Of a DNA stretch of 64,000 nt, positions 1 to 64,000 are shown in pieces. The stretch is from positions 186,001-250,000 of the forward strand of contig JAAVTG010000117.1 of assembly GCA_011947345.1 (NCBI GenBank), given 5' to 3'. The notes beneath the pieces were generated by a model that saw nothing but the letters and a program-made list of their open reading frames with translations, did not search any database and was not told the DNA's origin. The stretch comes from Phytophthora quininea (taxonomy: Eukaryota > Oomycota > Peronosporomycetes > Peronosporales > Peronosporaceae). The position numbers and the translations under genes were made by a program. Numbering within the stretch: position 1 is the first letter of the stretch; each line of letters begins with the position of its first letter.

Positions 1-90
1 GGCGGCGGCCTTGGCGGCTTCGTCGTAGATGGGGACATTGTCGGCTCCCTTGGGCGTGGTGGCCTCCGAGTAGACGGGGTCCGTTTGCAT
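1..90 (-). CDS. 5' end of an unrecognised protein-coding gene, cut by the window edge
   Basis: Reading leftward from an ATG at 90-88 gives 30 codons without a stop, beginning MQTDPVYSEATTPKG and ending in an Ala/Lys-rich stretch at the edge. Third codon positions are mostly C or G, unlike the AT-richer mobile elements further right, which suggests a normal host gene. There is no signal peptide and no recognisable domain in this short piece. The start is the first in-frame ATG. Function unknown. Confidence 0.5.
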   Translation of the reverse strand, partial: MQTDPVYSEATTPKGADNVPIYDEAAKAAA

Positions 91-754
91 GACTGGTGCT
101 TGGAGTGGCAAGCAGGAGTTGTCTTGAGCTTGCGCTGGCGAAATGGACAATGAGTTGTGCGCGTGTATGAACTGTAGGTCGTTTGGCGACTAGCTTTTGT
201 GTGGATCCCTCGGTGAGAGCATGCATATCCTTCTGGGGTTTGTCGTGAGCAGCCCCGAGGTGAGGATGATGCAGAAGTGGACAATCCGAGCGATTGTGCT
301 GGTTGGATATCAACGTCAAATCGGAGTAAACGGTTTTATGTAGACAGCTATGACGCAATCAATTCGATCTGGTAAAACATTACAACAAAAACACAAACAT
401 ATTGGTTTCTTAAAAGAAAGCCAGTGACCACTGTTGGTGAGTGTTGATACCAACCTTTGGACTTTTCCGTTTGGTGATGTCTAAGAAATGTCGCCGCTTC
501 TCAGCCAATGGGAGCTGCGGATAGCATTTTGACCATTCCTGGGACTCCTTCATTTGACGGAGTCTACGAATGAGTCCTAAATATCGGAAAATTAAGTACC
601 AACCTCTGGCTTCGAGTCGAAGTTCATTTCGAAGAGTCTGCTGCCGATCACGTCGCAATGTGGTACTAATGACCGTCGATCGTGTCGTGCACGAGAAATT
701 CCAAGCAAGAAACGCACCGGAAGGAGTGGGGACGGTCGTCTCGATCTCTCAAGC
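91..754. other. Upstream and intergenic DNA, no supported gene
   Basis: Probably the 5' flank of the minus-strand gene at the left edge and the degraded upstream part of the ankyrin-like copy that follows. Short open frames around 410-908 exist on both strands, but none shows a domain or a convincing start. Confidence 0.4.
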
Positions 755-2711
755 GTGTGGTTTGAGTCCCGTTGGAATCGAGGGCTACAAGCTGCAGAGA
801 GTCGTTCCTGGAGTGTGGGGAAGTTGGTGCATACAGAGCCTCATTACCGTCGATACCAGTTTTGCTTGGCTCTCGTTGCAGCTGCTCATCGACCAGACCG
901 AGTTTTGATTGTGCGGCTATTGAAGCAGTTCGCAGACTGCCCCATTGACAAGAGAGTGATTGCCGAAGTAGCTGTCGGTGGTCACTTGTGGCTATTGCAA
1001 TTGCTTGAGGAAGTTCGAGGTACCATTCGTTGGGGAAAGTCCTGCTTGGTGCACGCTGCAACGAGCCGGCACTGGGACCTGATGCGGTGGCTGAATCTAC
1101 GTGCCAGCTCCCAGAGATCAAGGGTGAAGAGCAACAAGCTAATACAAGCAGCGATCTCCCAAGGCGACCTCAAACAAGTGAAATTGTTGATCGCCAAGGG
1201 TTTTGCGGGTTCAGAGCGTATCGATCTGCCACATGACACTCCAAAGGAGTTGCTGCAATATCTGGATCAACGCTATGGACCCCAGATACCAGCACTTGGT
1301 CCTTTGGCACTTGAGCGTCCCGCAAGAACGGGAGATATCGAGCTAGTGCGGTGGGCAGCATATCACTACAGTACAGCTAATACTGATACACGCACTTCCC
1401 GCGCTTACGCTGCAGCGTTGAACAGTGCTGCCGTGTATGGCCACCAATTGATAGTGCAGTGGCTGATCTCCCGAATGGAAGAGCTGAGCTTTGCAACACG
1501 TCTGTCCACAGTCGTATCTGCTGCGTCAAAAGCGGCAAGCTTAACGTCGTCCAGTGGTTGTACAACAAATGTGGGAATGATCCGAACGCTGATCTCTATC
1601 GAGGCCAAGTAACATTTGTCAGTATGGACACTGTGGCTTCCAATGAACACCTCAAGACACTTCAGTTCCTGCATCTTGTTGACGGATCACTCCAAGAGCG
1701 AGGAATCGTTTGAGATGCACAGCGAATGCTATGAACGACGTAGCAGCTAATGGTCATTTGGATGTCGTCAAGTGGTTGCACGAAAACCGCCGCGAGGGAC
1801 GCACGACTGCTGCTATGGACAACGCCTCGATAAATGGCCATTTGAACGTCGAGTGGCTGCATGATAATTGCAGCGAAGGATGTACGTCAGCTGCTATCGG
1901 TGGGGCAGCAGGCAAAGGTCATTTCGATCTGGTGCGATGGCTGTGCGCCAATCGATCGACACGAGTTACCATGGTGACCGTACAGAAAGTGGTAAGTCTC
2001 GTATTCCACACGGGCAAGAAGCCTTCGAAGTCTTGCCAATGTCGACAAACAGACCCACCGGCTTCGTTCATTGAGCAGCAGATCTCAGTTCTTGACTTGC
2101 TGCTATCACGATGTTCGGAAGAGTGGTCGACATGCAGCAGCCAGTGGGAATTTGCCCGTGATGCAATGGCTGAACACCCACATCAAGCCGAGAGAATTGT
2201 ATTCACACGCATATGAAGGAGCGCGTATGCGTACGTGCTGCTCATCGAAAGCGATGGATTCCGCTGCACATTGGGGGAGATTGGATATCGTCAAGTGGCT
2301 CAAGAAAAACTGCTTTGAAGTAAACACAAACGAGGCCATGGCACAAGCTGCGGCAAATGGGCATTTGGAAACGGTCAAGTGATTGTATAAAAGTCACCAG
2401 GAAAGTTGTTGGCATTGGGTCTACCCCGTAATGATCAAGTTGATGCTGACCGCGCATTCAGCTGTGCTTGTGGCGCCGTTATCGGCGGCTCAAGTCGGCT
2501 ACTCAATGCCCGGCCTGGTCATCTACCAGTGATTCGGTGGCTTCTTACGACATTTCCCGAGCTACACGCCCTGAAGGATATTCATTCCATTGTTCGTTAC
2601 TCTGAATTCGAGGTGATTCTCTACCTCCATGCGCACTGTGTTCTTGATTACGAGATTTTGAGAGTCGAATGGATCGAGAAGACATCACGAGACAATCTAT
2701 GCGAGCGCTAG
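755..2711 (+). pseudogene. Ankyrin-like repeat family protein, degenerate copy A
   Basis: The coding signal hops between frames: 755-1612, then about 1459-1713, 1710-2060, 2071-2382 and 2406-2711. At least four frameshifts or deletions are needed. The pieces carry the family's hallmarks: an N-terminal VGKLVHTEPHY motif, then repeats of about 27 residues of the type GHLDVVKWLHENR...AMDxA, a Cys-rich CQCRQTDPP spacer, and a C-terminal FEVILYLHAHC block. The same order is seen in the copy at 17922-18962. Ankyrin-type repeats bind proteins; no enzymatic role is visible. The region before 755 is too degraded to place the original start. Confidence 0.75.
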
Positions 2712-3205
2712 AGAGCGCGAGGGTTACTCGTTCACGAACCTCGCCATGCCAATGGCAATAAGTGGAGATCGAGCTAAAATTCTCCAGACTGTACAAGCTA
2801 TCAGAGAGTGATCAAGAAGCTTCAGGTCACGACAAACTCTGGATGCAGTTGATGGTGCATTAGATGCGATCAATATAGCTTTTCAGCAGCGAAATTGTCC
2901 AGACGGAAAAGGTAACACAAGGGCGGCTGCAAATAAGCACAGCTTTGACGAATACTTCGACGTGTTGCTTGATAATATATTGGCAGTCCAACATGCCAAT
3001 TTGGCACTGCTGCCAGTATTTTGCTGTCGAATGATAAAAAGTGTTGCCGAGAATATTAGTTTGGAAAGGCTTTCTTCGGTCAAAGATGATGGCAGGACCT
3101 CGGCAGCCTGGCAACTCGAAGACAATGACGAGGACAACGAGGACAACAAGGACGACGATAACGTGGCGCCGCCAGGGTATGATGAAGTTCCGACAAGATA
3201 TTTCC
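2712..3205. other. Degraded upstream part of the CRN-like gene
   Basis: Open frames on both strands overlap here without a recognisable domain. An acidic Asp/Glu/Asn tract encoded near 3115-3160 could be a linker of the CRN-like protein that follows. The LFLAK-type N-terminus expected of a Crinkler was not found. Confidence 0.3.
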
Positions 3206-5052
3206 ATGGATCCCCCATACCCACACTCGATGTTTTACGTCCGTGATTGCTACCCGACTTACTACGACCATACCGTTGGTCTACTACTAAGACGCGCGCA
3301 CTATGTCACGATCACTGGGACGCCTGGTAAGTTTTGGACGATGGTAGTTGCTACTCCGAAATGCTAACACTTTTTGATCGTAGGCATTGGCAAGTCTCTC
3401 TTCTTAGTGTACTTCTTTAGGCGCTATCGCCTACAGTTCAAGGCCAACACAGTCATCGTGGCCTCGTATGTGAAAGATGGGCTCTCATCCAAGCTGAGAG
3501 AAGTGGCGGTGTGGAAGCCAGGCGAGACTAAACCGCAGACGGAGTCAAGCAGCTCTGTCAGAATGGGTGATCTTATCCAGGCAAGCAAGAGATTCGCAGG
3601 GGAGAAGGTTATTTTCCTGGCTGATGGACCGCCGGACATGCCCCCGTGGGTACCAAAACTGTGATATTCACAAGCCTAAACGAGGGCTGGTTCGGCAAAA
3701 TTGACAAGAGCAATCTGTTCCCAATACTGATCATGCCGCTATGGAATGTCGCTGACCTCCGAACGGTCGCCCATGAACTCGGTTTAAAGCTCTTGCATGC
3801 CGACACGGAAGCAGCAAGCAGTGCAACGGAATCGGTGGTACCGCTTGTTGAGGGTCGATTTCGAATTTCCGGTGGCATGGCTCGGGAATGTCTGGATGTA
3901 GATCCAGAATTCCTCGATAAGCGTCAAACCAAGATTGTGAACACGATTCGCCAGTTCCAAAATCTCGAATATGTGGAGCGCACTATCGAGAGGAAAGACA
4001 ACGAAAAGAAACACCACCGGATTTGTCACCACGAACCACTTGCAGACAACTGGCGGGAATATACCGTCACGACCTCCGGATTTGTGGAACACTTGCTGGT
4101 GGAGCGATTTCAACATATTACCGACTACAAGCAGAGTGAAATTCTCATGGCTTTCGCGGGTAATAACGCTGCTGCTTCGCTTCGAGGAACTCTGTTTGAA
4201 AAGAAGGTGCACGATCTTTTAGTAGATGGAGAAAAGGTTAAAGCACGCAGGATGGATGAAAAGGATGAGTCCAGGGGATCTGATGAAAAGGACGAGTCCA
4301 GGGGATCTGGTGATGACGGGCCAAAGGCTTTCACCAACATGTTCACCCAGTGGATGGATAAAATGACAAAGCAGAAGCCAACGGAGATTGTGTTGTTTTC
4401 GACAGAAGCATCGGCATCTGTTCACAAGGATGAACGCTACTGCTACTTTGACGATGAGTTCTCGACCGAAACGCTAGTTGGGGGCCCGTACTTTGTCCCA
4501 CGAGCGAAGAACTTTGCGGTGATCGACTTTTTATTATCACAAGAAACGTTCCGCGCTGAGAATGTTTCAAATGACGATAGCTCGGACGCATCCTGTCAGC
4601 GGAGAAGGTGTTCTAAACGTACTGAATCGGCTCAAGCTATTGGACACGGTGTGGAATGATCCAAGAAAGGCTGCGCTCATTTTTGCCGTACCGAAGGAAA
4701 TCGTGGTCAGCTTTGGACACCAAGAGATCATTCTCGACACCGCAAATGATGGTGACAGGGTGGGACAGCTTAGAGATATTGGGCCTAAAAGAGGCTACCT
4801 TGAATTCCCTCCCGGGCCCGATTCTAACGATTGGCGACCTCCAAAAGGCTGTGGATGATGCGGGGAAATCCACCACAAACGAACATCGCGAAAGGAATAT
4901 CCTACACGTTTCTGCGATCGGTACTAGCAGAGCACAAACTGAAGAAGACAGACCCAGAGTTGAAAAAACTGCTGAACACCATTCCTCAATTTGTGTGGGG
5001 TGTGGATATTGGGTTTGACATCACTCAAAAAGTGGTGCTGGATGACTTGTGA
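3206..5052 (+). pseudogene. Crinkler (CRN)-type effector C-terminal region with P-loop ATPase, broken
   Basis: After the block FYVRDCYPTYYDH comes ITGTPGIGKSLF, a Walker A P-loop (GxxGxGKS) typical of the NTPase domain of CRN/RHS-like effectors. The P-loop is split by a 57-bp intron (3327-3383) with GTAAGT donor, CTAAC branch point and TAG acceptor, phase 1. The coding signal then shifts frame near 3645, runs about 300 codons with an acidic duplicated DEKDESRGS linker, shifts again near 4600 and near 4800, and ends with IPQFVWGVDIGF before a stop at 5050. CRN proteins are host-directed effectors of plant-pathogenic oomycetes; here neither the secretion/translocation N-terminus nor an intact frame is present, so a functional product is unlikely. 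A related tail lies at 14623-14807. Confidence 0.72.
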
Positions 5053-5480
5053 GATGCTCGAGGCCCATTTTCTAAGGACACTTCTGACACCACAGCGACT
5101 TCCGTTCCTTCAACAATAGCTCTCCAATTGTCGGAGCTTCAAACCAGTAAAAATAAAAATAAAAGTGTAGTCACAGCCAAATCTCAACGTTCGTGCTTAA
5201 AATGGTTTCATTCAGTCCGAACCCCCATCTTCTTCCAGACACCAAACGTCGATAGTAGCTGCTTCTCGATGCCGATTGTGCGTCCTTCGTACACCACTTT
5301 TCCTAATCGTTTTCCTCTTGCCCCAAAGGCAAATCTTGTGTCCGATCTGTGTGGAAACTGTTTGCTTGTCACGCGGCCGCAGTGTATACTACTCGATTCT
5401 GTCGTTCGTGAACTTGTTGAAAACTTGTGGCTCGGGCGACTCGCCATATTCCCCAAGACCTTGCCTAGCTGACCTATGTA
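5053..5480. other. Intergenic, no supported gene
   Basis: An 82-codon minus-strand frame (5456-5208) and a 114-codon plus-strand frame overlap, and neither shows a domain, signal peptide or homology to anything else in the window. Confidence 0.35.
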
Positions 5481-7149
5481 TTACGACTCTCGACTTTGCT
5501 TCAATACTGCGTTTGGCCAGTCAATTACGTGCTGGATTTGAAGCTTTTCTTCCACCCATGCAACAATTTCTGGACAATCTCGTTTTGTGGAGATATTCTT
5601 GATCGCTTCTAGCTCGCCACACGCGTAGTTAAATGAACTGTGTGCACGAAGACGCATCGCAACCTCAAAATCGACACAAGTAATCGCATCTTTCGAAGTC
5701 TCTTTAATCGGGAGTTTGCTGCAGTTTTCAACGATCCACCGAATCACCGGTAAATGTGCATGACGAACTACGGAAATGTGACGACCTCTGATAGAGTATT
5801 CGCTAGTAGCGCTGTTGAACGCTTGGGAGTACATCCCTCGGTTCGGTTTTCGTGGAGCCACCGGACAATGTCGAGTCGACCAGTAGTTACAGCTTCGTTC
5901 ATCGCCGTAGTAGAACACCCGGCGCTGGTGTTCTTATGTAGCTACTTGACGACACCCAAGTGGCCGTTTGCTGCGGCTTTATGCGTTGCCGCCTTTGCCC
6001 AACCTGCTTTCGTGTATAAACGCAACCACTCAAGTCGCTTTAGATCGCCAGTGGCAGCAGCAAAGTCCATTGCTTCAGTTGAACAGCTTTTCGACCGATT
6101 TGAATACAGATACTCCAACAGTATGAACTGTTTTTCCTGGACTTCTTTCGAGTTGTCGGCTTTGAGACCTGCTTGATCAACGACGCGGTCCATCGCTGCA
6201 GTCGTGCACCTACCAGAGCGATGTTTTCCAACCACTTCCATGTGGCCGAAGTGTGCAGAACGATAGCAGACGTCGTACAACCTTCAGATCGGTTGGCATG
6301 CAACCATTGCACAACATTCAAATGTCCAAGTTCAGCGGCGTTGTCCATGGCCCAAGTCGTGTATTTCAGATATTTACTGGCCTTCTCTTTCGTCGTCGAA
6401 AGAACTTGAGCACGTCCAGATTCCCGCTCTGCGTTGCGATGTCCATGACAGTCATGTTGTGTCCATCCTGGCAGATTTCTCTCTCGCAGAGTTGAGAACC
6501 AGAGGATTTATCATGCAGCCACTCAACGACATTTAAATGACCACCTTTCGCCGCTGAAAACATCATTTGGGATACCTCTGCGGGCTCAAGTTCACGCCTA
6601 CGTACGAAAAGCCAATGTACGACTTCCGGATGACCAAACTCACAGAACCGCACTAACGACGTCGCATACGTGCTCCTTGTTTCATACATCGGCATCCACT
6701 CGGAATCGATCCACTTCATGAAGTCGAGATCTCCATGCCCAGCTGCGTGAACAAATTCTTGTTTGACGATCTCCTCTCCTCGTCTCCTACGATCTCATTT
6801 TCCAGCAGAAAACGCGCGATTGAAGTAACTACATCCGTTTTTGGATCGAAGAAGACTGAAGAGTCCGTGTGGTTCGCTCTAACTCCACGAGCAAACAGCA
6901 ACTTAAGTTGTTCCAAGTTGTTCTGACTAGCTGCAGCACGCACAAGCTGAGTCTCCCAGCCATCCGAACAAGGGACGCGTACCACACAACATCCCAGTTT
7001 GTTTCTTGCTGCAAACACTCGGCAGTTTCCCACTGAATATTTCTCAAAGGTCGATCTTCCTCCAATATCTCAAGCACCCAGAGTTTGCCTTGAGCTGCAG
7101 CTTCTTGTATCACTGTCTGGTGGATCGGGTAGTCTGGAAAATGGTCCAA
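5481..7149 (-). pseudogene. Ankyrin-like repeat family protein, degenerate copy B
   Basis: Read leftward, the pieces are 7149-6950 (DYPIHQTVIQEAAAQGKLWVLEILEEDR), 6965-6716, 6719-6366, 6348-6240, 6230-5942 and 5918-5481. They are joined only across several frameshifts and stops. Repeats such as [19 protein letters not shown] and [11 protein letters not shown] match copies A and D, as does the terminal FEVAMRLRAHSSFNY block. The N-terminal VxKLVHTEPHY motif is missing or degraded. It is convergent with the CRN remnant on the other strand. A pseudogene of the same family is the only reading that explains all six pieces. Confidence 0.75.
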
Positions 7150-7385
7150 CGTTCGTTGAACTGTTTGACCTCCACCAGAGATGGCTCGGAGCAGTGGTTG
7201 CGGGAACAGCCACAGCCATAGTGGGGCTCACTGTCTGCGACCAATAGCTGTATCGCTGGCTTTAGGGGGGCTCCAGAAGGGCTCATTCTGCGGCTCTAGG
7301 GATCGAGAGGTTGCCGTCATTAAACAAACGTTATTCTGCACACGTCGCAGACAATGATCATTGGCTGAAATTCTTCAAGAAGTTT

Positions 7386-9686
7386 CATTTGCAAACTGAT
7401 GGAGGAGCGCTGGGGCTTCTTGGCGCCATGGCTGGACGCGTTTCGCGGAAGGGGAATCAAGTTCTGCTACCCAAGAGAGGAGTCGAATATCTGGAGCTCC
7501 GAACATCGTCGTCTGGTGATCGCTGTGCCCTGAAGAAAAGTTATTGCCTCACCACAGAAGCCATTTCGAAAGTATTGGAAGTCTCGGGACGCCTTGGCGC
7601 TCTTGGCAGCAGTAGAGCGAGTGGATAAGAATGCGTGGAAATTTCTTCTCTCTAGATATTGTGGAGTGAATTTAGGCACTGATGGAGAAGAACTCTTTGA
7701 ACTGGACATTCCAGTGCGCTACTTTCTTGAGATTGACCAACGAGGAGCGGAGACGTACAGGTTTAAGAAAATGGTGCACGAAACTCCTTTACTACTGTGG
7801 CATCTCTCAGCGAGAGAATCGAAGCGAGGGGTACTTGGATACATTGCAGAAGATTGCTGCTTTGGACAGCAGTTTTACGAATGACAGTAGTGGAGTGGAC
7901 ATTCAAATTCCAATTCGACTGATGTATTGGCGGAGGGTAGATGAACTCTGTGGAGAGGCGCTCGGATCAGGCACTAGAGACGAACTTGCAGCTATTATGG
8001 CAGCTGAACGAGAGATCAAAAAGCAGTGGGAAGACTACAACAGGCTCCACTCGGGACTACACATTCCGCCGGGAACGCTGCAATGCACGTTTGTGCTCGA
8101 ACCGATGCTGGCAAGCCTCGAATCGGCATCGCTGACGGCTCAGAGCATACAGATGATACAGCGGATGATGCGTGAGAATGTTTGGTTCTCGCAACTCGAT
8201 CTGCACGTGGACTTTCGCGAAGATCTGACTTGTGACGATCGGAAATTGGTGAGTGTTTTTGGACAATTCATGAGGAATGTATTTGCTAAAACACCTCGGG
8301 CTTCTGAACTAGCTAGCACGAGCTACTATCCGTTGAGTGACGATGGCAATGGGCCAAATTCGTTGCAGTTGGGTTCGGTTCATTTATCATTTAGTAGCGA
8401 GGTGGCACCCCAAGACGTTGAGGCAGTTTTCTCTGCTATGGTTTTTAATCAAACGACCAAGAAGATTTCAGTCAATATGCGCGAACTATCAAGTATACGA
8501 AACACAGCCGAAAGTTGGAAATGGCTGGCTTACGGTATCTTCTCGAAGCGAGCACGGAGATACTCGGCAGTTGAAGCGATTGAGATCATGGAGATCGTAA
8601 CAATGAGTGCAGAAGATATGGAAGCATTCGCAGCTGTCGTGAATTCCAACCGTCCAGAAGAAGAGCTGTTTGGTAGCTCCCAGGCAATCTCGGCAGTCGC
8701 ACTGCTACACTGAAACCTAGTGCTTCAATCCGCTGGGAATTTACTGCTCGAGGGCTTCCTAAACGAAGCTCTGATCTGATAGTGTTTGAGACGCTTATTG
8801 AGAATGTTCGAGCGTTCAGTGACGATGGAGAAAGCGAGTTCGTAGAGGTTATGATTCCAGGTTTAGGCCGATGCCAAGTTCGGCGTGAAGATTTGGCCTT
8901 TGATGAGCCCAGTGGGGTAGAAGCGACCATGCCCGGGTTAATCTCGCTTCAGCTTGCGTTTAGCAACTCTGACTGTGAGTGTGATTACAGTGGGTTACCG
9001 AGGTTTCTTGAGACTGTTGGAAAGTCTTTAAAGTCGCTGGAAACAAATGACCTAGACCCCCTCAACTGCATCGAATCGAGCCGGAGATGAAGCAGCATTG
9101 GGCTCTTCGAAGCTGTCCCAATTTGCGATATCTGGCATTAGACGACAATGTTTTTGTTGGTGTTGACCTCAATTTTGACGACTACCACAGAATAGGCAGG
9201 CCTCTTCCATCACTAACTTTAAGCTGGTACGATGATGTCAAAGCACTTGTGGCGCAGTTGAGCAACACGAATGATCCGCTGAGTCAGTGCGTCCAAAAGG
9301 TGCGCATTGACACTTGCCCTCACGATGAGGAGGTGGATCAATCGGCCAAGGTAGCGACCGCACTTCTGGAGATGCTCGAATTGAATCAAACTCTGGAACA
9401 CCTCGAGGTCGTCGCTACGCCCAATTATTTCCAGTACTTCGACGCCTTGCGCAAGCACCATCTCACGATACTGAAACGAGTACGTGATCCGCCAGCGAAG
9501 GAGAACAAACTCGCGTTTCTGAGCGTGATGTCGAGTGGCAATAGCTGTTCGCAGCCGAAAAGGCAAAGACCAGCAAAGTCTCAGACGAGGCCACTTCCAG
9601 ACCTCACCCAAGCTCTCGTTCGTGAAATCTTCACGTTTGCCTCGACACCCATCACAAGGCGAGTTTTCTTCTACAAAAGAACATAA
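7386..9686 (+). pseudogene. Oomycete leucine-rich, LRR-like family protein, multiply frameshifted
   Basis: The coding signal begins around LMEERWGFLAPWLDAF (7396), passes through frames at 7594-7700, 7682-8713 (about 340 codons), 8700-9060 and 9040-9686, and ends at a stop at 9684. At least four frame changes are required. The C-terminal third carries leucine-rich patterns (CPNLRYLALDDN, LTLSWYDDVKAL, MLELNQTLEHLEVVATPN) and ends with a basic tail and an FTFASTPITRRVFF motif. A second, internally deleted copy on the minus strand at 35866-36262 shares MEERWGFLAP, NFDDYY and NRTLEYLEFLATP. The biochemical role is unknown. LRR-like intracellular proteins usually act in binding. Confidence 0.6.
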
Positions 9687-10370
9687 CGGTGGCCTGGAGC
9701 TCACGATAGCCTGATCAATATTTCCAACTGAAGGTATGAAGCAACACTGTGGTTTCCATTGCCCTGGTTTCATGGCCAAGTACCCCCTTTGGAAAAAAAA
9801 TCCCGTCCGTCGCTTTTTATCGTCGGCGGAAAACGATCTTTCTCATTAGCGGGAACGAGCTTGAGAATCTCTATCTACGATGCAATGACGTCTGATGATT
9901 TGTTAACCGTTCTGCCTTGGTCAATTTGGGTATCCAATGCAGCTGCGCCGTAAACACCGCAAACTCAATGCGAGACTGCTGGGTCGTTTCTTTGGAATTT
10001 AATGCGATGCTTCAAACACCTCTCGTAGGGTCTTCGCAAAGATTGCCGGAAGATACCTTTCCATGTTAGACATGCCTACGGCGACGACTTCGAAGTCAAC
10101 AGAGTGTGCGGTCGCGTTCCTGTGCTTTAGAATGATAACGTCGCGCCTGAACATTGTACTTCTGCCGAAATCAGTTTAACTATAAGCTAAAGCGTCACGT
10201 GGGTATGCTTATCAGGAACGCCAGGATTAAAGCAGAGGAGAACCTTGTTGCCCAAGTGAACGGACTTCGAAAGCACCCCAGTTTTCGTGAAAGCGGCAGC
10301 CCGAGAGGGACCAACCTGTACGAATGCCACTGTGGACTGTGAACGATGCACCAAAGTGCGACTACTAGAC
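9687..10370. other. No supported gene; possible faint continuation of leucine-rich sequence
   Basis: The phrase NELENLYLRCNDV is readable near 9860 and looks leucine-rich, but it is surrounded by stops. Nothing else could be supported. Confidence 0.25.
10190..10345 (+). repeat. Diverged direct repeat, copy 1 (partner 10612-10815)
   Basis: Shared landmarks in the same order in both copies are CCAGGATTAAAGCA, then CGAAAGCACCCC / TGAAAGCACTCCC, then CGTGAAAGCGGCAGC / CGTGGAAGCGGCAGC, then a CTGT...GTGTGGA-like block. The spacing differs because the second copy has gained a CA microsatellite. They flank a remnant of the membrane-protein gene's 3' end, so they may belong to the 3' region of that gene family. 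Confidence 0.45.
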
Positions 10371-10492
10371 GAGGATCTCCTCGAGAACGTGCGAGTGCAC
10401 TGCATTGAATTCCACAATAAACGACCCGGAACTTGAGAACAGTCTCGTGTCGACACTTACGGTGAGGTCGTCGCTAGATATGAGCCATGTCA
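10371..10492 (+). pseudogene. 3'-terminal fragment of a second copy of the membrane protein encoded at 15250-17585
   Basis: The frame EDLLENVRVHCIEFHNK, followed after a one-base shift by PELENSLVSTLTVRSSLDMSH, aligns residue by residue with the C-terminus of the 15250-17585 gene (EELLHSLRVQRIEFQRN, PEPDNSLVWTLTEASSVDMSH). Nothing upstream of it could be matched, so only the last 40 or so codons survive. Confidence 0.7.
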
Positions 10493-10611
10493 GAAATTCT
10501 AGTTGCTTCCTTTTGGAACTGACATCGAGCGGTTTACATGCCCGACAAACACTCATCTTCCAGGGAGGAGCTATTGGAAACCGGCACGACGAAGAGCAAG
10601 TCAAAAGACTG

Positions 10612-10815
10612 GTATCACATGAACATACTCATCAGGAGCACCAGGATTAAAGCAAACCACGATCTATTTTCCCGACCCCACACATCCCCACACACACACA
10701 CACACGCACACTGAAAGCACTCCCAACTATCGTGGAAGCGGCAGCTGCGGAGGAGGAAAAGGAAGACAACACGACTGTATCTGGCGCCTGAAATACCGGT
10801 GTGGAGTGTTGAAGG
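10612..10815 (+). repeat. Diverged direct repeat, copy 2 (partner 10190-10345)
   Basis: Same block order as copy 1. A (CA)n microsatellite of about 24 bases, with one G interruption, lies inside at roughly 10688-10712 and accounts for most of the length difference. Confidence 0.45.
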
Positions 10816-11107
10816 GCTTTCACTCAAAGCTGCCGCTGTAAAATGAATTTGACGATGGGATCAAACCGACGTTACGTAGTCGAGGAATGCTTTCACGTTT
10901 TCAGTGGTGTCCCTTGTGAATATCTGGAGACCAACGAGGAGATTGTTTTGGAACGGCCATCGATTCACTTACTCACGACAGGAGGTGTGTCAGTGGAAAA
11001 GATGCTCTGCTCCTCTTGCTTCGGCTGGAGCTGTTGGTCGTGCTGAAGAGGACTAAAGAGGACCCAGATGCGTTCATTTTTGACGTTAGGTGGTGTATTT
11101 CCACTAC

Positions 11108-11728
11108 CTAGTTTAGATCAGCTAAACTCAGCCGCTTTGGTGAGTTGCGGGCTTGAGTTTTGGCCCACCACACGGTGAAGCCTTTCCAAAGCACCCAGTT
11201 CTCGTGGTATTGGAGCATGCCCGGTGCCCCGTCCTTGCGAATCGTGTCGATATTCAGGTGCTTTCCCAAAGAGTTCGGGTCCCAGCCCCGACTTTTGATC
11301 GTCGCGTACGCATCGTCCAACAGCTTTTGTTTGTTGTTGCCAGCAGCCTTCCACATTTCCCAATTCTTGCCGGTGGGGTCGTTCGCCTTTAGCCAGGCCT
11401 TAAACTTGTGGTCGTCGAGAGTGTGCAACGTCTTGGTGTACAGGAACTTGTTGACGACTTGCTGCAGTTTCGGCGGTGCCGCGCGCTCCTCATCGTCATC
11501 GTCGGGTTCGTCGCCCCCATCTTCGGCGTCTGTATCCCCGTCATCGGCCGTCTTGCTGGATTGCAGCAGTTTCCTGGTTGGGGCGCCATCGATCGAACCG
11601 ACTAACTCTGGAGATGAGATTTCGGACGCAGTGGAAGTTTGCAACCGTTCGGAAGAAATCGCCGCGTCACTGCTTGACAAGGTGGCGACTGCGGCAAGCC
11701 CGGCAAGGAGAATGGCGACCGGTCGCAT
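11108..11728 (-). CDS. Secreted RxLR-type effector with variant RKLL motif and EER
   Basis: A single-exon gene of 206 codons, intact from ATG to stop. Residues 1-22 form a signal peptide (charged start, ILLAGLAAVATL core, SSSDA cleavage region). At about residue 51 comes TRKLLQ where the canonical motif would be RxLR, followed by an acidic run of Asp/Glu ending in EER at about residue 81. This spacing is standard for oomycete RxLR-EER proteins. The C-terminal effector half is rich in Trp/Tyr/Leu (EMWKAAGNNKQKLL, ENWVLWKGFTVWW), compatible with a WY-type helical fold. Such proteins are secreted by the pathogen and act on or in host cells; the target cannot be read from the sequence. An oomycete initiator lies about 40 bases upstream. 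The variant RKLL may weaken motif-based detection but does not break the frame. Confidence 0.85.
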   Translation of the reverse strand: MRPVAILLAGLAAVATLSSSDAAISSERLQTSTASEISSPELVGSIDGAPTRKLLQSSKTADDGDTDAEDGGDEPDDDDEERAAPPKLQQVVNKFLYTKTLHTLDDHKFKAWLKANDPTGKNWEMWKAAGNNKQKLLDDAYATIKSRGWDPNSLGKHLNIDTIRKDGAPGMLQYHENWVLWKGFTVWWAKTQARNSPKRLSLADLN

Positions 11729-11766
11729 GGAAGTCTTGAAGCTGAAGGGGGCTTGATCTTGGTTTG

Positions 11767-11783
11767 GAAAAATTGGAAGTGAG
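11767..11783 (-). promoter_or_regulatory. Oomycete initiator (Inr) of the RxLR gene
   Basis: On the minus strand the sequence reads GCTCACTTCCAATTTTT, a close match to the oomycete transcription-start consensus GCTCATTYYNCAWTTT. It ends 39 bases before the ATG at 11728, which gives a plausible short 5' leader. Confidence 0.7.
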
Positions 11784-11983
11784 CTTTAGGACAGTACGCT
11801 GCGCAGTTGGCTGGAGCCGTAGCAGTAGATACGAACGCCTCGACGTCATTAGATTGGTGGGCTGTTTGCTGGATGTAAGGTCTGTCAATTTGAGCATATA
11901 CTGTGGAAGAAGCTAAGCTTCTTCTACCAGTCCTTTGTGCATCAAATAATCCTAGTTTAGTGTGAAAAGCACGGAAGCGAAAG

Positions 11984-12966
11984 ATGAAAGCGTACCTTAA
12001 ACGTTGTCAACATAACCTGCGTGCATCAAGATATGCTGACATAAATCTTGCTCGAGAATGCTTAGAAGAGTGTGCTGCGACCGTGACGACGGAAGATGCA
12101 AGCGAGCAAGACGAACTTAACTACTATTTCGCCAGACAACGATACAAAGAATAACACCATGATGAATGGAATACCAATGGAATACCGGGGCTTTGAACAA
12201 ACCGTGACTGCAGCTGAAAAAAGTACCAAGTTCTTCTTTCGGCCGCCACGATACGAACTTCAAAATACTCCATTTCGATCGATACGAACTTCTGCTGGTG
12301 AAGAATCAACCGATCCTACTGAAATCTGCCATGGTTTTCAAGAGCATTGGGGAAAATATCCGGCGACCCTCACTTCTCAACTGAAGAACGAGAGATTGGC
12401 ATGGCGTCTCAACAAACCTTGCTAGCTAGCATCGAGCGCTGACTATCCTCAGAGGTGACCAGGGATCTTGACAGCGAATTGACGCGGAGGAGTTTGCCTT
12501 TGCGATCAAGAAACTAAAACCTCACCCAGCACCGGGTCCAGACGGCTTCACCAGTGATTGTTTTCGTCTAGATCCGGAGAAACACTTGCGATATTTTTGG
12601 ATATCAATTGGAACGTGGGATTCTACTTCCACATCAGCGATATTCCTCGGTGGCGCTACTGTTTAAAAACGAGACCGATCTGAACCGGGAAACTTTCGGC
12701 CGATCACACTGATGCCCGTTGAGGTCAAGATATTATCGCGAGTATTCAGGAACGACATTCATTTCCAGGAAACGACAGCTGAAGTGCCAAGTATTCCCAA
12801 TCTGCTGAGCTCGTGTAAGATGCACTACCAATTCCTCTACCAACACGCCCATGAGCTTCACTGCAACCGCGCTACTGTGGTCTGTGTGCTGCAACAACTT
12901 GGTTTTGATCCGCTAGAAAACAATATCCCGGAGCCGATGCACCACATGTGGACGACACGAACGTAA
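11984..12966 (+). mobile_element. LINE-type (non-LTR) retrotransposon ORF2 fragment, degenerate
   Basis: Pieces in order are KRCQHNLRASRYADIN (linker), STKFFFRPPRYELQNTPFRSIR...DPTEICHGFQEHWGKY (the segment before the RT domain in L1-like elements), then AEEFAFAIKKLKPHPAPGPDGFTSDCF and NFRPITLMPVEVKILSRV, which are reverse transcriptase motifs 1 and 2. Frames change several times and the catalytic YxDD motif and 3' end are absent, so the copy is truncated and dead. It abuts the truncated ankyrin-like gene at 12993, with no poly-A tail or target duplication visible. Confidence 0.75.
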
Positions 12967-12992
12967 CTCTCACGGGTAGATAGTTTATCTCG

Positions 12993-13607
12993 TTAAGACG
13001 AGAAATCCGCTAAACAGTCAATCAATTCAATTTCCTTCCTTCCCTGAATGGTCTCGGCAGTTTTGATGTGTTTGTGCAGCCACCACACAACATCCCAGTG
13101 TTTACCGCTCGCTGCAGCTTCCATACAAACTCCACAAGGAATCTGTTTCCAATGCCGATTTTCCTCCAACATTTCCAGGACCCATAAATTGCCTAGTGCT
13201 GCAGCCTCGTACACCACTCCCTCGTCAATTTCACAGTCTGGGAAATGGTCCAATGCCCATTGGATTTTGTCTTGATCCCCGCCATAAGTCGCCTCGGTCG
13301 TAACTTGAGTAAACTCCCACTTGAAATAGTGGGGCTCGGTGTGAACGAGTTTTGCCACGCTCCAGACGGGACTATCAATGACTCGAAGGCCTCGTGTCCA
13401 TATCAAATCCAGCAGCTTTGTCGATCCCAGGCCATCCAGTTTACAAGCACAGTCGAGTGACATGTCGTCCACGAGGAAGTCCGAGATTACTGCGCCACCA
13501 CCATAGCTAGAGACGTCAACCGAGGGATTTCCCTGGAGAATGAAGGCGACAACCGTCAACTGCATCTGAGCAGCCGAGTTAATTCTTTGGAGTGCGCTAT
13601 TTTTCAA
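12993..13607 (-). pseudogene. Ankyrin-like family protein, N-terminal third only (copy C)
   Basis: 204 codons are open from ATG 13607. The product carries SPVWSVAKLVHTEPHY, the family N-terminal motif also seen near 830 and 19240, then the first repeats (ALDHFPDCEIDEGVVYEAAALGNLWVLEMLEENR, SGKHWDVVWWLHKH). It stops at 12993, where other copies carry ten or more further repeats, and the LINE fragment begins 27 bases further on. It could be translated as a short protein, but relative to its family it is 3'-truncated. Confidence 0.65.
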
Positions 13608-14622
13608 CCCTCTGGGTTCTTCTCAGTTGTACCCAGGCCGGTGAGTGCTGTTGTCCGAGGTAGAAGCAATAATTGTGTTCATCAACAACAGAAACACGTT
13701 TCAAATACTTATCGCCAAGAACACCAATCTCTTCTGCATGACATTTTCAGGCTTGGTCCTCGGGCAAAGCGATATCACCAACAGATTCGTCCTAGCTCCC
13801 AGTGCAGCATTCTTGAATGTTTACACGACAACTTCCATAGCAGTAGCAGCGGTATAATTCAACCACTCAAGAAATGAACGCTCTGGTTCCCGACAAAACT
13901 GGATTGAGCCGCTTCAACTTGGGCCCATACAAAAGCCCCTATTTGGCTGCACATGTATACACAAGATCCACGCCTAACCTGCTCGTAAGCGGCTTGATTC
14001 ATATAATTGTCAACACTCTGCTTGGTTTCAGGCACCTTCTGACTCTTGAGAGAGAAGTCGACCAGAAGTGTTACTGGAAAACTTGGTGGGGGCTTCTGGA
14101 ATGATCGATTTGTAGGCGATGGGATTCCTGCATGGTGTATGAAGGGAGAACTTTACATGTCTTGCTGCCCCACCTCGCTGAGTCACCTGTTGCTGTACAC
14201 CACACCACCATTCCAGTGTTCACATCTCTGTCTATTTATTGCTGCAATTTGTCCAGTTTACGCTTGAAGTGCTTCGTAGGCGTTAGCAGTACTGAGCAAT
14301 TGCATCTCGAAGGGTACACGCTCGTGGTCTGCGGTCTTGTGCGTGAGAGAGAGCCACGTTGCTATTGTTAGCCAGCTGCAGCGAGGCTAGGAAGAGACGG
14401 CACACTTCAAACTGACTTTTGCCTCCCACCAGCGTCTCGAATAAAACTGTCTCCATATCATCATCACCTTCGCCGGGGTCTAGTCTAGCACGTTTGTTGG
14501 TCTTCTTGTTTTTCTTCGTGGTTCTGCCGTGTTTGTGAAGACTTTCCTTCTCTAGACGTCCGACAATCTCCCGACGATGCGAATGGATGTCGAACGGAGG
14601 GTGATCTCGGTATGCGTTTGGC
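13608..14622. other. No supported gene
   Basis: Three short plus-strand frames are hydrophobic (around 13645-13857, 13874-14104 and 14132-14371). One includes LLVSGLIHIIVNTLLGFRHLL, which resembles a membrane segment. They are not continuous with one another and match nothing else in the window. Confidence 0.3.
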
Positions 14623-14807
14623 TGGCGCCAAGGCTACTGGGAAAGATATCGCGAGAGAGCTATCGCTGCAATCGGTTGAGTCGCATCTTGCTGGCGACGA
14701 CAAAAGAATGCACTAGGAATGCGATCCCACAATATGTTTGGGGTGCCGATCTGACCTTGAGCAGCTCTGGACGGTACCGAGTATGGAACTGCGGCAATAC
14801 TTGGTGA
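14623..14807 (+). pseudogene. Tail fragment of a CRN-type effector gene
   Basis: A frame with TGKDIARELSLQSVESHLA is followed, after a stop and one-base shift, by NAIPQYVWGADLTLS. These correspond to IAKGISYTFLRSVLAEHKL and NTIPQFVWGVDIGFD at the end of the CRN-like gene at 3206-5052. Only about 60 codons survive and nothing upstream is recognisable. Confidence 0.55.
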
Positions 14808-14860
14808 GCTTGGCGAGGAGCGTTTTATAGTTTTTGCTGCGGTGTTCCTGGCGCGGATGC

Positions 14861-15155
14861 GAGAAACGAACCCTGCATGGATGAAGATATTTTCTTCTTT
14901 TTATTAGTGGGGAAATGAGGCAAGGCTTGGGTTGATGTTGTCACTCAACGGATAAAAAATGATGCTCGTTACGAACGTCATTGTCGAGACGTATGGACTT
15001 GTGTGGCAACTTCCGTTGCGCCGCCGCTGGGTTCATCAACTCGAGAAAGACGATGGAGACGAGGACCATCGCAGTAACGTCAATCTTGCTCTATTTACTT
15101 TCCTTTTTGTATCTTAAACGGATGCTGCGGATATTTTCTTCAGTTAAGTAGAACT
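14861..15155 (+). repeat. Dispersed repeat, copy 1 (partner 19411-19715)
   Basis: The strongest shared blocks are AATGATGCT followed by GTTACG, GTCATTGTCGAGACG / GTTGTTGTCGAGACG, GGGTTCATCAACT, and AGAAAGACGATGGAGACGAGG. The two copies keep the same order over about 300 bases. No long frame or terminal repeats are visible, so the nature of the repeat is open. It ends about 95 bases upstream of the membrane-protein start. Confidence 0.65.
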
Positions 15156-15249
15156 GGACCCGATCAACTGAATTGTCCGTCCACACAGACCTTACCAAGG
15201 ATATCGTCCGGCAGGCCTTGGTGGATGGCCGCAGCCTCCATTACTCAAA

Positions 15250-17585
15250 ATGCCAACTACCGGCAAAGACGACCAATTCAACGGAGCCGCCTCCGGCGAC
15301 GGTGCAAGCAAGACGGGCCTAATAAATCGGAAATGGTCCCGCAGCAGCAGTGATGGCGGGTTTGGACTGTTGGAGTCGACGAAATCGTCACCACCTGATC
15401 CTGGCGATATAATCAATGACAAAGAGTCTGTTGAAGAAGAAAACACTGAGTTGGCGATACTCCGGGTCGACGTGCGCTGGGACCGTCTATTGATTGCGAC
15501 GGTGATTGCCACTGCTGTAATGTTAACATTTCTCATCCTGTTTCGCGGCAAGGGTAGGAGACTGGGCCATGTTTCCGACATCACAAATGCTGATAAGCAA
15601 AAGGCGAAAAGCGACGATTACAACGCCATCTCGGGTTTTATCGTTGCAGCCGTGTTGAAACCGATTGGAAGTGCGCTATCGATGCTAGTATCTGTGGCGT
15701 GTTTGAGCTTTATTCCAAGAGCGACACTGCAGATCGGGTCGCGCCCATACATTTTGACGGCGCTACTGGGAGCTTTTGTGTCTTTTCTGGTGACAAATGG
15801 CCTGAACGCGCTCAATGTTCAACTCGTACCTGGGGATCCAATTCAAAAGATAAGTCTGTCAGACCTAATGCTCTCCAAATCGACTGCTGCTGCTGATTCG
15901 ATGCGGAACAAGTCAACCACGAAAAATGAGCCAGGAAATTCGGTGCTGAACACGATTCTTCGTACGCACCTGATTGACCGAAACAACAGCTACGAGAAAG
16001 GGATGATCGTGTCACCAATTTGGTATGGATTTGGGCATCGTCCGTGGCATGAAGAAACTCTAACAACGGCACGTGACTCAACCTCCTATCGTCTAGAGGA
16101 CGCATATTTGCCACTCGAGAATGGATTGCCGATGAGCGTCGAAAACGCGTCATATCTTGCTTTAGCGACTGCCGTAGCGCTGCCATGGGTGATGTATACT
16201 ATGAGTGCATACTCATGGAATGTTGCGTTCTTGTGGGATGGCGTGAACGATTCAAATTCCAACGTGATCTCGGTGGATGAGATAACGCCGTCAACCAATT
16301 CTATGAACGACTCGATTCGTCTGCTCCACAAAATGCTGCAAAAGTCCACCAACATTTCTGTTGACGATGTCAATGTGACCTACCAGACTATCGACCTGAG
16401 TGACTCGGTCGTGTTCAACGCACTTACTCTCGACATTCCGACAAAGGTGTTGAAAGATGGTCACACGGACGACGACGGGTTTTTGTGCTCCTCGAATGGT
16501 TGTGTGGTCGTTGATGCGGATGATGTCTTTGGCGCCGGATTCGAAAACATGCAGCCATTCGTGGTCGCCAGCGCAGTTTGCGACAACTACGGGACTGACC
16601 TCAAGCAATACTCAGATTATCCTTCGAGCGAGTGTCAACAGTCAAACTCATCAATGCTTGTCGTCGGTCTGGGCAAAAACTTGTCGGGGATAGCTTCAAA
16701 TCGATCAAGGATGATGAGCCATATTATACGATGAGGTTAAGTGGCGCCCATTTGGTCTACTCGGTGACATTTGGCATACTTTCGTGGAGCGTTGAAGACC
16801 TGGACAAGACGTATGGTGCGTCATGCACCCAGGGACTTGATTGCCGAGGTGTTCGCTACAATTTAAACGCTAGTGATGAGCTCATGGTCCAGCTAGCTAA
16901 ACTACCATTGGACGACCTTGAAGTTTTCTCGGTCAACAATTACGTGAATAACAATAGCACCAATTGGGAGCCACTCATCGCCAGCTCTGATGGACGTGAT
17001 CTTCTGCTGCCTCGCAATTTCAGAATTCATGCAATTTCCGATGTCAATGCCGGGTACGCTCATGTGGTCATTAAGACTGTGGAGGAAAATTATTTGTACG
17101 CCGAAGAGAGTCTCCAAATGACCTACACCGCTGGAATCTTTTACCTCTTCAGTGATGCTGTGACCCACCACTACGACTCATCAACCAAAACATGGGATTT
17201 CGCGGGCAACATCAAACGACTAAATGTTCAGGCATCCATTCCTATAGTCAACGCGATTATATCTTTCGTTGGGGTCGCGTTGGTGCTAGCGACAGCGATC
17301 GGGATTGCTGTTGTACAGAAGCGCGGGGTCAACACAATTAATCATGCTGTCAAATACGACGTCGTCGCGGAAGCCATGTTTAATAAGGCCAAGTATCCTC
17401 CAGTATTCCTTCGCATGACACTACGGGAGGCTTTTGCCAACGCATCTCCTGCAGAGCAGGAGGAGCTGCTTCACAGCTTGCGAGTGCAGCGCATCGAGTT
17501 CCAGAGAAATGTTCCCGAACCCGACAACAGTCTCGTCTGGACGCTTACCGAGGCTTCATCAGTGGACATGAGCCATGCCGCGTGA
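15250..17585 (+). pseudogene. Multi-pass membrane protein of an oomycete family, one frameshift
   Basis: Two long frames make one protein of about 778 residues: 15250 to about 16685 in frame 1, then to the stop at 17585 in frame 3. The switch needs only one missing base near 16681-16690. Predicted membrane segments include LLIATVIATAVMLTFLILF (residue ~77), a paired segment near 135-185, ASYLALATAVALPWVMYTM (~300), AHLVYSVTFGILSW (~495) and a last one, IISFVGVALVLATAIGIAV (~675). Many N-glycosylation sequons lie in the loop between segments, and a conserved cytosolic tail ends in SSVDMSHAA. A tail fragment of a sister copy is at 10371-10492. Function unknown. The single break could be a recent mutation, a sequencing error or, less likely, recoding at C-AAA-AAC (16674-16680). 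The start is the first in-frame ATG. Confidence 0.7.
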
Positions 17586-17921
17586 AGCACAGACCGGGTG
17601 AGGAACACCCTGCACAGATCGGATGAGGAACACCAGACCCAGTGATAGAGTAAACGACTATTGCTTGGAAGTGCGACGACTGCATACATGTATAACCAAA
17701 AATGCACAATTGCTTTGCTTCATTGAAGGCGCTTTTTGCGGGACTTCAGACATAAATCTTTGTGGACGAACGTAGCAAGAAGGAGCAGTGTCTTGACGAA
17801 GATGAAGGAGCCATACTGCCATCGGAATCTCGTCGCGTGGCTGACGTTGTGGAAAAGGAAGGTCGCACGATGGGCAGTGGCGTAAGCTATGCGCCGCAGC
17901 CTGTCAAAAGCCCCGTTCCCT
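17586..17921. other. 3' flank between convergent genes, no gene seen
   Basis: Lies between the stop of the membrane-protein gene and the 3' end of the minus-strand ankyrin-like copy. Short frames here have no recognisable content. Confidence 0.35.
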
Positions 17922-18962
17922 TCAACATTCACGTACATGTTGATAGCGCTCGTCTCGTAACTTTCTCGCGGCCCACTCAACACTCAAGTCATCGTACTCG
18001 GGAACGCAATGTGCGTGAAGATAGAGAAGCACCTCAAACTCCGAGCAAAGGACGATGGTTTGGAGAACCGACCTAATGCGAAGTCCTGGGCAAGTCGTGA
18101 CGAGCCACTGCACCACACGCAGTTGTGCGGGACGGGCTCCAAACCACTGGCTCGGCGGCTTCGTCGGGATATATTCGCCGCAAGCACGCTCGAAAGCCGT
18201 CACAAGCGACACCTCCGGTCGGTTGGCATGCAGCCACTTCACCATTTCCACATGTCCGTTTGCCGCAGCCTTATCCATAGCCTCACTGGTGCACCCTTCC
18301 AAGCGATTCGCATGCAACCATTTCAGAATATCAAGTCTCCTGTTAGCTGCTGCAGCGTCCATCGCAATTACGGAGCAGTCCGCCGTTGTGTTTTCGTGGA
18401 GCCACGTCAGGATGTCCAACCTCCCTAAGCGAGCTGCAGAGTCCATAGCTCTCGTCGAGCAGGTCGCACTCGTGTTGGCATGCACCCACCGCAGCACCTT
18501 GAGATTCCCGTTCTCTGCAGCCACGTCCGCCAATGTGGCCGACGAGTTGCCAGGGCAGTATGAGCGCAACAGCTCAAGCACGGACAACTGCTCCTCAACG
18601 AACGAGTCTGGCGGGTCTTGTTGACGACACGGGCACGACTCCGACAGAGGCTTCTCGCACGTGTGGAATACTCGAGCCGCGACGTTCTCCATGGCCGCCA
18701 TTGTGCATCCCTCGGAGCGGTTGGCACACAGCCATCGCACCATAGCGACGTCATTGTACCTTGCAGCACCATCGATCGCATCAGTCGTGCAGCCTTCGCT
18801 GCGGTTGTCATGCAGCCACTTGACGACGTCCACATGTCCATTCATGGCGGCGCCGTCCATCGCGGCAGTCGTGCACCCGGCGCAGCGATTCTCGTGCAAC
18901 CAGGATCGGCTGTATACATTTCTCAAACTGAAGCCAAACAAATAGGGAGGAGGAACCATCAA
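17922..18962 (-). pseudogene. Ankyrin-like repeat family protein, 5'-truncated but open (copy D)
   Basis: 346 codons are open. From residue ~20 on there are clean repeats of about 27 residues ([27 protein letters not shown] and relatives, nine or more), a Cys-rich spacer CPCRQQDPPDSFVEEQ, and the terminal block FEVLLYLHAHCVPEYDDLSVEW. This is the best-preserved example of the family. It lacks the N-terminal VxKLVHTEPHY region, and its first ~18 residues (MMVPPPYLFGFSLRNVYSR) do not resemble the family, so the 5' part has been replaced or deleted near 18905. It may still be expressed as a shortened protein. Confidence 0.7.
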
Positions 18963-19199
18963 TAACTGTAGCTACCCAAGACTGAACTAGGCGTCAGGCT
19001 TCCTAAGTCTCAGGTTCCAGCGACAAATCTTTACGGCTGCCGATTAAGTCGCTACCCATGGGTCGCCTGGTATTGCAGTAGCGATCGACCGTCTCGTATC
19101 TACAAGCATCGGAAGAAGTGAGGGCCATCATCCTGGCGTTTCTCCTGTCGGGTATCACGAGTGTGTTTTGTGTTCCGCTGGCTCGGTGGAGCAGCGTTG
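18963..19199. other. Spacer between divergent ankyrin-like fragments
   Basis: No gene seen. It separates the truncated 5' end of copy D (minus strand) from the N-terminal fragment at 19200 (plus strand). Confidence 0.35.
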
Positions 19200-19330
19200 A
19201 GGCCTACAAGCTGCAGAGAGTCGTCTTTGGCGTGTGGGGAAGTTCGTGCATTCGGAGCCTCATTTCAGTCGATGGCAGGTTTTCGCAGGCTCTCCACTTC
19301 ATGGGCTGGGCAATGAGGAGTGTAATATCC
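19200..19330 (+). pseudogene. N-terminal fragment of an ankyrin-like family gene (copy E)
   Basis: One frame reads GLQAAESRLWRVGKFVHSEPHFSRWQ, matching GLQAAESRSWSVGKLVHTEPHYRRYQ of copy A at about 785-860. The match ends after about 40 codons and the dispersed repeat follows at 19411. Confidence 0.6.
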
Positions 19331-19410
19331 CCACGAGGTGACGAAGCGTGATACGCGCCTCGCAGAGTGCCATAAGAGTTGATGAGGCCGTTGTGGGGCG
19401 TGTCGACCTC

Positions 19411-19715
19411 GAGAAATGAACCCTGCATCGTGGTGGTTTCGAATGAGTGGAGAATGAATCGTGGTGGCAGGCAGCACTTTGGTTGGCATTCTCACCCAAC
19501 GGGAAAAATGATGCTAGTTACGGACGTTGTTGTCGAGACGCACGGTGTCTTGTGTGGTAATTTCCTGTTGCGCGATGGGTTCATCAACTAGAGAAAGACG
19601 ATGGAGACGAGGACCATTGCAAGTTACGTCAAGAACGCTCGGTCGACTTACTTCCCCTTTGGATATTTTATGATGCTATGGAGATTTTGTTCGGTCAAGT
19701 ACAGTTTTATTCGTC
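19411..19715 (+). repeat. Dispersed repeat, copy 2 (partner 14861-15155)
   Basis: Matches copy 1 in order from GAGAAATGAACCCTGCAT to the GTTCGGTCAAGTA block. It lies between the ankyrin-like fragment and the left end of the Harbinger element. Confidence 0.65.
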
Positions 19716-19858
19716 ATCGCACCATCACGTTTAGAGTGACCACACCGGTAGAAGCTATTGCTATCCTATATTTGGCAGCGAAACCACATGTTCAATAGTT
19801 GTTAGCTCCGAACGAAAGCAAATTTGACACCGGTGCGGCTACTAACCGCGTTAAAGCT

Positions 19859-22793
19859 ATGGCAGATCGATCATCGTCGTCTTGGTTGACGGACTGGCTC
19901 GGTGAGGGAGACGAAGAGGAAGCTTTCTTTCTGAATTTAGTGCTGTCCAAACCTCGTGGATTGAGTTTCTCATCGCATCCAGGCGGTTCGAGGCCAGGCA
20001 GAGCCGAAAACAAGGATCACCGATCGGCCGACCGTCATTTACGCCTTCTCCAGCAGTATTTCGGACCAAATCCAGTCTACAACGCGTCAGCTTTCCGAAA
20101 GCGCTTCCGAATGACTCAGCGTTTGTTCACGAGGGTGCTGATAGCAGTAGTTGAGACCGACGACTACTTCGAACAGAAAGCTGACGCTACTGGTAAGCTA
20201 GGCACCTCAAGTTTGCTTAAAGTTACTGCTGCATTACGACAACTTGCGTATACGTGAGGCGACGGTGGTGAACCGAAACCGCCCAGGGTAGTATAGTGCG
20301 GCGCCTTCGAGGTGGTTTGGAGCTGAGTTCCTGGAACGAGTCCTGGTTCCAGCCCTAGATCCACGTGAAGAACCCCAGGATACGCAGTCGAAATCCTGGG
20401 TGGCGTGTGCTCCTTGTGGCAATCCCTTTCGAGGTTCGTTTAATCCGATCTTTTGTCACCAGGATCCTAGCACAAAAGTGAGTACAAGATGAGTTGAGAG
20501 TTAGCGCCGACACTCACTTCACAGGAACAACGCTCCTAGCGAGAACCAAGCCGACAACCAACGCACAGAGTTAACACACCACAATTAATATGCAGGTTCC
20601 TTAATTATTTGCACTGGCCCAAGGAACGGGGCCACAAACGTCGAGTGTTGATGAGTAGTAGTTTCCTGGACCACCCGACGAGAATATCCAGGTACTCAGA
20701 CATGTTATCACGCGCACCACCTCCTTTTACCTAAAACACCAACACTTGGATCAGGAGGACTTTCGAGTTCAAAGCGAATTGCTGTGTATGCGGTAGTCAA
20801 TCGAGCGAGAGATTCTGGAAGGAGAGTACAGATGTCCCTCCAAAACCGTTGTTAACATGAAATGGTACACCCCAATGCCGCCCAGGTGCCCAACTAGGAT
20901 ATGGAATAGATGGGATCACTCCAAAGCTGACCTGCCTTGGTCCTCCACCTAACTTGGACTTGAGTTGGTGGAGTTCACACGGGCGTTCAGTCCTAGCCGA
21001 TGTGCCCGGTAGGGATACGCTTCACAGTCACCAATTGGCCTTGGATCCCTTCCGGACCGCAAGCCACTTGCGTGTTAGATGGCAAACTGAACTCTGTTTA
21101 TGTGTTAGGCTATTTACTATGGATTTTTACCTTGTGTGTCGGTTTGACTTGATCTTTGTATGAAGATGAGTGACGAGCGGTTTTAGATCGCGCGACCTTC
21201 TGCAGTAGTGACCTTTGAGTAAGCGACGCTTGGTCCGGTGACCTTTCGGCGAATAGCTTGAAAGATATCGCCAGGATACATGGCTGTAGGGCATGGTTTC
21301 AGGGACATAAGTCTCCGTTGCCTTGACCCAAGTGATAGAAGGCAGATCCTGGGCAAACATGTCGTTCACCACTTGGAAATGATCGAGTTTGCCTGGTTCC
21401 AGGTACATCCAGCTTGTTCCGGATGTGTCCACTTGGCTTCAGGGTACTTGAAAACGTCTTGGTTTGAGCATAGTAGATTCAGGCATCGTTGCATCGCGAT
21501 CTTGGTTGCAGTACTTGGATCGTAGTACACCGACATGAACACTCTTGGATCCAAGTAGCCACATCCGAATTCTTGCAAGCCAGCTTGGATCCAGGGGCGA
21601 GTCGCCATCCACGACTTGGATCCTGGGCTGGCAGGCTCGCGAACACCATATCCCTCTGCAATCACACTTGACAGTCGGAATCAGATGACATGGCGCCATC
21701 ACGGGGCAGGTTCAGGCTGAGACAGTTGCAGCAGCATGGGTACGCACCCATCAAACTTAAAATCTGGACCAATCACAGGTCAGAAACGGGAAAATCGTAG
21801 AGTTGCATAGTGTCATACGTCTGCTGCCGACGCGCTTGATGAAAACTTGGAGTTAGCGGAGACTACCGCGTTAAAATGCCTGAAGCACTTCTGTTGTGCT
21901 ATCATTGCGAGTTTTGGCAGTGAATACCTGCGGTCGCCAACACCAAGTGAATGACGGAATATACTACAGGGAAATGCTCGCCGTGGTTTCGTCGGGATGA
22001 TAGGCTCGGTAGATTGCATGCACTGGCATGTCCGACGGCATTGGCCGGGCAACACAAAGGGAGAGAGAAAAACAACTAAGATTCTCGAAGCCGTCGCAGA
22101 CTACAACTTGCGAATTTGGCACGGCAACTTCGGGTCTCCTGGTTCACTGAACGACATCAACGTTCTGGACCAGTCTCCTTTGTTTCGAGATTTTCTGCAG
22201 GGCACTTGTCCCCGTGTTGAGTTCATGATATCTGGTGCGTTGCGCTTTCTGCAAGTTGCCTTTTAAAATGACTTTTAACTTTGTCTGGAACCTGTAGGCA
22301 AGCAGTATGATACGCTGTACTTGTTGGCCGACGGAATTTACCCTGAATGGCCCGTGTTTGTCAAGCCTATTGAGAAGTCCCATGGAGAGAAGCAAAAAAC
22401 TTCGTCAAGCGGCAGGAAGCTTGCCGCAAGGATGTGGAACGCTGTTTTGGTGTTTTACAAGCACGATGGCGCATAATTGACAGTCCCTGTCGTCTGTGGC
22501 GAGCAGATGCGATGGCCCAAGTGATGCACGCATGTATAGTCCTCCACAACATGATCATAGAAGACGAGCTCGGCGATCCGTATTGCTATGGGCATGAGCA
22601 TCTTTACGATGTGGACGCGCATCCTGGTGGCATTCCAGACTTCAATATTATTCGGCCACAAAGGCCACCGCGATCTGCTACATTTGCTGCGCTGGTATCC
22701 AACTCACACAAACTTCACAATGCTAACCAACATGCTCGGTTGAGATCTGATCTCACGGATCATATCTGGACAATCCGCGGTCTCGAAGACTAG
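19859..22793 (+). pseudogene. PIF/Harbinger transposase (DDE superfamily), interrupted
   Basis: The N-terminal part (19859-20254) ends in LKVTAALRQLAY. It resumes after the insertion with ADALDENLELAETTALKCL, in frame once the insertion and one 4-bp repeat are removed. The catalytic acidic residues are visible: D in SVDCMHW (22009), D in SLNDINVLD, and E in VERCFGVLQARW. A 63-bp intron (22235-22297, GTGCGT...TAG, phase 1) joins FMISG to KQYDTLYLLADG. Damage consists of a TGA about 40 bases before the SVDC motif, a one-base frameshift in an A run near 22395, and the 1561-bp insertion. The C-terminus ends WTIRGLED. The start chosen is the ATG giving MADRSSSSWL. The protein is inactive as it stands. 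Confidence 0.8.
20255..21815. mobile_element. Probable solo LTR (1561 bp) inside the Harbinger transposase
   Basis: Begins TGAGGCGACGG and ends ATAGTGTCA, so it has TG...CA ends. It is flanked by TACG on both sides (20251-20254 and 21816-21819). Removing the element and one TACG restores the transposase reading frame exactly. No gag/pol frame is present. Its second half is rich in reiterated CTTGGATC-like motifs. A solo LTR left by recombination between the two LTRs is the simplest explanation. Terminal inverted similarity is only three bases. Confidence 0.65.
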
Positions 22794-22860
22794 TTAAAGT
22801 TTGCAATATATCTGCCTTTTGTTTTATGAAATACCAATAGCAATGCTTTCTCGAGCAGTA

Positions 22861-25397
22861 CTAGATCACTAGTGATGAAACAACATCGGATATTGTCGTT
22901 GCAGTAATTGTGGGCGTCGAAGGTAGAGCTGTCGGAATTGACGGTGAGGTAGTGTGCACTGCTGGATCCGGTTGATCGTTTTGCCGAGGGCCACATCCTA
23001 CGGATCCAGGAGTATCTACATCAACAGCAGCAACCTCTTTCCGAAGTCGCGCCAACACAAGCCGTCGTTTGAGCGCAATGAACTCCATGCTCTCTGGGTC
23101 GCTACTGTCCACTGCCATGCTAAAAGATTCTGGTCAACTTGATCTTGAGCGACACGAACCCGAGCATCGGCCGTTCGAGCCATTCTTTCAGTGGCTTGCA
23201 CTTGTTTGGAGTAAAGAGCTAGGTTTGTGCGCTCCAGTTTCGCCCGTTGTTGACCGACTGGGCGCTTATCTTCTCCTTCTGTTGCTGCCGTTGATGCAAC
23301 ATCATCTATCTCAGCACCGATACGGTCGACTGGTTGCAGCTCGGTAGAAGATTCGTCTGCCGTCCTCTTTCTGAGAGAGGTCTTCTTGGCATTCCCGTCT
23401 CGCCAAGCACCCCATTTTGGCGAGTTCTTCAAGATGTTCCAGCACTGCAAGAACCGGAACTTACCGTTTTCCGACTCGTACAGCTCTACTGCTTGATGAA
23501 TGACGTCCGTCGGAGATCTCCCACTCACATCCATGTGGCGGAACTCTGGTGATGTTTTCCGTCCAGGGGTGGTTGTTGCACAGCGCGAGCTGTGGCAACG
23601 TGGCCAGGATCTTGGTGAACCGAGATCAGTTGTGAACTCCTTCAGCGGCAGTTCTTGGAATTGCCGTTGTAGGATTGGCGTATGCACCTCGTGAATCCCT
23701 ATAGGTTCGACCCTTGGATTTCGCGTTTAATCTACCGGATGGCCTTTCGCAATCTAAGACACAAAAGAGTGTTAGATAAATTAGTTTGCCCACAATTCGT
23801 TCCCCTGCAGCACACTTTTCTTGGGCGGCAGTTGATGAGACGGGGTTCTTGGACTGCAAGTTCAAGAAGAACTAGCAACCACAGATAATCAATATACAGA
23901 GAGATCCTTATGCAAATATACAGCCGACACTTATTCTTATAGACCCTTGGTCGGGGGCCTCACACCAGGTTCAATCCAACGCCCAAGACACCTGGAAAGT
24001 CTTGGACTTGGTTCAGCGAACGCGCACCACCTTCAATCGAAGGAACACACAGATCAGTCAATACAAATCCCAATACAGAACGTTGTAAGACGCAGTCTCA
24101 AAGCAAACTCAAGCGGCGACTGCTATCCAGCCGCTTGAGCGTAGTTTTAATATGAAATGGGTTGGCCTGCAAGACAGACGCCCAACTAGTAAACGAAATG
24201 GTCGGGACGCCTAGACTCCCTCCCAATTGGACTTAACAAACAGGTGGGGAGCAGCAGGTCACCTAGCACTAACACGCAAAGAGCACCGACTGGCGCTTGT
24301 GCAGTACAGGGCAAAAGAACTCTCTGATTGGTATCTCTTATAGCTAGTAGATCTGCAGATCTTGGGTGCAGTCATTAGGATACGAATTAATCTTGATCTT
24401 AGTATGCTTGACTTGATGACGGCCACTTATCGTGGGTTCGTCGCTCTTCAAATCATCTGTGGCGTAAACATTCTGGGTACAAACCACTGGGTCCATGGTG
24501 AATGCGAATCCTCGCTAAGTGCCAGAATCCACGTCCAAGAGAGAATCTCCATCGAAGAAATCTCCATCCAAGAGAATCTCCATCGAAGAAATGGCCGCCC
24601 AAGAAATATACCCTTGGAATGTTCATCCAAGAACTTCTTGGGTCTTGGGCGGCAGCCGTGCTTCTTGGGTCACTTGGGCAGCTTGGGGATTTACAGGTCC
24701 TTGCCTAACACATCGTGAGGTTAGTCAAAGCGAGACGGGTTGCACACAGGAATACCTTTCACTGTGGCAATTTTATACCTTGATTCTTGGCGACCCGTTT
24801 AAGGACGAGGGGTGACTAGGACGTAACGTGCACTCACGCTCAAGGCAATGTGCCCTTGGGCGTACATTCCAAGAGCGGAGATCCCTTCAACGTGCATTCT
24901 AAGGACACGCCATTTCTTGGGCGTGCCTTTCAAGAACACATTTTCTTGGGCGCACTTCCTGGTCTTGAGGGTCCATCCTTGGTAGGACAGCACACCCCCG
25001 CCTTCTCCCAAGCGACACGTTTTACCGCACACTTCTTCATCTCTTGAACGTAGCATCTAACACTATCTCCATAGTAAACTCCATATGTAAACTCTCCACA
25101 GCGCGATCCATAGAAAAACACAATTCACATCGTCACATCCAGCCGTTCCACCTGCTTGAAGCAACCGACAAACTTCGATACAGATCGCGAAATCGCCTGG
25201 AAGCGCGACTTTAGCGAGCCTGGATTTCTCGTAGTAGTAGTCCCAAGAATTTCTTCAAACACCTTTCTCACCTTGTGATACATGTCGTCACCAGTCTGGT
25301 TGGTCCCAGTTGCGGCATCACAGCTAGCATTAAGCCACGCCTCACACAAAGCCTTATCCTCCGCAGCGCTGTAATTTGCTCCTCGTTTCTCGGACAT
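22861..25397 (-). pseudogene. Harbinger-associated Myb/SANT-like and NAM-associated protein, interrupted
   Basis: The first part (25397-25138) reads MSEKRGANYSAAEDKALCEAW..., a Myb/trihelix-like DNA-binding domain with Trp and aromatic spacing up to KFVGCFKQVERLDV. After the insertion the second part continues SGRSPTDVIHQAVELYESENGKFRFLQCW, typical of the NAM-associated region. It ends in a basic/coiled stretch and, after a one-base shift near 23120, SSDPESMEFIALKRRLVLARLRKE and a Ser/Thr/Pro-rich tail, with its stop at 22861. Such proteins partner the transposase at the transposon ends. The start used is the ATG directly before the Myb domain. A longer frame to 25496 exists but adds nothing family-like. 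Confidence 0.72.
23534..25137. mobile_element. Probable solo LTR (1604 bp) inside the Myb/NAM gene
   Basis: Begins TGTGGCGGAA and ends CATCGTCACA, with partial terminal inversion (TGTGnCG). It is flanked by TCCA at 23530-23533 and 25138-25141. Precise removal restores the codons ...GAA CGG CTG GAT GTG AGT... of the host gene. It shares scattered blocks with the 20255-21815 element (ATGAAATGG and, about 30 bases on, GCCCAACTAG). Around 24530-24990 it has many CCAAGAA/TTCTTGG-type motifs in both orientations. No coding domain is present. Confidence 0.65.
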
Positions 25398-25548
25398 CTT
25401 GAGGACTGTTCCCCACTCCGCTGGTGCTATTTTCTGAGCCAAATTTGGCTCCAGATGTGGCCTCGATAGCCTCAAAGCTAAAACTGTGAAGCTCATAGCC
25501 GCCCCGGCGGCGCCGTGTAATACTATCCTGATGCCAGATATAATAGCA

Positions 25549-25761
25549 CCCCGGTGCGGTCGCTCTTAATCGACGTTCTTGTCGAGCTTTCACAAGTAAT
25601 GACTGCTGGTACACTAGTGCGATTCGCGCGGGCTACGATCTTTTCGATGCTACTCTAACTTGGATCACTCGATACACTGGGGTGAATCCATGCGAAATTC
25701 ACGACGATCACGCGTTCCTGGGGTTGAAGAGCCAGAAGAAAGCAAGGATAATCGCTTGGTT
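25549..25761. other. Intergenic, no gene seen
   Basis: Between the right end of the Harbinger element and the stop of the ankyrin gene. Confidence 0.35.
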
Positions 25762-26832
25762 CTAAGCCGTGTTGATACTCGCTTCGTTCAGCAGATTGGA
25801 CTTCAGTTCGAAGCCGAAAAGTGCGACCTTGTTTCCTGTGGTGGTGAGAATGTCTGCTCTCTTTTCCACCGACTCGTTCCTCTGATTAGAATTCCAGTCT
25901 TGCAGCACAGCTATCACGTTGATGGAGCTGTTTTGTTCTGCACACAGCAGCGCAGTTTTGCCGACCTCGTTCACCAAGTCACACACCGCTCCACTCTGAA
26001 GAAGCATTCGGACAACTTCATCATGTCCGTGTGAAGTTGCTTCCATGAGAGCGGTGTCGCCGTCATTGTCTTTCAAATCCACGTTAGCGCCGCGTGGAAT
26101 TAGCATTTTTGATGCATTCAGTTCGCCATTAGCGCTCGCTAACTCAAGAGCAGAGCATCCATTCGCTCCACGTTGATTAACGCTAGCCCCTCGATCCAGG
26201 AGCAGCTCTACTATTGCCGTGTATCCAAACCATGCTGCAGTTGTCAGTGGTGTGTCCCGATTGCGACTAGGAATATTAACAGCCTCGGTGGTTTTCAGCA
26301 ACACCTCGACTCGTTTCACGTCACCTCGCTCACAAGCAATTCGTAGCGCTGTGTCTCCGTTTCGACGCTTCTGATCAATACTCGAGCTTACAGAAGCAGA
26401 TATAGAATTCACCGGCGAGGTATCAAGTAGAAAGAAATCGTCGGTCTTCCCATTCGTGACGTGCCAGATACGCTCGTAAATGAGCTGAACAATCTCTGTA
26501 AACCCACTGAAAGAAGCAGCCAGCAAAGCTGGCCAACCCATGAAATCTCCGCGTAATTTCACATCTGCTCCGTTATGAAGGAGGATTCGCACGACCTCGA
26601 GTCTTCTGTGCCAAACGGCAGTGATCAAAGCAGTGCCCCCACTCGGCAAACGATTGTTGAGGTTAGCACCGTTGTTGCAAAGCAGCTGGGCGATGTCATA
26701 AAACCCCAATTGAGCTGCTGTGATCAAGGGCGTGTATCCTTCATCGTCTGCGGACTCTTCTCCTGCAGTATTTCTTCTATTGCATGCCAGACTATTCCCC
26801 ACTCGATATCTCCGTGGTTTTGTTGTAATCAT
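25762..26832 (-). CDS. Ankyrin-repeat protein, canonical 33-residue repeats, intact
   Basis: 356 codons, single exon, ATG at 26832 and stop at 25762, with no break. About seven repeats of the classic ankyrin form are visible: EGYTPLITAAQLGFYDIAQLL, GGTALITAVWHRRLEVVRILL, NGDTALRIACERGDVKRVEVLL, RDTPLTTAAWFGYTAIVELLL, NGCSALELASANGELNASKML, DGDTALMEATSHGHDEVVRMLL and VGKTALLCAEQNSSINVIAVL. A non-repeat insert with SVSSSIDQKRR lies near the middle. There is no signal peptide or membrane segment, so it is likely a cytosolic or nuclear protein-binding scaffold. It is a different family from the VVKWLHxNR copies elsewhere in the window. Neighbours are all mobile elements. Confidence 0.8.
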   Translation of the reverse strand: MITTKPRRYRVGNSLACNRRNTAGEESADDEGYTPLITAAQLGFYDIAQLLCNNGANLNNRLPSGGTALITAVWHRRLEVVRILLHNGADVKLRGDFMGWPALLAASFSGFTEIVQLIYERIWHVTNGKTDDFFLLDTSPVNSISASVSSSIDQKRRNGDTALRIACERGDVKRVEVLLKTTEAVNIPSRNRDTPLTTAAWFGYTAIVELLLDRGASVNQRGANGCSALELASANGELNASKMLIPRGANVDLKDNDGDTALMEATSHGHDEVVRMLLQSGAVCDLVNEVGKTALLCAEQNSSINVIAVLQDWNSNQRNESVEKRADILTTTGNKVALFGFELKSNLLNEASINTA

Positions 26833-27408
26833 TCAAACCATCGGCGTCGACGTCAGGGGAGCATTTATAGCGGAAAGTAAACTTTCCTGATCACCGGCGT
26901 TGCAGCAAAAGTGAATATTTCTTGGACGACGGTGTGGCTTAATTCAGGGATCGTTTGGCATGTGAATTCTCTGAAATTTATTTCAGAGTATATCAAGAGG
27001 GTGAAAAACCCAGCAAATCAAATAGCAAGCAACAATTCAAGAACACGAGCTCTTAGCAATTGACTCACGAGATCATTCCCAACTCGCATAGTCGCTCAAA
27101 AACAGTGAAAAACCCAGTGTATTTTTCCCCAGCCGGTGAATCCTGCCAACTTGCAACTTCAACTATAAACTCTTGAAAGTTCCCGCACACTATTGCGGCG
27201 AAATATCTGTTATCGTTAATCTCCTAGAGAAAGCAAGCCACCCAAGTGGATGTTGCCTGTGGCGCGCCACAAGCGACATTTCACGTATTTTACAGTCCAA
27301 ATAATTAACAAACGCTACATTCGTCGACATTCATGGGTGCTTCGTGGGTTTTTCATACATTGCGCAAAATACCCAGCAAAAATCGTGGGGCATTTGAATT
27401 AACCTAGG
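26833..27408. other. Upstream region of the ankyrin gene, no gene
   Basis: AT-rich, with stops in all frames. The short phrase GTGAAAAACCCAG recurs at about 27000 and 27105, and a related TACCCAGCAAAAA occurs near 27370. No clear TATA or initiator was found. Confidence 0.35.
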
Positions 27409-27851
27409 TGTCTTAAGCCCAAGTTCCTGTAGGCATGTCCCCACACAACTTCGTGCGGCCTAGAAGCATCCTACGAGCGAGTTTCAAGCAGCAGAGATTA
27501 GAGACCCCTAGGCAGCCCCTCCAGCTCAACCCCGTAACGCGGCGGCGTAGGGCACATCTACGTTCGGCCAAGGCGGAACGCACCCAGAGAGAGAGGCTCC
27601 GTGCACACAGCTAGATGTTCGGCCAAGGCGGAACGTATCCAGAGAGAGATCCGTGCACACAGCTAGATGGGCAACGAAAAGTGATGATCTTCTCGCCGCC
27701 GTAGCGGTGACTGGGTGAGTCCTGTAAGTAAAACGGCTGATTTTTCACCCACAGGAATCTCCGCGGCTACTGCACACTAGGAAGTGCACACAAGTCTACT
27801 TTTGACCTCTCCAATAAATAAACCATCTCTTGTGAAAACTTGTGGAACACA
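27409..27851. repeat. LTR-like non-coding segment, possible solo LTR
   Basis: Starts TGTCTTAAGCCCAAG and ends GTGGAACACA, with an AATAAATAAACC polyadenylation-like block near 27812. These features resemble oomycete LTRs. Clear target duplications were not found, so the boundaries are tentative. Confidence 0.3.
27557..27668 (+). repeat. Two-copy tandem repeat of about 55 bp
   Basis: GTTCGGCCAAGGCGGAACG...CCAGAGAGAGA...CCGTGCACACAGCTAG occurs twice in succession (about 27560-27613 and 27614-27666), with a few substitutions and a short indel. Confidence 0.7.
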
Positions 27852-27955
27852 CTATTTTTAATGAAATGTATGTTTGAAGAAGAAAATGTTAGGTGTGATC
27901 AAGTTATCAAAACGGGATACAATAACAACAACGTCATGTCAAGCTAATACCAGCC

Positions 27956-28669
27956 TCAAATTTCATCTTCGACCTTCTCGGACTCTTCTTCCGCCAGGCC
28001 TGTACTCATCACCGCATTGTCGACACGCAAATCAGCTAGTTTTGTGTTGAATTGGCAAGCTTCATCTCGGTACACACCAAGGCCCGTGAAGTGCGAGATG
28101 CAAACAATGTCTCCTGGCGTTGGAATACCACAGCAACCGGTAACTTCATCCCATACTGTCGCAGTCATCATCATTTTGTCGGAGTCGAACTTTCGCTCTC
28201 CATTGTAGTGTAGTCTCTGTGTTGAATCACAAACCAATGTCAAATACCGGTTTCAAACATGCATGATAAGAATCGTACCGAATATGCGCTTTCAAATGTT
28301 TCGGTGGCAATGGCGTCGTAAAAGTGCAAATGCACGATGTTTCTCCCGTCTTTCGTCACATGGTACGATTCCCACATGAACCGACCATAGATAGCGACTG
28401 TTTCTTCGGACGAGACGGGAGTCTTTGCATATTCCGCAGCTCTAATAGAATAGAACTGTTAGCTCCAACTCTATGAACATCACACTAATCTTACCTTGAG
28501 CAGATGCAATAATTCGATCTGGCGTCGCAGCAGCTCGGCGTTCTTTCTCAAGTGGAGAAACGTAGTCCTTCGGAACTGTCAGACGGATCTTCTTTCGTCC
28601 TTGCGCTGCCGGAGCCTTGGCAGCCTTTTTACTTGATGCTCTCTTTGCAGTGGCCCCCTTCGACGCCAT
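27956..28669 (-). CDS. Three-exon gene for a basic protein with a possible OB-fold, divergent from Helitron I
   Basis: Exons 28669-28495, 28439-28279 and 28216-27956 give 597 nt (198 residues) with exact frame continuity. Introns are 55 bp (GTAAG...AG, CTAAC branch point) and 62 bp (GTACGA...CAG). The N-terminus is Lys/Ala-rich (KRASSKKAAKAPAAQGRKK). The last exon reads MMMTATVWDEVTGCCGIPTPGDIVCISHF...VYRDEACQFNTKLADLRVD, a strand pattern and GDIV element reminiscent of RPA-like OB-folds that bind single-stranded DNA. The tail is acidic. It starts about 160 bases from the start of the Helitron I gene on the other strand. Some Helitrons carry RPA-like genes, so a Helitron accessory role is plausible but unproven. 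An upstream in-frame ATG at 28705 would add 12 residues. Confidence 0.6.
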
Positions 28670-28827
28670 CAAAACCTCACTTCCCGTCTCCCTCGGAAAT
28701 TCCAAACTGGCGCAGGCTCCATCAGAAAGAAAGATAAAATGTCCTCACTGGTGATCTGAGAAAGGTGCTCAACGAGCTCTTCAAGCCGTCGAGTTTGAAA
28801 GTTGGTTGGTGGCGAAAAGACTTTAAC
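28670..28827. promoter_or_regulatory. Short divergent intergenic region between the OB-fold-like gene and Helitron I
   Basis: Only about 160 bases separate the two proposed starts, so any promoter elements must be shared or overlapping. No clear initiator consensus was found on either strand. Confidence 0.3.
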
Positions 28828-31800
28828 ATGGCTGCTAACAATGACCCCTCTTCCCACGTAAGTCATCTACACTCGATTCGTCCGCTATCGACTTGGGAAA
28901 GGAGAAGACGGTTAGGTTTCGAATCCCTTCTTCCGCCGTTATACAAAGTTGATAACAACCTGGCTGAGGGACTGATCGGCAATGGCAAGATCGGCTTCCG
29001 GGTGCACATGTAGTACGGTCAAGAAAAACGTAAGCTGTGTACGGTCTGCGTTGAATCCACTGAGCTCGCAAAGAAAAAGCGAAAGCTTCAACGAGATCGG
29101 GACCGCAGGTCCACTTTTAATGACTCCCAGCGACACAGCCGACGCCAACACCGCAGAGACCGGCGGCGTCATGATTCTAAACCGACAAAACCTTGGAGCT
29201 TCATTCCACTTTCTAGATCAACCGAGGCTCGCATATACATGGAGTGTGGTCAACGGGTTTGCTGTGGAGCGATGGAACAAAAAGTATGTGCTGTTTGTGA
29301 TTGCTGGTGTTCCACATCAGAAGTGAGTGGCAAGAATATTGAGCATTGTCCAATTCTATTGCAGTCAATGCAGCGTCGATTGAAGCCTCCTGCCAATTTA
29401 CCACGCAAGCTGTTGGAGCACTATGATATGAGCTCTGTCTCATCCCGACTTAGTGGAATATTGCTATCAAAACGAGGTGTGTGTGAAGCCGAGAACGAAG
29501 TTGTGTTGCAAATTTGTGGATCGTGTTATTCATCGCTGTTGAAGAAGAACAAGTATTCACCTCCAAAGTTTTCAATTGCAAATGGATTGTATATCGGCGA
29601 GCTTCCAAAGAAGTTTGAGGACACAACCATGACGGAAAACGCCATGTTGAATTTGGCCCAACCGACGCATTTTGTGTCAATCATGAGAGGAGGACGACAT
29701 TCTGCAATCCGGTCGCATGCTTATTTCTTTCGTGCCAACCCAGCCCCACCTGCAACACTACTTCCTCGCTCTGTCGTCGAAGAAGGCGTTGTTGGTGTCT
29801 CAATGGTTGGTGCGATGACACCACGCCAAAAAGCGGTGACTTCGAAACGATATAACGCTAGGGTCTCTCGTGTTCGAGAGCAATACGAATGGTATCGAGA
29901 AAATAATCTTTTGTACAGCCATGTGCAACTTGCTTCCAGCTTCGACAAAACCCCAACAACTGTAATCAGCGATCGCACCGACCATGGAGACGAAATTGCT
30001 GAAGACTTGGATGAATCACGTTCGCGGTTCAATGCACAAACTCTGGTACACAATGTCGAATGTGAAGCTGAAGAAATGTTTGAACAAACTGCCGTAGCTT
30101 TGATCACAAATTATGCCCCTGAGGACTCTACAGAGCAGACACTTCGTTTTCTTCGCGATGGTAAGGATGTTGTTGTCTGGAGATCATCTGAGATACTATC
30201 CGATTTTGACCCCGCGTACTGGACGCATGCATTTTGTGAATTATTCCCATTTGGACGCGGCGGCCTCGACGAACCACGCGCTACCCGAATTGGAACTGCA
30301 GAATACTTGAAACATTGCTTACGTCTGTCGAGCCGATGTCATGAATCCCATCCGTCATTTGTACTTGTGGCATTCGACGTTTTAGCCCGCCATCAGTCGA
30401 CCCGTGCTGTGTATTTACGTGCTAAATTGTCCCCGAATGTGATGAGCAGTGCAGCATCTGTGCAGCGTTCCGAGCTGCTGAGCCATGTGGAATATATGGA
30501 GCAGCGTGTGAACGCACTTAATCGCCGAGAGCGATTACCTCCTCCGCCACCACAGTCTAAAGCTGTACGAGATTTTTTTCTTCAGTATCTACTGGTTTAC
30601 GAGCTCATTGGGGGTCCAACGAAGAACGGGGAGATGCAAGAACTAAGGTGATGTCGATGCAGCTGCACCTTGGTCAACCAGCTATTTTCTTTACGTTCTC
30701 TCCGAGTAGCAGCGGCACATACCAAGTTGCCAATCTCGTTGGCGATGTTTGTGATGAGGTACTACGAGCAGCGCGAAGATCAATGGAGTTTTGCCTAGAA
30801 TTTACTCAAGCCCAACTAGGTTCTATAGCAACCAAACATCCGACTACATGCGCAAGGTACAAAACATTGTATGGTTGGGAACAAATCGATCCTAACTCCG
30901 TTTTACCAATATGGAACAGATACTTTGACCACCTGCTGAATGTTATCATTGACGTTGTTCTCAATTGGGATCAACAAACCAATAAGTCAAAACCTGGCGT
31001 CGGTTTGTTCGGTCGAACAGAAGCATTTTTCGCTTCAACTGAATCACAAAATTCTACACATGACTTGCACAGTCATATGCTGGTATGGATTGCAGGGATG
31101 CCTCGAACGGTTACAGCGTATTACGACGCCTGTAAGTCATCCGAGTTTCGAGACAATATCGCTGAGTATATCTCTTCTGTTGTAAGTGCATCCTATCCTG
31201 TTTCATGTAAGTGCTGCCCTCATTGCAAAGAAGACGCTCTCAAATCGATGCCATTAACAAACCAAGCTTTCAAAAAACAAAACAGTGGAGCCTTACGACC
31301 TGAGACTGCTGAATGCACCGCGTGTAAAACTTCATTTGGTGGAAATGAAATCACAGAAGCACAATTGATGCAAGTTTCTGACGATTTCTCCATAAATACC
31401 AATAATTGGAGCGGCGATGCCGTACAGCACAGAATTATGATGCCTGACCCGTTTCCTCTGATTGCACCAATTGGGAAAGAAGGTATTTGCAAAATAATTG
31501 AGTCCGCAGCTCTGTTACGCTTCCAAACTCACCATTGGTTTCACAGTCGCTCGTGTTTCAAGCAAACAAGCAGAACCCCAAAAGGTGATTTATGCCGAAT
31601 GTTTTTCCCAAAAGAGCCGTGCGCTTCTACCAAATTGATTTCAGACGACACTGTTGAAGTGGAGCGTCGTATTGGTTGTGAATATCTCAACGCCTATTCT
31701 CCGCTTTTGGCTCGGGTCTTTAAATGCAATCATGACATAAAATTTCTTTCCGCTGGAGAAGGACCCGAAAAAGCATTTTACATGCTCAAGTACGCAACCA

Positions 31801-34800
31801 AAGCACAACATGCTATGGAAAACCCGCTAGCAATTTACACTCATGCATTTGACAAAGCCAATAGGAAAATAGCAGATTCACAGTCACCTATTGATGCAGG
31901 CAAACGATGCATCCAGTCAATGTGCTGCGCGCTTTCAAAACCTCAAGAGATTTCATCGCCAATGGCCGCTTTGTACATGATTCGTGGCTCACCGTTTTAC
32001 TCATCCATCAAATTTACGAAGCTTTTCCTAAATGCATTCATGGATTATCTATTTAATGATGGACTCGTTGATGTGATTCTCACGGAGTGTGGTCCCAACA
32101 CAACGTATAAGCCGTCCAGCATGGTGTTAGATTATGTCTATCGGACTGACATGCTTGAGGCTACATCATTAATGGAATTTACACAAAACTGGGCTAAGGA
32201 GAACAATATGGCCGGGGAGAAATTTACAGCAGGTCATGGCCATGAAAACTCGCACACTATGCATCACTTATCGCCCCCGTTATGGTGACAGTGATAGGCA
32301 AGCGTTTGCCAGACGCTCGAAACAAAACAATGACAGCAGAAAACAAACTTTTTCTCCATCGGACCATGATGATACTGTTCAAGCCATTTCGGAACCCGGC
32401 AGACATGCAACCCCGCGATACTGCTACCGTTGAAGAGTTGTTCACTCAGTGGTGGAATGAAGAAGCACCGCCAAAGGCCCACCAATTCCTCGACTTCTCA
32501 AATGACTATTATACATCGAGAGAATTGGCACGTAAACGAACAGATGAAAACATGGAGCGTTTTCGAGCAAGTGTTGGTACTGGTGATTTTGATTTGGAAA
32601 GTGATACAATTGTTCAAAACGAGTCCGCTTCAGATGACATTCTACACGATTCTCGCGATGTAGAAAGCGATGACAATGATTTTATTACGTGTTTGCAGCC
32701 GACAACAACAAACATATCATTAATGGAAAGAGGACACACTTCGGCGCAACTATCAGCCCAGTCAAATTCAAATGACTACAATGACGATATCCCTGAACTA
32801 GACAAACACGAGTGGCAGTCCCGCATTGATGAAGCTTCAATTACATTGCAGAAAAATACACGAAGTACAACAGCTAGTAACTCTTCAGACAATCTCACGA
32901 GAGTGCGCGAGATCCTCCACAACAACAATGGTAACGAACCTTGGGTAAATCCAGCTACATTAACTGTTCCAATCGTTCTTAGTGACAACGCATCCTTGCG
33001 AGATGTTTCCGCATTTTTTCAGCTAAACAAAAACAACACAAGATGTTTATTCGTGCTGGATCACGATTTTTGCAATCAATTACAACTAACGACTCCGACA
33101 ACGTTGAGCAAATGATCGGGTTTCTGGGAGGACTACCTGGATCAGGGAAAAGTCGAGTAATAGAAGCATTGCAATTTCTCGCCAAGTCATGGAATGCAGA
33201 AGATGCTTTGGAAACAGTTGCCTACCAGGGCGTTGCAGCACAACAAGCGAATGGACAAACCATTCACAAGCTATTTCAATGGGGAGTAAATTCATCAAAA
33301 GCGCCAAAACTTTACACTCCTGAACAAAGAGAGCGGTTTGCAAAGTTGAAAATGCTGATTATGGATGAAGTTTCAACAACGGATGTTGAATTCATTGGAA
33401 AAATAGATCAAGCACTGCGAAATCTACGAAACAAGCTGTGGTGTAGCGGGATTTATCAAAATCCGCTTCCACTGCGCCCAGACACCGACTAACGGAGGGG
33501 TACTCCGATATCCGTGGGGATGCTGAAGTGTGCTCACCTTGTGTACCCGTCGGCGGGCTGGATCTGCTCTTCAGGTGCTTCGAGGATGCTTGATCTGTCA
33601 AGATCGAACGTCTTGGCGGGACGTGGGAGGTCAGGAGCAGCGCGGGAATCTTCACTCTGCGTCCTTGAATATTTGCCAGACCAGTAGTCGCTTGGATCTA
33701 CTTGGATCTGGGGCCTGGATCTTGGATCCAGGTGGGGTTGCCTTGAGGGTGTGTGGTCTTCCCTTTCCGTACTTGAACGCTTCCAATAGCGTGATCTTGG
33801 GGGTTGAGGGTCGATCGGTCGTCCTGGCCAAGTAGTAACTCCAGTAGACCTTGGATCTGCACTTGGTACTTGTGGATCTAGACTGCGAGTGGATCTGGCC
33901 AATATATTATCCAGATCACCCGAGCGCTGCTTGATCCGCGGTGATCCCGACGTAGCTGGACTGGGCCAATGTAGATCCCGTGGTCTTATGCGCTAAGAAG
34001 GGCACTTGTGGTGTACAAGGCAAATTCGACTCTGTATTAAGCAAATTATGAGTGGATCCATTGGAGATCCCATCCCAACACCTATCGTCTGCACCATTTC
34101 TATACCTGCCGCTGGATGTTGCCGCTTGATCAGTCCTCTGGTGTGCCAGATCCACGTCTGGAATGGCCTTGGTTGCAGATCCGGGCTGCCCACGTCTGGA
34201 TCCAGTGTTTCCACGATGTATCCATATCTGATCCGGGAATCTGAGTCTGGATCCAGCATACTGCGTTGCAGATCCGGACCCCCTACGCTTGGATCCACTG
34301 CTCCCGCGGTGTACCCATGTCTGATCCGGGGATCTGAGTCCGGCTCCGGCATGCTGGGCTCCCATATCGCCCCATTTCCGGGAAAGCGCTTCACCACAAA
34401 GCCAAATGTAGTCTTTGGTGGAGTTCATGTTCTTTTGCAGGAGACTGGCTCCAACAACTTCCAGTTGCTGGTCAGCCAGCATTCATTCAACACCCTCCAC
34501 TTCCGCGCTTCAATTCACAAACCAAAAACAACGACATTGCTGTATATTTTTCTCGACTTGCTGGAATTAGAGCATATCGTCAGCTGAATGAAGTCGTGAT
34601 GCTGAAGGAAAATATGAGGCATCGTCGTGACCCTATATGGGCACAGATTCTCGATCGCTGGCGCTATGGACGATATTTACAAGATGATATTGACTTGGTA
34701 AACCAACAATGCTACATTGACAACTGGAATGCTGAGTCATCATCCACAAAGGCGTTCTGTCCCATTATCGTTACTTCAAATACGCTACGTTGCGAATTCA

Positions 34801-35552
34801 ATGAAGAAGCAGCGATCGCTTACTGCCGAGAAAACTCTCGAATTCTGCACCAATTTGAAGCTAAAATCTGTCGATCCCGTTTTGAGGTGACAACAAATCA
34901 GCTACGCAGATTGAAACACCTCAAAGATCACAAAACAGGAAACGTTGCGATAGTTTTAAATATCGCCATTGGAATGCCAGTGCAGTGCACTCAAAACGTG
35001 AGCCGAGTGCTAAGACTAGCAAACGGTACCATAGGACACGTGGTTTCGTTCCATGCAGCATCCGATGACACAACCCACATTATTAAGCAGAACGGTATCA
35101 CAGTTTTCAGCCACTCAACACCTCCAAACATTATCTTTGTCAAGCTACTAAAGTTTGATCCTTCATGCTCAATCATTCGAGGTTTACCACCCGGTGTAGT
35201 TCCAGTTCATGCCCGGGACAAGCATGGAGTTCGTATCCATCTACAAGATCGACAATTCAATGTTCGGATCTTCCAAATTCCATTATTACCAGCGTTCTCG
35301 CTTACATCGGAGAAATGCCAAGGTTTAACAGTTGACAAGCTCATAATCGGACCACTTCGTCACTCTACACGGCAATCACCTCAACGGTCTTCTTTCTACG
35401 TTGCGGCAACTCGTGTGAAAACACTGGAACAACTCTACCTTACTGAACCACTCACGTTGGAATATCTGAATTATTTCGTTCCTAGCAATGCTGCTCTTGA
35501 TGAAACACAGCGTCTCCAACGCCTCGAACAACAAATGGTAAACAATGAATAA
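28828..35552 (+). mobile_element. Helitron I: Rep-helicase rolling-circle transposon, interrupted and frameshifted
   Basis: The coding capacity of one large Rep/Hel protein is spread over successive frames from about 28828 to the stop at 35550. The order is a basic/Cys-rich N-terminus, a DUF6570-like region, a Helitron-like Rep domain with an HxH motif, a linker, and a PIF1-type helicase. The element's own 5' TC and 3' hairpin-CTRR ends were not located, so the limits given are those of the coding region. Confidence 0.75.
28828..35552 (+). pseudogene. Helitron I Rep-helicase (RepHel) gene
   Basis: A possible short first exon (MAANNDPSSH, 28828-28857) is followed by a perfect donor GTAAGT and, 156 bp on, an acceptor ATGTAG. 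The frame then stays open with KRKLCTVCVES and an Arg-rich stretch to 30651. DUF6570-like features are ICGSCYSSL and FSIANGLYIGELP. The frame slips by one base near 30645, giving the Rep part (30651-32288) with DLHSHMLVWIAG: its HSH at 31068-31076 is the metal-binding HUH motif, and KYATKAQH is the likely tyrosine motif. It slips again near 32280 and near 33030, and enters the helicase with Walker A GLPGSGKS (~33127) and Walker B LIMDEVS. A solo LTR splits it at 33437. After a one-base loss near 34433 the helicase continues AGDWLQQLPVAG, LKENMRHRRDP, LTSEKCQGLTVDKL (motif V) and FYVAATRVKT (motif VI). Dead as a single gene. Confidence 0.75.
33437..34398. mobile_element. Solo LTR or short TIR element (962 bp) inside the Helitron I helicase
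   Basis: Begins TGTGGTGTAGCG and ends CGCTTCACCACA. The first and last 12 bases are inverted repeats with one mismatch. It is flanked by AAGC on both sides (33433-33436 and 34399-34402). Removal of the element with one AAGC restores the helicase codons ...AAC AAG CCA AAT... with no frame change. The internal sequence has no coding domain but many CTTGGATC / GATCCGG-type repeats. TG...CA ends and a 4-bp duplication favour a solo LTR. Confidence 0.72.
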
Positions 35553-35865
35553 TCTACGTTGCAGTATTTACTATTCACTAAAACCTTCCACAGACCGCCT
35601 ACTCGGAACATGATTCTCCATAGGTTCGTCGTCAATTCCACTTTACCTGCTACCGGGACGAATTCCATTATCTCTGTTGTCGAACCAAGCGCAAACGATA
35701 CCACTGCTCGCTGTTGCATGTGTGTTCTTGACAGATTCGTCGATCATGTGCTCCAACAGTAATTTTGCTCGTATTCCAATTTCAGAGCTATCCCGTGTGC
35801 TTGCACGCGGCCTTGTGATTGCTGTCTTTTCGACCGTGAAAGCGTTCTGCAACTTGGCATTACAC
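35553..35865. other. Helitron I 3' flank, no gene and no clear terminal hairpin
   Basis: Follows the helicase stop. A search by eye for a GC hairpin followed by CTRR found no convincing candidate. Confidence 0.3.
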
Positions 35866-36262
35866 TCAGAAATGCAATCTTGCTTGCTGTCGCCAACAAT
35901 TCGCGGGTTCGTGGAGGGCTGTCAAATGATGTTTCCTGAGGTCTCGACGATATCGGAAAGATTTTGGTGTGGCTAGGAATTCTAGGTATTCCAGCGTTCG
36001 GTTTACTTCGAGCATGTTCAAAAGTGCTTGCGCTAACTCAGTCGACAGATCAACCTCGTCGTCTCGATTGAGAGTGGATACATATTCCTCGAACACACTG
36101 GACAAGCGGGTTGCTCGTACCGCTCAATTCCTTGATATTCTAACCCCAATCCAGAACCAACGACGGAAGCGGCTTGCAATGTTGGTAGTAGTCGTCGAAA
36201 TTGAGATATACGCCCCGGCGCCAAGAACCCCAGCGCTCTTCCATTTTCTGATGGACTTAACA
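35866..36262 (-). pseudogene. Internally deleted copy of the leucine-rich family gene
   Basis: Minus-strand phrases MEERWGFLAPG (about 36245-36213), NFDDYY, then after shifts DEVDLSTELAQALLNMLEVNRTLEYLEFLATPKSF and LRKHHLTALHEPA match, in order, the two ends of the 7386-9686 gene. The roughly 500 codons that should lie between the first two are missing. The end of the match is at 35866. Confidence 0.65.
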
Positions 36263-36295
36263 ATAACATTTCAACGAATGCTACGTGAATGAGAC

Positions 36296-36890
36296 GTGTG
36301 GGCATCGCTATGGCTGTTGCAGGAGATTGAGGTCTATATGCATGTCGGGAGATGGCACGAGACTGCACGCATCGATAGACTGGATATCATCGAGTGGTTC
36401 GACGAGAAGCTATCGAGGAGTTTATTTTTGAAGTTGAGGTATATTGCGTTACTGTCTTCTGTGGTCGAACAGAATCGAAGATGTTGCTGCAAGCAGCTTT
36501 TTGACGGTGGTGAAGTGGCTGCGTCAGCATCGACACATACGGCGCTTGATAAAATCTGCATCTGGCACAGCTTACCGACACGCTCTCGATGTCGATGGTG
36601 TGATGATGCCAAGGCATCGTCCAGCGATTGTGGCAACAGATCGCAACGACAGAAGCTCTTCCAACCCTCGGCAGCTGAAGTTGCAGGAACAGACTGCAGC
36701 AGAGCCTCGAGAGCCGAGTGCTAGTACTGTTGAGCAGATCCTTGCTCGGATCTGGCTGCTAGAGTTTACGCCAAGGATATTCTCCCTGGATTGCCTGCAC
36801 GGCAAGTGGGGGCATGCCGACGGCCGAGTAGTTCTAACTAGCTCACTCTTAAAAACACCTCGTGGCGTTCAATACACGTTGAACGTTTAG
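36296..36890 (+). pseudogene. Possible decayed ankyrin-like family fragment
   Basis: Phrases such as DRLDIIEWFDEK and VAASSFLTVVKWLRQHR resemble the VVKWLHxNR repeats, but they are in different frames and separated by unrelated sequence. A 148-codon frame (36444-36890) has no further recognisable content. Low confidence. Confidence 0.25.
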
Positions 36891-37174
36891 GGAGTTCCAG
36901 CTCCCAAGGATCGACTTTCGTCTGGAACGGCTCAGATGGCCATTTTTGCACCGTGTAGCGTTGCCGTATGCTCGACTGAGTTGTACAAAGCAAATTGAAA
37001 ACTGTTTGATTTATGAAGTGCGTCGGAGACGCCTGAAGCTACTTACGAATGCATGTGATCCCGAAGCTGCTCTGGGTTCTGCTTGGCGCTGATTCTGGGC
37101 TCTGCATGGCTTCTGGGTTCTGAGTTGCCGACGGCGGGATACGACAAGCGCCGACTCAAATCGGATCACTGGGA
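36891..37174. other. Upstream region of the second RxLR gene, no gene seen
   Basis: No initiator consensus was recognised. A short phrase of the type GGGTTCTG...GGCTCTGC...GGTTCTGA is reiterated around 37075-37120. Confidence 0.35.
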
Positions 37175-37999
37175 ATGAGTAAGTCGATCCCCATCCGACG
37201 ATTCCCCATTCATCTTGTGCGGTGCTTATGGGGCACCCCGAGGATGATATCCGGATTCATAATGTCATGGGCAGCGCTTGCTGGAATCCACTACGGCGTC
37301 AACCAGTTTGGTCTTCAGTCTCGAATTTGCGTTCTCCCGGAGATATCGACAGAAGAGCTCGGCGTCTACACTTTCGAAGACAGGGGTCTTCGCCGTTTCC
37401 AGCTATTAGTGGCGAGTCTACTCGTCACCTGCAACGCAGTAGCAAATGCTGCGATGGCAACAACTAACGGGATTGAATCCGGTCACGTGTATTCTGCCAG
37501 CGGAAGGCGGCTCAGAGTTTCTCCTATGGCAGATGAAGATGACGACTTCGAGGAGAGAGGAGGCCCCAATCTCTTGGCTTCAGCGGCAAAAGTGAAGCTC
37601 TGGACGACAGCTGGGAAGTCTGTGGATGATGTCAAGAAGCTGCTGGGTATGGAGAATTTGGACTATTTTGCTTTCGTCCTGGCGAAGGGTTTTAACACCT
37701 ACGACAAGTTCGTGCGTGCCCAAATCCCGTCGTGGTCCAAGAAAGATCTATCCCCCGACCATGTCAAGTTGATTTTGGGGCTAGACAAGCTTGCCGACTC
37801 TGCGCTGGCCACGAGTCCGAATTTCAGGTACTACAAGAAGTACATCGAGACGCAGATTCCTGTTTGGGTGAAGACTCAAGTATCTCCGAGCATGGATTAT
37901 GAGAGTTTGGGGCTGAGCAAGAGCACAGGCAGTCTTGCATACAGCCCGAGCTACCTGTTTTTCGACAATTTCATGAACAGTATGGCAGCATCCCGGTAA
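37175..37999 (+). CDS. RxLR-EER effector with an unusual or lost start
   Basis: The open frame has 274 codons, but the effector features begin late. A hydrophobic signal-peptide-like segment RRFQLLVASLLVTCNAVANA lies at residues ~74-93, then GRRLRV (RRLR, a canonical RxLR) at ~111, an acidic DEDDDFEER (EER) at ~126, and a helical C-terminal domain with Trp/Tyr repeats (VKLWTTAGKSVDDVKKLLG, IPSWSKKDLSPDHVKLIL, IPVWVKTQVS). In a normal RxLR gene the ATG would sit just before RRFQ, about position 37391, but that codon is CTT here. Either the start was lost and the upstream ATG gives a protein with an internal signal, or a 5' exon is missing. The effector domain itself is undamaged. Predicted to be a secreted host-targeted protein if correctly started. 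Confidence 0.65.
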   Translation: MSKSIPIRRFPIHLVRCLWGTPRMISGFIMSWAALAGIHYGVNQFGLQSRICVLPEISTEELGVYTFEDRGLRRFQLLVASLLVTCNAVANAAMATTNGIESGHVYSASGRRLRVSPMADEDDDFEERGGPNLLASAAKVKLWTTAGKSVDDVKKLLGMENLDYFAFVLAKGFNTYDKFVRAQIPSWSKKDLSPDHVKLILGLDKLADSALATSPNFRYYKKYIETQIPVWVKTQVSPSMDYESLGLSKSTGSLAYSPSYLFFDNFMNSMAASR

Positions 38000-38082
38000 A
38001 CGGGTTGCTTAGAGGGCGACGCTAACCGGTACTTATACCGGTTTACCGACGCCCCCTTCCCCACCCACCCCCACCCTTTCAG

Positions 38083-39238
38083 ATGCCCTTACAAATACCA
38101 ACGAAATTCTCGATATCTTGCAACTCAAGCGCCGCACGACAAGCGCCAACCACGCCAGGTCAGAACCTTGCGCTCCCAAGATTGATAAGCTGGTACTCAT
38201 GCTCGCTCTCATGCACAGGCTTGCGAGTTATGGGGCAATGCAAGTTCTCCCCAGAGTGCAATGGTGAACCCACTACTAAACGTAGCGGGGAGCTGCACTC
38301 GATGTGCGAAGAACACCGTCGACAGGCTAGCAAGACCCGCAGACCCCGGAAGCCTTCGCCACAACACAAACGACAGCCGTGCAGCGGTCGTGACCAGGCC
38401 GCAGCGGAAGCGAGAATAAGTCAGTAGAAAGATCGCAATGAGAATGCCACTCAAGTCTGTGCCACATCGCCCCAAGGCAGCCTGTGCAAACACCCTAGCA
38501 AATGCGCCAACGAGAGAGCTGTAAAGAGGAATGGCGGTCTTCATTGGCTGTGTGAAAGGCACCGGCAGATCCAGAACGCTGAGCAGCGTCAGCGGTACGA
38601 TCGCCAAAAGAAAATTGCGGGTCAAACAACGACAGAAGAAGACGTAGCTCTAAACCGTGAGACTGGTTCGGCAGGATCCCCGCGCCAAGTGATATTATCA
38701 GGCGCATCACCACAAAAAGAGGGAGTTTGCAATAGCGAGAATGAGCTCGAGACGGCAGCGAGCACTGGTGTTCCAGCATCGTTGAATACGACCTCAGACG
38801 TCTGCTGCAAGAGCAAGACTCAGGCGTGCGGGCAACGGGGTCCATGCCAACGCTCTCGCGCCATGAAGAAGAATGGCGAGCTCCATAGGTTTTGTGAGTA
38901 TCACCGCCGTCATAAAAATACTATGTCGCGAGCGCCAAACCGCGAGGGCAGCAGCAGCTGGGGGCAGTGGATCCCAAGATGCTCGGGCAAAAATTACAGC
39001 GGTGGATTACCAGCAGGCCGCGCTGTGCGCAGTACCAGCCTCCGCTGCTGGAGCTCCAAACCAACAGGTGAGAACGCCAGCTGGCCCCGCTCTGTCAGCC
39101 ACGATACCAGAGCCCATTGTGAGTGTTTTGAAGGCCCAACGCGAAGAGTTCTTACGACGAATTAAAGTCGACACGCTGTTCCTCGAGCAGTTTGACAACA
39201 TTTGGGCGGCACACTTACAAAACGACAAGAGAGAGTAA
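38083..39238 (+). pseudogene. Protein with three Cys/His zinc-binding-like modules, oomycete type
   Basis: Three copies of a module C-x4/5-C...K(R/K)xGxLHxxCexHR are readable: CKFSPECNGEPTTKRSGELH..CEEHRR (~38234), CKHPSKCANERAVKRNGGLH..CERHR (~38487) and CGQRGPCQRSRAMKKNGELH..CEYHRR (~38824). The first and second lie in the same frame separated by one TAG (38425), and the C-terminal tail (SVLKAQREEFLRRIKVDTLFLEQFDNIWAAH) needs a one-base shift near 38930. The module recurs in many oomycete proteins of unknown role and probably binds a metal. The start is uncertain; a TAG skipped by an intron cannot be excluded. Confidence 0.55.
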
Positions 39239-39376
39239 AGACACAAACATCTAATCAATGTACGTATACGTGGGGGATTCATTTCCGTCCTAGTGTTCTG
39301 GTCTCGACTAACCCGCACGTTGATGGTCGGGTTTGATCGATGCACTGTAGGGAATATTTGTGGCCGCTGTTTGTTG

Positions 39377-39586
39377 TCAGTAGATGCTGTATTCCTTCGC
39401 CTTCTCGAGGTCGACTATCTGGTACTTCGCGCAGTAGATGGTGCTGCGATCGAACAAAATGGTGCCGTCCACCTTCTTGACCTTCTCGGTCAGTGAGTAG
39501 CTGAAATGGACGTGTCCGAGAGCACCGCTCCCCGAATCTACAGCCAACGTCACGCGACATGGTTTGCATTGACTGCGTTCACACAT
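39377..39586 (-). CDS. Small unrecognised ORF with host-like codon use
   Basis: 69 codons from ATG to stop (MCERSQCKPC...KEYSIY). Most codons end in C or G, and the segment VHFSYSLTEKVKKVDGTIL...STIYCAKYQIVDLEKAKEY looks like real coding sequence rather than a chance frame. It lies on the same strand as, and just downstream of, the Helitron II helicase end, so it may be a captured exon. No domain recognised. Confidence 0.4.
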   Translation of the reverse strand: MCERSQCKPCRVTLAVDSGSGALGHVHFSYSLTEKVKKVDGTILFDRSTIYCAKYQIVDLEKAKEYSIY

Positions 39587-39670
39587 GGTGGTGGCTTGAC
39601 GCGAATCTAACGCTACCTCCTGTCCAAGACCGAAAGGAGGGCGGCCGAATCGCTTCGACCCCGAACCGAG

Positions 39671-42600
39671 TTACACGCTGGGGAGTACGGCACTGTTGTG
39701 TAGCCGAGCGATCTGCTTCATTTGGTGCACAACCGGAAGAGCAGCCTCTATCGTTTTAGAGACCGCAGCAGCAACTCGAGACTCCTCAGCCTCAAAGCTG
39801 GCAACTTTCTCTGCTGCTGTGCTGAGTTTGGCCAGCGTCAATGGTTGAGTCAAGAAAATGGAGTCTCGGTGCTTCACTCGCGACAGGGCAACATACGCAA
39901 ATGCCACCGTCGGGATCGAATTGGTGTGGAACACGACCTTGTCCAATGTTAAGCCTTGGACTTTGTGGATGGTCATGCCGTATGCCAACCGCAATGGAAT
40001 TCCTCGACGAATAATCCTGAAGTCACTATTCTTTTGCACCAGCTGACCTCCCGTGGCATTACGGGAACAATATTCGGGACGTCTTTTAGGAAGGAAGGTC
40101 CGAGATACAGGTCAGTAATCTTGACCAGCACGATAGGCAGACCACTGCCTTCAAAAGATATTAGATCATAAACCACGCCGTTTGTTCCGTTACAGAGGCC
40201 TGCTGATTGTTCTAGGTAAGTCAAGGTGACAGGAGCACCAACACACAGCATTAGTTTCGTGGCGACTACTCTGTCTCTGTCACTTTGCGCAGTCTTAGCT
40301 TCGCTGATGAGAGCCGACACAGTTCCTGCTGGTATTTATCGTTGCTGATGAAGCCGTTTCTGCTGGACGTGGTGCATTGCATGAAGATGAACTATACTTG
40401 CGTCACTGGCGAGAAGGCTTTCTGTGTTAACTGCGTTGACGTTAATGTTTCGGTGAGCAATATGCTTAGCCTTCGAATACCACTTCGGCGTTGTCGTGCA
40501 GGTGGTACACCGCGAATTGAACAATTCGACATCAGCGGCTATTGGTTTACGGCAGCGTAGCCGTCGTAGTGCGTCAAACCACTCGGGATCACGCTTCCCA
40601 CGATTTTGACCTGTTAGCATGCAAACATTAGGTATTTGCTGCCATAACTCGCGACCCTTACGTTGCACTTCATTGTGGATTTTCTCCTGCGAGGTTGATA
40701 GTGCATAGGGGACGACGGGGTCTAGCTGTGCAGCGTCGCCAGTAAATATTATATCTCGTCCGCCAAAAGGTAAATGCTGATACTGGGGCCAGATCTCTCT
40801 TATCCTCTGGTCAACCCAGTAAAGCATCCCGCACGAAATGACACTAAACTCATCGATGATGACTAAATGTACATCCTTGTATCTTTGCTGAAGCTTGTTG
40901 AATTTATTCGGTCCATTCTTTTGCGTGGTAAGTGACGCACAAGGAGACGAAAATGCGGAGCGTGAGAATGACGAGAATCCAAGCGCCGAACACACCGTTT
41001 GACCCTTAATATTAAAAGCCGCTGTACCTTGATGAGCAAGTAGGAGAATTTGTTGGGAAAGCTTTTTCGGTCGCTCTCTAAAACACAACCTACATCTTTG
41101 ACTAAGTGACCTATTAGCCAACTCTTTCCCGAGCTGCCTTCCCCGTTAACTATCATCTGCAAAGGCGCACACGGTGTGCATTCAAGCTCCGCTTTCAACC
41201 TAGCTCTGGGCTGTTTCATTGCCATCGCAAACGGCAACCATTGCGACTCAGACATTGCACCTTTGACCCCAGAAGCATTTTCGTCGTCGTCACTGACGGG
41301 GTATCGATAGTAATGATGACCAGCAGGGTTCGCGTCACCGACACAGCTTCTCTCCTTCATCCAGGGTCTTACGTAGTCCTTTACAAAGGCCTTTGCTCTT
41401 TGGATGTCATCGCCTGGGTACGGATGCTTTGGTGACCATGTGGTTGCTCTCTTAGGATTGTCTAAAACCTCAGAGTTTCTTAGGTCCTCTTGCTCTTGCA
41501 AAGACACACAGCTATCTTCGACGAATACGTACTCAGAGGGGGATCTGCTCGCTACACGGGGAGGCATGTGCTTGCTTGAGTAAATCGAGAGCATGCTGAC
41601 GTGCTAGTTTTGCGTTCGACTCCTGAAGAAGCTCGCTGCCCAAATTCAGTTCCTGCTCGTGCAAAAATATTCTATACAATCGTCGTCGTCTTGAGGCAGA
41701 CCCTCGAGCGTTCGCCACGGCACGTGTAAGAATACTTCGGCGTAGCAAAAGTTTGGATTGCTTAAATCAGGTGCTATTCATGGAGACGCCCGTATAACAT
41801 GGGGTTTTGCTCGTCTTTTGCTGTAACCACGACCATCACTTCTTTCCCACAAGTCATTAACTGCGCTAAGCGAGTTAGCCTTATCTACCAAAGTGTACTC
41901 TTCGACGAACGACGCATAGCTCATAGAATCAAAGACGCTGTTCGATGGCCGGGCCATATACGCGCGCTCCAGAGGCTCTAGTCGGCCCTTCGTGTTACTC
42001 GCTCTGTAAGCAATTTCAGCAAGTTCTTGCGGCTCCCGAGTGTCGACTCGGTAGCAGCGCATATGGTGGCGAAGTGCCTTTACGCGCTCAACAGTCCTCG
42101 ACTTTCCATGCAAAGGTAGTTCTCTCAGCAGTATGAAATACGCTTCCTGGACGCTGATTTCCCGAATTGACAAAGCTGCATTCGCAACTTTTTCAAAATG
42201 GTGTGATGGGGCAAATTTATATCGCAGCGCTTCACTGCTGCAGCAATCACCTTTTAAACCGAGCAGTATCCGGTTCTGCTTTACTTACATACGCACCAGC
42301 GTATTCTGCTGCACCATAGGCATTTCCGATGAGCTGCAGGTCCATGTTTGCCGGTCAAGTCGATAGCAACGCCGGCGAGTAATTATTCGTGCTCGCAATC
42401 TCTCTTTTCAACCTAATTTTCGACAATGGAGAGCCATCAGACGCAAAGGATGCATCGATTTCGGTGTTAGCCTGAAGCTCCTTTGGATACCCAAAGCGGC
42501 ACTCATTTCCTTTTTCCTACAAGTTGCCCCGGGATAGCAAACGTGCTGCTGCACTCGATGCACTAACCTAGACAAATCACATTCCCAGTCGTCGCCGCCG

Positions 42601-44945
42601 TACTCAGGAGGACGAGATCCGAGAATATCTATATTTTCTGCGCTGCAAGGAGTACAAATCGAGCAATTGCAGCCAGCTAGTTGCGCCAAGGTTTTTGATA
42701 GGACTGATATGCTACGATCGACAAATTCTGCTAACTCACGCTTACCCTCGTCGGTTTTTGAGAGCTCTAGAACATCGGGGGCGTCTTTAATCCAAAGCAG
42801 CGCGTGAATGTGCGGGGAGCCCTCTGCTGAAACTCAACTCTCCAAAAATAATCGTCGATCTCGCCCAAAGGCTTCTCGCGGCCACACAACACATTATCGA
42901 AAAACATTGAAAGCGATGGTTAAAATAGCGCTGCAATATCAGGATTTTCATTGAGCAGCTTTCTCCTATCCTTCGACGACAAGCGTTTGCACTCGTCAAG
43001 AGTCAGATGGGGATTGCAAACTTTAAAAAGTCCGGCCAAATAGTGTCGGCTGCACTCAGCGTGAGAAAGAAGGTCGGCCAGCGAGTAGGTAGCACACGGC
43101 TTCCAATCATGCTCATCAAATCGTCTCTAACACTAGCCCACTACCTTTAACAACTTTGAAATACGGCTTCAATGATTCTAATAACCGCATAGCTGTGTCT
43201 GTGCTTTCCCGAGTAGAATCCGGCTGCGTCCTGGCATCGTTTTGTGGCTCTACATCGCTAACGCGTGTCACCAAGCCATCGATTTGTCGTCTATGTATTA
43301 AGTTAAGGCAGAAAAATAAAGTTGTTATGGATAACAAAGCGTCGGTCGTGCCACTTCACGAGGTGTGCACAGAATTCGACTAAATGATACTCGTGCATCC
43401 GATTTTCGCAGCTCTCTACTGGGTTTATGCCACATCCTCCATTAGGAAATAGAGTAGGAAAACAGTTCTGCATCAAAACCTTGGTTTTGTATTCATCAAT
43501 AGGTTCCGTACGACTCTGCAGCTCTTTCACAGGGTACTCAGATCCGCCACACGCCAGATCAGCAGCCTCTACTATCGTTTCTAGCTCACTCTGCTTGTCT
43601 TGATCGTCGCGTTCTAGCTCGAAGGTTTCGATTAAATTATCCATGGCATCTTCCTCGCTATCAAGACATGCTGAAGCTGAATTTGACGTATCTGCACTCT
43701 CTGCTTTGGAGTTGCTAGTTCTACAATCATGATGTGATTCATCGCAAGCAAGCAAGCACGTATTACACGTATGTGTGTCTCCAGAAGCTGTTGAGGCTGT
43801 AAACCCCATACTACTCTCGCGGCGGTGCTCACCGCCGATCCGCAAATTGCCTTCTTGCTCGGAGTTTGCTGCAAACGAGTGGCCTACATCATCGTCGCGC
43901 TCACGATTCAGCTGGTTTTCGTGAACACGAAGCTGCTGAGACTCTTCGTTGGTGATTGAGACGCTTGGAATGTCGCTCTCGATGTTGAACTGGTGCAAGG
44001 CAGCTAAATTCTCCTCCGAAATCCGCACATTTTTGTAGAGAGGATTGTTGTCGATAAGCCAACACAGTGCTTGTCTGAGCAAGTCGGGTCTAACCCTGAA
44101 AAACTTTGCCGATTCTGTTTCTTTCGTCTTCAGAAAGACGACCCCACACTTGTGCAGTGGCCTAGGTAGATTCAACACAATCTCCACAGCACTATTCCAG
44201 TAGTTAATAGAGTTACCGCGGGTGAACTCTTGACCGTCACAATACAGATTCACACAAGTTGTGAAAGAGACGCCTTATCCGATCAGCCGTGCCTCCATTC
44301 GATTCAACACGGCAAGTTCATGAGGAACGGGTACTAACCGGAAACCACTTGCCTTACAAAATTTCGGGATCTCTTTTTCCGTAGGGACTTTTCACATCGC
44401 CCACACAGCCAAACCATCGGCGCTTCGCTGCTTTCATCGTTCACTACAGCCTCCGCGATGACTTCACATTTTCCCTCCGAGTTACACAGTGGCCTAAAGA
44501 AGGCGACATCCGGGTCGTATTGATTGAACACCGCTTGTTCGGACTTCGTAAGTTCGCCGCAGCTACCACATATCCGAAGAAACGGGGAATCGATGGCAGC
44601 AAAAAATCTGGATTGCACAGTTGAGTAAGCACAGCGGACACACCACCCAGAAATGTAGCACACCTTTTGCATCTTCGCTACGGTCCCGAGTGGTGATGTT
44701 TTGAGAAACTTTACTTCTTTACTCCGCTTAGCGCTGCGAGGTTGTAGCTGAGCTACTGCATTCCGCTTCATCGTCTCTTCATGGCGTGCAAGACGCTTGA
44801 CTGTGCTGTCCGCCTCAGCAACCTCAACAGGAGCGGCATTAACCCGTCGCCTTTTTCGCTGTGCCCCACTGAGTTGTGCGTCTAAAGCCGCAAGAACCCG
44901 CCTTACAGCCTTGGTAGCCCGAGCATTCTGGCAGGGCTTCACCAT
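39671..44945 (-). mobile_element. Helitron II: Rep-helicase rolling-circle transposon, degenerate
   Basis: Read leftward from 44945, one RepHel protein is spread over several frames down to a stop at 39671. The order of domains is as in Helitron I: DUF6570-like, Rep with HUH and Tyr motifs, PIF1 helicase. Terminal TC and hairpin-CTRR sequences were not found, so the limits are those of the coding region. Confidence 0.75.
39671..44945 (-). pseudogene. Helitron II Rep-helicase gene, multiply frameshifted
   Basis: N-terminal part 44945-44334 has a basic region and Cys pairs (CGSCGE, CGRCEK). A DUF6570-like part follows with VPHELAVLNRMEARL, then an in-frame stop near 44281, and continues 44253-43303 with INYWNSAVEIVLNLPRPLHKCGVVF. 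The Rep motif PHIHALLWIKDAP, near 42795-42830, sits one base out of frame with VEFQQR. The tyrosine motif AEYAGAYVSK is near 42300. Helicase motifs are Walker A VNGEGSSGKSW (~41135), Walker B LVIIDEFSVIS (~40860), IIFTGDAAQLDPV (~40740), LAYGMTIHKVQGLTLD (motif V, ~39970) and FAYVALSRVKH (motif VI, ~39885). At least five frame changes are needed. It belongs to the same broad class as Helitron I but is clearly different in sequence. Confidence 0.75.
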
Positions 44946-45480
44946 TTCGATTCAAGCTGTGCGCGACCCTGTTACACGTTCCGAAATGTCAATACGCTTG
45001 TTGCCGTCAAAAAGCTATCTAACTCACCAACCGGATCCCTGCACCGCCACAATCTTTGACTGCCGACCCGCACAATGCACAATAGCACTGAAAAAGGTTG
45101 CTGCTTTCGCATTTGACTTGCTAGGCCGACATCGGTGGATGGCGACCGACTTCCAAACACAACAACGCTTCCATGTAGATCGCCAAATTTGCATGGAAAG
45201 TATTCAGCTGCGTGGTTGAGCTTGGTCGGCATGATGCGGATCCAACACAAATCCAACACGTAATGCTTGAACTTCATAGCATTCTCATTCACACCATACA
45301 GATGCGCTAGAGCGGCGCGCCAAGGATCCTGCAAGGCTGCGCTGTCGCACGCGCTGGAGCAGGCGCCAAGGATCCATACGAAGTCTCCGTTTGCTAACGT
45401 TGAAAAGTTGTATTTATGCGTACAGGTTGCTAACCTTGCGTGCACGGCAAAACCTGACCTCCAACCCGATACACGTACGC
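44946..45480. other. Spacer between Helitron II and the SET pseudogene
   Basis: A 184-codon minus-strand frame (45526-44972) spans this region but overlaps the last SET exon in another frame and shows no domain, so it is treated as a chance frame. If Helitron II has an intact 5' end it should lie here. Confidence 0.35.
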
Positions 45481-46552
45481 CTACATCGGTATCAGACCAC
45501 GGCATCCAGGTTCCATACACATGCACCGCATCCTGCGCTATAACGATGTCACAATTTTAATCACTCCACATATATATTTTCACCCCACTCTTACGTTAGT
45601 GACCGCGTTTCCTCCACCGTAGTCGAAGGTGATCTACTCGTCAATTTCAATTAGCCTCTTTGCAAAAAGACCACAACACGTCTCTCCACCAACGTCCCAG
45701 CGCTCCACCACACAATTGGGCTGGCAGCTGTGGTTCGCGAACCTTGCAAGATTGCCGACTACACGCGCGTCGATTACTTCGTTAGCAGCGGTGGTCATTC
45801 CGTAGTAGTTTGTGGCTCCCTTCAGCTCCTACACGAAGATAAGCAACGGTCGACAGTCGACGATGATTCAGACCGTTTCCGTACACTTATCCTTACCATT
45901 TCCCTGCGCTGATACACCGCACTACGAATGATTTCCCCCACGTACTCACAAACAAAATCACCAAGCAATATCTGCTGGCTAGCAAATAGCGACATGCCTT
46001 TGTCGGGAAGCCTTCTTACTGCAAAACAACGCGTTGGCGCCATCTTGCATCCTTTGGTTGCTGCAATGGCCTCCAGACGCGCATTTACCGCGCACACATT
46101 CGACTTGCATCTGCACAGCAAACAATTGTCAGCACTAGTGTCGAGTGTCAACTTATCTCGGACGTACCGATCGATTCTCGCAACCGATGCCGCACGTCAC
46201 ACTCCAGTCAAGGCCGGGATTGCATTTACACTCAGGAATTTCGTCCTGCCCCCGGCATCGAGTTAATTGTAGTTTTGATCGGAAGTATTACTACACATAC
46301 CTCATCAAGAACGCGTCTTGGACGATACGTCACGCTGTTCTCATCAGCGTACTCATATTCGATGAGAGCCTGTAGAACACTTCTCTCCTCCATCAACTGT
46401 CAAAAACAAATTAGCAAGTATAACGGAATAGCCAACAAAAAGACTCGGCGAACAGGTCTCGTGCTCCATCGATCGCGCCGGTAAGTCGCGGCAGCCTCTC
46501 CACGGACCAAAAAGCGATCCAGTTTCGCCTGCTGTCGACGTCGACGCGCCAT
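45481..46552 (-). pseudogene. AWS-SET-postSET histone-lysine methyltransferase-like gene, six exons, two lesions
   Basis: Exons on the minus strand are 46552-46454, 46396-46301, 46245-46168, 46110-45897, 45828-45595 and 45537-45481. All introns are GT-AG and 55-68 bp, and all junctions are phase 0. Exons 3-4 give an AWS domain (CKCNPGLDWSVTCGIGCENRS, VECVRGKCASGGHCSNQRM). Exons 4-5 give SET motifs (GMSLFASQQILLGDFVCEYVGE, NLARFANHSCQPNC, ITFDYGGG), and exon 6 gives a post-SET CMCMEPGCRG. This order is that of SET2/NSD/ASH1-type enzymes, which methylate histone H3 (commonly K36) in the nucleus. Two lesions are visible: a one-base frameshift between AWS and SET in exon 4, and a TAG at 45636-45634 just before ITFDY. 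The first exon junction is the least certain (donor GTTCGC). Confidence 0.75.
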
Positions 46553-46967
46553 CGTTTGCTTTCCTCCGGTCAAAATGAAATGTACCTTTTTACTCGACGG
46601 CTTGCTGTAGGATGCGTCTGCTGCGATCTAGAATCACCGCACTGGATGTGCTTCCCTTCAAAAGTTCAACAGCACTGCACACCCAAACTTAAAAAACACC
46701 AAGCACGAGCTTGACGATTTCAAATGGAAGCATTCATGTTAATGGAAGTGCGAGCCTTCTTACACATGTACATCTGCAAGCACCGTTCTGTTCTCAAACC
46801 TCGCCACGGTAAGCAATGCCAAACGAAATTAAACTATATGAATGAGCGCTCGAATTCGTCACACATCAGCAGCCTCGGTATGACGACTCGGCTCCCTTGC
46901 TCCAGCACTTGTTGAAACTTGTCGTTAGCATGGTGGTGCGCGGTCGACAGCATCCATCGTCGAAGAG
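46553..46967. other. Intergenic, no gene seen
   Basis: Upstream of the SET pseudogene and downstream of the GC-rich gene. Short open frames only. Confidence 0.35.
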
Positions 46968-47646
46968 CTAGCCGCGAGTGGCCATCGCGTTCCGCGTGCG
47001 AGGAACTTTTCCCGCTGCAGGGTTCCCAGCTGCGGCAGCTGCCGCAACAGCTCTCCCTTCGACGACACTCCCCGATGCACCGTCGCGATTCTCATCATCG
47101 TCGCCATCGCGCTGCACCAGAGCACGAGACTTGGGGCTGCGTCTAGACTGCCCCGGCGCACTCTTGCGCTTCAAAACGGGAGGGTGCACCTCGACGATCC
47201 GATCCGACGCAGGTACTTCGAGCTGCACACTGCCCTTGGCAATGTCCGAGAAATAGCCGATGCTGTGCACCTGGCGGAACTCGTACACAGCGCCCACACG
47301 AAAGTCGACACGTGCCACTCGCGGCGACGCTGTCTTCCTGTTTGCGTCCCAGACGGTAACCTGCGCGATGAAAGGCTTGCGGTTGACACTGTTGAGCTCG
47401 GAGAGGGTCTCTTGAACCTCGTCGAAGAGGCCATGGGCCATGGAGTCGACCAGCGTCACGCGCGTGCCATTGTCGGCGGCCAGCCTCTCCGAGGTATAAC
47501 AGCACATCTTGATAGTGACGTTCACGCCGGCGGCTGGCTCGCTAGACGAGATGAATTCCCGTAGATCCCCACGTTTGAGAAAAGTTCGTGACCTCGTCCT
47601 CGCGCTGCTGCAGCACAGCGCTGCGCAGGCCGTCGAGCAGCTCCAT
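46968..47646 (-). pseudogene. Unrecognised GC-rich gene with one frameshift
   Basis: From ATG 47646 the frame MELLDGLRSAVLQQREDEVTN leads, after one extra T in a TTTT run near 47580, into FLKRGDLREFISSSEPAAG and then about 200 open codons to the stop at 46968. Third positions are strongly C/G, which supports real coding. The middle part (KPFIAQVTVWDANRK...VARVDFRVGAVYEFRQVHSIGYFSD) has an alternating strand pattern that might be an OB-like barrel. The C-terminus is a basic, Ala-rich low-complexity tail. No motif fixes a function. A TATA-like TTTATATAC lies on the minus strand near 47835, but it is closer to an alternative ATG at 47806. Confidence 0.5.
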
Positions 47647-47806
47647 GAGGTGATGCGATGCGAGGGAAGGCGGTGCTTGAGCGACGCGCGCTTGGTGGTC
47701 GGCTGGGTAGCTGCTTGCGGCCGGGGGCGCAAAAGCAAAAATGAGAGAGCTTCTGAACGACTCGCAAGGCAGCGGCGCCGAGCGCTGCCAGCAAGCACTT
47801 CAACAT

Positions 47807-48299
47807 GGCCTTCGTTGCCTAAATCAGTATATAAAGCAGTACTCTCCTCAGACTTTTTACGGGCGGTCTCGAACCCTGCCGACTTTTGACGCTATTAGAT
47901 CTAGCAATGGATTAGTCCCATTTAGTATGGGTACACTCCCAAATGCGGGCGGTTTCCTTGGTACATCATGGTACACTTCCGGATGGCTACAAAAATCTCG
48001 GCGCTAATTCTCATAGAAAAAGTGGCCTTTTATGCCAACTCTTGGTCCCACTAATATCAGGCGCCCTTACAGTCGGAATAAAAATAACCCTCGTTTTATT
48101 GGCTGTTAACTCATTCGCGCGAGGTGATCCACCTGTAGGGTCGCGGCTTTTTCCGTTTTAGCTTACGAACGCTTTCGCGCATACATGCTCTTATACAGAG
48201 GGAAAATTCCTTAGTTTTGGCCCCCAGGAGAGCGATTATATATTATAACCCTACCCTATTCTAAAAGTAAAAAGGGTGTAAAAAGAAGTAAATAGGAGT
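47807..48299. other. AT-rich spacer, no gene
   Basis: Stops in all frames. No terminal repeats or hairpins typical of a known element were recognised. Confidence 0.35.
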
Positions 48300-49083
48300 T
48301 GTCTGATTATAAGGGGCTTCGCCCCAATGACAAACTTCGGTCGTATGCACTGAGGCTGCTGGACGATGACACGGTCCCCACACTGATCGGGCACGAGACT
48401 GTCTTCGGGGCCAAGCAGGCAGTCCTTAAGCCGTATTTCGAGGCATACGTGGACTCGGCAGATAAGTTTCGGGTGGAAGCATATTGGGACCGACTGCTAT
48501 CGAGTTTTGCTGTCTGGAAGAAGCTGGGGTTGGACAAATTGGGCGCTGCTGGTCGGGAGGCCTCCAATCTGATGCCGACGTACAAACTGTACGCCCAGAA
48601 ATGGGATGGTTTGGCTATGAACTCTGTAGGCAGCAGTTTTCCAGTTCACAACGCTATCAGCAAGGGCGCTTCTGCAGACGAGATAGCGACGAGGATCAAG
48701 ATTTGGGTCGACGCAGGCAGGTCGGAAGCGTTTGCCAAGTACTCGCTGGGACCCGGCGACTTGAGTGGGGCGCAACTTAGAAGCCACAAAAACTACAAGT
48801 ACCTCGAGGAGTCTTTGCAAACGAAGAGGTTGGACGAAGTCGTGTGAGTGACTTGGTCGGAGGTGAATCTCAAGCCCTCCAGAGTTTGGTAAGCAGCACA
48901 AAGTATGTTGCCTTGGTAAGTCATTGATTTGGTTGCTACTGCTTTTAGTGGTGTTTGTTTTGTCTGTAACACAGTTTCTTGCTGAATTGGCCAAGCGTTT
49001 TGGCTCTCAAGGTCAACAGCTGATGACGTCCCTGGAGTCTTGGCGTACCAAGATGGTCGATTCCAAAACGTTTGTGCTGTTTA
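48300..49083 (+). pseudogene. C-terminal part of an RxLR-type (WY-like) effector, truncated at both ends
   Basis: There is no ATG, signal peptide, RxLR or EER: the frame opens at SDYKGLRPNDKLRSYALRLL. Helical repeats with conserved Trp/Tyr and Leu spacing (YWDRLLSSFAVWKKLGLDKL, RIKIWVDAGRSEAFAKYSLG) and a YKYLEESL segment match the style of WY-domain effectors. A stop occurs at 48845. After a frame change, or across an intron, FLAELAKRFGSQGQQL and SWRTKMVDSKTFVLF continue the pattern up to 49083, where the Helitron 5' end begins. The rest of the gene is not found on the other side of the Helitron. Confidence 0.6.
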
Positions 49084-49410
49084 TCTTAGACTACTAGAGA
49101 CTTGCTGTCTGTCCGTTTGTCTGTCGGTCGGTCGGTCCGTCGCTGAGTTTCGATGGACAAGATCCGGCGCTGCCATTGGCTGCCGAGCGCCAGCGACGGC
49201 GGCGCCCATTCGCCAAAAAGGATTTTAGCCAATCGCTGCCGAGCGGAGCGAAGGCGGCCCGAGAAAGTGGACCACACCAATTCGTACTTTACTGGAATAG
49301 TAGGGTGGTCCACACCAATAGTAGGGTGGTCCACACCAAACGTACTTAATGAAGAGGTCGATAGTAGCCCCCCCTCCTCCTCCCCTCAACCAACACCAAA
49401 GCCAAACGCG

Positions 49411-49716
49411 ATGGAGCGTGGGAACGTTACCTGCGCTCGCTGCTCTGCCGAGGTCACGCGTGCGCCGCTCGACCTCGACGGCCTGGGCAACCAGTGCCTC
49501 CGCTGCGTTTGCTGCGAGGAGCTCCTCGAGTGGGATGCCTTCGAGAGGCCGCGCGCCAGGAGCGCATCGCGGCGGTGTCGGGCGTGCGACGGCCAGCGCC
49601 GCTTCTGGCACAGCACCGCCGCCGAGCAGCCGCTGCCACGGTTAGACCGGCGGCAGGAGGCCATGGTCCTGGTGGCGTTAAATTTGTATTTCAATTTGTA
49701 TTATATTGTGTATTGA
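49411..49716 (+). CDS. Cys-rich small protein, probable captured gene fragment (Helitron copy 1)
   Basis: 101 codons starting MERGNVTCARCSAEVTRAPL. Cysteines are arranged C-x2-C ... C-x2-C-x-C-C ... C-x2-C, suggesting a small zinc-binding fold. Codon use is very GC-rich, unlike the adjoining helicase sequence. Related ORFs with the same start occur in the array units at 58919, 60958 and 62987 (minus strand); this one ends early in an AT-rich tail (FNLYYIVY) because of a deletion relative to them. Not recognised as any named family. Confidence 0.5.
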   Translation: MERGNVTCARCSAEVTRAPLDLDGLGNQCLRCVCCEELLEWDAFERPRARSASRRCRACDGQRRFWHSTAAEQPLPRLDRRQEAMVLVALNLYFNLYYIVY

Positions 49717-49768
49717 TTCAAAAACAGTGGTAGAACGGGCAACAGCGTAACGTTCGGATAGGACCGGG

Positions 49769-50721
49769 ATGACGATCGTGGTCGTTCCAGGTGATAGTCG
49801 TCCGTTGGCCCGCCCGCGCGAGAAGCCAAACGATGAGGATATCATCTCTTTCTCTGAATTTTTGCTTGCCGTTGGAGAGGGTCGGCACGAAAAACGTGCT
49901 GATCTCGGCAATGACTACATGAAGATTCCTGCTGATATACTGATCCCGAATCCTTCTGTAGAAGACAACGAGGACGAGGAAATAGCTCCAGGGGGCAATA
50001 CCAAGGGTATGACCCGCATCATTGACGCAATGTATGCCGACGTTGCGAATCCGGAGGTTGCAACGGATGAATATTTTGCCAGTCGGACCATTTTGACGAC
50101 TACGAACGAGACGGTACGGAGAATCAACGAGGCAGTCGCAGCTCGACTTCCGGAGACAGCGCGGGAGTATTTGTCGGTAGACTCGGTGGAGGATGATGAC
50201 GAAACGTTGTTCGAGCAGGAGTTCCTCCACTCGGTGAACATGAACGGGATTCCACCTCACAGACTACAGCTCAAGAAGGGCATCCCCATCATGATGATGA
50301 GAAATCTGAACCCGGATCTTGGACTGTGCAACGGGACGCGTCTGCGAATCGTCGACTTGAAGGACCACGTCATTAGAGCAACAATTACGACTGGAGAACG
50401 AACAGGCCAAGAAGTACTCATCCCGAGAATTATGTTCGTGAGCGACGACGACAGCTCCGATTTCCCCTTCCGGCTACGACGAAAGCAGTCCCCGTGCAAC
50501 CAGCATTCGCCATGACGATTAACAAGGCCCAAGGTCAGACGGTGTTAAACTTGGGGCTGTACTTGGCTTCCCCGCGCTTTTCCCATGGCCAGTTGTATGT
50601 GGCGTTGTCTCGCGTGACATCCCGAAGCAAGTTCAAGGCATTGATTGAGTATCCAGAGTTCGTAGACCCGGACGGAGGAGTGTACACGAGAAATATTGTG
50701 TACACGCAGATTTTTGATTAG
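49769..50721 (+). pseudogene. Terminal part of Helitron helicase (copy 1), frameshifted
   Basis: The frame from 49769 covers the region before helicase motif V (GMTRIIDAMYADVANPEVATDEYFASRTIL, LKKGIPIMMMRNLNPDLGLCNGTRL). One base is missing near 50497, and the downstream part then reads FAMTINKAQGQTVLNLGLYL (motif V) and HGQLYVALSRVTSR (motif VI), ending YTQIFD. It lacks the Rep domain and Walker motifs, so it cannot be active. Confidence 0.75.
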
Positions 50722-50948
50722 GAGTCGAGGTGTATTGCTAGGCTAGATGTAGTAGCTTGCCACTGCGAACTAGAACCTAGCTTTATGTTGGACAAATGGC
50801 ACTTGGCAATTTTCATGTATTTTATAAAACATTTTAAACGCCGGTACGTTTTAGATTGCACTACTGAGTAATTCGTGTGATAAGCTAAATCATCCCGCCG
50901 GAGCGTAGTGGAGGCGGGCGGTCCACAGCTGCATCCAACCATAACCCA

Positions 50949-50976
50949 CCGCCGCGTAGCGGCGGCGCTCGGCTAG
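50949..50976 (+). other. Helitron 3' terminal hairpin and CTAG end
   Basis: CCGCCGC (50949-50955), loop GTA, GCGGCGG (50959-50965), spacer CGCTCGG, then CTAG at 50973-50976. The same structure lies at the 3' end of every unit of the array on the minus strand, just right of 57190, 59253, 61286 and 63314. Confidence 0.85.
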
Positions 50977-53900
50977 TCTAGCCTAGAAATACACCTCAAC
51001 TCCTAATCGAAAATCTGCGTGTACACGATGTTTCTCGTGTACACTCCTCCGTCCGGGTCTACGAACTCTGGATACTCAATCAATGCCTTGAACTTGCTTC
51101 GAGAGGTCACGCGAGACAACGCCACATACAACTGGCCATGGGAAAAGCGCGGGAAGCCAAGTACAGCCCCAAGTTTAACACCGTCTGACCTTGGGCCTTG
51201 TTAATCGTCATGGCGAATGCTGGTTGCACGGGGACTGCTTTCGTCGTAGCCGGAAGGGGAAATCGGAGCTGTCGTCGTCGCTCACGAACATAATTCTCGG
51301 GATGAGTACTTCTTGGCCTGTTCGTTCTCCAGTCGTAATTGTTGCTCTAATGACGTGGTCCTTCAAGTCGACGATTCGCAGACGCGTCCCGTTGCACAGT
51401 CCAAGATCCGGGTTCAGATTTCTCATCATCATGATGGGGATGCCCTTCTTGAGCTGTAGTCTGTGAGGTGGAATCCCGTTCATGTTCACCGAGTGGAGGA
51501 ACTCCTGCTCGAACAACGTTTCGTCATCATCCTCCACCGAGTCTACCGACAAATACTCCCGCGCTGTCTCCGGAAGTCGAGCTGCGACTGCCTCGTTGAT
51601 TCTCCGTACCGTCTCGTTCGTAGTCGTCAAAATGGTCCGACTGGCAAAATATTCATCCGTTGCAACCTCCGGATTCGCAACGTCGGCATACATTGCGTCA
51701 ATGATGCGGGTCATACCCCTTGCCCCCTGGAGCTATTTCCTCGTCCTCGTTGTCTTCTACAGAAGGATTCGGGATCAGTATATCAGCTGGAATCTTCATG
51801 TAGTCATTGCCGAGATCAGCACGTTTTCGTGCCGACCCTCTCCAACAGCAAGCAAAAATTCAGAGAAAGAGAGGATATCCTCGTCGCTTTCTCCTGTCCC
51901 CTCGCTCCCAATGCGCATATTCTGTGTTAACCGAACCTGCAAAAGTGTCTCCACAGAGGCGATTCCTTTATAAACGCGTTGATCGTTTCTGCAGGCGTGC
52001 CTCTCTTCACGACAGGAAGGATCTGGCGGAAATCTCCTGAGAGCACAAAAACCTTTCCGCCGAAAGGCTCCTGGAGTTATCCATAATGTCCCGTAGCGTT
52101 CGGTCGACAGCCTCAAACGCGTGGCGATGCGTCATCGGAGCTTCATCCCAAATGACCAAACTGGTCTGCTGGATAAGCTTGCGCAGGTGCGACTGTTTGA
52201 AAATCGAACACGTAGAATCCTTGTCCAGTTTCAGCGGAATTTTGAAAGTAGAATGCGCCGTACGCCCGCCCATGAGAAGCAGAGACGCGATTCCACTGGA
52301 TGCAACAGCAAGTGCAATCTTCCCATCCAGACGCACCCTGGCCAAAATGTGTCGAAGTAGCGTAGACTTTCCCGTTCCACCAGGCCCATCAACAAAGAAA
52401 AGCTTTTGTGAAATTTCCCGCGTGGATGACCTGCCCCGTCGTTACGCGAAGCGCTGGCCGTCGATACCTCATGTCCTGACTCGGCTTCGACGGCTTGTAT
52501 GATCTGGTCGAATACGGCTTTCTGCCCTTCGTTGAGTTTGGCCTCGTCGCGAACAATAGCCTCCAATGTCCTTGTGCTGTAGCTTTTCTCGCGGCGTATG
52601 AGATTGTTGTCGAGAAGGGACTCTCGAACCAAACTCGGGAAATCACTCAACTGCGGAAGGTCAAAATCGGTCACAGCATACCCACTCACCTTTAGCAAAT
52701 CGTTCACGCTTTTTAGCGTCTCAAACATCACCACAGTCTCTCGTGTAGACTCGGGAGATCCCGGTGCTTATGCGCTATGTCCCGATTCAATTCCTCATAG
52801 AATTGGTCCCACAACCCACGGACGTCGCTTGGCATCGAGTACACTAACAGTGTACTGAAGAGCTGTCGAAGTTGGTATGGCATCTGAAAACTTGCAGCCT
52901 CTGTCATGCATGCAACCCACTCTTGGTCGTTGTCAAGATATCCCAATTGTAACGCTGCATCCCTAAACGTGGGACATACGACGCCGTTAACTGTCCGTAT
53001 ATCCTCGAACGATGTAGGTCCTCTTCGATTGCAGAGCAGTATTCGGAGGAAAAACTTCTCGCCATCCCGGGGGACACATGAACCAATCTTCCGAGTGCCG
53101 CTCTATACTGCTTACGCCGAACCCACTGCTTCTCGTTCCAAACGAACTCCTTGGGGATGTCTTTGTACAGCATCGTCTTCGCGATCTGGTTCTCTGGGGC
53201 ATCGCTCTGACATAATTCAAAAACCTCGTGAGGTGCGTGTGCGCGCTTCTTTCCAGAATCGCGGTGGGATCTTCCCTTACGTCGAAATGAATCATATGCT
53301 CTCTCTCCAAATGCACGGTAAGTTGCACGACAGAGTGAGTTTTCCCTTGAACCGCGTAATTCAGAAGCCGGATGCACACCTCCACAGGGAAATATACCGA
53401 GCATCTAAATATCGCAGGATTTCGTTTGGCTCCTCGCTCAGGCGTTGCTCAGACGGACGACCATTGCCCGAATCGACGACGACGATTGTCATGACGGTCC
53501 TATCTGATCCCTTGTACACGTACTTGTAAATATACTTGACCGCGGTGATTCCAGTACAAACCTCTACGTTGATGTGGCAATCGTACTTCTGAGAGAAGTA
53601 CGGGTTATAGGGACCACCCACTTGTTTGCGGTGGCATTATCATACTTCCGCCCTTTGAACTTTAGAACTCCCGCACTCCGCTCGCGGCGTTTATACTCTG
53701 GATATCCATTCACATCCGCCTGAGTCGCCGTATTCAACTTTTCGGAAAACCTTTGGAGCACTTCCCGTCTTTCATGCAAGCACAATTGGGATTCGCGGCG
53801 CCACACGGGCCGTGCATCATACACGTCATCACGGTCTTGTAAAGATCAGGGTTGGTCGCCTCGTCGGGTATTTCGGCGGACACCATCGCATCAATCACTT

Positions 53901-56900
53901 CTCGGCTTCGCGGCTTATCCTGATCATCCAGAATAATCAATATGTGTGCATGCGGCAGACCTCGCTTCTGAAACTCCACAACGTAAATCCGAGCACGAAC
54001 ACGGCCCAACACACCGGCGTCCAAATCTGCAAGTAATTCCCGCAATTTCTGGTTCCAGACACGCGCAACGATATCGGGACGGTCCTGTGCGGTCTGTCCT
54101 TCCGACAGCTCACTTGTAATTTCACTCCACTCTGGGTTGCAAGTCATCGTCATGAAAATATCTGGCTTTCCGTACTCGGCCACAATTGTCATAGAGTCCT
54201 TGTAGCATTTGTACATGTATCGGGGGCTACCAGTATAGGTCGCTGGTAGAATCCGCCGCAAGCCATACTGGTTCAGGAAATGTTTTTGCTGACGGCCCCC
54301 AGAACCCGCGTGGCTCTCCTCATCACGCATCTCAACCGCACTCTCGTTGATGTAGGCGTCTTCCACACCTCTGTACAGGTCCGCGCGGATCTCTTTCTGG
54401 TTATTCGCAACCCACCTTAAACTATCCTGCTCCACTTTAGCTCGTTGATCCACACACCATTGCTGAAAAAGCCGACCACCGAGATGTAGCACTGATCCAT
54501 CACCCGGCTTAGGGAACAAACGAAAAGCCGTGAACTCTCGAAGAGACATCTTGGGCTCCTTCCGACGTGTCTGGCCGTTTGCATAGGTATCGGTGAAAGA
54601 CCATCCTAACTCTCCGCTTGGAAAAAGCAACGGGTACTGGAGTGGGTCGTACATCGGGTTCGTCTCGAACAAACGGAGGAGACGCCGCTGCTTCGTGTAG
54701 ATGATAAGGTCTCTGTGTTTGTCGAGGTTTCCGTCCTCCACCAGTGTCGCCCCAACCTCAGACACGGTTGGTAAATTTGTTGTGCCAGGTCGCCTGCGAT
54801 CCGCGTACAGGTTAAACTGGAGATCCACGATCTCTTTCCCGTCCGCTACCTCTTTCCGAAGGAGCTCTCCAAAATTCAAGAACTGCTGCCCGAAAGGATT
54901 AACTGTTGCCATCATGTGCTCAAGGGTTCCCAGTTTTCCCGGTCCAAGTGAGCAAAAATGCCTTCGCGACGCGCTGCCCGTTTATGCATATCCGGATCTA
55001 CGATGTAAATCTGTGCGAACTTCGCAGGTGCTGGTTGGCTTGTGTCGAAGTAGTCGATCGACGGGAGTAGAGAACCGAGATAGTGACCCATGGCACCTTG
55101 GATCCTGTACGTGTAAACACCGCGCTGCCCCTGCACCGAAGTATCCTCTCTCACGCGTTGAATGGCGGAGCTATCACTTCTAGACGCCCCGATGGACGTG
55201 AAAGCAAACACCTGGTTGTACGCACGGATGTGTTCTCTGAACTCCTGCTCTCGATAAAAGTCGTGGAGGTAATTGGGAGCTGCTTTCAATCCCGGTAGCT
55301 GTACCTTTCCCTTCAGACAACATGAGAAAGCAGATTCACCCGGCCATTTCCAGGCCCCACACCAAGCACACTGTATCTGATCTGGAAGCTTGTGCCGACC
55401 GTCTTCAACATTTTTCCCAGACACCTTGGACTTGCAGAAGCTCTCGTGGTTACACAGTGCGTGACCGCGTCGAGGGCAACGGTTTCTAACCCGCCTGTTC
55501 GCGTTTTCGGCCTCGCGTCGCTCCGCACGCTGTGCCTCCGTTTGGGCGTCATGCCTCTGTCGACGCCGCAATGTATCACGTTCCAGAGCTGCCTCCCGTT
55601 CGTGGTTTCCTTGGAGTATACGCCGAACTTCATGATCGATGCGATTACGTTCACGTTCCGCCTCACGCTCGGCTTCTGTCAGGAGCGATCGTCGAGATTC
55701 TTGGCTTGCTCGCGCTTCCTCGTGGCGACTTGTACGTTCCTCTGCAGTCTCGTCATTGCGCCTAGCCTCCTGATAGACGCGATCACGCTCTCGAACTTCC
55801 TCCTGCGCCTCCTCGGTTCGATTTGCACGCCGAGCTTCTTGGTACAATCTGTCATGTTCTCTCCTGGCCTGAACCTGGTCTTCTTTCTTCCTGGCTCGTC
55901 GAATCCGCTGCAGCTCTCGATTCCGTGTCCGAGTACGTTCTTTCTGAGATGCGGTCATGTTGGCTCTCCGTTTCCGCGCGTTCTCGGCTTTCTTCGCACG
56001 GATCCTCTCCGCTTCGTCTGGTTCAGGTATTACCGCACTTGGTGCAGGAGTTGCCACCGTCACGGGGCAATTTCTCCCACAGACTCGGCGTAACGTCGTT
56101 GATGTTCTGCTGGGTCATCTTCCTCCTGCTTACCTTCTTGATCGCCACTTATGTCGACAGCTGGTGCTTGGACCTCCCGAGTTGTGATGTGGTCCGCGTT
56201 CAACGTTAACGCTTCCAGAGCCTTGTTGAGATTACATCGCCTGCTACTTCGTCTTCGTTGGCGCTTCCGCTTGTCCGCACGATCCTCAGGTCCGCATGGA
56301 GTCGCGTTAACGCGTTCGTTCTCCCGCAACTCTTTTTCTATGTCCTCGCGCGTCCGCTTGCGCTTGGGTCGCGCCATGGCGTCCTGTGGACACGAAACAG
56401 AGTCACACAGCGCGTTAGACATTACGTCTAAGTACGTCCACATTTTTATATGCAGGTTGGAGTCTTGATCTCGGATCTTGGGTCTTGTGCGTCGTTTTTG
56501 TTGAGTGTGTTTGCATCTGCGTACTGCCTGGCGTGCCAGCTCCCTTCGAAATAAGCCGCAAACATATCCCGCCTACAACATACCCAAAAATGGGTACGGA
56601 GTGGTTTTTGCTGCACCATAAATGGCACCGTCGGCAAGTCCAGGTTTGAGCGCCCGGGCAGTACTGAGAGTCTTCGTGCGATATCCGTTGCACATCGCTT
56701 TTCAGCGGAAGCTCGACATCAACAGGTCGAAAGCTTCGGGTAAATTTGGCCAATAGGCAGGCGCCATAGTGTGCTCTCACTCAGAGTGGGTGGTGGGCCG
56801 CAGCCCCTTAGCACGACACCCCCAGCGCAAGCGCTGGGCCATATACTTCACCCTAACTTCCTCCCAGGAGTCTAGGACTATCTGTGCGTGGTGGCTTCGT

Positions 56901-57189
56901 CTCCACTTAAGTCTAACATGCATACATGCAACGCACCTTTCCGCCCGCGCGCGCTTCTTCTTTTGAATTTGGGGGCAAACGTCCCAGTAAAGTACGAATT
57001 GGTGTGGTCCACTTTCTCGGGCCGCCTTCGCTCCGCTCGGCAGCGATTGGCTGAAACTCTTTTGGCGAATGGGCGCCGCCGTCGCTGGCGCTCGGCAGCC
57101 AATGGCAGCGCCGGATCTTGTCCATCGAAACTCGGCGACGGACCGACAGACAAACGGACAGACAGCAAGTCTCTTGTAGTAGTCTAAGA
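50977..57189 (-). mobile_element. Large Rep-helicase Helitron of the same family, 3' end missing
   Basis: The 5' end TCTTAGACTACTACAAGAG starts at 57189 on the minus strand. The first ~200 bases match the small copies. The interior carries the whole RepHel coding region, and the sequence runs past the stop codon (51003) to 50977, where it abuts the 3' end of the plus-strand copy. About 230 bases of 3' terminus, including the hairpin, are absent. It is the presumptive autonomous form from which the small units derive. Confidence 0.8.
51003..56377 (-). pseudogene. Helitron III Rep-helicase gene, nearly full length with frameshifts
   Basis: Starts at MARPKRKRTRED (56377). A long Arg/Glu-rich coiled N-terminus follows (to ~55400), then CAWCGAWKWPGE and the N-terminal Helitron region to 54912. 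After a one-base loss the frame runs 54915-53734 through CNPEWSEI and the Rep motif FQKRGLPHAHILIIL (HAH at ~53945-53955). The catalytic tyrosines are in VKYIYKYVYKGSD (~53510-53540). After further shifts come NWDILTTTKS, the helicase with Walker A DGPGGTGKSTLL (~52365-52395), VIWDEAPM (Walker B), FVLSGDFRQILPVV, and finally motifs V and VI, with the stop at 51003. About eight frame changes make it a pseudogene, but all catalytic motifs are still readable. Confidence 0.8.
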
Positions 57190-57429
57190 CTAGCCGAGCG
57201 CCGCCGCTACGCGGCGGTGGGTTATGGTTGGATGCAGCTGTGTGGACCGCCCGCCTCCGCTACGCTCCAGCGGGATGATGTAGCTTTTCACACGAACTAC
57301 TAAGTAGTTTAATCTAAAACGTACAGGTGTATAAAATGTTTCATGAAAATTGCCATTTGTCCAAATAAAGCTAGGTTCTAGTTCGCAGTGGCAAGCTACT
57401 ACATCTAGCCTAGCAATACACCTCGACTC

Positions 57430-58213
57430 CTAATCAAAAATCTGCGTGTACACAATATTTCTCGTGTACACTCCTCCGTCCGGGTCTACGATCTCTGGAT
57501 ACTCAATCAATGCCTTGAACTTGCTTCGGGATGTCACGCGAGACAACGCCACATACAACTGGCCATGCGAAAAGCACGGGAAGCCAAGTACAGCCCCAAG
57601 TTTAACACCGTCTGACCTTGGGCCTTGTTAATCGTCATGGCGAATGCTGGTTGCACGGGGACTGCTTTCGTCGTAGCCGGAAGGGGAAATCGGAGTTGTC
57701 GTCGTCGCTCACGAACATAATTCTCGGGATGAGTACTTCTTGGCCTGTTCGTTCTCCAGTCATAATTGTTGCTCTAATGACGTGGTCCTTCAAGTCGACG
57801 ATTCGCAGACGCGTTCCGTTGCACAGTCCAAGATCCGGGTTCAGATTTCTCATCATCATGATGGGGATGCCCTTCTTGAGCTGTAGTCTGTGAGGTGGAA
57901 TCCCGTTCATGTTCACCGAGTGGAGGAACTCCTGCTCGAACAACGTTCCGTCATCATCCTCCACCGAGTCTACCGACAAATACTCCCGCGCTGTCTCCGG
58001 AAGTCGAGCTGCGACTGCCTCGTTGATTCTCCGTACCGTCTCGTTCGTAGTCGTCAAAATGGTCCGACTGGCAAAATATTCATCCGTTGCAACCTCCGGA
58101 TTCGCAACGTCGGCATACATTGCGTCAATGATGCGGGTCATACCCCTTGGTATTGCCCCTGGAGAAATTTCCTCGTCCTCGTCGTCTTCTACAGGAGGAT
58201 CTGGGATCAGCAT
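57430..58213 (-). pseudogene. Helicase tail in unit 2, frameshifted
   Basis: Open from MLIPDPPVEDDEDEE to just before the motif V region, where a base is missing in the run encoding Gln-Phe-Pro. Motifs V and VI follow in another frame to the stop at 57430. Confidence 0.7.
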
Positions 58214-58514
58214 ATCAGCTGGAACCTTGGTGTAGTCATTGCCAAGGCCAGCACGTTTTCGTGCCGACCCTCTCCAACGGCAAGCACAAAATCAGAGAAG
58301 GAGAAGATATCCTCATCGTTTGGTTCCTCGCGCGGGCGGGCCAACGGACGACTATCACCTGGAACGACCACGATCGTCATCACGGTCCTATCCGAACTTT
58401 ACGCTGTTGCCCGTTTCACCACTGGTTTTGTATCAATACATTTGCATCAATACACATATAACACAAATTTAACCGACTTGGCCGAAATGAACACAAATGT
58501 ATTGGCGGAGTCTA

Positions 58515-58919
58515 TTAACAGCCAATGTCCTGTCCCTGGCGGTAGCGACGGCGACGCGCGGTCTGTCGCTGGCGGACTCGGCGGCGTCGATGACGGTGGC
58601 GAGCTTCGCGACGTGGTAGTGGCGGCGGCAGCGGCGGCGGGCCGATGGTGACCGCCACCAGGGCCATGGTCTCCTGTCGCCGGTCCAACCGTGGCAGCGG
58701 CTGCTCGGCGGCGGTGCTGTGCCAGAAGCGGCGCTGGCCGTCGCACGCCCGACACCGCCGCGATGCGCTCCTGGCGCGTGGCCTCTCGAAGGCATCCCAC
58801 TCGAGGAGCTCCTCGCAGCAAACGCAGCGGAGGCACTGGTTGCCAAGGCCGTCGAGGTCGAGCGGCGCACGCGTGACCTCGGCAGAGCAGCGAGCGCAGG
58901 TAACGTTCCCACGCTCCAT
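58515..58919 (-). CDS. Cys-rich ORF in unit 2
   Basis: 134 codons from MERGNVTCARC. It keeps all Cys pairs of the plus-strand copy and extends into a Pro- and Arg-rich low-complexity tail (RRRYRQGQDIGC). The start is the shared ATG; a frame to 58982 would add 21 residues. Confidence 0.45.
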   Translation of the reverse strand: MERGNVTCARCSAEVTRAPLDLDGLGNQCLRCVCCEELLEWDAFERPRARSASRRCRACDGQRRFWHSTAAEQPLPRLDRRQETMALVAVTIGPPPLPPPLPRREARHRHRRRRVRQRQTARRRRYRQGQDIGC

Positions 58920-59499
58920 CGCGTTTGGCTTTGGTGTTGGTTGAGGGGAGGAGGAGGGGGGGGCTACTATCGACCTCTTCATTAAGTACGTTTGGTGTGG
59001 ACCACCCTACTATTGGTGTGGACCACCCTACTATTCCAGTAAAGTACGAATTGGTGTGGTCCACGTCTCGGGCCGCCTTCGCTCCGCTCGGCAGCGATTG
59101 GCCGAAACTCTTTTGGCGAATGGGCGCCGCCGTCGCTGGCGCTCGGCAGCCAATGGCAGCGCCGGATCTTGTCCATCGAAACTCGGCGACGGACCGACCG
59201 ACAGACTGACAGACAAACGGACAGACAGCAAGTCTCTAGTAGTAGTCTAAGACTAGCCGAGCGCCGCCGCTACGCGGCGGTGGGTTATGGTTGGATGCAG
59301 CTGTGTGGACCGCCCGCCTCCGCTTCGCTCCGGCGGGGTGATTTAGCTTTTACACGAACTACTAAGTAGTGCAATCTAAAACATACAGGCGTATAAAATG
59401 TTTCGTGAAAATTGCCAAGTGCCATTTGTCCAACATAAAGCTAGGTTCTAGTTCGCAGTGGCAAGCTACTACATCTAGCCTAGCAATGCACCTCGACTC

Positions 59500-60285
59500 C
59501 TAATCAAAAATCTGCGTGTACACGATGTTTCTCGTGTACACTCCTCCGTCCGGGTCTACGAACTCTGGATACTCAATCAATGCCTTGAACTTGCTTCGGG
59601 ATGTCACGCGAGACAACGCCACATACAACTGGCCATGGGAAAAGCGCGGGGAAGCCAAGTACAGCCCCAAGTTTAACACCGTCTGACCTTGGGCCTTGTT
59701 AATCGTCATGGCGAATGCTGGTTGCACGGGGAACTGCTTTCGTCGTAGCCGGAAGGGGAAATCGGAGCTGTCGTCGTCGCTCACGAACATAATTCTCGGG
59801 ATGAGTACTTCTTGGCCTGTTCGTTCTCCAGTCATAATTGTTGCTCTAATGACGTGGTCCTTCAAGTCGACGATTCGCAGACGCGTCCCGTTGCACAGTC
59901 CAAGATCCGGGTTCAGATTTCTCATCATCATGATGGGGATGCCCTTCTTGAGCAGTAGTCTGTGAGGTGGAATCCCGTTCATGTTCACCGAGTGGAGGAA
60001 CTCCTGCTCGAAAAACGTTCCGTCATCATCCTCCACCGAGTCCACCGACAAATACTCCCGCGCTGTCTCCGGAAGTCGAGCTGCGACTGCCTCGTTGATT
60101 CTCCGTACCGTCTCGTTCGTAGTCGTCAAAATGGTCCGACTGGCAAAATATTCATCCGTTGCAACCTCCGGATTCGCAACGTCGGCATACATTGCGTCAA
60201 TGATGCGGGTCATACCCCTTGGTATTGCCCCTGGAGCTATTTCCTCGTCCTCGTTGTCTTCTACAGGAGGATCCGGGATCAGCAT
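59500..60285 (-). CDS. Helicase tail in unit 3, uninterrupted 261-codon ORF
   Basis: The only copy in the window in which this part of the PIF1-like helicase is open from MLIPDPPVEDNEDEE through LRRKQFPVQPAFAMTINKAQGQT (motif V) and HGQLYVALSRVTSR (motif VI) to the stop at 59500. Without the Walker motifs it cannot bind or hydrolyse ATP by itself. Confidence 0.65.
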   Translation of the reverse strand: MLIPDPPVEDNEDEEIAPGAIPRGMTRIIDAMYADVANPEVATDEYFASRTILTTTNETVRRINEAVAARLPETAREYLSVDSVEDDDGTFFEQEFLHSVNMNGIPPHRLLLKKGIPIMMMRNLNPDLGLCNGTRLRIVDLKDHVIRATIMTGERTGQEVLIPRIMFVSDDDSSDFPFRLRRKQFPVQPAFAMTINKAQGQTVLNLGLYLASPRFSHGQLYVALSRVTSRSKFKALIEYPEFVDPDGGVYTRNIVYTQIFD

Positions 60286-60559
60286 ATCAGCTGGAATCTT
60301 GATGCAGTCATTGCCAAGGTCAGCACGTTTTCGTGCCGACCCTCTCCAACAGCAAGCAAAAAATCAGAGAAGGAGAGGATATCCTCGTCGTTTGGCTTCT
60401 CGCGCGGGCGGGCCAACGGACGACTATCACCTGGAACGACCACGATCGTCATCACGGTCCTATCCGAACGTTACGCTGTTGCCCGTTTTACCAGTTTTTA
60501 CATCGATACACAATATGACACAAATTTAACCCAATTGAAAATGGGTGTATTGATGTTGG

Positions 60560-60958
60560 TTATTTACAGCCAATGTCCTGTCCCTGGCGGTAGCGACGGC
60601 GACGCGCGGTCTGTCGCTGGCGGCGTCGACGACGGTGGCGAGCTTCGCGAGGTGGTAGTGGCGGCGGCAGCGGCGGTGGGCCGATGGTGACCGCCACCAG
60701 GGCCATGGTCTCCTGCCGCCGGTCCAACCGTGGCAGCGGCTGCTCGGCGGCGGTGCTGTGCCAGAAGCGGCGCTGGCCGTCGCACGCCCGACACCGCCGC
60801 GATGCGCTCCTGGCGCGTGGCCTCTCGAAGGCATCCCACTCGAGGAGCTCCTCGCAGCAAACGCAGCGGAGGCACTGGTTGCCAAGGCCGTCGAGGTCGA
60901 GCGGCGCACGCGTGACCTCGGCAGAGCAGCGAGCGCAGGTAACGTTCCCACGCTCCAT
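60560..60958 (-). CDS. Cys-rich ORF in unit 3
   Basis: 132 codons from MERGNVTCARC, almost identical to unit 2 apart from a two-residue deletion in the Arg-rich tail. It ends QGQDIGCK. Confidence 0.45.
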   Translation of the reverse strand: MERGNVTCARCSAEVTRAPLDLDGLGNQCLRCVCCEELLEWDAFERPRARSASRRCRACDGQRRFWHSTAAEQPLPRLDRRQETMALVAVTIGPPPLPPPLPPREARHRRRRRQRQTARRRRYRQGQDIGCK

Positions 60959-61532
60959 CGCGTTTGGCTTTGGTGTTGGTTGAGGGGAGGAGGAGGGGGG
61001 CTACTATCGACCTCTTCATTAAGTACGTTTGGTGTGGACCACCCTACTATTGGTGTGGACCACCCTACTATTCCAGTAAAGTACGAATTGGTGTGGTCCA
61101 CGTCTCGGGCCGCCTTCGCTCCGCTCGGCAGCGATTGGCCGAAACTCTTTTGGCGAATGGGCGCCGCCGTCGCTGGCGCTCGGCAGCCAATGGCAGCGCC
61201 GGATCTTGTCCATCGAAACTCGGCGACGGACCGACCGACTGACAGACAAACGGACAGACAGCAAGTCTCTAGTAGTAGTCTAAGACTAGCCGAGCGCCGC
61301 CGCTACGCGGCGGTGGGTTATGGTTGGATGCAGCTGTGTGGACTGCCCGCCTCTGCTACGCTCCGGCGGGATGATTTAGCTTTTACACGAACTACTAAGT
61401 AGTGCAATCTAAATAATACAGGCGTATGAAATGTTTCATGAAAGATGCCAAGTGGCATTTGTCCAACATAAAGCTAGGTTCTAGTTCGCAGTGGCAAGCT
61501 ACTACATCTAGCCTAGAAATGCAACTCGGCTC

Positions 61533-62315
61533 CTAATCGAAAATCTGCGTGTACACGATGTTTCTCGTGTACACTCCTCCGTCCGGGTCTACGAACTCTG
61601 GATACTCAATCAACGCCTTCAACTTGCTTCGAGAGGTCACGCGAGACAACGCCACATACAACTGGCCATGGGAAAGCACGGGAAGCCAAGTACAACACCA
61701 AGTTTAACACCGTCTGACCTTGGGCCTTGTTAATCGTCATGGCGAATGCTGGTTGCAGGGGAACTGCTTTCGTCGTAGCCGGAAGGGGAAATCGGAGCTG
61801 TCGTCGTCGCTCACGAACATAATTCTCGGGATGAGTGCTTCTTGGCCTGTTCGTTCTCCAGTCATAATTGTTGCTCTAATGACGTGGTCCTTCAAGTCGA
61901 CGATTCGTAGACGCGTTCCGTTGCACAGTCCAAGATCCGGGTTCAGATTTCTCATCATCATGATGGGGATGCCCTTCTCGAGCAGTAGTCTGTGAGGTGG
62001 AATCCCGTTCATGTTCACCGAGTGGAGGAACTCCTGCTCGAAAAACGTTCCGTCATCATCCTCCACCGAGTCCACCGACAAACACTCCCGCGCTGTCTCC
62101 GGAAGTCGAGCTGCGACTGCCTCGTTGATTCTCCGTACCGTCTCGTTCGTAGTCGTCAAAATGGTCCGACTGGCAAAATATTCATCCGTTGCAACCTCCG
62201 GATTCGCAACGTCGGCATACATTGCGTCAATGATGCGGGTCATACCCCTTGGTATTGCCCCTGGAGCTATTTCCTCGTCCTCGTTGTCTTCTACAGGAGG
62301 ATTCGGGATCAGCAT
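61533..62315 (-). pseudogene. Helicase tail in unit 4, frameshifted
   Basis: Open from MLIPNPPVEDNEDEE to the same Gln-Phe-Pro site, where a different base (a G) is missing compared with unit 2. Motifs V and VI follow out of frame to the stop at 61533. Confidence 0.7.
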
Positions 62316-62555
62316 ATCAGCTGGAATCTTGATGCAGTCATTGCCAAGGTCAGCACGTTTTCGTGCCGACCCTCTCCAACAGCAAGCAAAAAATCAGAGA
62401 AGGAGAGGATATCCTCGTCGTTTGGCTTCTCGCGCGGGCGGGCCAACGGACGACTATCACCTGGAACGACCACGATCGTCATCACGGTCCTATCCGAACG
62501 TTACGCTGTTGCCCGTTTTACCAGTTTTTACATCGATACACAATATGACACAAAT

Positions 62556-62987
62556 TTAACCCAATTGAAAATGGGTGTATTGATGTTGGTTATTTACAGC
62601 CAATGTGCTTCCCTGGCGGTAGCGACGGCGACGCGCGGTCTGTCGCTGGCGGCGTCGACGACGGTGGCGAGCTTCGCGAGGTGGTAGTGGCGGCGGCAGC
62701 GGCGGCGGGCCGATGGTGACCGCCACCAGGGCCATGGTCTCCTGCCGCCGGTCCAACCGTGGCAGCGGCTGCTCGGCGGCGGTGCTGTGCCAGAAGCGGC
62801 GCTGGCCGTCGCACGCCCGACACCGCCGCGATGCGCTCCTGGCGCGTGGCCTCTCGAAGGCATCCCACTCGAGGAGCTCCTCGCAGCAAACGCAGCGGAG
62901 GCACTGGTTGCCAAGGCCGTCGAGGTCGAGCGGCGCACGCGTGACCTCGGCAGAGCAGCGAGCGCAGGTAACGTTCCCACGCTCCAT
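62556..62987 (-). CDS. Cys-rich ORF in unit 4, altered C-terminus
   Basis: 143 codons from MERGNVTCARC. A small deletion near 62608 shifts the tail so that it reads through to TLAVNNQHQYTHFQLG instead of ending at GQDIGC. Confidence 0.45.
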   Translation of the reverse strand: MERGNVTCARCSAEVTRAPLDLDGLGNQCLRCVCCEELLEWDAFERPRARSASRRCRACDGQRRFWHSTAAEQPLPRLDRRQETMALVAVTIGPPPLPPPLPPREARHRRRRRQRQTARRRRYRQGSTLAVNNQHQYTHFQLG

Positions 62988-63313
62988 CGCGTTTGGCTTT
63001 GGTGTTGGTTGAGGGGAGGAGGAGGGGGCTACTATCGACCTCTTCATTAAGTACGTTTGGTGTGGACCACCCTACTATTGGTGTGGACCACCCTACTATT
63101 CCAGTAAAGTACGAATTGGTGTGGTCCACGTCTCGGGCCGCCTTCGCTCCGCTCGGCAGCGATTGGCCGAAACTCTTTTGGCGAATGGGCGCCGCCGTCG
63201 CTGGCGCTCGGCAGCCAATGGCAGCGCCGGATCTTGTCCATCGAAACTCGGCGACGGACCGACCGACTGACAGACAAACGGACAGACAGCAAGTCTCTAG
63301 TAGTAGTCTAAGA

Positions 63314-64000
63314 CTAGCCGAGCGCCGCCGCTACGCGGCGGTGGGTTATGGTTGGATGCAGCTGTGGACTGCCCGCCTCTGCTACGCTCCGGCGGGATGA
63401 TTTAGCTTTTTACACGAACTACTAAGTAGTGCAATCTAAATAATACAGGCGTATGAAATGTTTCATGAAAGCTGCCAAGTGGCATTTGTCCAACATAAAG
63501 CTAGGTTCTAGTTCGCAGTGGCAAGCTACTACATCTAGCCTAGAAATGCAACTCGGCTCCTAATCGAAAATCTGCGTGTACACGATGTTTCTCGTGTACA
63601 CTCCTCCGTCCGGGTCTACGAACTCTGGATACTCAATCAACGCCTTCAACTTGCTTCGAGAGGTCACGCGAGACAACGCCACATACAACTGGCCATGGGG
63701 AAAGCACGGGAAGCCAAGTACAACACCAAGTTTAACACCGTCTGACCTTGGGCCTTGTTAATCGTCATGGCGAATGCTGGTTGCAGGGGAACTGCTTTCG
63801 TCGTAGCCGGAAGGGGAAATCGGAGCTGTCGTCGTCGCTCACGAACATAATTCTCGGGATGAGTGCTTCTTGGCCTGTTCGTTCTCCAGTCATAATTGTT
63901 GCTCTAATGACGTGGTCCTTCAAGTCGACGATTCGTAGACGCGTTCCATTGCACAGTCCAAGATCCGGGTTCAGATTTCTCATCATCATGATGGGGATGC
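63314..64000 (-). mobile_element. Tandem Helitron unit 5, cut by the window edge
   Basis: Begins with the hairpin-CTAG end at 63314 and continues into the helicase tail without a break. The array may extend beyond the window. Confidence 0.8.
63560..64000 (-). pseudogene. Helicase tail in unit 5, partial
   Basis: Contains motif VI, motif V and part of the upstream segment (MMMRNLNPDLGLCNGTRL). It has the same missing G as unit 4. The 5' part lies outside the window. Confidence 0.65.

Follow-up and report, generated by a model that had tools for sequence, protein, structure and literature searches.

Tandem Helitrons have been reported from the genomes of bats, Drosophila, rice and maize (PMC5876387, PMC5148889), and head-to-tail copies have been cited as support for rolling-circle transposition (PMC5876387). 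As far as these sources describe them, those copies resemble the array studied here in their head-to-tail joins and tandem rows. Here, however, the units are heterogeneous, a Rep-helicase copy is joined to unlike non-autonomous types, and the apparent order of arrival runs towards the 5' end. Centromeric arrays of truncated Helitrons (Xiong et al. 2016, as summarized in the review PMC12628747) are also rows of Helitron 5' ends, many of them with multiple 5' ends and a single 3' end. An array of 952-978 bp units on another contig (C20) resembles them. But in our main array (on contig C61) each complete unit has both ends, including its own 3' end, so we rejected a truncated rolling-circle array of that kind.

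For three tandem Helitrons in Metarhizium acridum, repeated insertion at the 5' end was weighed against rolling-circle replication of a circle, and the account in PMC5148889 leaves the choice undecided. We weigh the same two explanations, but on the basis of numerous arrays, and of one discrete unit that we could follow across three loci, instead of a single case. Dimers of transposable elements in Drosophila melanogaster were attributed to a preference for certain insertion sites while the elements were actively transposing (McGurk and Barbash, as cited in PMC12628747). We also invoke site preference, but in our case the favoured site would lie at the 5' end of the element itself. Head-to-tail Helitrons are already known; what is of interest here is the evidence for polar stacking.

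The array in the window

We analysed a window of 64,000 nucleotides (C61:186001-250000), which contains most of the following features. (In sequence motifs, the bar marks a join or insertion point.)

49084..50747, plus strand: body of U0, an older, opposed small copy that encloses the array; its 5' end lies at A|TC
50748..50976, plus strand: 229-bp 3' tail with hairpin and CTAG, inverted and flanked by inverted repeats
50977..57189, minus strand: L, large Rep-helicase copy without its tail; frame broken, several open reading frames
51208-51732: Pif1 2B match in L (E=3.6e-22)
53734-54981: Helitron_like_N match in L (E=1.5e-58)
57186..57193, minus strand: L/a1 junction, CTAG|TCTT
57190..59252, minus strand: small unit a1, 2063 bp
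59252/59253, 61285/61286 and 63313/63314, minus strand: junctions equivalent to L/a1
59253..61285, minus strand: small unit a2, 2033 bp
61286..63313, minus strand: small unit a3, 2028 bp, mosaic with stretches closest to a2 and to a4
63314..64000 and on to C61:251356, minus strand: small unit a4, with its 3' part in the window
beyond the window, ending at C61:253398: small unit a5
beyond the window, ending at C61:255441: small unit a6, which we call X
C61:255442-255666, outside the window: the remainder of U0, its own tail

The sequence-only reading had placed the four CTAG|TC junctions correctly. On the minus strand each of them is perfect to the base (...CCGCCGCGTAGCGGCGGCGCTCGGCTAG|TCTTAGACTACTAC...), and the three unit lengths it gave are exact. 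It counted at least four units; the array in fact comprises one large copy and six 2.03-kb units, joined head to tail without intervening host DNA, and extends beyond the window (the rest of a4 and two further small units). That reading overlooked that the array is nested, in antisense, inside U0. We infer that the inverted tail at 50748..50976 is the tail of L, flipped between inverted repeats. Exchange among units had been proposed too, and it is visible in a3: the 5' two thirds are closest to the neighbour on the 3' side and the last third to the neighbour on the 5' side.

The ends had been read as those of a canonical Helitron, and this is borne out. Canonical Helitrons (Helitron1) are recognized by 5' TC and 3' CTRR ends (PMC13286980). 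The units in the window run TC...CTAG, as do all 12 single copies in which we located both ends; an exact end is absent in some degenerate copies (such as S_C591 and C815_a1). The 3' hairpin has a 7-bp stem and a 3-nt loop and lies 11 nt from the end, within the 10-15 bases of Helitron1, with a folding energy z of only -1.59 (from three 41-nt pieces that are identical in sequence). All 12 complete single copies read A|TC...CTAG|T, with insertion between A and T. By eye they share only A|T, so we rejected an extended target motif. The one empty site that we located has no target duplication, but its sequence at the insertion point is A|G, in contrast to A|T in the occupied site. As the sequence-only reading had recognized, the large copy is of the Rep-helicase kind. 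Judged by its domain matches, L appears to have both the Rep (HUH) and the Pif1-type helicase parts, though its frame is broken.

Helitron2 elements, or Helentrons, insert between T and T, and we rejected that class because the target here is A|T. (Their mark, as far as PMC5148889 describes it, is asymmetric terminal inverted repeats; by eye, we found no inverted match between the ends of our element.) A captured gene in the small unit was rejected as well: the open reading frame at 58515-59006 had no Pfam match, and in a further search 0 of 448 candidates came to E<=0.001.

It had also been suggested that the array records the birth of a non-autonomous family. We rejected local derivation of the small family from L. 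The family also has at least 12 dispersed single copies, its positions ~217-932 have no match to the large copy, and joins of large and small elements recur in C692, C513 and, by coordinates, C815.

Junctions, 5' ends and a proposed mechanism

A genome-wide search for the terminal sequences, as the sequence-only reading had proposed, found 61 listed places in the 87.2-Mb assembly that match a 17-base junction pattern with at most one mismatch (39 exact and 22 with one mismatch). With up to two mismatches there were 77, versus 10 for a reversed control, so the pattern is not due to chance. (Of the 16 places with two mismatches, several belong to other repeats.)

Genome-wide, the base preceding matched 5' ends is A in 80 cases and G in 66, and the latter are spread over 25 contigs. 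Among the matches listed, 134 5' ends are preceded by A (69) or G (65) and none by C or T, which argues for stacking. Resident 5' ends number about 146 against roughly 5 million AT sites (extrapolated), so random insertion at AT alone would not give the observed share. The copy searches scored the best 32 of 235 and the best 32 of 204 candidates; both lists of copies are incomplete, and the second lacks C853 and the query copy from C61.

We think it fairly probable that these arrays, from a canonical family with a large Rep-helicase element and non-autonomous types, were built mainly by stacking at 5' ends. The target is A|T, and once a copy has inserted, A|T persists at its 5' end (A|TC). The transposase would recognize and nick this end as if transposition were beginning there; a further element, oriented like the resident, would be joined at the nick, and the result would be A|TC(new)...CTAG|TC(old) with no spacer. 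Repeated rounds would produce a row with the oldest element at the 3' end and the youngest at the 5' end. Later homologous exchange (unequal crossing-over, conversion, or inversion between opposed copies) would reshuffle the units and, in some arrays, multiply them. The array in the window would have been founded by insertion into the older, opposed U0 and would then have grown at its 5' end; its units look like separate arrivals at the front of a resident copy.

To the broader proposal we give an even chance. In it, incoming Helitrons whose ends are the same as those of a resident copy land preferentially, and with single-base precision, at the left end of that copy, because the transposase nicks this end as it does when transposition begins; the units of an array would then stand in order of arrival, with growth solely or largely on the 5' side. 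Counting can distinguish stacking from rolling-circle replication here, since the genome has dozens of joins, a haplotype series, junctions between unlike types and one unit present at three loci. Should stacking be true, the order within an array dates the arrivals, and tandem joins by themselves are no evidence of concatemer replication.

Evidence on the order and origin of units

Unit X has 0 substitutions of 2040 at three loci (C61_a6, C374_3 and C853_5). The 5' flanks of these loci are unrelated (ungapped identity 0.12-0.28), and the 3' neighbours of X differ from each other (101/2034, 73/1881 and 103/1867, or 39-55 per kb). X-type units are the 5'-most: one of six small units in C61, two of three in C374, and in C853 the first two, counted from the 5' end, of seven or more. 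A caveat is that this polarity was seen post hoc, with about five loci behind it. Also, C853_6 is 13 per kb from X and sits 5' of it, which counts against stacking.

Unlike types are joined as well. In C401 and C455 (which have 150 bp of 5' flank in common and were counted as one locus) a type B unit lies 5' of type C, and in C312 a type C unit lies 5' of type B; in each case the odd unit is the 5'-most. These joins led us to reject strictly homotypic arrays, in which A, B and C never mix. Neither a one-template concatemer nor unequal crossing-over makes them. They slightly raise the odds for stacking. Against stacking, type A is joined with neither B nor C in the 23 of 25 junction loci that were comparable on both sides.

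A haplotype series at one locus also counts for stacking. The 3' host flank of C374 is 99.93% identical to that of C514 and 99.13% to that of C813, and unit 1 matches this series (8/2034 and 19/2029 differences). Relative to C374, unit 2 fits for C514 (5/2035) and not for C813 (75/2036), and unit 3 fits for neither (24/1663 and 91/1996).

Adjacent small units differ by a median of 37.7 substitutions per kb (16 pairs), versus 44.6 between different arrays (193 pairs); these figures omit C514, C852, C692, U0 and S_C591 and treat C813 as its own array despite the 3' flank in common with C374. In an alignment and tree of the units, another suggestion of the sequence-only reading, lineages cut across arrays, and four lineages are represented in the array of the window (S_C591 and the partial units C852_0p, C852_3p and C514_3p are omitted). 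Supported clades unite units of separate arrays, or array units with single copies: C853_2 with S_C552 (100), C61_a1 with S_C8 (97), and the X clade (100). Other observations count against stacking. Array labels on the tree are more clustered than shuffled labels (16 changes, where 200 shuffles averaged 24.7 and none was as low), and there are close pairs (C374_2/C374_3 at 1.5 per kb and C853_1/C853_3 at 3.0 per kb). Arrays of 2.74-kb units and the array of 0.97-kb truncated units in C20 are locally homogeneous. Within type B arrays, units differ by 3-15 per kb (C403), 8-24 (C391) or 6-7 (C627), compared to 9-49 between arrays, and the 10 copies in C20 differ by 0-13 per kb. The type B and C20 arrays therefore look locally amplified, which again counts against stacking: local amplification occurs too in some arrays.

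The sequence-only reading preferred rolling-circle replication past the 3' end, with a multi-unit concatemer inserted in one event. This would explain the perfect spacerless joins, the homogeneous arrays (C403, C391, C627 and C20) and the near identity of C374_2 and C374_3, and tandem Helitrons are so interpreted in the literature, at least in PMC5876387. But neighbours in the window's array are 16-45 substitutions per kb apart, nearly as divergent as units of different arrays, and they come from several lineages. Also, large and small elements are joined, the neighbours of X change from locus to locus, and B is joined to C in C401/C455 and C312. We therefore rejected a one-template concatemer as the origin of the array in the window, and more generally we regard this explanation as improbable. 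(We searched for empty sites for the whole arrays in C403 and C312 and found none, so entry of an array at a single site is unsupported by an empty allele.) A precisely joined circular intermediate could instead undergo homologous recombination with a resident copy to give a perfect tandem dimer, including dimers of types that have both ends in common. Circles with joined ends have been reported for Helraiser and, by PCR, for FoHeli1, according to the accounts in PMC5876387 and PMC5148889. The crossover would usually fall within the unit and yield hybrids, whereas X is intact over its full length at each of its three loci, and its 3' neighbour in C853 departs from it already at base 9, so this route seems unlikely to us.

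Recombination may have moved units from one array to another, and errors may have arisen in the assembly; both possibilities count against stacking. An initial pair could have been expanded and homogenized by unequal crossing-over and conversion, also between loci. Consistent with this are the mosaic a3, the homogeneous type B arrays, the inverted tail at 50748-50976, the 5' flank common to C401 and C455, and a 3' flank common to C455 and C327. But this leaves unexplained the first pair, the joins of unlike types, and a unit X that is exactly one unit long, with boundaries at unit ends, at three loci; we doubt that it is the main cause. Misjoined or duplicated repeats in the assembly are a very improbable source of the arrays. 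Several arrays do reach contig ends (C514, C692, C813, C852 and C647), and C455 is possibly a chimera. However, neighbours in C61 are divergent enough to be distinguished by long reads, C647 repeats the right boundary of the C61 array with X as its first unit (99.1% over 1234 bp), and the 66 ends preceded by G come from 25 different contigs.

Layout of the C61 array

The window, C61:186001-250000, lies in an assembly of 87.2 Mb and 993 contigs. The sequence-only reading had placed four CTAG|TC junctions here (window 57189/57190, 59252/59253, 61285/61286 and 63313/63314) and taken the array for a product of rolling-circle replication or end read-through. Direct checking finds all four at these positions, on the minus strand, and the reported unit lengths (2063, 2033 and 2028 bp) are correct. 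On contig C61 the array begins, at its 5' side, at C61:255441, and its units follow towards the 3' side in the order a6, a5, a4, a3, a2, a1, L. The small Helitron units a1 to a6 are 2028-2063 bp apiece, and L is a large Rep-helicase copy in which the frames that encode the Helitron_like_N and Pif1 2B domains are broken. (Phytophthora fragariae, P. rubi and P. cactorum supply the five best matches to the Rep domain, with identities of 58-62%, which probably puts the source among oomycetes near Phytophthora.)

Instead of host DNA, a6 has another copy, in antisense, as its 5' flank (...GCAAGCTACTACA|TC). An older, opposed small copy (U0) and a further tail are arranged as follows:

Window 49084-50747: body of U0
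C61:255442-255666: U0's own tail, then TCAAGAC
Window 50748-50976, plus strand: 229-bp tail between two opposed copies of a sequence ending GGCTAGA

Near the 229-bp tail are 568-nt arms with 100% complementarity (window 50005-50572 and 51151-51718). They adjoin less perfect arms (about 96%), and the perfect part probably marks where a conversion or crossover occurred recently. Most simply read, the founder of the array inserted into U0 at CTACTACA|TCTAGCC, and recombination between the arms later flipped the L tail. We see the underlying sequences directly and infer the inversion.

Ends, junctions and element types across the assembly

The junction CGGCTAG|TCTTAGACTA is listed at 61 places in the whole assembly (at most 1 mismatch). 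A strict pattern for the 5' end has 134 matches, versus 0 in the reversed control. With a slightly looser pattern, 80 ends follow A and 66 follow G (controls, 0); dropping the 12 entries admitted by the looser pattern alone leaves 69 + 65 = 134, so 0 of 134 follow C or T. The 25 contigs that carry the G-preceded ends include haplotypes or near-copies of a single locus (C374/C514/C813, C61/C647, and, by unit similarity, C852/C853). These 66 ends are not all proven joins, because at one of 30 junction loci (C629) the upstream sequence matches no other compared locus. There, at C629:44999-45015, a type B unit follows CGGCTAG, and the unmatched 1.5 kb upstream may be the 3' end of a different Helitron family, or host DNA. 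Some A-preceded ends sit within other copies (e.g. C61:255441), and another 10 of the 80 are repeats of a truncated array. This array (C20:14307-24038) has ten head-to-tail 5' parts of 952-978 bp (0-13 substitutions/kb), all of them truncated at an internal GTGCTGA|TC, and its 5' neighbour ends in CTGG. Both ends could be located in 12 single small copies, and all 12 have A|TC and CTAG|T. At the empty site of one single copy, S_C8, there is a G where the filled site reads T.

L has its ends in common with three non-autonomous types:

Type A: 2.03 kb; positions ~217-932 are absent from L
Type B: 2.74 kb; L 1-192 plus L 4008 to end
Type C: about 2.67 kb; A 1-937 plus L 4714 to end

Joins of type A with L occur in C61, C692 and C513, and also, by coordinates, in C815. 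C401 and C455 have B 5'-most and then C, while C312 has C 5'-most and then B. Since C401 and C455 have 150 bp of 5' flank in common (100%), the B/C joins represent two loci, not three. A joined with B or C was found at 0 of the 23 junction loci (out of 25) where both sides could be called as A or not A; C22 (too short) and C629 (unmatched) were left out.

Relatedness of units within and between arrays

Across six A arrays or array parts, the median difference is 37.7 substitutions/kb for adjacent units (16 pairs), versus 41.6 for non-adjacent units of the same array (22 pairs), 44.6 for units from different arrays (193 pairs) and 56.6 for single copies (66 pairs). A quick-method tree of 41 rows, in which 10 of the 38 inner branches are starred, divides the C61 units into four lineages: a1 groups with S_C8 (97, starred), a2-a4 with U0 (91), and a5 with C374_1 and its haplotypes (94), while a6 is inside the clade of unit X (100, starred). 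The array label changes 16 times on this tree, versus a mean of 24.7 when shuffled (none of 200 shuffles gave so few); array units are therefore locally similar, with near-copies and haplotypes contributing to this. One unit, a3, is a mosaic: its 5' two thirds are closest to a2 and its last third to a4.

C374, C514 and C813 have a common 3' host flank (C374/C514, 99.93%; C813, 99.13%). C813 is either an allele or a paralogue of the C374 locus, and the arrays of C514 and C813 run to contig ends.

Differences from C374, with units numbered from the 3' end
Unit 1: C514, 8/2034; C813, 19/2029
Unit 2: C514, 5/2035; C813, 75/2036
Unit 3: C514, 24/1663; C813, 91/1996

Relative to each pair's flank, unit 1 is common to all, unit 2 to C374 and C514 only, and unit 3 to none.

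Three copies of X (C61_a6, C374_3 and C853_5) have 0 substitutions across 2040 aligned bases, with 5 and 7 gap columns, mostly single-base indels. Their 5' flanks are unrelated, and their 3' neighbours differ (C61_a5 vs. C374_2, 101/2034; C853_4 vs. C374_2, 73/1881; C61_a5 vs. C853_4, 103/1867). X is the 5'-first unit in C61 and C374; in C853 a related unit (13/kb) comes first and X next. A 24-mer from its 3' region occurs 12 times, always in arrays (at most 1 mismatch; control 0): in C61, twice each in C374, C514 and C853, and in the 2.7-kb arrays C312 (twice) and C391 (three times). In C647 the X copy is also 5'-most, but its 24-mer is altered.

Possible growth of arrays at the 5' end

A Helitron inserted at A|T keeps A|T at its own 5' end. 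If a second element entered there in the same orientation, the two would be joined perfectly at CTAG|TC and the newcomer's own 5' end would once more carry A|T, so that the row would grow 5'-ward. Extrapolation from the window gives some 5 million AT sites, against about 146 resident ends; random choice would almost never fall on these ends, so such stacking needs a preference. The left end is the proposed start of Helitron transposition in PMC5876387, and a transposase nick at a resident's left end could supply the preference. Homologous exchange between units would then account for a3, the L tail inversion and near-identical pairs, and local amplification, by unequal crossing-over or concatemers, for the homogeneous type B arrays and the C20 array. 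(PMC5148889, PMC12628747, PMC13286980 and PMC4683698 were also drawn on.) By titles and abstract openings, none of the matches listed, which leave subscription literature mostly outside, reports 5'-ward stacking of Helitrons.

Against stacking, few loci display the polarity, which was spotted after looking at the data, and A-B and A-C joins are absent at the 23 comparable loci. Recombination between arrays could possibly transfer units. The assembly also raises doubts: C455 and C327 have a common 3' flank (99.3%), but the 5' flank of C327 is different from the one that C401 and C455 share, which reflects either a recombinant chromosome or a misassembly.

The window holds two other broken Helitron-like elements; Helitron_like_N was found in the first and not in the second:

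Window 29014-35552, plus strand: DUF6570, PIF1 and Helitron_like_N
Window 40336-44274, minus strand: DUF6570 and PIF1

Inside the first is a 93-bp tandem repeat in two copies (window 34172-34356). Two ORFs, at window 11108-11785 (minus strand) and 48296-48847 (plus strand), are putative relatives of oomycete secreted effectors, which they resemble.
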